IMG/VR virus record: IMGVR_UViG_3300006947_000078
Coordinates: 1-25,310 of that record
Reading direction: 5' to 3' (one strand)
Origin: a virus
DNA: 25,310 nucleotides
Position numbers and translations under genes: made by a program. Below are positions 1 through 25,310 of this stretch, piece after piece (positions within the stretch are counted from its first letter, which is position 1; every line of letters starts with the position of its first letter). The notes under the pieces were generated by a model, which did not search any database, was not told the origin of the DNA, and worked only from the letters and a program-made list of their open reading frames with translations.

Positions 1-338
1 CGTTCTCTACCAGTAAACTCTTTGTCTTTGTATTCATCACCGAGAATTCTAACATCGATACTATACATCTCTAATATGTCAGTAAGATCATCCTCTGTAG
101 CATATACAACTATCTCATCAACATATCTGATAGCCGCAAGTTGTGTATATCGCTCAACGATTGTTTGTATAGGTGAGTTCTTCTCTGGTCGATCCGTAGA
201 AGGGTCGATCTGTAATCCACATATCAAGTAATCACATTGCTCTTTAGCTTCTCGTAACATAGCAACATGACCTGCATGTAATAAGTCGAACGTAGATGCC
301 GTAAAGCCAACTATTGTTCTTGTCTCAGTAGGTCCCAT
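1..338 (-). CDS. Nucleotidyltransferase of the cytidylyltransferase (TagD/RfaE) type, 3' end cut by the window
   Basis: The first 112 residues are visible; the reading frame is open to the left edge of the window, so the C-terminus is missing. The N-terminus reads GFTASTFDLLHAGHVAML (about residues 11-28), which contains the HxGH nucleotide-binding signature (HAGH, residues 21-24) of the nucleotidyltransferase superfamily that includes glycerol-3-phosphate cytidylyltransferase and the RfaE/HldE ADP-heptose domain. A later stretch, RILGDEYKDKEFTGRE, fits the same fold. Such enzymes join CTP or ATP to a phosphorylated alcohol or sugar; the substrate cannot be told here. The ATG at 338 is preceded by GGAGAGAAAC, a good SD site, and overlaps the end of the PMM-like gene by 28 bases, so the two are probably translated together. 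The family call is firm; the specific reaction is open because the C-terminal motif is outside the window. Confidence 0.8.
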   Translation of the reverse strand, partial: MGPTETRTIVGFTASTFDLLHAGHVAMLREAKEQCDYLICGLQIDPSTDRPEKNSPIQTIVERYTQLAAIRYVDEIVVYATEDDLTDILEMYSIDVRILGDEYKDKEFTGRE

Positions 339-1012
339 GTTTCTCTCCAATTCTTAACATTATAAAATTTACTATTGTCTCTCTTTGATATAGCTTGCGA
401 AATCGTGTAGTCATTACCACCTTTCTCACACATATCACCTATAAAGCATAGTATAGCAGGTTTATCGTAGTCTGTCAAGACCTGTTCTTTACCAGAGTTT
501 AGTGGGTAGATATCTATGCCAGTTTCACCTGCGACACTAGCAGTCAAATACGGGTAGTGTTGATTGAACATATCAGCGATGTGTCCACGCTCCATATGAA
601 GTCCTTCGTATTCGGTATACCACTTGCGCTGTTCTGTGTTTGCATTACGACCCACGATACTGAAGTTTACCATACCTGGACGATGCTCGATATGATTGCC
701 AGTGCGTATGCCAAAGCCACTCTGCTCTAACTTCTCTTCTAAGAAATATTGTGCTAACTTAGGCAGTTTCCAGTCATTAGTTCTGATGTTATTATCACCT
801 TCCCAAACATCATTACCAGAACACTGATACACACGCTTACACTTGAAATATATGTAATCGCCAACTTGCTCAATAGTCTTAGCCCTATCGCTACCCGTAA
901 CTAAGCATACATGGTTGTTCTCAACAAATTTAGAGAACCAAACACCAAACTCAGCATCAATTCTGCCTCTGCTCGGTGTTAAAGTTCCGTCCACATCAAA
1001 TAGATAGATCAC
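311..1012 (-). CDS. HAD-family hydrolase resembling eukaryotic-type phosphomannomutase
   Basis: This 233-aa protein is close in length to eukaryotic phosphomannomutases (about 246 aa) and shows their motifs in order: FDVDGTLT (residues 5-12, nucleophile D6 and acid/base D8), VTGSD (38-42), RPGMVNFSIVGR (111-122, the sugar-phosphate loop of the cap domain), GETGIDIYP (162-170) and FIGDMCEKGGND (190-201, Mg binding). PMMs convert mannose-6-phosphate to mannose-1-phosphate for GDP-mannose synthesis. A more general sugar phosphatase is also possible. The start is GTG at 1012, giving VIYLFDVDG with fMet first, about 9 bases after GAGAG. The gene overlaps the upstream 57-aa gene by 17 bases and the downstream nucleotidyltransferase by 28 bases, so a joint sugar-nucleotide or glycan role is plausible but inferred. 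Confidence 0.82.
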   Translation of the reverse strand: MIYLFDVDGTLTPSRGRIDAEFGVWFSKFVENNHVCLVTGSDRAKTIEQVGDYIYFKCKRVYQCSGNDVWEGDNNIRTNDWKLPKLAQYFLEEKLEQSGFGIRTGNHIEHRPGMVNFSIVGRNANTEQRKWYTEYEGLHMERGHIADMFNQHYPYLTASVAGETGIDIYPLNSGKEQVLTDYDKPAILCFIGDMCEKGGNDYTISQAISKRDNSKFYNVKNWRETWDLLRQEQ

Positions 1013-1169
1013 GCTTTATACTCTCAATTTCATCTTTTAGTTTCAGTTTATCAACTTTCATTTTAACGATGTAATGGTCTGGTGCCTTCTCTGCTTCGGC
1101 AGCCTCAATGATAGCATGTTGATGCTTATGCTTTCGCTCTAATGATTCAAGTCTAGCCTCTATCGACAT
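996..1169 (-). CDS. Small helical DUF465 (YdcH)-like protein, 57 aa
   Basis: A complete 57-codon frame fills the space between gp46 and the PMM-like gene. It begins MSIEARLESLERKHKHQH and ends KLKLKDEIESIKRDLSI. The two-helix, strongly charged layout with a HYIVKMKVDKLKLKDEI core resembles the DUF465/YdcH family, small helical-hairpin proteins of unknown function. The ATG at 1169 has AAAGGAC five bases upstream and follows the gp46 stop by 14 bases, which supports real translation. It overlaps the start of the next gene by 17 bases. No function can be assigned. The coding call is fairly safe because of the SD, spacing and family resemblance; the family name is from pattern recognition. Confidence 0.72.
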   Translation of the reverse strand: MSIEARLESLERKHKHQHAIIEAAEAEKAPDHYIVKMKVDKLKLKDEIESIKRDLSI

Positions 1170-1183
1170 ATCTGTCCTTTCTA

Positions 1184-2893
1184 TTATGTTGCAATCCTAC
1201 TGAAGTTCTTTACTTTCTCAAACTTGATGACACTGTGGAATTTATCAAACAACTGGTCACCCTTGTGACTGATAATAAAGATATTGGAGTCAGCCGAGAG
1301 TTCTTCGATTATCTTAAGAAACTCTTCTGTACCAGAGGTGTCCAATGATGAATCCATTATCTCATCCATAATCAATAGATTAGTCGATACAGAGTTGCGT
1401 AACTTAGAAACTGCTCTCCAAGTAAACAGCAACGCTAAATCGATACGCAACTTCTCACCTTCAGAGAAAGATGCATACGAAAACTCATCACGAAATCTAG
1501 ACTTGATCGTCTCGTTGAAGTTCTCATCTAATTCAAACTGAACAAAGAAGTCCATAGCTGATAGATACTTTCCGATCAACTTATTCATAACAGGTACATA
1601 CTGCTTAATGATCCGTGTTTTGATACCACCATCCTTCAGCATAGACGAAACTATACTTAGGGTTTCTTTATCATCAAACAATTGTGTTTGGCTCTTATGA
1701 TGATCGGCAAGCTGAGTCTCTTGATCTTTGATCTCATTACTATCAATAGCAGTGACTTCACTCTCAGCTTCGTCTAACTCAGTCGTAATGTGTCTACACG
1801 AGTTAAGAGCCATCTTATGATTTGCTCTATGACCACTAGCGTCAAGATTCTTAGAGTTAATATCGTCTTCGACAAGATCGATCTCCTTAAGACGCTCTTC
1901 TACTTTTAGACCTCTATGTCCAAGTTCTGTCCTTGCCACTTCGATTTCTTGTGCTTTCGAAGAATTACCGCTAACGGTGTCGGTCTTGAAGTCGTGTTCG
2001 ATGCCCTGCTTGCAAGTTGGGCAGTTGTCATTGTGTTCGTAGAAGTCGATTTCTTTTCGCAGGGACTTGAGTTTGCTGGATAATTCTCCATCTAATGTCT
2101 GTAGCTCCTCTAATTTTTTCTTAGTAACACCCTTGTCGGAGATACCCTTAGTCAACCCCTCTATATCGTCTAGAATAGTATCAATGACAGCCTGTTCGCT
2201 TTCGATAAACGCAATTTGTTCACGTAGCTTCTCTTTAAGCTTAGACACTTCACCCTGCTTAATCTCACGAATGGAATCATTGTGCTTCTTGGATGAATCT
2301 ATTCTATTCTTAAGTAAATCGATCTGGTACTTTATCTCAGTGATCTCAGTCTTGTTAGCAGTAAGCCTATCTTTGAGTAACGTATTCATCACAGTAAAGA
2401 TTTGGATATCTAGCAAGTCTTCGATAACATCTCTTCTCTCACCAGCACGTAACTGCATGAACGGAACAAATGTACTAGCACCTAGAACAACAACTTGACC
2501 AAAAGACTTATAGTTTAACTTAAGGATACTCTCCTCTAGATAAGCTTGATAGTCTCGGGCAGCCGCATCTTGATTCATTAACTCATCGTTCTTCCAAATC
2601 TCAAAGAAGTTTGGCTTGATGCCACGCTTAATAACATACTTAGCACCACTTATGGTAAAGTACGCTTCGACTTCTAGACCCTTACCGTTGATGGAGTTAA
2701 GTAGTTGGTTTTTCTTAATAGTACGAAACGCCTTACCGTATAACGCAAACGTCAATGCGTCTAGCATAGTTGACTTACCTGCACCATTGTCACCAATAAC
2801 AAGAGTTGATTTACTCCTGTTTAGTTGTACTTCGGTCCAAGCATTACCAGTCGATAATATATTTTTATATCGAACTCTCTCAAACAAAATCAT
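1184..2893 (-). CDS. 46: Recombination nuclease subunit gp46 (Rad50/SbcC-like ATPase)
   Basis: This 569-aa SMC-type ATPase is close to T4 gp46 (560 aa). Visible motifs are Walker A GDNGAGKST (34-42), a long central coiled coil, the zinc-hook CPTC (291-294) inside that coil, the ABC signature FSEGEK (476-481), Walker B LLIMDE (506-511) and the H-loop region ISHK (541-544). With gp47 it forms the Mre11/Rad50-type complex that resects double-strand ends to make 3' single strands for UvsX/UvsY-driven recombination and recombination-dependent replication. In T4 it also takes part in host DNA breakdown. Its ATG overlaps the gp47 stop as ATGA, so the two subunits are translationally coupled. It is part of the gp55-gp47-gp46 run that probably starts at the sigma70-type promoter near 4.58 kb. 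All ATPase motifs are intact. Confidence 0.95.
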   Translation of the reverse strand: MILFERVRYKNILSTGNAWTEVQLNRSKSTLVIGDNGAGKSTMLDALTFALYGKAFRTIKKNQLLNSINGKGLEVEAYFTISGAKYVIKRGIKPNFFEIWKNDELMNQDAAARDYQAYLEESILKLNYKSFGQVVVLGASTFVPFMQLRAGERRDVIEDLLDIQIFTVMNTLLKDRLTANKTEITEIKYQIDLLKNRIDSSKKHNDSIREIKQGEVSKLKEKLREQIAFIESEQAVIDTILDDIEGLTKGISDKGVTKKKLEELQTLDGELSSKLKSLRKEIDFYEHNDNCPTCKQGIEHDFKTDTVSGNSSKAQEIEVARTELGHRGLKVEERLKEIDLVEDDINSKNLDASGHRANHKMALNSCRHITTELDEAESEVTAIDSNEIKDQETQLADHHKSQTQLFDDKETLSIVSSMLKDGGIKTRIIKQYVPVMNKLIGKYLSAMDFFVQFELDENFNETIKSRFRDEFSYASFSEGEKLRIDLALLFTWRAVSKLRNSVSTNLLIMDEIMDSSLDTSGTEEFLKIIEELSADSNIFIISHKGDQLFDKFHSVIKFEKVKNFSRIAT

Positions 2894-3956
2894 AAATCAA
2901 TCGCCTCTTTATACAGATCATCTAAAACTCTTTCAACTTTAGACTTATCACCAGTAAACTCTAGGTTCTGAACATACTGCTTCAGAATGGTTAGAGTATC
3001 TTGCGCCTCATCAACCAACTCGCTTTCATCTATAACATCAAGGTTCATGTGATCTTCTACGACTTTGATGTCGCATGGAGCAGATGCTTGAAGCCTATCT
3101 AAGAATAGGTCAAAGATGTAAGGATTACTTTTATTAGATACTATAACTTTAATAAAGGTGTTTGTCAAGTTAGTAGTGTCGAGATGGGCAACATCTTCTA
3201 TAGTCATGTCTGTATCATTGTATACAATCTTATGGAACAGACTGAACGGGTTACGAACATATTCCATTGTGCGAGATTCGGTATCAAACACACTAAAGCC
3301 ACGCTTCTGGTCATGATCCGACCAAGTCATTTCGTACTGTGCGCCTAGATATGAGATATTACCTATTGATGATGGCTGGTGGAAGTGACCAGAATAAACT
3401 GAGTCGAACTTAGCAAACGTGTTGCGGTCCATACCATGATCACATAGATGACCTTTATCCATCTCGTAGCCAGTGATCTCAAAGTGTCCCATAAGAATTT
3501 GCGCTTTGGTGTCAGCCATAGCTTTCATAGACATATCATAGTTCTCTGCACATAGCCATGGAGCAAGCATAATCTTACAACCGTCCATGTCCAACTCTAC
3601 TGGTTTTTCCCAATATAGATGTAAGTTCTGATGACTTGTATTACCGTACAATTGGTTAAGACTATTTACATCATTAGTGTTCTTGAAGTAAGTGTCATGA
3701 TTCCCGGCTATCATATACAGTTCAATGCCTTCGTCTGCACAGACTTTCATGAAGTGATCTTCAAGATTTTTAGCTGTAACGAAGTTGATATATTTCGTCT
3801 GTCTGTAACATCTCCCAAGTGAAATACTGTAGTTATCCCATTCTCACGTAGGTGTGGGAAGAATACTTCACGGTAAAACTTTATCTGATGATCAGCAATG
3901 GCAGTGTTATCATTACGTGCGCCCCAATGCGTATCGTTCAGGATTGCAATCTTCAT
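2890..3956 (-). pseudogene. 47: Recombination nuclease subunit gp47 (Mre11/SbcD-like), interrupted by a one-base frameshift
   Basis: Two adjacent frames together encode one gp47. The first (3747-3956, 69 aa) begins MKIAILNDTHWG with the phosphoesterase D8/H10 motif and GD at 48-49, then leaves frame after DRR and ends at a stop. The second frame carries on from the junction with KYINFVTAKNLEDHFMKV and holds GNHD, GHFEITGY and GHFHQ, the remaining metal-binding motifs. The break lies at 3793-3797, where the minus strand reads CGAAATATATC. One extra A (CGA AAA TAT ATC) restores a single frame of about 355 aa, against 339 aa in T4. The start follows gp55 by three bases with GAGGAC upstream. All active-site motifs survive across the two frames, so a sequencing or assembly error at the A run, or a very recent mutation, is more likely than decay. 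If real, neither piece holds the full active site. Confidence 0.9.
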
Positions 3957-3959
3957 GCT

Positions 3960-4529
3960 CTAGTCCTCTTTTTTAGGATCTTCGTCAATAAACTTCTCTA
4001 GACCCTTCTTGGCTTTCACTTGTTGCTTCTTCTTGTCTTCCATCTTCTTCTCATACGTCCTAACGAAGTCATTCATGTAGTCGTTATTGAGATCGATGTA
4101 AGCTGGTTCACCAGAAGCATCGTCTGCACCATCAGTAGCAGTACCCGTCATAACAGAATTCTCTGTGACTTTATGCTTGATGTAGAGTTGCTTCTTCTCT
4201 TTATCGATACGTCTTAAGAAAGCGTACCAGATAATCTGTGTAAAGTATGCAAATGGATTGTGTGATTTCTCTGGATCAAAATTACCTAGTGCTTGAATAG
4301 CATTCTCTAGACCATCACTAATCATCTCATCTTTGTATGAGTAGCCAGAAAAGTTTGGCTTAGATGCTAGTCTGGTGGATATCTGGTAGATACAGTGACC
4401 AATATAGTTTGGAATCTGTGGTCTTTTATCACCTGAGTCCTCTGCTTCGTTGCACAATTTCTTGTACGCTACGATAGCTTCCAGAAACTCTGGGTTGTTT
4501 ACGTAATTTCGTGTCGCTCGTTTAGCCAT
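3960..4529 (-). CDS. 55: Late-transcription sigma factor gp55
   Basis: This 189-aa protein is close to T4 gp55 (185 aa). The core, residues 62-109, contains GYSYKDEMISDGLENAIQAL and FDPEKSHNPFAYFTQIIWYA, the region-2-like segment typical of gp55 that binds host RNA polymerase and recognises the late -10 octamer TATAAATA. The C-terminus is lysine-rich and holds LEKFIDED (177-184), a hydrophobic-acidic patch that could be the sliding-clamp contact known for T4 gp55; that point is inference. The ATG at 4529 is preferred over an upstream TTG because GAGGTG sits four bases before it. The gene lies directly downstream of a sigma70-type promoter, as expected for a regulator made before late genes. 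Exact TATAAATA sites occur upstream of many genes to its right. Confidence 0.93.
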   Translation of the reverse strand: MAKRATRNYVNNPEFLEAIVAYKKLCNEAEDSGDKRPQIPNYIGHCIYQISTRLASKPNFSGYSYKDEMISDGLENAIQALGNFDPEKSHNPFAYFTQIIWYAFLRRIDKEKKQLYIKHKVTENSVMTGTATDGADDASGEPAYIDLNNDYMNDFVRTYEKKMEDKKKQQVKAKKGLEKFIDEDPKKED

Positions 4530-4562
4530 CAATCACCTCACCTTTTATAACTTATTTACTAT

Positions 4563-4591
4563 AGTATATACAAAAACGTACCGTTTGTCAA
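4563..4591 (-). promoter_or_regulatory. Sigma70-type promoter for the gp55-gp47-gp46 operon
   Basis: On the minus strand TTGACA (4586-4591) and TATACT (4563-4568) are separated by 17 bases, a near-consensus host sigma70 promoter. It lies about 34 bases upstream of the gp55 start. No late octamer is present here, which fits early or middle expression of the sigma factor and nuclease genes. Confidence 0.75.
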
Positions 4592-4635
4592 GACATTATT
4601 AATTTATATTTTATTGAAATAGTACTAGAAAAGAC

Positions 4636-4663
4636 TTGACATGGCTGTGGAATCGTGTATAAT
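4636..4663 (+). promoter_or_regulatory. Rightward sigma70-type promoter opposing all genes
   Basis: On the plus strand a perfect TTGACA (4636-4641) and a perfect TATAAT (4658-4663) are separated by 16 bases. Transcription would start near 4670 and run antisense into the 122-aa gene and uvsW. It is divergent from the gp55 promoter: the two -35 boxes lie in an imperfect 9-bp inverted repeat (4586-4594 and 4633-4641, 8 of 9 matching) around an AT-rich 38-bp centre. A short hairpin AGAGC-TAT-GCTCT (4664-4676) begins just after the -10. No product was recognised. Confidence 0.6.
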
Positions 4664-4687
4664 AGAGCTATGCTCTCAGCAATAGAA

Positions 4688-5056
4688 CTAATGTTTAACA
4701 CTAGACTTAGATTCAATTAACGCTGTGAACACATCTTCTATCGTAGTAGCATCATCATCAGCTAGATTGTCTTCTAGGTTGTAACTATCTTCAGACTGGA
4801 GATCATGTAGTCTCGCAACAAACGTGTCATAGTACTCTGTAGCTTTCTCATTTGCTTTTCCTAAGAACAGGACGTCCTTCTTTTTAAGAGAAACTGAGTT
4901 CTCTTCCGATAGTAACATCCAACTCTTAGCAAAGAATCCGTGTACTGGGTGAATTCGTACTTGTACAGGGTTCTCGATACTAATCTGATCATCGTCTTCT
5001 GATATAGAATTAGCTATCAAGTCTTCACCGTTACTCATTTTGATATGAATCAACAT
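4688..5056 (-). CDS. Unknown 122-aa protein with possible Sm-like barrel
   Basis: The product is not recognised by name. The N-terminal half, MLIHIKMSNGEDLIANSISE followed by QISIENPVQVRI, has the short beta-strand rhythm and the SNGEDLIA / IENPVQV signatures of Sm-like (LSm) or SH3-like barrels; this is inference. The C-terminal third is acidic (LQSEDSYNLEDNLADDDATT) and probably flexible. The ATG at 5056 is three bases after the uvsW stop, and its SD (AAAGGA) lies in the last uvsW codons, so the gene is coupled to uvsW. A conserved small gene between uvsW and gp55 would fit an RNA- or transcription-related role, but nothing proves it. A plus-strand promoter just beyond its 3' end could produce RNA antisense to it. 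Confidence 0.8.
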   Translation of the reverse strand: MLIHIKMSNGEDLIANSISEDDDQISIENPVQVRIHPVHGFFAKSWMLLSEENSVSLKKKDVLFLGKANEKATEYYDTFVARLHDLQSEDSYNLEDNLADDDATTIEDVFTALIESKSSVKH

Positions 5057-5059
5057 AAT

Positions 5060-6514
5060 TTATCCTTTAATACTAACATTATATATACGATACTCAAACC
5101 CCTCATCATTGTATATCTTAACTCTTTCAATGAAGTGCTTGACTGCAAAGTTCTTGTTTGACTTCCATTGTAGATCATCTACTATGTCGTAAAGCGTAGC
5201 TTTACTATTATTATTACTCTTCCGAAGTACTCTACCTATTGACTGCAAGTTTCTTATTTTGGACTTAGACGGACTAGCAAATATAATATTATCCAAACGC
5301 TTAATGTTAACACCAGTACTAAAGGTACCATAACTAGCGAGAATGATATTATCATCATTAGTCTCAGCGAGTCTCCTAACTTCTTCACGATCCTCTGCAC
5401 TGATTCCCCCATAGATGAAATGAACATGCTTGCCTTCTTTCTCAAGCATAGGTAATAGGACTTTACCGTGCTTTTCAACGAACTGAAACAGGATAAGAGT
5501 ATTACCATGCAGAGAGTGAGCAAGATTACGAATATATTTGTTTCTCGATTCATTAGTAACTATCCAGTCGATTTCTTCTTGATAGGTCTTACCTTTATTC
5601 AGCTTTCTAACTGCGTCTGGATACTGTAGAGTGATTGCTGTAATTCCAAACTCTGCGAGTGTGTTATCTTCTATCAGCTTCTTTGTAGTGGTTACTTCAT
5701 ACACTGCACCGAACAAACCTTCAAGCACCAACTTATGCGTCTGTGATCCGTCAAGTGTTCCTGTAAATCCATAGCGATACTTACAATCAATCATTTTCTC
5801 TAATACAGATATCAAAGACTTAGCTTTAAATAGGTGAGCCTCATCTCCTACGACCACATCGAATTTCTCATACCAATCTTTCTTTAACTTGTAAATAGAT
5901 TGCCATGTTGTGATAGTGATCTCAGCGTCAACGTTCTTATCAATGCCGCCTCTGATCTTATGTATATCTAATGGATTACCGTTATTATATTCGATGAAAT
6001 CAGAAGCCATTTGCTCTACAAGTGATGTCGTAGGTACGACAATGATAGTCTTTCTACCCTGTGCCATATGAAAACGTGTTAACATGTAGATGATAAAGGA
6101 TTTACCAGATGCGGTTGGTGACAGCATCAACGCCCTATCTCGTTTAAGTGCGTGTACTACAGCTTCGTTCTGGTACTCTCTAGGCACAAAAGTCGATTCA
6201 AACTCTTTAGCTAACTGCATTCCTGAGTCATCGGGCACATCATTTATCTCATACGTACCAGGGCTAACCTCTACAGGATAATCTCGCATGTTACAGAACT
6301 TTAGAATACGTGGAACGAGACCAGCATATATCATGCCCGTCATAGCATTAAACAATCTTATCTTGCCATCCCAAACTTTGTTACGTACAGAAGGTATGAA
6401 CTTAGCACCTGGTACTTCAAACTCGAAGTGTCCAGATAGCTCCATCTTAATGCCTGGTTCACAGCTTACTCTAACGTAAACATCGTTTACTCGTTCTATT
6501 AATACATTATCCAT
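5060..6514 (-). CDS. uvsW: UvsW-like superfamily 2 DNA/RNA helicase
   Basis: This 484-aa protein matches T4 UvsW (about 500 aa). A small N-terminal domain (about 1-100, with PGAKFIPSVRNKVWDGKIRL) precedes the helicase core: Q-type FVPREYQ (109-115), Walker A SPTASGKS (132-139), DEAH (224-227), motif III TGT (251-253) and motif VI QSIGRVLRKS (424-433). In T4, UvsW unwinds R-loops and branched recombination intermediates, and drives the switch from origin- to recombination-dependent replication. Its ATG overlaps the uvsY stop as TAATG, so the mediator and helicase are translated together. Transcription most likely starts at the sigma70-type promoter at 6981-7009. All helicase motifs look intact. 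Confidence 0.94.
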   Translation of the reverse strand: MDNVLIERVNDVYVRVSCEPGIKMELSGHFEFEVPGAKFIPSVRNKVWDGKIRLFNAMTGMIYAGLVPRILKFCNMRDYPVEVSPGTYEINDVPDDSGMQLAKEFESTFVPREYQNEAVVHALKRDRALMLSPTASGKSFIIYMLTRFHMAQGRKTIIVVPTTSLVEQMASDFIEYNNGNPLDIHKIRGGIDKNVDAEITITTWQSIYKLKKDWYEKFDVVVGDEAHLFKAKSLISVLEKMIDCKYRYGFTGTLDGSQTHKLVLEGLFGAVYEVTTTKKLIEDNTLAEFGITAITLQYPDAVRKLNKGKTYQEEIDWIVTNESRNKYIRNLAHSLHGNTLILFQFVEKHGKVLLPMLEKEGKHVHFIYGGISAEDREEVRRLAETNDDNIILASYGTFSTGVNIKRLDNIIFASPSKSKIRNLQSIGRVLRKSNNNSKATLYDIVDDLQWKSNKNFAVKHFIERVKIYNDEGFEYRIYNVSIKG

Positions 6515-6948
6515 TAGCCACCAACTCTAAATCTCTCCCAGTCTATAATGCTCTTTATTTGAAAGCCTCTGTTACCTATCATCTTAATGATGGCTTCTAA
6601 GTATTCCACTTTTTGTTCTTGTTCACCGATACGCAACCCAGCCTCGATCAGATCATTGTCTGCTTCGATGTATGTTGGTATGTCTTGTCTCAGAATTTTA
6701 AGGGGTTGAGGTTCCCAGCCATACTGCTTCAGCTCGGATACATCTAGGTCACCCTTGTAGTATTCCATCTTGAGCATCTTTAGCTTTTTGTATTCCGCTT
6801 TCATCTTACGTAGGAAATGACCTTCTCCCATATAAAATTTGAAATACTTATTGTGCAGTTTTGGTGTGTTCGAGGCTTCGCTCGATATGTTGATTGCATT
6901 GATTGGACCATCTTTGTCCCATTCTGCAATAATATTCTCTAGTTTCAT
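6514..6948 (-). CDS. uvsY: UvsY-like recombination mediator
   Basis: This 144-aa protein is close in size to T4 UvsY (137 aa). It is helical and charged, and ends with NRGFQIKSIIDWERFRVGG (residues 126-144), which parallels the end of T4 UvsY (SRGFAIKHIQDMRAF). UvsY loads the UvsX recombinase on gp32-coated single-stranded DNA. The ATG at 6948 is preceded by GGAGAGATGA. The gene is first in a uvsY-uvsW-(122 aa) run under a sigma70-type promoter and is directly coupled to uvsW. No uvsX is present in this window. The identification rests on size, the C-terminal match and the position next to uvsW. Confidence 0.87.
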   Translation of the reverse strand: MKLENIIAEWDKDGPINAINISSEASNTPKLHNKYFKFYMGEGHFLRKMKAEYKKLKMLKMEYYKGDLDVSELKQYGWEPQPLKILRQDIPTYIEADNDLIEAGLRIGEQEQKVEYLEAIIKMIGNRGFQIKSIIDWERFRVGG

Positions 6949-6980
6949 TCATCTCTCCATAATTTAAGTATCGTTCTGCG

Positions 6981-7009
6981 ATCATATCACAGGTAGTTAG
7001 TATTGTCAA
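6981..7009 (-). promoter_or_regulatory. Sigma70-type promoter for uvsY-uvsW
   Basis: On the minus strand TTGACA (7004-7009) and TATGAT (6981-6986) are separated by 17 bases. The site lies about 33 bases upstream of uvsY, immediately after the stop codon of the late tube-fold gene. It marks the border between the late structural block and the recombination block. Confidence 0.75.
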
Positions 7010-7013
7010 CTCA

Positions 7014-7535
7014 TCATATTATCTTTATAGAATAATCACTGTATTTAAAAGTTATATCAAAATTTGGTGGTGTAACATCCGCATCAGTAGTATTTAGCTG
7101 TATGCTACCAACGGCTACTGGAAACATATCTTTAAAGACTATCTCTATATTCGGATTCTTGTTACTATCTAATACGATCAAAGTACCATCAGACGTTACG
7201 CCTGAACCTTCAGGATTGAGTCGTGAAGATGATGCCACTTGTGGCGAGTTAAGTGCCGCATATCCTGTAAAGCTTTCAGGTCTAGTAATAGCTTCTAGCC
7301 AGCTCAAGGACTCTTTAAACGATAGCATATTTTCGTCTGCTATAATCTGTAGTGTAAGGTCTTCATAGACTAGCGTATCACCTGGTGTATAGATCGACTT
7401 AAATGGAGTCATTCTTTCTGCGTATCCAGAGTTAACTCCAGGAATGTTTACCTGCTGTACGTAAAATTCAACATTCGGCAATCTATTGATTACGAATTTG
7501 AACTCGACTGATGATAGAAAGTTATTTGTAGCCAT
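7014..7535 (-). CDS. Tail-tube-fold protein, possible tail terminator (gp3 position) or gp19 paralogue
   Basis: The 173-aa product has the pattern of the phage tail-tube fold: a strand with FKFVINRLPNVEFYVQQVNI, the turn PGVNSGYAE, then PGDTLVYEDLTLQIIADENM and a long helix SFKESLSWLEAI, ending with PPNFDITFKYSDYSIK. It resembles the real gp19 in this window in size and in its final strand (gp19 ends ERFDVTFQYDWWNV). In marine T4-like phages the gene after gp23 is often annotated as gp3, the tail terminator (T4 gp3, 176 aa), and size and position agree. I cannot distinguish gp3 from a second tube or tube-initiator protein. It has its own late promoter (7560-7567), and GGGAGA upstream of ATG 7535. 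Confidence 0.8.
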   Translation of the reverse strand: MATNNFLSSVEFKFVINRLPNVEFYVQQVNIPGVNSGYAERMTPFKSIYTPGDTLVYEDLTLQIIADENMLSFKESLSWLEAITRPESFTGYAALNSPQVASSSRLNPEGSGVTSDGTLIVLDSNKNPNIEIVFKDMFPVAVGSIQLNTTDADVTPPNFDITFKYSDYSIKII

Positions 7536-7559
7536 GTTCTTCTCCCACGTTTATTCTAT

Positions 7560-7567
7560 TATTTATA
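7560..7567 (-). promoter_or_regulatory. T4-type late promoter for the tube-fold gene
   Basis: An exact TATAAATA octamer on the minus strand, ending 25 bases before the ATG at 7535. It lies right behind the gp23 terminator, so this gene can be transcribed independently of gp23. Confidence 0.75.
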
Positions 7568-7582
7568 TACAAAAAAAAGAGC

Positions 7583-7610
7583 AAAAAAAAGAGGCTCCGA
7601 AGAGCCTCTT
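7583..7610 (-). terminator. Intrinsic terminator after gp23
   Basis: On the minus strand a perfect 9-bp stem, AAGAGGCTC pairing with GAGCCTCTT (7602-7610 and 7589-7597), closes a UUCG tetraloop flanked by C and G, the most stable RNA loop type. Eight T residues follow (7590-7583), then GC and a second run of T. It lies 33 bases downstream of the gp23 stop and is the strongest terminator in the window. Confidence 0.93.
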
Positions 7611-7642
7611 AAAGTCAGGTTGGGTTGACCCCAATCTTATTT

Positions 7643-8905
7643 TTATAGCAAGTTAGTAACTGCTGTACGACGGTAGTAAACGTTATCGTTGGCAGTAAGT
7701 GCGCCTGAGCGAACTGTAGCACCACCAGCGAATGGGTTAGCAACCATGCCGTAACGAGTCTTGAATCCAAGCTTAGATTGGAAGCTATTCTCGCCAACTG
7801 CACGAACCATTTGTAATGGCACGTATGGGCAATAGAAGAGACCAGCATCGAATGTGCTAGAACCTTTATAACCAACTACCATGTAGTTAGCACCGGCGTA
7901 TGGATCGATATACACTTTGAAGCGACCGTTCAGAACACCAGCAAACGTGTTGCCTGTGTCATCTGGGCTCAAGTTGTTGCTATTCAAAGCAGGAGCATAG
8001 TCAAGAACGCCTGCCATTTGAAGTGCAGATGCAACATCAGATGAACATACGATCAAGTTACCTTTGCCTCGACGGGTGTCTTTAGCAATTTGGTTAGCTT
8101 CTTTTTCGATTTGGAACATGAGACCTTTAAACTTCTCTACGCTCCAACGGCCGTTAGCATCAACGTCTAAGTTGAATGTACCAGCAGTAGCAGTACCAGT
8201 CTGTGATCCAGCTTTACTTGTTACATAAACCGTACGAATTACTTCACGGTTAATTTCAGCAAGCAATTCAGCAGACAACATGTTAGCTAACTCAGTCTCA
8301 GCATCCAAACCATGGATAGCTTTAAGGTCTTGAGCAAGTTCAGTTGTGTACTCTGCTTTCAAAGCACGTGACTTAGCTGTTACAGATACTTTCTCGATAG
8401 CGAAAGACATTTGAGCGAACTCAGCAGCCGAACCATCACCAAGAGCTTCTGCATCAGCAGTAGCAAAACCAGAACCAGTTGTTTCTGAGCCAGCACCCAA
8501 TGCGTTAGCATGAGTTCCAGTACCAGAATAATCTGAATCGGATTCGGTGTAGAAAGCTTCTGGCTTACCGCCAGTGTCTTCGTACTTAGTACGCATTGCG
8601 AAGATAAGTCCAGTAGGACCAGTCATTGGCTGAACGCCAGCAATGTCATATGCAACCAAGTTAGGCATTGCACGGCGTACTAGAGAGATCAGTACGGGAT
8701 CATATTTAGCCATATCAGCACTAGAGTTAGCAGGTGCGGCTTCAAGCAATGATGTAGGTGCATATCCACCTTCTTCAATCATAGCTGTTTCAGTGTTCTC
8801 CAATAGAGTTGCTGTAACAGCACTTCTGTGAGAGTCTTGGATACCCGGTAGAGCAGTATGCTCTAGGATGGGCTTCCACTTGTTCATCAGTTCTTCATTT
8901 CTCAT
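7643..8905 (-). CDS. 23: Major capsid protein gp23
   Basis: This 420-aa protein is shorter than T4 gp23 (521 aa). The N-terminus MRNEELMNKWKPILEH and the phrase DPVLISLVRRAMPNLVAYDI (about residues 70-90) are typical of T4-like capsid proteins, as is the C-terminal SKLGFKTRYGMVANPFAGG. The precursor carries an N-terminal propeptide. SLLE-AAPAN fits the gp21 cleavage rule (hydrophobic-X-Glu then a small residue), which puts the mature start at A56. It forms the hexameric shell around the gp22/gp67 core. The ATG at 8905 has AAGGAGAACCACAAA before it and an exact late octamer 36 bases upstream. A strong terminator follows, so gp23 can be made as its own abundant transcript. Confidence 0.96.
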   Translation of the reverse strand: MRNEELMNKWKPILEHTALPGIQDSHRSAVTATLLENTETAMIEEGGYAPTSLLEAAPANSSADMAKYDPVLISLVRRAMPNLVAYDIAGVQPMTGPTGLIFAMRTKYEDTGGKPEAFYTESDSDYSGTGTHANALGAGSETTGSGFATADAEALGDGSAAEFAQMSFAIEKVSVTAKSRALKAEYTTELAQDLKAIHGLDAETELANMLSAELLAEINREVIRTVYVTSKAGSQTGTATAGTFNLDVDANGRWSVEKFKGLMFQIEKEANQIAKDTRRGKGNLIVCSSDVASALQMAGVLDYAPALNSNNLSPDDTGNTFAGVLNGRFKVYIDPYAGANYMVVGYKGSSTFDAGLFYCPYVPLQMVRAVGENSFQSKLGFKTRYGMVANPFAGGATVRSGALTANDNVYYRRTAVTNLL

Positions 8906-8941
8906 TTTGTGGTTCTCCTTTTTTGAGATTTTACTTAGTAG

Positions 8942-8949
8942 TATTTATA
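8942..8949 (-). promoter_or_regulatory. T4-type late promoter for gp23
   Basis: An exact TATAAATA octamer on the minus strand, 36 bases before the gp23 ATG and just past the gp22 stop. It gives gp23 separate late transcription. Confidence 0.78.
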
Positions 8950-8955
8950 TAATAA

Positions 8956-9882
8956 TTATTTGGCAAAGCGGTTTAAAGAATCTGCATAGGCAGCAACGTT
9001 CGGATTAGAACTAATTACTGGCTTAACGTCATCCGCAATCTCTTCATTAAGAAGATCAGTTTCATCTTCAGATACAACAGGAGCAGATTCGGTAAAGTAG
9101 TTGTCACGAATAGCAACAAGTTTCTTACTGTAGTCTTCTACTGTATCATAAGATACGCCTTCTGAGAGAACACGCAACTTGTCTGCTTGTGTGTCAGTTA
9201 GATCCTCAGAAATTCCTTTGAAGGCAACTTCAAGGTCGGCTTGTGTCTTAGCTTCACGAACTTCAATCATTTGCTCAACGATCTCGTTATATTTAGTAGT
9301 AGACTCTTCGAGCTTTCCTTCTAAATCAGCAACGATATCTTTTTGCTCATCATCGATTTCCATGTTGTGTTCAACAACAAGACCCTTGATGCCAGTTAAT
9401 AGTGATTCAGCGACTTCAACTTTGATGTTGCTTTCGATTTGAACCTGATTGTCATCCATCCAACCCTCTACAACGTAGTCGAGATAGGCGTCAACTTTTT
9501 CTACCAACTCATCAACAGCAACGTTTACTTGTTCCTGTAGATCACTTTCAAACTTTTCTTCAAGTGTAGCAGTTTCAGCTAACACTTTTTCATGTACTGC
9601 GGCTTCGAAAATAGCAATAGTTTGCATTTTGAAGTCTTCAGATAAATCTGATCCTTCAAACATACGCTCAACAGCTTCTTTCATACCTACATCGTTTTTT
9701 CCTTGAGGGGTTTTGACATCATCTTCGACATCATCAGCTTTTGCATCAGCGGCTTTCTTAAGATCACCCTTGCGCTTTTTCACTGAACCACCTGTGGGAG
9801 TAACAGCATCGGCTGCAACAGAATCTTCGCCCGTAGCTTTCGCTTCATCTAGGTCTAGATTCTTTTCTAGTTCTTCACTCAT
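8956..9882 (-). CDS. 22: Prohead core scaffolding protein gp22
   Basis: The 308-aa product is acidic, almost free of Cys and Trp, and largely helical (for example VLAETATLEEKFESDL and KLEESTTKYNEIVEQM), as expected of the main core protein gp22 (T4, 269 aa). It assembles inside the prohead and is cut to peptides by gp21. The gene sits between gp21 and gp23 as in T4. The start MSEELEKN at 9882 is preferred over an upstream in-frame ATG at 9915 because AAAGGAGAAGTCAAA precedes it. A lysine/aspartate-rich segment near residues 35-60 (KKRKGDLKKAADAKADDVED) may contact DNA or other core proteins; that is inference. The identification rests on position and composition more than on motifs. Confidence 0.9.
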   Translation of the reverse strand: MSEELEKNLDLDEAKATGEDSVAADAVTPTGGSVKKRKGDLKKAADAKADDVEDDVKTPQGKNDVGMKEAVERMFEGSDLSEDFKMQTIAIFEAAVHEKVLAETATLEEKFESDLQEQVNVAVDELVEKVDAYLDYVVEGWMDDNQVQIESNIKVEVAESLLTGIKGLVVEHNMEIDDEQKDIVADLEGKLEESTTKYNEIVEQMIEVREAKTQADLEVAFKGISEDLTDTQADKLRVLSEGVSYDTVEDYSKKLVAIRDNYFTESAPVVSEDETDLLNEEIADDVKPVISSNPNVAAYADSLNRFAK

Positions 9883-9922
9883 TTTGACTTCTCCTTTTAT
9901 AAGTAGTGTGTTCATTTAGTAT

Positions 9923-9930
9923 TATTTATA
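9923..9930 (-). promoter_or_regulatory. T4-type late promoter for gp22
   Basis: An exact TATAAATA octamer on the minus strand, 40 bases before the gp22 ATG at 9882 and just downstream of the gp21 stop at 9950. Confidence 0.76.
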
Positions 9931-9949
9931 AAAATCATGTGTTACGCTT

Positions 9950-10627
9950 TTAGCGCAAAGACCTTACAAACCTTTCAAATAGAGCGGCAGCTTTCACCTC
10001 TAGCTCCTTCGTAGATACTCTTGCGGTATCTCTAATTTCTTCTTCGATTTGGTCAAAAGCTTGCGCTGAAGTCCATGAAGAAGAAGCAACATCATATATC
10101 CATTCTACCCCTTCCATAACACCCTTTACGAATGCGTCAGGAGCAGACGGGTCTGCAACGATGTCTCCGGCAGTTGCAAGCATAAAGTCATCTTGCACTT
10201 CCATGATTCCGTTCTTATTCTGTTTAATTGATCCCATGCCACGTGACGAAATACCAACTAGTCCGCCTTCATCGATAATATTCTTAACGATTTTGCCCAT
10301 AGGGGTTTCCATAATCTTAGCACGACCAACAATGTTCGAACCGTCTTGCTTTAATTCAGTGAACATGTGTGATACACGATCTAGATTAATAGTTGGTCCT
10401 GCTGGGTGTCCTAATTCGCCATATGCACGATTTTTCGCAACATATGATTCATTATATCTCTTCATCTCTTTTACGAGAACTCTTGAAGGATACATGCGAC
10501 CATTTCTGTTTTTGATATCACCTTGCATGATGATACCTTCGATGAAGTAATTCTTACCTTTACCGTCTTCTGAGGCTTCAGTAATATAGTGTACGTCTTC
10601 AACGAGTTCTTTAATTAATAATGACAT
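9950..10627 (-). CDS. 21: Prohead core protease gp21
   Basis: This 225-aa protein is close to T4 gp21 (212 aa). The protease core shows GELGHPAGPTINLDRVSHMF (70-89, catalytic His74) and GGLVGISSRGMGSI (121-134, catalytic Ser at 127 or 128), the His-Ser pattern of the prohead serine protease family. It cleaves the scaffold and the gp23 propeptide after Glu in L/I-X-E sites, then itself. The start MSLLIKELVEDV at 10627 is chosen over a frame opening at 10708 because GGGAGGAAGA lies immediately upstream and the upstream gene ends ten bases before it. The LGHP loop and GISSRG motif are intact, so it should be active. It sits before gp22 and gp23, the proteins it cuts. Confidence 0.95.
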   Translation of the reverse strand: MSLLIKELVEDVHYITEASEDGKGKNYFIEGIIMQGDIKNRNGRMYPSRVLVKEMKRYNESYVAKNRAYGELGHPAGPTINLDRVSHMFTELKQDGSNIVGRAKIMETPMGKIVKNIIDEGGLVGISSRGMGSIKQNKNGIMEVQDDFMLATAGDIVADPSAPDAFVKGVMEGVEWIYDVASSSWTSAQAFDQIEEEIRDTARVSTKELEVKAAALFERFVRSLR

Positions 10628-10637
10628 TCTTCCTCCC

Positions 10638-10955
10638 TTATCTGTAAACGACTGGTGTATATGAGATATTGGCGGTAGGTGTAATAGTTTGTCCAAGTTG
10701 CTTCTCAATGGTTACAGTCTCGCCAACATGCATCTTAAAGCTATATGTTAGGCCAGCTTCACGATTAACTGTGACATTTCCATTGACCGTCTGGTTAGTT
10801 GCCGCACTTGCACCAATAACAATTGTATTAAATCCACTAGATCCTTCGTTAAAAATCCGGACTCTAGTAGCTGTAGTGCCTGTATGACCGGCGGCGCTTG
10901 TTGCGTTTGCTGCCAATGCGACTAATACGCTTGTTCCTCTGATTACGCTAGACAT
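10638..10955 (-). CDS. Unknown 105-aa beta-rich protein between core genes and gp21
   Basis: I do not recognise this protein. It is small, rich in Thr, Ala, Val and Gly, without Cys, and alternates like a beta-sandwich (RVRIFNEGSSGFNTIVIGAS, then TVEK-type strands, ending ISYTPVVYR). The ATG at 10955 is preferred over a GTG at 10970 because GGGGAAA lies five bases upstream. It begins one base after the stop of the 205-aa core protein and ends ten bases before gp21, so it is co-transcribed with head-assembly genes. A small structural or capsid-decorating protein is the natural guess, based only on context and composition. T4 has no equivalent gene at this place. Confidence 0.8.
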   Translation of the reverse strand: MSSVIRGTSVLVALAANATSAAGHTGTTATRVRIFNEGSSGFNTIVIGASAATNQTVNGNVTVNREAGLTYSFKMHVGETVTIEKQLGQTITPTANISYTPVVYR

Positions 10956-10956
10956 A

Positions 10957-11574
10957 TTATTTCCCCGCACTCATGGCAAATTGCACCATCTTCATGAAGT
11001 TATTCTTATCGTCTAACATGCCTTCGACTTTCTTTTTGTTCGCACCGCTAAGTTGCTTGTGCATAGAAACGATCATTGATGCAGTAGTTAAGTCAACTTT
11101 CTGCTTCTTACCGTCTTTAAACTTTACAGCTTTCATAGATTTTGTCTTTACGATGTCTTGTAAATCAGCTAGAACGCCTTCAGTAATCTCTTCAGAAACT
11201 TCCTCGGAAACTTCTTCGTCTTTCATTGCCATCTTAGTAGCAGTTGCATACATAACGTCTTTAGCTTTGTCGCCGTAACGAGATTTGAATTCGCTCATTT
11301 TGGCTTTCAAAGACATTACAATTTCTTCACGCTTCTTTTCCTGCTCAGGAGTCATTTCTGATTCAGAAGCTTCGTACACTTCTTTATCTTGACCCTCTTC
11401 ACGATCTGCATCACGCTTCTTTTTCTTTTTACCCTTGATGTCTCCAGAAAACTGGTCATCAGGTGCGACTGGATGGTCTTGCTTGGATACAATATGTTTG
11501 TCTAAAAAGTTTTGTTCATCCGGAGACTTAGGCTTATCAGCCGTCTCTGCAAGCATGTCCTTAAAGCTTTTCAT
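10957..11574 (-). CDS. Putative prohead core or internal head protein (gp68 position), lysine-rich
   Basis: This 205-aa protein occupies the place of T4 gp68, between the gp67-like gene and gp21. It is highly charged. A basic tract, KGKKKKKRDADREE (47-60), precedes a helical block (74-118) containing KKREEIVMSLKAKMSEFKSR and then VMYATATKMAMK, a motif I associate with internal or core proteins of marine T4-like phages. A short tandem EVSEEVSEE (121-129) separates it from a second block (140-205) with KAVKFKDGKKQKVDLTTA and MVQFAMSAGK. The composition fits a core or DNA-binding internal protein. The start at 11574 has AAGGGG before it. Homology to T4 gp68 is not evident from sequence; the call rests on position. 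Confidence 0.75.
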   Translation of the reverse strand: MKSFKDMLAETADKPKSPDEQNFLDKHIVSKQDHPVAPDDQFSGDIKGKKKKKRDADREEGQDKEVYEASESEMTPEQEKKREEIVMSLKAKMSEFKSRYGDKAKDVMYATATKMAMKDEEVSEEVSEEITEGVLADLQDIVKTKSMKAVKFKDGKKQKVDLTTASMIVSMHKQLSGANKKKVEGMLDDKNNFMKMVQFAMSAGK

Positions 11575-11583
11575 GTTAGCCCC

Positions 11584-11757
11584 TTACTCTTCTGTTTCAG
11601 CATCAGCTTCAACAGAAACTTCTTCTGGTGAAAACATTGATGTATATTTGGTTTCGATAGCAGACATCATCTTGTCCGACATAATATCGCCGAAAGCGGA
11701 CTCAAACCCTGTTGCGTCTTTGTCTTGTGCTTTCTGTATCAATTCTTTTACACTCAT
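11584..11757 (-). CDS. 67: gp67-like prohead core protein, 57 aa
   Basis: A complete 57-codon frame follows gp20 directly. It reads MSVKELIQKAQDKDATGFES and AFGDIMSDKMMSAIETKYTS and ends in a strongly acidic tail with EADAETEE. This is the form of T4 gp67 (80 aa): a short N-terminal helix, a region around DIMSDKM, and an acidic C-terminus, in the same place between the portal and gp21. gp67 is an abundant core protein cleaved by gp21. The ATG at 11757 has a strong SD (AAAGGAGATAGTAA) and an exact late octamer 27 bases upstream, which is strong support that this short frame is a real gene. Confidence 0.82.
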   Translation of the reverse strand: MSVKELIQKAQDKDATGFESAFGDIMSDKMMSAIETKYTSMFSPEEVSVEADAETEE

Positions 11758-11783
11758 TTACTATCTCCTTTATTATATAATGT

Positions 11784-11791
11784 TATTTATA
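11784..11791 (-). promoter_or_regulatory. T4-type late promoter for the gp67-like gene and core cluster
   Basis: An exact TATAAATA octamer on the minus strand, 26 bases before the gp67-like ATG, in the short space after the gp20 stop. It probably drives the gp67-like, 205-aa, 105-aa and gp21 genes. Confidence 0.76.
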
Positions 11792-11809
11792 TTCTTTCAT
11801 AACTGTTGT

Positions 11810-13378
11810 TTAAATATCTAAATCGTCTGCGTCATTATCGTCTCCGAGGGCTTTTTCCGCATCTGCCGCGGCTTTGTCCTCTGCTTCGACTGCTTCTTTC
11901 ATCTTCTCGATATCATCTTCAGTCATTTGAAGTACATTCTTACGTACCCAATCACTGGAGTAGTATTTACCTACATACTCATCAATATCTCTTAGAACAC
12001 CTAGACGCTCTCTTAATATCTCACTAGACTTCAACTCTTCAAAATGATTATCACTCATGAAGTCATAACGAACTAGAGATTGTATCTCTGGCCATTCTTC
12101 TGGAGTAATAATTCCTTTTAGAATTAATTGCTTCTCAAGTATCTTATCAAACAACGTAGAAAATCTAGTTCTTAATCTGTTAACGAACTTAGCAAACTTG
12201 ATCTCATCTCGTGAAATCTCACTCGCTCTACCTAGAGAGAAACCTGCATCAGTCTCCATTCTAGAAATAGGCACGTTCAATGACTTAAACAAACGCTTCT
12301 GGAAGTATAATACATCGTCTAGTTCACCTAGATTTTGTCCACCAGGTAGTGTCGTAATTTCAGTACCTCTACCACCTTCTCTTCGTGGTAACCAGAAATC
12401 ATCTGTCATAGACATATGTCTGCGGTCATCTTTTACGTCACCAGTTGCCATGTCATAAACCATGCGGTTCTTATGCTTGGTCATCATATCACGTAGATAT
12501 TGCTCTGCTTTAAGCTTAGGCAAATTACCCACATCAATATAAAAAATTCTTCTTTCAGGCGCTCTTGAAATCCTATAGATAACAACTGCGTCTTCCATCA
12601 TTCTCAACTGATTCAAAGGCTTATATGCTTTATGCATATGAGATAGAACTAATGTGCTAGTCTCATTAAGTAACCCAGAATTAGCAGTAACAATCGAATC
12701 TTTAGCGATCTTAAGGCCGTTCATTGCAGTGTTGCCTTGGGTTTGCTGTTGCTGTGCCCCTGCAATTCCTGCCATGTTATTAAAGCCCTTCTCACTATAG
12801 ATAAAGTACTCATTCTTAACTTTTTTAGCGACAAGTTGATTTTCGTTATTGCTACCAACTTTTTCTTTTTCGAACTCACGAACTTTACGAATCTTTCGTG
12901 GATCAATGTAACGTAGTTCTTGTATGCCTTTACGTGGTGCTGTAGTATCGATCATCACGTGGTAGTTAAGTCTTCCATCAACGTACCATTTCTGAAACGT
13001 TTCGTATCCGTTATTAGAGAAATCTAGCAGTTTTAACACTGTATCGAACTCTTCTCTAATCTTCTTCTTAATACCGTCAGATAAATCTACATCATCTGTA
13101 ATACATTCAACGACTTTTGCATCGTGGGATATACATATAGCTTCGTTAACGATGTCATCGACTGCTTGAGAAACCTCAGGCTGTTGTAACATAGTCCTAT
13201 ACTTCTGGACCAATTCAGCTTCAGATTTAGCCGTTCCATCCATATCCAAAAAGCTACTGACACCAGTACCTGTTGCGGCAATATTTACTGAGCCGTCTTC
13301 CTCATTTGCTTGAACGAAAGAAGGTATGTTGTTATTACCTTCTGCCTTTCTCTTTATCTGAAATCCAAATAGTTCCAT
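11810..13378 (-). CDS. 20: Portal vertex protein gp20
   Basis: This 522-aa protein is almost the length of T4 gp20 (524 aa). Typical gp20 segments are seen: a PEVSQAVDDIVNEAICISHD block near residues 68-87, IDTTAPRKGIQELRYIDPRK in the middle, IYRISRAPERRIFYIDVGNL, and a C-terminal helical stretch with SLGRASEISRDEIKFAKFVN. It forms the dodecameric ring at the unique head vertex through which gp17 pumps DNA and to which the neck binds. The acidic C-terminus (EAEDKAAADAEKALGDDNDA) is common in this family. The ATG has AAAGGATAAACT upstream. No late octamer was seen before it, so it may be read through from gp19. Confidence 0.96.
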   Translation of the reverse strand: MELFGFQIKRKAEGNNNIPSFVQANEEDGSVNIAATGTGVSSFLDMDGTAKSEAELVQKYRTMLQQPEVSQAVDDIVNEAICISHDAKVVECITDDVDLSDGIKKKIREEFDTVLKLLDFSNNGYETFQKWYVDGRLNYHVMIDTTAPRKGIQELRYIDPRKIRKVREFEKEKVGSNNENQLVAKKVKNEYFIYSEKGFNNMAGIAGAQQQQTQGNTAMNGLKIAKDSIVTANSGLLNETSTLVLSHMHKAYKPLNQLRMMEDAVVIYRISRAPERRIFYIDVGNLPKLKAEQYLRDMMTKHKNRMVYDMATGDVKDDRRHMSMTDDFWLPRREGGRGTEITTLPGGQNLGELDDVLYFQKRLFKSLNVPISRMETDAGFSLGRASEISRDEIKFAKFVNRLRTRFSTLFDKILEKQLILKGIITPEEWPEIQSLVRYDFMSDNHFEELKSSEILRERLGVLRDIDEYVGKYYSSDWVRKNVLQMTEDDIEKMKEAVEAEDKAAADAEKALGDDNDADDLDI

Positions 13379-13396
13379 AGTTTATCCTTTAATAAA

Positions 13397-13415
13397 GGGA
13401 GAGCATAACCCTCCC
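13397..13415 (-). terminator. Weak hairpin between gp19 and gp20
   Basis: On the minus strand GGGAG and CTCCC form a 5-bp stem, extendable by a G-T and an A-T pair, around a nine-base loop, followed by TTTATT. It could be a partial terminator or an RNA stability element after gp19. The U-run is poor, so confidence is low. Confidence 0.35.
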
Positions 13416-13432
13416 CTAATCTAGTTGCTCAA

Positions 13433-13987
13433 TTAAGCGTTAGTGCCGCCAGTACCAGTAATACCACCGTCAACGTTCCACCAATCATACTGGAATGTAA
13501 CATCGAATCTTTCGATATCGTCTGTAGTATTCCAATCCATTGTGATTGCTCCAACCGAAGTTGGGAAGATACCGTTGAAGTTGTACACTCGTAGGGGTAC
13601 GCCAGTTTTCGAGTACTGAGTAATCTGTGCTTGTGACTTATACTCAGAACTTGATGCTGTTGCTAACTGCCTTGTGTTGCCTTCATGAGCGTTGATTGAA
13701 GCCATCCAGTTTTCCATCGCATTGCGAATTAGGAAGTCTTCATCGTTCATGATAGTAACAGTCCATTCTGCGAATGTTCTGTCACCAGCCACTTTTACTT
13801 TACGACCGAAATACGGGATCTCGATTGTTCCCAGGGTACTCTCTGGTATTGCTGCCGCCTGAACCATGAAGGGTGTCTTAAGATCAGCTATCGCATTTAC
13901 AGGGTTTGTAATCTGTACTTGAAATAGTGACGCTTTAGCGCCTCCAAAGGTCAATTGGCTTTTGATTTCGTTAATGTTGAAAGCCAT
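13433..13987 (-). CDS. 19: Tail tube protein gp19
   Basis: This 184-aa protein (T4 gp19, 163 aa) starts MAFNINEIKSQLTFGGAKAS and contains VQITNP, the strand-turn PYFGRKVKVAGDRTFAEWTV (about residues 59-78) and the closing strands GAITMDWNTTDDIERFDVTF, typical of T4-like tube subunits. Hexamers stack on the baseplate to form the inner tube through which DNA passes, and the gp18 sheath assembles around it. The ATG at 13987 has AAAGGAGAAATGAATA upstream. It lies directly after gp18, as in T4. The Gly/Thr-rich tail (VDGGITGTGGTNA) extends past the T4 end. Confidence 0.94.
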   Translation of the reverse strand: MAFNINEIKSQLTFGGAKASLFQVQITNPVNAIADLKTPFMVQAAAIPESTLGTIEIPYFGRKVKVAGDRTFAEWTVTIMNDEDFLIRNAMENWMASINAHEGNTRQLATASSSEYKSQAQITQYSKTGVPLRVYNFNGIFPTSVGAITMDWNTTDDIERFDVTFQYDWWNVDGGITGTGGTNA

Positions 13988-14010
13988 TATTCATTTCTCC
14001 TTTGAATTAG

Positions 14011-14018
14011 TATTTATT
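14011..14018 (-). promoter_or_regulatory. Possible late promoter variant for gp19
   Basis: AATAAATA on the minus strand, one base from TATAAATA, 23 bases before the gp19 ATG and overlapping the gp18 stop codon. Position fits a late promoter; the first-base mismatch lowers confidence. Confidence 0.45.
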
Positions 14019-15831
14019 AGAACTGTCCAACGACTTCTGTGAACTCTACGCCCGATCTAACCGCAACGAAGTTCAACTGAATGAAGTTGATAGAACGTGC
14101 TGGCTTAATGTAAATGTCACCAACAAACTTATTAGAGTCTACGACTGCGGCTGTGTTGTTTGTTGCATCAACTACAACTCTGAAGTCATAAATTCCACGT
14201 CTACCTTGAACATCTCGTAAAAAGGGCTCAACTAAGTTCTTAAACTGCGCTCTTGTGAATTCGTCATTGAATTCGAACAGAGTAGACTTAGCGGCTATGC
14301 CGATTGCCTTCTCTAGTACAATGAACAATCTACGAACGTTAATTCGATCAAATGCAGATGCTACACCAGCGTTAGTCTTATCACCGAATAATACAGTTCC
14401 TTGACCTGGCTGAGTAATAACTGGGTTAACGTTGTTCTTATATAGTAAATCTCTCTGGGCTTTGGCTGGGTTAAGCTGTAGCTTGACTACGTTCTTAACT
14501 TGACCTCTGTTATAACCAGCAGGTGAGAACCAAGGGTCTCTAACATCGTCTGTTCTTGCACAGATGCCTGCGATATCACCGTTAAGTGGGATCCAACGAT
14601 ATACATCAGCATACTTATCGTACTGATATTTATATCCGCTGTCAATGACTGCGAAAGTTGTGGCAGATATAGCCCCTGCGAATGTTACCATCTGTGCTGG
14701 TGTGATGTCGCCTATTGCAGGAGATACGAATAATACGCAATCCTTACGAACTTCACAAACGTTAGCAATGATGTAATTAGCAAGAGTTGTACCGATTGCC
14801 TTACCTTGTAGAATCAAAGAGATATCTACATCAGCAGGATCTTTGTACAAGTCATATCCAGGAGCAACAGTAGCTAGAGTTACGTGGGCTTCATCAGCGC
14901 CTTCTACTCCGCCTGTGAGTGTTGCAGAACCGTATGTGATTCCAGCAGCCGCAAGAAGAACACTCTGAGCAACTGTTACAGCAACCCAATTAGAATGTTG
15001 ATGCAATACATCGTGAATATAGTTTGTAGAACCATCTGTCTTTTTAGCAGTAGATACGCAGTTGACGTTTTCCCATCTTTCGATGATTGTTCCAACAGTA
15101 CCAGAAATCTTGCCATCAGTATCTCTGACAACTAAGTGAATTCCACCACTTGTTGGTCCTGCATCAAATAGATCAGCATCGCCCCATTGAGACTTGAACT
15201 GAGCGGCATATGCTGTGTGATTGTTGTAAGCAGTTTTGAATGTGATTACTTGTGCAAAAGTTCCTCCAGTAGCAGTAGCAGTTGCTAAAGAAATTACTTC
15301 TAATAGCGTACCGTCTGAAAGTACTACATTGTCTCCAACTGATAAGAACGTAGATGCTCCAGCAGATGAAGGCAAGGCCGCAATTGATCCTGTAGTCGCA
15401 AAAGGTGCAATTGTGATTGTGTATGCACGAGTAACAGCATCAAAGTTTCCATCAGTACAATGAGATACTTTAATAGAGTTACCTAAAAGACCTTTATATT
15501 TTGCATTAATGTTTGTGCTTGTAGCAACAGCGGCTGTTCCATCACATACACGTGTTACGTATAACGCATCACTGTATGCTAAAAAGTTAGCGGCTGTGTA
15601 CCATGTTTCATGGTTTGTCCATGACTGTGTTAAGGCAGCATTAGTGTAGTAGTTAGCTGGTTCGCCGAAACGACTAACTAAATCCTTTTCTGATGATACT
15701 AGTATGCGTTGATTTTCTGGGCCCCAACGAAATACGCCCGCAATAGCGCCCTCAGTGGTCGATACAGCAGGAACGACATTTGTTAGGTCGATTTCGCTTA
15801 TGTTAACGCCTGGACTTGTTTGAAAAGCCAT
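14017..15831 (-). CDS. 18: Contractile tail sheath protein gp18
   Basis: This 604-aa protein (T4 gp18, 659 aa) starts MAFQTSPGVNISEIDLTNVV, the usual N-terminal linker of T4-like sheaths, followed by GAIAGVFRWGPENQ. The conserved C-terminal core has YNRGQVKNVVKLQLNPAKAQ, VLFGDKT, FDRINVRRLFIVLEKAI, FEFNDEFTRAQFKNLVEPFL and ends KPARSINFIQLNFVAVRSGV. The middle (about residues 100-330) is a Thr/Ala/Gly-rich variable domain exposed on the sheath surface. It contracts to drive the tube into the cell. The ATG has AAGGAGAAATAAGAG before it and an exact late octamer 53 bases upstream. It lies next to gp19 and downstream of the terminase genes, as in T4. Confidence 0.96.
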   Translation of the reverse strand: MAFQTSPGVNISEIDLTNVVPAVSTTEGAIAGVFRWGPENQRILVSSEKDLVSRFGEPANYYTNAALTQSWTNHETWYTAANFLAYSDALYVTRVCDGTAAVATSTNINAKYKGLLGNSIKVSHCTDGNFDAVTRAYTITIAPFATTGSIAALPSSAGASTFLSVGDNVVLSDGTLLEVISLATATATGGTFAQVITFKTAYNNHTAYAAQFKSQWGDADLFDAGPTSGGIHLVVRDTDGKISGTVGTIIERWENVNCVSTAKKTDGSTNYIHDVLHQHSNWVAVTVAQSVLLAAAGITYGSATLTGGVEGADEAHVTLATVAPGYDLYKDPADVDISLILQGKAIGTTLANYIIANVCEVRKDCVLFVSPAIGDITPAQMVTFAGAISATTFAVIDSGYKYQYDKYADVYRWIPLNGDIAGICARTDDVRDPWFSPAGYNRGQVKNVVKLQLNPAKAQRDLLYKNNVNPVITQPGQGTVLFGDKTNAGVASAFDRINVRRLFIVLEKAIGIAAKSTLFEFNDEFTRAQFKNLVEPFLRDVQGRRGIYDFRVVVDATNNTAAVVDSNKFVGDIYIKPARSINFIQLNFVAVRSGVEFTEVVGQF

Positions 15832-15884
15832 CTCTTATTTCTCCTTGTTTATTTTGTAAGTTATAAACTTCTTTATTCTCTTTA

Positions 15885-15892
15885 TATTTATA
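15885..15892 (-). promoter_or_regulatory. T4-type late promoter for gp18
   Basis: An exact TATAAATA octamer on the minus strand between the gp17 stop and the gp18 start, 53 bases before the ATG. It allows high sheath expression apart from the terminase genes. Confidence 0.75.
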
Positions 15893-15911
15893 AAAACAGT
15901 GATTCACCATA

Positions 15912-17522
15912 TTAGTGAAAATTCCACTGTTCTCCAAACTGTTCTTCGCTGATATCCTCATCATACGTATTGAAACCGATTGGCAGAAGGCTTTCCATTA
16001 GTTCTTCTTCATTCCTTGATCTCAGTCTATCGATAGTATTTATATCTGTGACTTCTTTGAAAAACGCTTGATCTGACATCCAAGCAAATAATACTAAGCA
16101 CATCACCAAGTCATCGTGACAACCGGATTCTGCTTCGTATGAGTTTGCCTTTCTAGAGAACGTAGATAGTTCGTTTATTGTTTGGAAATCGTGTATCCTA
16201 AGTTGATCTTGTTCTATCAACATCTTTAGCATGTTACATCCAACTTGCTTGACCGACTTAGTTGTACGAACTCCCTTATCTGAACCTTTTTTGAATCCAG
16301 TAGATATTCTTTTTCCTGACCTTCCAGCTGACTCGGTAAACATTAAGGTCTCTACTTCAAATTCGTAATGAAGTATTTCTGAGACTTGCTCACCTATATC
16401 ATTTATTTCTATAAGAGTGTACGCTTCATTGTACCTCTGTATACATCTATATATGATTTCAGCGTAGTCGATTGGTGTGACAGTATTGTCTCTATACACA
16501 CATACTTGATTGTATGGCATCTCAGTAACGTCTATTATTTGAAACGCAGAATAGTCTAATCCTTTGCCTCTAGATACATCGACTACGATGACGTACACTC
16601 TATCTTTCTCTGGTTGAGCATAGACTTTCATGTGAGAATTCTCAGCCACAGGCTTTACATCAACTAGAGTTTTAAGTTTAGATCCTTCTATTAGTGTTCC
16701 AGAACTACCTAAGAAGTTGCACTCGAATTCTTGAGAGAATTTCTGTGTGTCGAAATCCATAGCCTGTAGAGTTTCTTTCTTCCAAGCTTCGTCACGACCA
16801 GGTACTTTATTCCAAGGCACTTCGATATATACGTATCCGTTAATATCTTCTTTAGCACCCATACAAGTTTTGTAGAAGTGATTTAGACCATTAGGCGTAG
16901 ATGTGAATAATATCTTAGTTGTGTTACCAGACGAAATAGTTGGGAATACAGAAGCAAAGAACTCGTCCCAGTTCTCTACAAAAGCCGTCTCATCGATATA
17001 AAGAAACGATATAGACTTACCTCGAATAGCAGAACTTGATGTACTTCCTGCAATGATCTTACAACCGTTTTCAAACTCAACACTTCCTTTGTTCCATTCT
17101 ATCACACCTTGCTGTAGCCATTTCGGTAAAGCTTCATATGCAATTTTAATTCTATCTAAAATCTCACGAGCGGCATCACCTTTGTTGGCTAAAAGCGCAC
17201 ATGTTTTGTAATCGTTAAATAATACATAGTGTAGTATAACTGCAACAGCGGTAGTTGTTTTACCAGCCTGTCGAGATGTGTTTACTGTAACTCGCCTGTT
17301 ATGTGTGATAGCTTCGCAGATATCCTTTTGATAATCATACATCTTGATTGGAATCAAGCCATGATCTACGTGTACAATTTGTATGTACTTCTCAGAAAAA
17401 TATATGGGATCTTTTGCACATTTTAGAAACTCAGCAACCATGTCCTGAGAGAACTCGATTGGAGTTCCTTTACGTTTTAGATTAACGTTGCCATTATATC
17501 CACGTTCTACTATACTACTCAC
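15912..17522 (-). CDS. 17: Terminase large subunit gp17
   Basis: This 536-aa packaging motor protein is shorter at the N-terminus than T4 gp17 (610 aa), as in other marine relatives. ATPase motifs: SRQAGKTT (83-90, Walker A) and LYIDE (174-178, Walker B with catalytic Glu), then the coupling motif TSTP (207-210). The RNase H-like nuclease shows VVDVSRGKGLDY (313-324, D315), IEIND (371-375, E372) and GCHDDLV (467-473, D471). It docks on the gp20 portal, cuts concatemers and pumps DNA. The start is GTG at 17522, which overlaps the gp16 end by eight bases; the following sequence NLKRKGTPIEFSQ matches where T4 homology begins. All catalytic residues are present. Confidence 0.97.
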   Translation of the reverse strand: MSSIVERGYNGNVNLKRKGTPIEFSQDMVAEFLKCAKDPIYFSEKYIQIVHVDHGLIPIKMYDYQKDICEAITHNRRVTVNTSRQAGKTTTAVAVILHYVLFNDYKTCALLANKGDAAREILDRIKIAYEALPKWLQQGVIEWNKGSVEFENGCKIIAGSTSSSAIRGKSISFLYIDETAFVENWDEFFASVFPTISSGNTTKILFTSTPNGLNHFYKTCMGAKEDINGYVYIEVPWNKVPGRDEAWKKETLQAMDFDTQKFSQEFECNFLGSSGTLIEGSKLKTLVDVKPVAENSHMKVYAQPEKDRVYVIVVDVSRGKGLDYSAFQIIDVTEMPYNQVCVYRDNTVTPIDYAEIIYRCIQRYNEAYTLIEINDIGEQVSEILHYEFEVETLMFTESAGRSGKRISTGFKKGSDKGVRTTKSVKQVGCNMLKMLIEQDQLRIHDFQTINELSTFSRKANSYEAESGCHDDLVMCLVLFAWMSDQAFFKEVTDINTIDRLRSRNEEELMESLLPIGFNTYDEDISEEQFGEQWNFH

Positions 17523-17925
17523 CTTTACGCATGTCCTTTAATAACTGTTGTAACTCGGCAGTAGATCCTACAAACAGATTGTTATTAGTCATAGGTAGAC
17601 CATCAACAGTTTCTTTGGGCTTCTTCTTTTCGGACATTGTTACCAAGTCTTTGTTTGCATCTACCAAAGTTTTCATTATAGTTGAGACCACTTCATACGC
17701 ACGAGGATGTTCAGATGCCTTAGCGACATCCAACATTTGCTCAAGGGCTTCAGTGCCAGTCTCGATTATATTATAGAAGTTGGTTCTTGCGTAGTCATAG
17801 TCTTTATCCGCATAGTCTACGTTGGTAGCTGTAGCAGGAAGAGATTTCTTATCCACTACAACTTTACCTTCAACCACTTCATCCATAGGAGCAAGTCCTA
17901 GGCTATTGCTAATTTCATCAATCAT
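17515..17925 (-). CDS. 16: Terminase small subunit gp16
   Basis: This 136-aa protein (T4 gp16, 164 aa) starts MIDEISNSLGLAP and has the helical central segment NFYNIIETGTEALEQMLDVA, then AYEVVSTIMKTLVDANKDLV, the coiled-coil type oligomerisation region of T4-like small terminases. It ends in TAELQQLLKDMRKGE. It binds packaging DNA and regulates gp17. The start at 17925 is chosen because it overlaps the gp15 stop as TAATG, the coupling used repeatedly in this genome. An upstream start at 17958 would need a 34-base overlap. Place directly before gp17 confirms the role. Confidence 0.92.
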   Translation of the reverse strand: MIDEISNSLGLAPMDEVVEGKVVVDKKSLPATATNVDYADKDYDYARTNFYNIIETGTEALEQMLDVAKASEHPRAYEVVSTIMKTLVDANKDLVTMSEKKKPKETVDGLPMTNNNLFVGSTAELQQLLKDMRKGE

Positions 17926-18722
17926 TATGTATCCGTTATTGTTACGATATTTGCCCAATTGTCATCTACGTTAATGTCCGCATAAGGAACACTATCTGCA
18001 AGTACGGTCGTTGCCACGTTAGCAGACGTTGACCCTGGTCGAACTTGAATCTTTTCTTCAAAATTGGTTGAAGTTGTGCTGGTGTATATACTTGCTTCTG
18101 CGAACTTAATAGTTCTTTTTGTAGCTACTGGACCAAAGTAATAAGCTTTCATAGTAAAGTTTAGAGTCCAAGTGAGTACTCTTCTAGTCTGAAAGTCGCT
18201 TTCGTATGTGTCTTCGGTACTGACTGAATTTAGTATAACTGGAATATCTACATAAAAGTCCATAGTATCTATCATCTTAACACTGACAGTAACGTCAGGC
18301 TTAAAGTATGGTAGTATCTGTTCTAGTATCTTAGTTCCATCTTCAGTGTACTTAGTCATTATATTTAATGTAAATTCTAGATCATATGGAGCAGGAGTGT
18401 GTAGTGTTGTCATTGCACTATCATTCGCACTGATAGACTTACTCTGTCTAGTTAAAGAAGGAAGCTTTCGTGTTGGGTTATACGTCATGCCAGTTATCTC
18501 GAAAGACATTCTAGGCAAAGTCATAGCTGGTGCGTCTAGGTTAGGGTCTTGATCTAGCCTAGCTAATAGTTTCTGTACAGGTGCGTAGTTTATTGGTATC
18601 GTCATTCTTTTGATTTCAACACCCGCATTGTTCTTGCGACCTATCTGAATATCATTGAAGAGTGTTCCGAATACTGCTACGTATCTACGAGTTGTTTCGT
18701 TATAAAAGTGTTGTCCGAACAT
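17925..18722 (-). CDS. 15: Tail completion / sheath-terminator protein gp15
   Basis: This 265-aa protein (T4 gp15, 272 aa) begins MFGQHFYNETTRRYVAVFGT followed by LFNDIQI, the N-terminal pattern of T4-like gp15. It continues with RMTIPINYAPVQKLLARLDQ and RMSFEITGMTYNPTRKL. gp15 forms the hexameric ring that ends the tail and joins it to the gp13/gp14 neck. ATG 18722 overlaps the gp14 stop as TAATG, and its own stop overlaps the gp16 start in the same way, giving a coupled gp14-gp15-gp16 chain. The last 50 residues are rich in Ser/Thr/Val and less conserved in appearance. Confidence 0.94.
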   Translation of the reverse strand: MFGQHFYNETTRRYVAVFGTLFNDIQIGRKNNAGVEIKRMTIPINYAPVQKLLARLDQDPNLDAPAMTLPRMSFEITGMTYNPTRKLPSLTRQSKSISANDSAMTTLHTPAPYDLEFTLNIMTKYTEDGTKILEQILPYFKPDVTVSVKMIDTMDFYVDIPVILNSVSTEDTYESDFQTRRVLTWTLNFTMKAYYFGPVATKRTIKFAEASIYTSTTSTNFEEKIQVRPGSTSANVATTVLADSVPYADINVDDNWANIVTITDT

Positions 18723-19738
18723 TAAAAGTTATCCTCACCGAATGGATTATTTTGCGTGAAGTCTACTATGTTATCACCTAGAGTTTCTATTGTTGTATTA
18801 TCAGCTAACTCATCATATATTTCAACTTCTAGTTTAGACGCAAGTAGCGTTACTGTAGCTCCCATTCCCAAGGTTGTTGTGCTTATATAATGAACTATGA
18901 CATCGTTAACCGCAGTAAGTGCTGGAGTAATACTAACAGTAGCACCTGTGGTGCCTGGTGTTCCCGAGTACACAATGTTTGCTGTTGTAGATGGTAAGAC
19001 AACGCCTGTCGAAGGCGAGTTTGTAGTGTAGAATGATATAGGATATCCACCCATAGAACTGTGACTCACATCGAATGTATAAGTTTCTCCCTTATATAGT
19101 TGAAGAGTGGGTTGTACTAATAGATCGCCTCTATCTTCAACTTCTTTGACGTAGTATACACCACTTCTGACTTCTGCCACAAATGCTGTTGATTCTGTGT
19201 CAACGAATCTGTTTATCTTGTCAAAATAGTTATCTATTACGACATCACCAGTGTTGAATGTTTCGCCACTATATTCAAAGAGTTCCGCACGAAGGTCATA
19301 AGTCTGTAGTGAGCCTATTTGATAGAAGATTGCCTCATGCTCTACGTGCTGTAGTTCGAAGAACTTATTGTTCAGCGGTAGATAGATGAGATCGCCTTCA
19401 CGTGGACGATTAACTTCCGTAATCATACCAACTTCTAGTTCGTATGTTCTCTGTGCCATAGTCATAGTAATCGAGTCACGAATTTGTAGACCGAACTTGG
19501 ATAAGAAGTCTCCTTCTCCTTCGAATCCGTCAACATTCTTAACGTACATTTCTACTAGATATGCGTCATCAAATGTCGGCAGATCATCTTCGTTCAGTAT
19601 ATCATCTTCAGCTACTTTAGTTCTAGGTAGGTACCATACATCTACGCCGTAAATCTGGATAGATTCAACGACAAGATCCTCGATGAGAGATTGCTCCATC
19701 GAGTTTTCATAGTTCTCAAAGTAGTAATTTTTAGCCAC
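18722..19738 (-). CDS. 14: Neck protein gp14 with an inserted beta-sandwich domain
   Basis: This 338-aa protein is about 80 residues longer than T4 gp14 (256 aa). Residues 1-180 are standard gp14: YYFENYENSMEQSLIEDLVV, IYGVDVWYLPRT, LSKFGLQIRDSITMTMAQRT and RPREGDLIYLPLNNKFFELQ. The usual C-terminal end, EIYDELADNTTIETLGDNIV and NPFGEDNF, is at 306-338. Between them, about 193-298, lies an extra module with LQLYKGETYTFDVSHSSMGG and GMGATVTL, which resembles the cupredoxin-like domain found in many marine phage structural proteins. gp14 and gp13 form the neck collar joining head and tail. The start is GTG at 19738 with AGGATAACTAAA upstream, five bases after gp13. It is coupled to gp15. Confidence 0.93.
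   Translation of the reverse strand: MAKNYYFENYENSMEQSLIEDLVVESIQIYGVDVWYLPRTKVAEDDILNEDDLPTFDDAYLVEMYVKNVDGFEGEGDFLSKFGLQIRDSITMTMAQRTYELEVGMITEVNRPREGDLIYLPLNNKFFELQHVEHEAIFYQIGSLQTYDLRAELFEYSGETFNTGDVVIDNYFDKINRFVDTESTAFVAEVRSGVYYVKEVEDRGDLLVQPTLQLYKGETYTFDVSHSSMGGYPISFYTTNSPSTGVVLPSTTANIVYSGTPGTTGATVSITPALTAVNDVIVHYISTTTLGMGATVTLLASKLEVEIYDELADNTTIETLGDNIVDFTQNNPFGEDNF
18845..19162 (-). other. Cupredoxin-like domain inserted in gp14 (domain annotation)
   Basis: Codons for gp14 residues about 193-298. The pattern is TLQLYKGETYTFDVS, then HSSMGGYPISFYTTN, a TPGTTGATVSI strand and a final VIVHYISTTTLGMGATV. In the related marine-phage module I recall a Cys/His-rich closing loop of the form YYYCSSHSGMGG; here those ligand positions read HYISTTTLGMGA, so copper binding looks lost. 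The fold assignment is inference. Confidence 0.55.
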
Positions 19739-19743
19739 TTTAG

Positions 19744-20487
19744 TTATCCTATCATGTCAACAACAGGCAAAGAGTAAGAGGATATCATTTCATCTTCTAG
19801 TTTTTGAATCTCTTGTGCCGCATCATTTAAAATTTGTTCTCCGTTGAACTGGATATTACCCGGTAAGGTCATTCCGTTAAACTTAGTTATATTAGCACCC
19901 CATTGATACTTTATCTTAGCTGATGCATAACTTTGCAACCAGCGATCTTTCCATACGTTACCATACGTTGTGGGCTCAACAACTTGATACGCTTCAGCTA
20001 CCATCCATGTTCCTACTGCTAATCTTTTCCAGTCTGTGTCAACATGTAATCTGTTCACGTGTCTATTGTATCGGATAGGTTGCTTACCTACTAATAATTC
20101 TTCCATAAACTGTAAGTTTTGCATTGACATGTAGTAGTTAGTCATGTTATAATTAACCATATCATGTATGTTGTTAAGAACAAATTGATATTGAACATTA
20201 AACATACCGCTACTAGCTGTAATACTAGATCCAATAGGGAATAAGTTAACTACGCCAATGATATTCTCAGGCACAGTAATGTAGCCATTAGTTATGTCAG
20301 CGGCTGTGATTTGATGCTTTAAAAAAGTTCTCTCAGTTCCGTCAAAGTGATAATCCCAATAGTAGGATAATGCTTCGTCAACTCGATCATCTATCTGATC
20401 AACATCAACGTTAATTTCAATAACTGGTTTACCTAACTTTCGTAAGCACCACTCTTTAAATTGTGTTCTTGTAGTAGGCTGTGCCAT
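19744..20487 (-). CDS. 13: Neck protein gp13
   Basis: This 247-aa protein (T4 gp13, 309 aa) begins MAQPTTRTQFKEWCLRKLGK followed by PVIEINVDVDQIDDRVDEAL and SYYWDYHFDGTERTFLKHQI, the conserved opening of T4-like gp13. Later YNMTNYYMSMQNLQFMEELL, RYNRHVNRLHVDTDW and NVWKDRWLQSYASAKIKYQW are also typical, and the end EMISSYSLPVVDMIG matches the family. Together with gp14 it completes the head so tails can attach. The ATG has GGGAAGTAAAG before it. A late-promoter variant lies 28 bases upstream. It is the first gene of the gp13-gp14-gp15-gp16-gp17 block. Confidence 0.94.
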   Translation of the reverse strand: MAQPTTRTQFKEWCLRKLGKPVIEINVDVDQIDDRVDEALSYYWDYHFDGTERTFLKHQITAADITNGYITVPENIIGVVNLFPIGSSITASSGMFNVQYQFVLNNIHDMVNYNMTNYYMSMQNLQFMEELLVGKQPIRYNRHVNRLHVDTDWKRLAVGTWMVAEAYQVVEPTTYGNVWKDRWLQSYASAKIKYQWGANITKFNGMTLPGNIQFNGEQILNDAAQEIQKLEDEMISSYSLPVVDMIG

Positions 20488-20515
20488 CTTTACTTCCCAT
20501 AGTTAGTTTCTATAG

Positions 20516-20523
20516 TATTTATG
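20516..20523 (-). promoter_or_regulatory. Possible late promoter variant for gp13
   Basis: CATAAATA on the minus strand, one base from TATAAATA, 28 bases before the gp13 ATG. Spacing matches the exact late octamers elsewhere in the window, but the first position differs. Confidence 0.45.
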
Positions 20524-20536
20524 CTTATTGTTTCGG

Positions 20537-20692
20537 TCATTCCATCCATTCCGCAATTGCCGAATCAGCTTCTTCTTCAGATACATAAGCTTCGGTGCAT
20601 TTCAGTCTATCAGTTTCGTAATAAAAATCGACATACCAATACGTTTCCTCTGTTATGGGACTATCTGCACTAAATTTATTTGTTGTTTTCAT
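20537..20692 (-). CDS. Unknown 51-aa protein coupled to the fibre gene
   Basis: A 51-codon frame starts on the last base of the fibre gene stop (TAATG at 20690-20694) and ends at TGA 20537. It reads MKTTNKFSADSPITEETYWY, VDFYYETDRLKCTEAYVSEE and EADSAIAEWME. It is acidic, rich in aromatic residues and likely folded. The TAATG overlap is the same coupling used by gp14/gp15, gp15/gp16 and uvsY/uvsW here, which argues that it is real. A position right after a fibre gene is typical of fibre chaperones or tip proteins, but the sequence itself gives no function. Confidence 0.68.
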   Translation of the reverse strand: MKTTNKFSADSPITEETYWYVDFYYETDRLKCTEAYVSEEEADSAIAEWME

Positions 20693-23600
20693 TATAAGAA
20701 CCTCACTACTTCGCCAGAAAATTGACTATATTGATTACTACTATTGCCATAGAAATTACTAAAAGTAGCACCGTAGTTATAAACACCTACTAACTCTCCC
20801 TTATTGAGATATTCTCTGGCCGACATATGAATAACAAAGTCTCCAGAAGGTCCCGTTTGCGGTTGTCTACCAAAATCATGAGGACTATTTCCTGAAGCAT
20901 CAGTCTTTCTGAATGAAATGTTACCACCTGTACTAGAATTTCTGTACACATTGGCACTGAACTGATATATACCATTTGCAGGTGCTTTGTACTTGTAAGT
21001 ACCTGTGTTATAGTTCAAGGATGAACCGTGAGATAGTTGGTCAAATCCAAAATACTCACCTTGGTTGAGAGTGTCGTTTACTTTACTACTCGTGGTGAGG
21101 AAAAACTCGCTTTTAAAGTTAACAAGTTCATCTGACATGCTAGACACATCTGCGGCATCTTGCAATGAATCATAAACAACGACTCCGCCCCAACCACTAG
21201 TTATATTACTAGAATGAATTGCCGAACCAGAACTGTTACCCATGCTAGTAAAATCTACATGTACTCTTTTGTATGAATTTGCTTCAACCCATATATCTTG
21301 ATACTTACAAGGCTGCCCTGAATATGTATGAGCCGTAGTAACAGCTCCTAAGTAGATACGTGTGTTATTGGCATGCTTAGAGTGTGGTTCTATTAATTGA
21401 TAAGATACTGCTCCATCTGTGTATTGTGCAGAAAAATGATATGTTCTGTTTTCATTACTATAATACTGTGAACCTACCCTCGCATGAAGATTGATTCCAT
21501 TTGAAGACCAATGTCCTGCTGTAAAGTAAAGTCTTCCTACACGTGCTTTCTTAGGACTACTACTGCCTGCTGTTAGTTGAGGAGAACGTTTAGTGTAATA
21601 ATTCGCAAATGTAGAACCTTCAGAGAAACCGTAGTAAGAACGAACCTGACCATTCATGCCGATATTTAATAAGTCTGTACCATTATTCTTTCTAAACTCG
21701 AAGCCATTCACATCATTCACTCTAAAATCAGCCATTCTCACTGGTCCACCACCAGAGCCTTTATAGAATGCTATTGTAGGAACTGCACTACCTGCCGTAG
21801 TATCATTATCGATCATTCGAAGCTCGACATCTGCATCACTTACATCACTATTACCCCAAACGTTTAGTTTACCTAAACCGTTGACCATAGTCATAGAATT
21901 GCCAGCTGTTATACTGCCGTCATAGCCTATACCAGCATTATAAACAGGAGAAGATGTGCTTGCAGAAGAGCGTCCGCCAAACGAAAATCTTCCATCTTCG
22001 CCCATCTTGAAGAATGCCTGACCTTCATTCGTCTCATCAAATCGATGAGTGCCCCAATTGTAATAGTTGTTTGTCAGGTAAAAATCATTACCGACATTAG
22101 CCATTCGAATCGTAGTTTTTTCCTCGCCTGAAGAACTAGTTCCACTTGCCATAGACAGTTGTTCATACGAAGGATTTACTGTAGTTCCTCCTATATGAAG
22201 TACGTGTCTAGGGTTGTTACCAGATACTAGTGCTGGAGTCGCACCTATGTTGACTTGTTTGCCAGCGGCAACAATGACGTTGCCACCATTGGTAATACGC
22301 ATTCTTTCTGAGCCGGCACTAGTACCTAAAAGTAAATCTCCGGTATTACTTGAAGAAATACCAAAGTCATCATCAGCGCCACCATTTACCGCCCAATCAC
22401 CAGAACCCATATAAGCTCTAGTATTAGCATCTTCCATAAATCTAATTGCCGGATGGTCGCCAACTCTTCTTATGTTAATAGCGCCATTAACTTCTAGCTT
22501 TTCACCTGGATCAGTCGTTCCGATACCAACATTGCCGGCACTCTTGATAATCATCTTAGAAGTAGCATGTGCATTAGTTAGGAAGTACATATCTTGACTT
22601 GCGTAAGATTTGAGTACCATACCATGACCATTGCCAGCGTATATTTCTCCATAACTTACGTTATTGTCTTTTAATATTAAATCACCACCAGACGCTCCAT
22701 CAAGATGCATTTCTGCCCAGCCTGAGGCTCTTGTAACATCTAAAGCACAACCTGGATTATCTGTTCCTATACCAACATTTCCTGTTAAGAAATTAAACTC
22801 TGATGCCGCAAATTGAAGTGCTACATTAGCTGACCTTGCATCGTTTAAAGCTGATATTCTTAAATTGCCTGACGTTTCTTCAAATTCTAAATTTTGGTTA
22901 GTGCTTGTTTTAATATGTAGTTTAGATGCTGGACTCGTAGTTCCTATACCAAGCCCTGTAGTAGTTAGACGCATTTTGTCGCTTAAAGCATTTACCGCAT
23001 AATCGTTTGCTACTTGAAAAGAAATAGCTCCATGATAATAAATATCGCCACTTAAAAATTCTATTCTTGCAAGAGGGTCAGTAGAACCAACTCTACCTCG
23101 TCCTGAAATGTGACCTAAACTAGCATTAGTTGATGATGATACACCCGTTTTATACATGACGATATTACCGTCATCCATTTGTAATTTTTCTAATGGATCA
23201 GTAGTTCCAATACCAACTTTGCCATTCGCTAGAATTTTGAATCTGTTAGTACCATTATTAGTAGCAATACCAAAATTTAATGCACTTAATTCCATATTAA
23301 GATAGGCACTGTTAGCTCTATCATAAGCTAGTATAAATTGATTATTAGATGCATGAGTAGTAACTTGGGTTTCAATTCCTTTGCCACCATTACTTGCCGC
23401 AACTACGAATTGACTTGATGGACTACTCGTTCCTATACCAGCTTTTCCGTCAGCATCAATGCGTATTCTTTCGGTGCCAACAGTTCTAAATGCAAGTTGT
23501 GATGCAGATTGGTCAGCTCCGATATATCCAATAGCTGTTCCACCATCTATCCATAAATCTAATCTTTTAGTTCCTGACTCGTTACTCTCTAATCTTATTT

Positions 23601-24450
23601 TTGGATCAGTTGCACTATTAATTTGTAATTCAGTGGTTGGAGCTGTTATTCCTATACCAACATTTCCGCCATTGAAGAAGGTGTGTCCTGCTGTATCAAG
23701 AGCTACTTTATTAACTCCAGCACTTTTTAGTCTCAAGTAGCCTTGATCCATCCCAGCACCAGCACCACTTCTAGGTCCTAGTAAAGCAACGTTATGATCA
23801 GCAGAATCTACAGTTACATATGTAGCGTCACTTTTGACTTCTAGGTTCTTGTTAAAGACAAACTTATCACCAGATGATGCGTATGTCAAAGAAGCACTAG
23901 CTCCGTCTATCGTGATACCTGCACCGTTTGCGGCACCCGCATTAGCGGCACCAGAAGCTAGTGTCAGATTTATATCATCTACTGTGAGTGTTGTTGAATT
24001 TATTTGTGTTTGAGTGCCGTCAACTTGCAAGTTACCAGCGATAACAACTGTGCCACTGTTGTTACCATGAACTGCAGGATCGATAACGAATGACGCTGGA
24101 CCTCTAAGATATCCTGTGAGAGTTGTATTGACAGCGGATAAGTTACCCGAGAGAGTTGTATTAACAGCGCCTAGAGTGCCTGAGATTGTTGCGGCTGCGA
24201 ATGTGGGACTATCGCCTGTAGATACGCCTTGATTTAAAGCTTTAATAGATGCAATCGAAGTTAGCTCCGAATCCATCAAAGCTCCTGCCGCTGTAACATT
24301 CGTTGCGTCTGTTACATCAGCATTAGTCTCAACTGTGTTTAGTTTAGTGCCATCATTGGCGAGGTCTCTTCCATCTACAGTACCTGTTACTGCAATGTTA
24401 CCACCCACTTCTAGCCCATTCTTGACTACAAAATCTTTATTCGTTGCCAC
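20692..24450 (-). CDS. Large fibre-like virion protein with GIGTT repeats and a C1q-like C-terminus
   Basis: This 1252-aa protein is a probable tail or head fibre. The N-terminus (1-260) has AVTGTVDGRDLANDG and repeats such as GAVNTTLSGN and SAVNTTLTGY. Then VGIGTTDP-type motifs appear near residues 263, 336, 411, 499, 558 and 640, with a weak copy at 732; each is followed by a short strand such as EKLEV or SKLHI. This periodic unit is common in trimeric fibres. Residues 940-1100 look like a beta-sandwich. Residues about 1108-1252 (FKSEFFLTTS, YKYKAPANGIYQFSANVYRN, FSGEVVRFL) resemble a C1q/TNF-like trimer head, a good receptor-binding tip. No S74 self-cleaving chaperone motif was seen. The start is GTG with GGGGAGAGTGAACC upstream, and an exact late octamer precedes it. 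Confidence 0.88.
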   Translation of the reverse strand: MATNKDFVVKNGLEVGGNIAVTGTVDGRDLANDGTKLNTVETNADVTDATNVTAAGALMDSELTSIASIKALNQGVSTGDSPTFAAATISGTLGAVNTTLSGNLSAVNTTLTGYLRGPASFVIDPAVHGNNSGTVVIAGNLQVDGTQTQINSTTLTVDDINLTLASGAANAGAANGAGITIDGASASLTYASSGDKFVFNKNLEVKSDATYVTVDSADHNVALLGPRSGAGAGMDQGYLRLKSAGVNKVALDTAGHTFFNGGNVGIGITAPTTELQINSATDPKIRLESNESGTKRLDLWIDGGTAIGYIGADQSASQLAFRTVGTERIRIDADGKAGIGTSSPSSQFVVAASNGGKGIETQVTTHASNNQFILAYDRANSAYLNMELSALNFGIATNNGTNRFKILANGKVGIGTTDPLEKLQMDDGNIVMYKTGVSSSTNASLGHISGRGRVGSTDPLARIEFLSGDIYYHGAISFQVANDYAVNALSDKMRLTTTGLGIGTTSPASKLHIKTSTNQNLEFEETSGNLRISALNDARSANVALQFAASEFNFLTGNVGIGTDNPGCALDVTRASGWAEMHLDGASGGDLILKDNNVSYGEIYAGNGHGMVLKSYASQDMYFLTNAHATSKMIIKSAGNVGIGTTDPGEKLEVNGAINIRRVGDHPAIRFMEDANTRAYMGSGDWAVNGGADDDFGISSSNTGDLLLGTSAGSERMRITNGGNVIVAAGKQVNIGATPALVSGNNPRHVLHIGGTTVNPSYEQLSMASGTSSSGEEKTTIRMANVGNDFYLTNNYYNWGTHRFDETNEGQAFFKMGEDGRFSFGGRSSASTSSPVYNAGIGYDGSITAGNSMTMVNGLGKLNVWGNSDVSDADVELRMIDNDTTAGSAVPTIAFYKGSGGGPVRMADFRVNDVNGFEFRKNNGTDLLNIGMNGQVRSYYGFSEGSTFANYYTKRSPQLTAGSSSPKKARVGRLYFTAGHWSSNGINLHARVGSQYYSNENRTYHFSAQYTDGAVSYQLIEPHSKHANNTRIYLGAVTTAHTYSGQPCKYQDIWVEANSYKRVHVDFTSMGNSSGSAIHSSNITSGWGGVVVYDSLQDAADVSSMSDELVNFKSEFFLTTSSKVNDTLNQGEYFGFDQLSHGSSLNYNTGTYKYKAPANGIYQFSANVYRNSSTGGNISFRKTDASGNSPHDFGRQPQTGPSGDFVIHMSAREYLNKGELVGVYNYGATFSNFYGNSSNQYSQFSGEVVRFL
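22230..23664 (-). repeat. Degenerate VGIGTT protein repeats inside the fibre gene
   Basis: Seven copies encoded on the minus strand: NVGIGITAP (263), KAGIGTSSP (336), KVGIGTTDP (411), GLGIGTTSP (499), NVGIGTDNP (558), NVGIGTTDP (640) and a weak QVNIGATPA (732). Spacing is 59-92 residues. The DNA copies share a GGTACTGGTATAGGAAC-like core in reverse sense but are diverged, so they are old duplications, not fresh tandem repeats. Confidence 0.8.
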
Positions 24451-24485
24451 GGTTCACTCTCCCCAATAGCGTTTATGTGTACTAT

Positions 24486-24493
24486 TATTTATA
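24486..24493 (-). promoter_or_regulatory. T4-type late promoter for the fibre gene
   Basis: An exact TATAAATA octamer on the minus strand, 35 bases before the GTG start at 24450. It overlaps the stop codon of the upstream 243-aa gene. Confidence 0.76.
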
Positions 24494-25220
24494 AAGCGTT
24501 GTATGCGTCCACTACTGAAGCTGGCGTTGCATCTACGATAGCTTGGGCTGCCGCACGTTCTGCTACATCTACAGTGATTAATGGATTCTCAACAACCTCT
24601 GATACTTCTTCACCGTCAGCATTTAACGTCCCTTGAGTAACTGTAGCACTAACTGCTTCAACTGCACTTACACTTACGTAAGTCTCTGTAATATCCCGCA
24701 TAGCAAACGTACCGTCTTCTGAAAGTGTGTCATTTCCGTCTGAATCTACAATTCTTTCTTCACCTATAACACGTGTAGAGGTTACTTCTGCACGACCAAC
24801 TGATACGATGTAATCATCCAGTCTTAAGATCGCTACAGTATATTCGGCAAGTTGTTTAGTCGCTAGCCATGCTGCCGCTTCTGTTGCTACCCAAGAAGGT
24901 ACGTCACCAATTGCTGTTGATTCTGCCATACTCTTTGGATACAAAGCCTTGATCTCTGCCATACGATCAGCCCAGATTGTCGTACTATTAATACCGTCCC
25001 AGTACTGCATATCGAGTTGATCTTCTGTAGATGGATAGGCTTCCTTACGTAGATTGGCAAAACCTTCAGATATTACGTCAGGACCAACCACTGTATCGTT
25101 TTCAAGAGCGATATCTTCTATGAATTGTCTATATTCCATATTGTCGGCAACACGAGGAATAGACATATTGCCCTTTCCTATCGTGTAGTTGCCGTCAGTG
25201 AGTTGTAATTTATAAGCCAT
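24489..25220 (-). CDS. Putative virion accessory protein, 243 aa
   Basis: I do not know this protein by name. It begins MAYKLQLTDGNYTIGKGNMS. In the middle it has LRKEAYPSTEDQLDMQYWDG followed by WADRMAEIKALYPK (about residues 57-95), a YPS-x-x-DQLD ... IKxxYPK pattern that I associate with phage fibre and baseplate accessory proteins. The C-terminal part is rich in Val, Ala, Ser and Glu. It is transcribed from its own late promoter (25249-25256) and lies directly before the large fibre gene, so a virion or fibre-attachment role is reasonable by context. The ATG at 25220 has GGAGAAACATATA upstream. No enzyme motif or membrane segment is visible. Confidence 0.75.
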   Translation of the reverse strand: MAYKLQLTDGNYTIGKGNMSIPRVADNMEYRQFIEDIALENDTVVGPDVISEGFANLRKEAYPSTEDQLDMQYWDGINSTTIWADRMAEIKALYPKSMAESTAIGDVPSWVATEAAAWLATKQLAEYTVAILRLDDYIVSVGRAEVTSTRVIGEERIVDSDGNDTLSEDGTFAMRDITETYVSVSAVEAVSATVTQGTLNADGEEVSEVVENPLITVDVAERAAAQAIVDATPASVVDAYNAL

Positions 25221-25248
25221 TATATGTTTCTCCTATATTTGATAATAC

Positions 25249-25256
25249 TATTTATA
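25249..25256 (-). promoter_or_regulatory. T4-type late promoter for the 243-aa gene
   Basis: An exact TATAAATA octamer on the minus strand, 28 bases before the ATG at 25220 and just downstream of the stop of the gene that enters from the right edge. Confidence 0.75.
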
Positions 25257-25259
25257 TGC

Positions 25260-25310
25260 CTATAAGTCAGCACTAAAGTTAAGTGATGCACCAGCGAGTA
25301 CCATTGCCCA
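25260..25310 (-). CDS. C-terminal end of an unknown gene cut by the window
   Basis: The minus-strand frame is open from the right edge to a TAG at 25260-25262 and encodes WAMVLAGASLNFSADL. Only 16 residues are visible. It is accepted because it ends just before a late promoter and keeps the gene-to-gene spacing of its neighbours. The function is unknown; a structural protein is likely by context. Confidence 0.4.
   Translation of the reverse strand, partial: WAMVLAGASLNFSADL

Follow-up and report, generated by a model that had tools for sequence, protein, structure and literature searches.

A conserved backward-facing sigma70-type promoter beside the late sigma factor gene gp55 in marine T4-like phages is probably a control device

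A sigma70-type promoter that reads against nearly all genes of the virus lies next to gp55, the gene for the late sigma factor, in a 25,310-nucleotide stretch of DNA from IMG/VR record IMGVR_UViG_3300006947_000078 (hereafter the window), which covers part of a marine T4-like phage genome. Since almost all relatives keep this backward promoter, at whole helix turns from the gp55 signal, it probably serves as a genuine control device. We posit, at roughly even odds (probability about 0.5), that the two promoters form a cis-regulatory divergent pair in which antisense transcription or promoter occupancy would temper the uvsY-uvsW-Sm operon and would be coupled to gp55. The part of this reading that rests on sequence comparison is that the predicted promoter and initiator are kept family-wide and that the -35 box is in helical phase with the -35 box of gp55. 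The sea abounds in T4-like phages, and one backward promoter phased to a late-sigma promoter amounts to a concrete, testable control point.

The minus strand of the window carries gp46, gp47, gp55, a gene for a 122-aa protein, uvsW, uvsY, a tail tube gene and the gene for the major head protein, and its closest named relatives are the Kyanoviridae (Table 1). The start of gp55 was taken as an ATG in preference to an upstream TTG at 4532. Coding is similarly lopsided in three large relatives, which are ~97–99% one-stranded by ORF length. The antisense promoter is flanked by two operons with sigma70-type promoters, and it sits in a part of the window without T4-type late promoters (TATAAATA), as all nine of these (2.2 expected) are on the minus strand at 7560–25256, in the structural half. 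The 122-aa neighbour of gp55 is, by profile and structure prediction, an Sm-like protein of the PDB 3by7 family: an AF2 model (mean pLDDT 82) matched 3by7 in Foldseek with a TM (target) of up to 0.85, the S-SCSM1 homologue carries an Sm-like annotation, and for Pfam Sm_like (PF16243) the S-RSM4 homologue is above the cut-off while the window member is below it. Within the window-like and Melnitz-like groups, the acidic linker of this protein varies and its C-terminal tip is conserved, with a final His (KH, IH). A gp47-like gene (2890–3956, minus strand) is spread over two frames, 2890–3750 and 3747–3956, both matching PHROG 100, possibly owing to a frameshift or a sequencing error. A tRNA search found none, and an Rfam scan of the window gave no match.

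Table 1. Features around the antisense promoter, in window coordinates
Feature	Position	Strand	Basis or remark
gp55, late sigma factor	3960–4529	-	PHROG 234, E 6e-61
Divergent gp55 promoter	4563–4591	-	TTGACA-17-TATACT, 11/12
Antisense sigma70-type promoter	4636–4663	+	TTGACA-16-TATAAT, 12/12; -35 TTGACA 4636–4641, 16-nt spacer, -10 TATAAT 4658–4663
Palindrome AGAGC-TAT-GCTCT straddling the predicted start	4664–4676	.	arms covary between relatives
T-A-T initiator, predicted RNA start A4670	4669–4671	+	T-purine-T 7 nt past -10
122-aa Sm-like protein gene	4688–5056	-	profile match to PDB 3by7, E 8.6e-10
uvsW-like helicase	5060–6514	-	PHROG 16, E 2.5e-105
uvsY-like recombination mediator	6514–6948	-	PHROG 231, E 1.1e-40
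uvsY promoter, sigma70-type	6981–7009	-	TTGACA-17-TATGAT, 11/12

The promoter had been predicted from the letters of the window alone, and is present exactly where and as the original prediction placed it. It was also said to be the best consensus promoter of the window, which agrees with a scan of positions 1–20000 in which it was the only site to score 12/12; the runners-up, all 11/12 and all on the minus strand, lie at 7009–6981, 4591–4563, 3168–3140 and 478–450. Another perfect plus-strand pair of hexamers occurs at 20124–20153, within a minus-strand gene (19744–20487), and has an 18-nt spacer (TTGACA-18-TATAAT). Promoter-like sites overall were not enriched over positions 1–20000 (55 versus 56.1 in shuffles), so the evidence rests on conservation and not on a single match. 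The site combines the features expected of a sigma70-type promoter, with near-consensus hexamers, a spacer in the range of 16–18 nt and a purine initiator ~7 nt past the -10 box, and it is aimed into the complement of the Sm-like gene, as befits a cis-antisense promoter. Literature searches returned no report of this promoter, with coverage incomplete enough that a published start site here is possible.

Conservation was assessed first among close relatives, a set of 141 gp55-region sequences of which 79, including the window, are distinct (gp55 58–100% identical). The antisense promoter scores at least 11/12 in all 79 and is perfect in 70, compared with 0.9% of dinucleotide shuffles that reach at least 11/12 and 0.03% that reach 12/12. 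It is kept where the 122-aa neighbour is only ~30% identical, and also at three loci (L080–L082) where the 122-aa gene was not found. Among cyanophage-like loci, all 76 distinct sequences score at least 10/12, typically as TTGACA-17-TAGAAT or TACAAT, and isolates carrying the promoter include S-RSM4, S-CAM3, S-RIM12, ACG-2014b, ACG-2014d, S-SCSM1, KBS-M-1A, Syn2 and P-HM1. Most Melnitz-like phages have it as well, often with a weaker -35 (TTGACT) and -10 (TATATT). Information values for the -35 and -10 are inflated, as the boxes served to find the sites. Conservation of the boxes in close relatives was the check named in the original prediction, and the boxes indeed persist in almost every relative despite divergence of the flanking genes. 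Judged by this sequence record, the predicted promoter is not a chance match, and phages of such dissimilar hosts as Synechococcus and methylotrophs have retained it. Counting against the proposed divergent pair, a recognisable antisense promoter is missing at five of ~300 loci (all loci with the 122-aa gene), and the -35 is weak in part of the Melnitz-like group, with a poor -35 in Melnitz-2.

Divergent initiation is common at bacterial promoters, and no product has been identified for the site, both of which would suit a functionless reverse initiation that merely accompanies the gp55 promoter. We consider this by-product explanation quite improbable. It fits poorly because, in the window clade, the antisense promoter is nearer consensus (mean score 11.9) than that of gp55 (10.3) and also better conserved, and its separate -35 and -10 boxes, its conserved initiator and its tandem copies in some relatives likewise speak against a by-product.

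A T-purine-T motif stands exactly 7 nt past the -10 box in 69% of 131 distinct sequences, with other offsets reaching at most 22%, and this offset is where a sigma70 start belongs, in keeping with the predicted start at A4670. That start is 18 nt short of the stop codon of the 122-aa gene, and the start region overlaps the 3′ end of this gene (4688–5056, minus strand); uvsW would be a target only of an antisense RNA longer than ~390 nt. Conservation is confined to the promoter and some 20 nt past the start. Across relatives no conserved ORF follows the start, and the longest antisense ORF near it has a median of 17 codons, which upholds the earlier statement that no plausible plus-strand gene lies downstream: the 16-codon frame at 4670–4720 is real but unconserved. 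A4670 is the A of the ATG of this frame in the window, such that the RNA might begin at the ATG and be translated as a leaderless micro-gene; as the ATG is lacking in most relatives and no conserved frame was seen among the short antisense ORFs near the start, this is very improbable.

Features of a defined transcript were likewise not found. No conserved intrinsic terminator is present, with 6 of 275 loci having one on either strand, and a GTAAAGC-GTA-GCTTTAC hairpin inside uvsW (5189–5205), considered as a candidate terminator, was rejected as it is kept only in the nearest relatives. The overlapped 3′ end of the Sm-like gene has no codon-level constraint past the last codon, and the first 91 nt of the antisense RNA fold no better than shuffles (z -0.77). 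Given no conserved terminator and no constraint on the RNA body, the sequence does not establish a discrete small antisense RNA. The original prediction is thus backed in part: conservation and phasing favour a functional promoter that is aimed in antisense at the 122-aa gene and uvsW and has a link to gp55, but do not establish a discrete small RNA. The antisense delay of uvsW that it proposed is plausible.

The two arms of the palindrome that straddles the predicted start change in concert among relatives, with a z of 6.7 in the window clade and of 6.0 in cyanophages if antisense-strand wobble is counted, and the palindrome is absent in a sizeable share of relatives. Between near relatives (L010, L254, L224 and others) the letters of the arms differ yet still match as complements, and the centre holds its place at the start. 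Since transcription from the predicted start would leave out the 5′ arm, which lies upstream, the antisense RNA would contain only part of the hairpin, and since the arms vary freely between near relatives, a sequence-specific operator at the start is unlikely. The covarying palindrome is unexplained by the divergent-pair reading, and this counts against that reading.

The back-to-back arrangement with the gp55 promoter that had been described, 4591–4563 on the minus strand beside 4636–4663 on the plus strand, is present, and its geometry is constrained as expected of a divergent pair. The two -35 boxes are separated by 44 bp in the window and by 2–7 bp in most cyanophages, and elsewhere the gap clusters near 14, 24, 35 and 45 bp, giving a helically phased series across relatives of about 5, 14, 24, 35 and 45 bp; centre to centre, the boxes are approximately a whole number of helical turns apart. 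Phasing was evaluated against a smoothed null for gaps of 10–60 bp in the window-like and Melnitz-like groups, each 50%-identity cluster being represented by a single sequence, and the periodogram peaked at 10–10.25 bp, where R reached 0.81 over 25 clusters compared with a null mean of 0.23 (p below 1/5000). R was 0.67 with clustering at 60% and 0.66 at 70%. A simple jitter test proved too liberal, as it also fires on a unimodal control distance, and was set aside. This helical phasing, which is new here, suggests that the antisense and gp55 promoters are coupled; it is a constraint on geometry, and does not itself give the sign or the mechanism of the coupling. The imperfect inverted repeat reported between the promoters exists (4586–4597/4630–4641, 83% over 12 nt) but consists of hardly more than the two -35 boxes, beyond which relatives keep little. 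The suggestion of one regulator for both directions is accordingly backed as far as joint control goes, through the phasing, but not as an inverted-repeat operator.

In the divergent-pair reading, host RNA polymerase would start at 4670 early in infection and would then run antisense into the Sm-like and uvsW genes from their 3′ ends, such that the uvsY-uvsW-Sm operon may be tempered or delayed in cis by polymerase collision, occupancy or RNA pairing. The uvsY operon has its own promoter facing the antisense promoter (7009–6981, minus strand, convergent), which counts in favour of this reading. Because the -35 boxes are phased, and are 2–7 bp apart in most cyanophages, polymerase at one promoter would probably affect the firing of the other, which would couple antisense and gp55 output. 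An antisense RNA acting in this way would not have to encode anything, end at a defined point or have a conserved body. Conservation that ends ~20 nt past the start, with no ORF, terminator or codon constraint, is the pattern predicted if transcription itself, or occupancy, is what counts. More tentatively, the pair could be a Kyanoviridae-wide switch of phased host-type promoters, in which the output of either promoter is set by occupancy of its partner, thereby timing the passage from early to late transcription and the provision of UvsW and Sm-like protein; we regard this broader proposal as possible, though doubtful.

The unconserved RNA body would also fit a boundary function, in which polymerase held at the antisense promoter acts as a roadblock to read-through from uvsY-uvsW-Sm into gp55, the RNA is incidental, and the late sigma factor is consequently made only from gp55's own promoter. 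The presence of such a promoter for gp55 agrees with this, as does the location of a near-perfect consensus just past the last stop codon of the operon in nearly all relatives. A roadblock alone, however, leaves the conserved initiator and the helical phase to the gp55 -35 unexplained, and cyanophage versions are often 10–11/12 and not perfect; we judge this explanation unlikely.

A promoter without a gene of its own to serve, near recombination genes, also recalls oriF (uvsY) and oriG (34) of T4, which are MotA-dependent middle promoters with a required unwinding element (PMC3016281). By analogy, an R-loop formed by the antisense transcript might prime leading-strand synthesis here. T4 origins do look like gene-less promoters with an A+T-rich unwinding element downstream (PMC3016281), the first 165 nt of the antisense transcript are 66% A+T (window ~61%), and the adjoining uvsW and uvsY act in T4 replication. 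Unlike the T4 origins, however, this promoter is of the early sigma70 type, no distinct unwinding element has been demonstrated, and no sign of an origin was found in three large relatives, where the GC skew is unchanged at the site. The antisense RNA would moreover be C-rich (GC skew -0.137), and C-rich RNA is expected to be unfavourable for stable R-loops. An origin is therefore improbable in our assessment.

Antisense transcription has precedents in related phages. Belin et al. (1987; cited in PMC2988021) reportedly described antisense transcription of T4 gene 32, which resembles the present case in being antisense to an early replication/recombination gene of a T4-type phage, at a different locus. 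CfrI, an antisense RNA of ~225 nt, has been detected in cyanophage S-PM2 at psbA and a homing endonuclease gene (PMC2984593, PMC5931967), and likewise represents antisense transcription in a T4-like cyanophage that is thought to be regulatory. Unlike CfrI, the promoter described here lies at the Sm-like/gp55 boundary and is family-wide, and its RNA is predicted from sequence. Bacterial divergent overlapping pairs, such as that at the uxuR 3′ end (PMC10016265), similarly consist of back-to-back sigma70-type promoters within a single short stretch, one of them antisense, whereas the pair in question is kept across a phage family, has phased -35 boxes and includes a partner that drives a late sigma factor. 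Cyanophages are without homologues of MotA, Asi and Alt/Mod, and their control of early and middle transcription has been described as unclear (PMC2984593).

The antisense promoter and its start region are tandemly duplicated, ~76–108 nt apart, at nine loci (L010, L012, L013, L014, L049, L051, L092, L031 and L117). In a 91-kb relative (G001; loci L319–L323), 20 promoters on the coding strand are perfect matches, and a spacer resembling ..GTCCAACCTG.. recurs in many of them, suggesting that they form a repeated promoter family.
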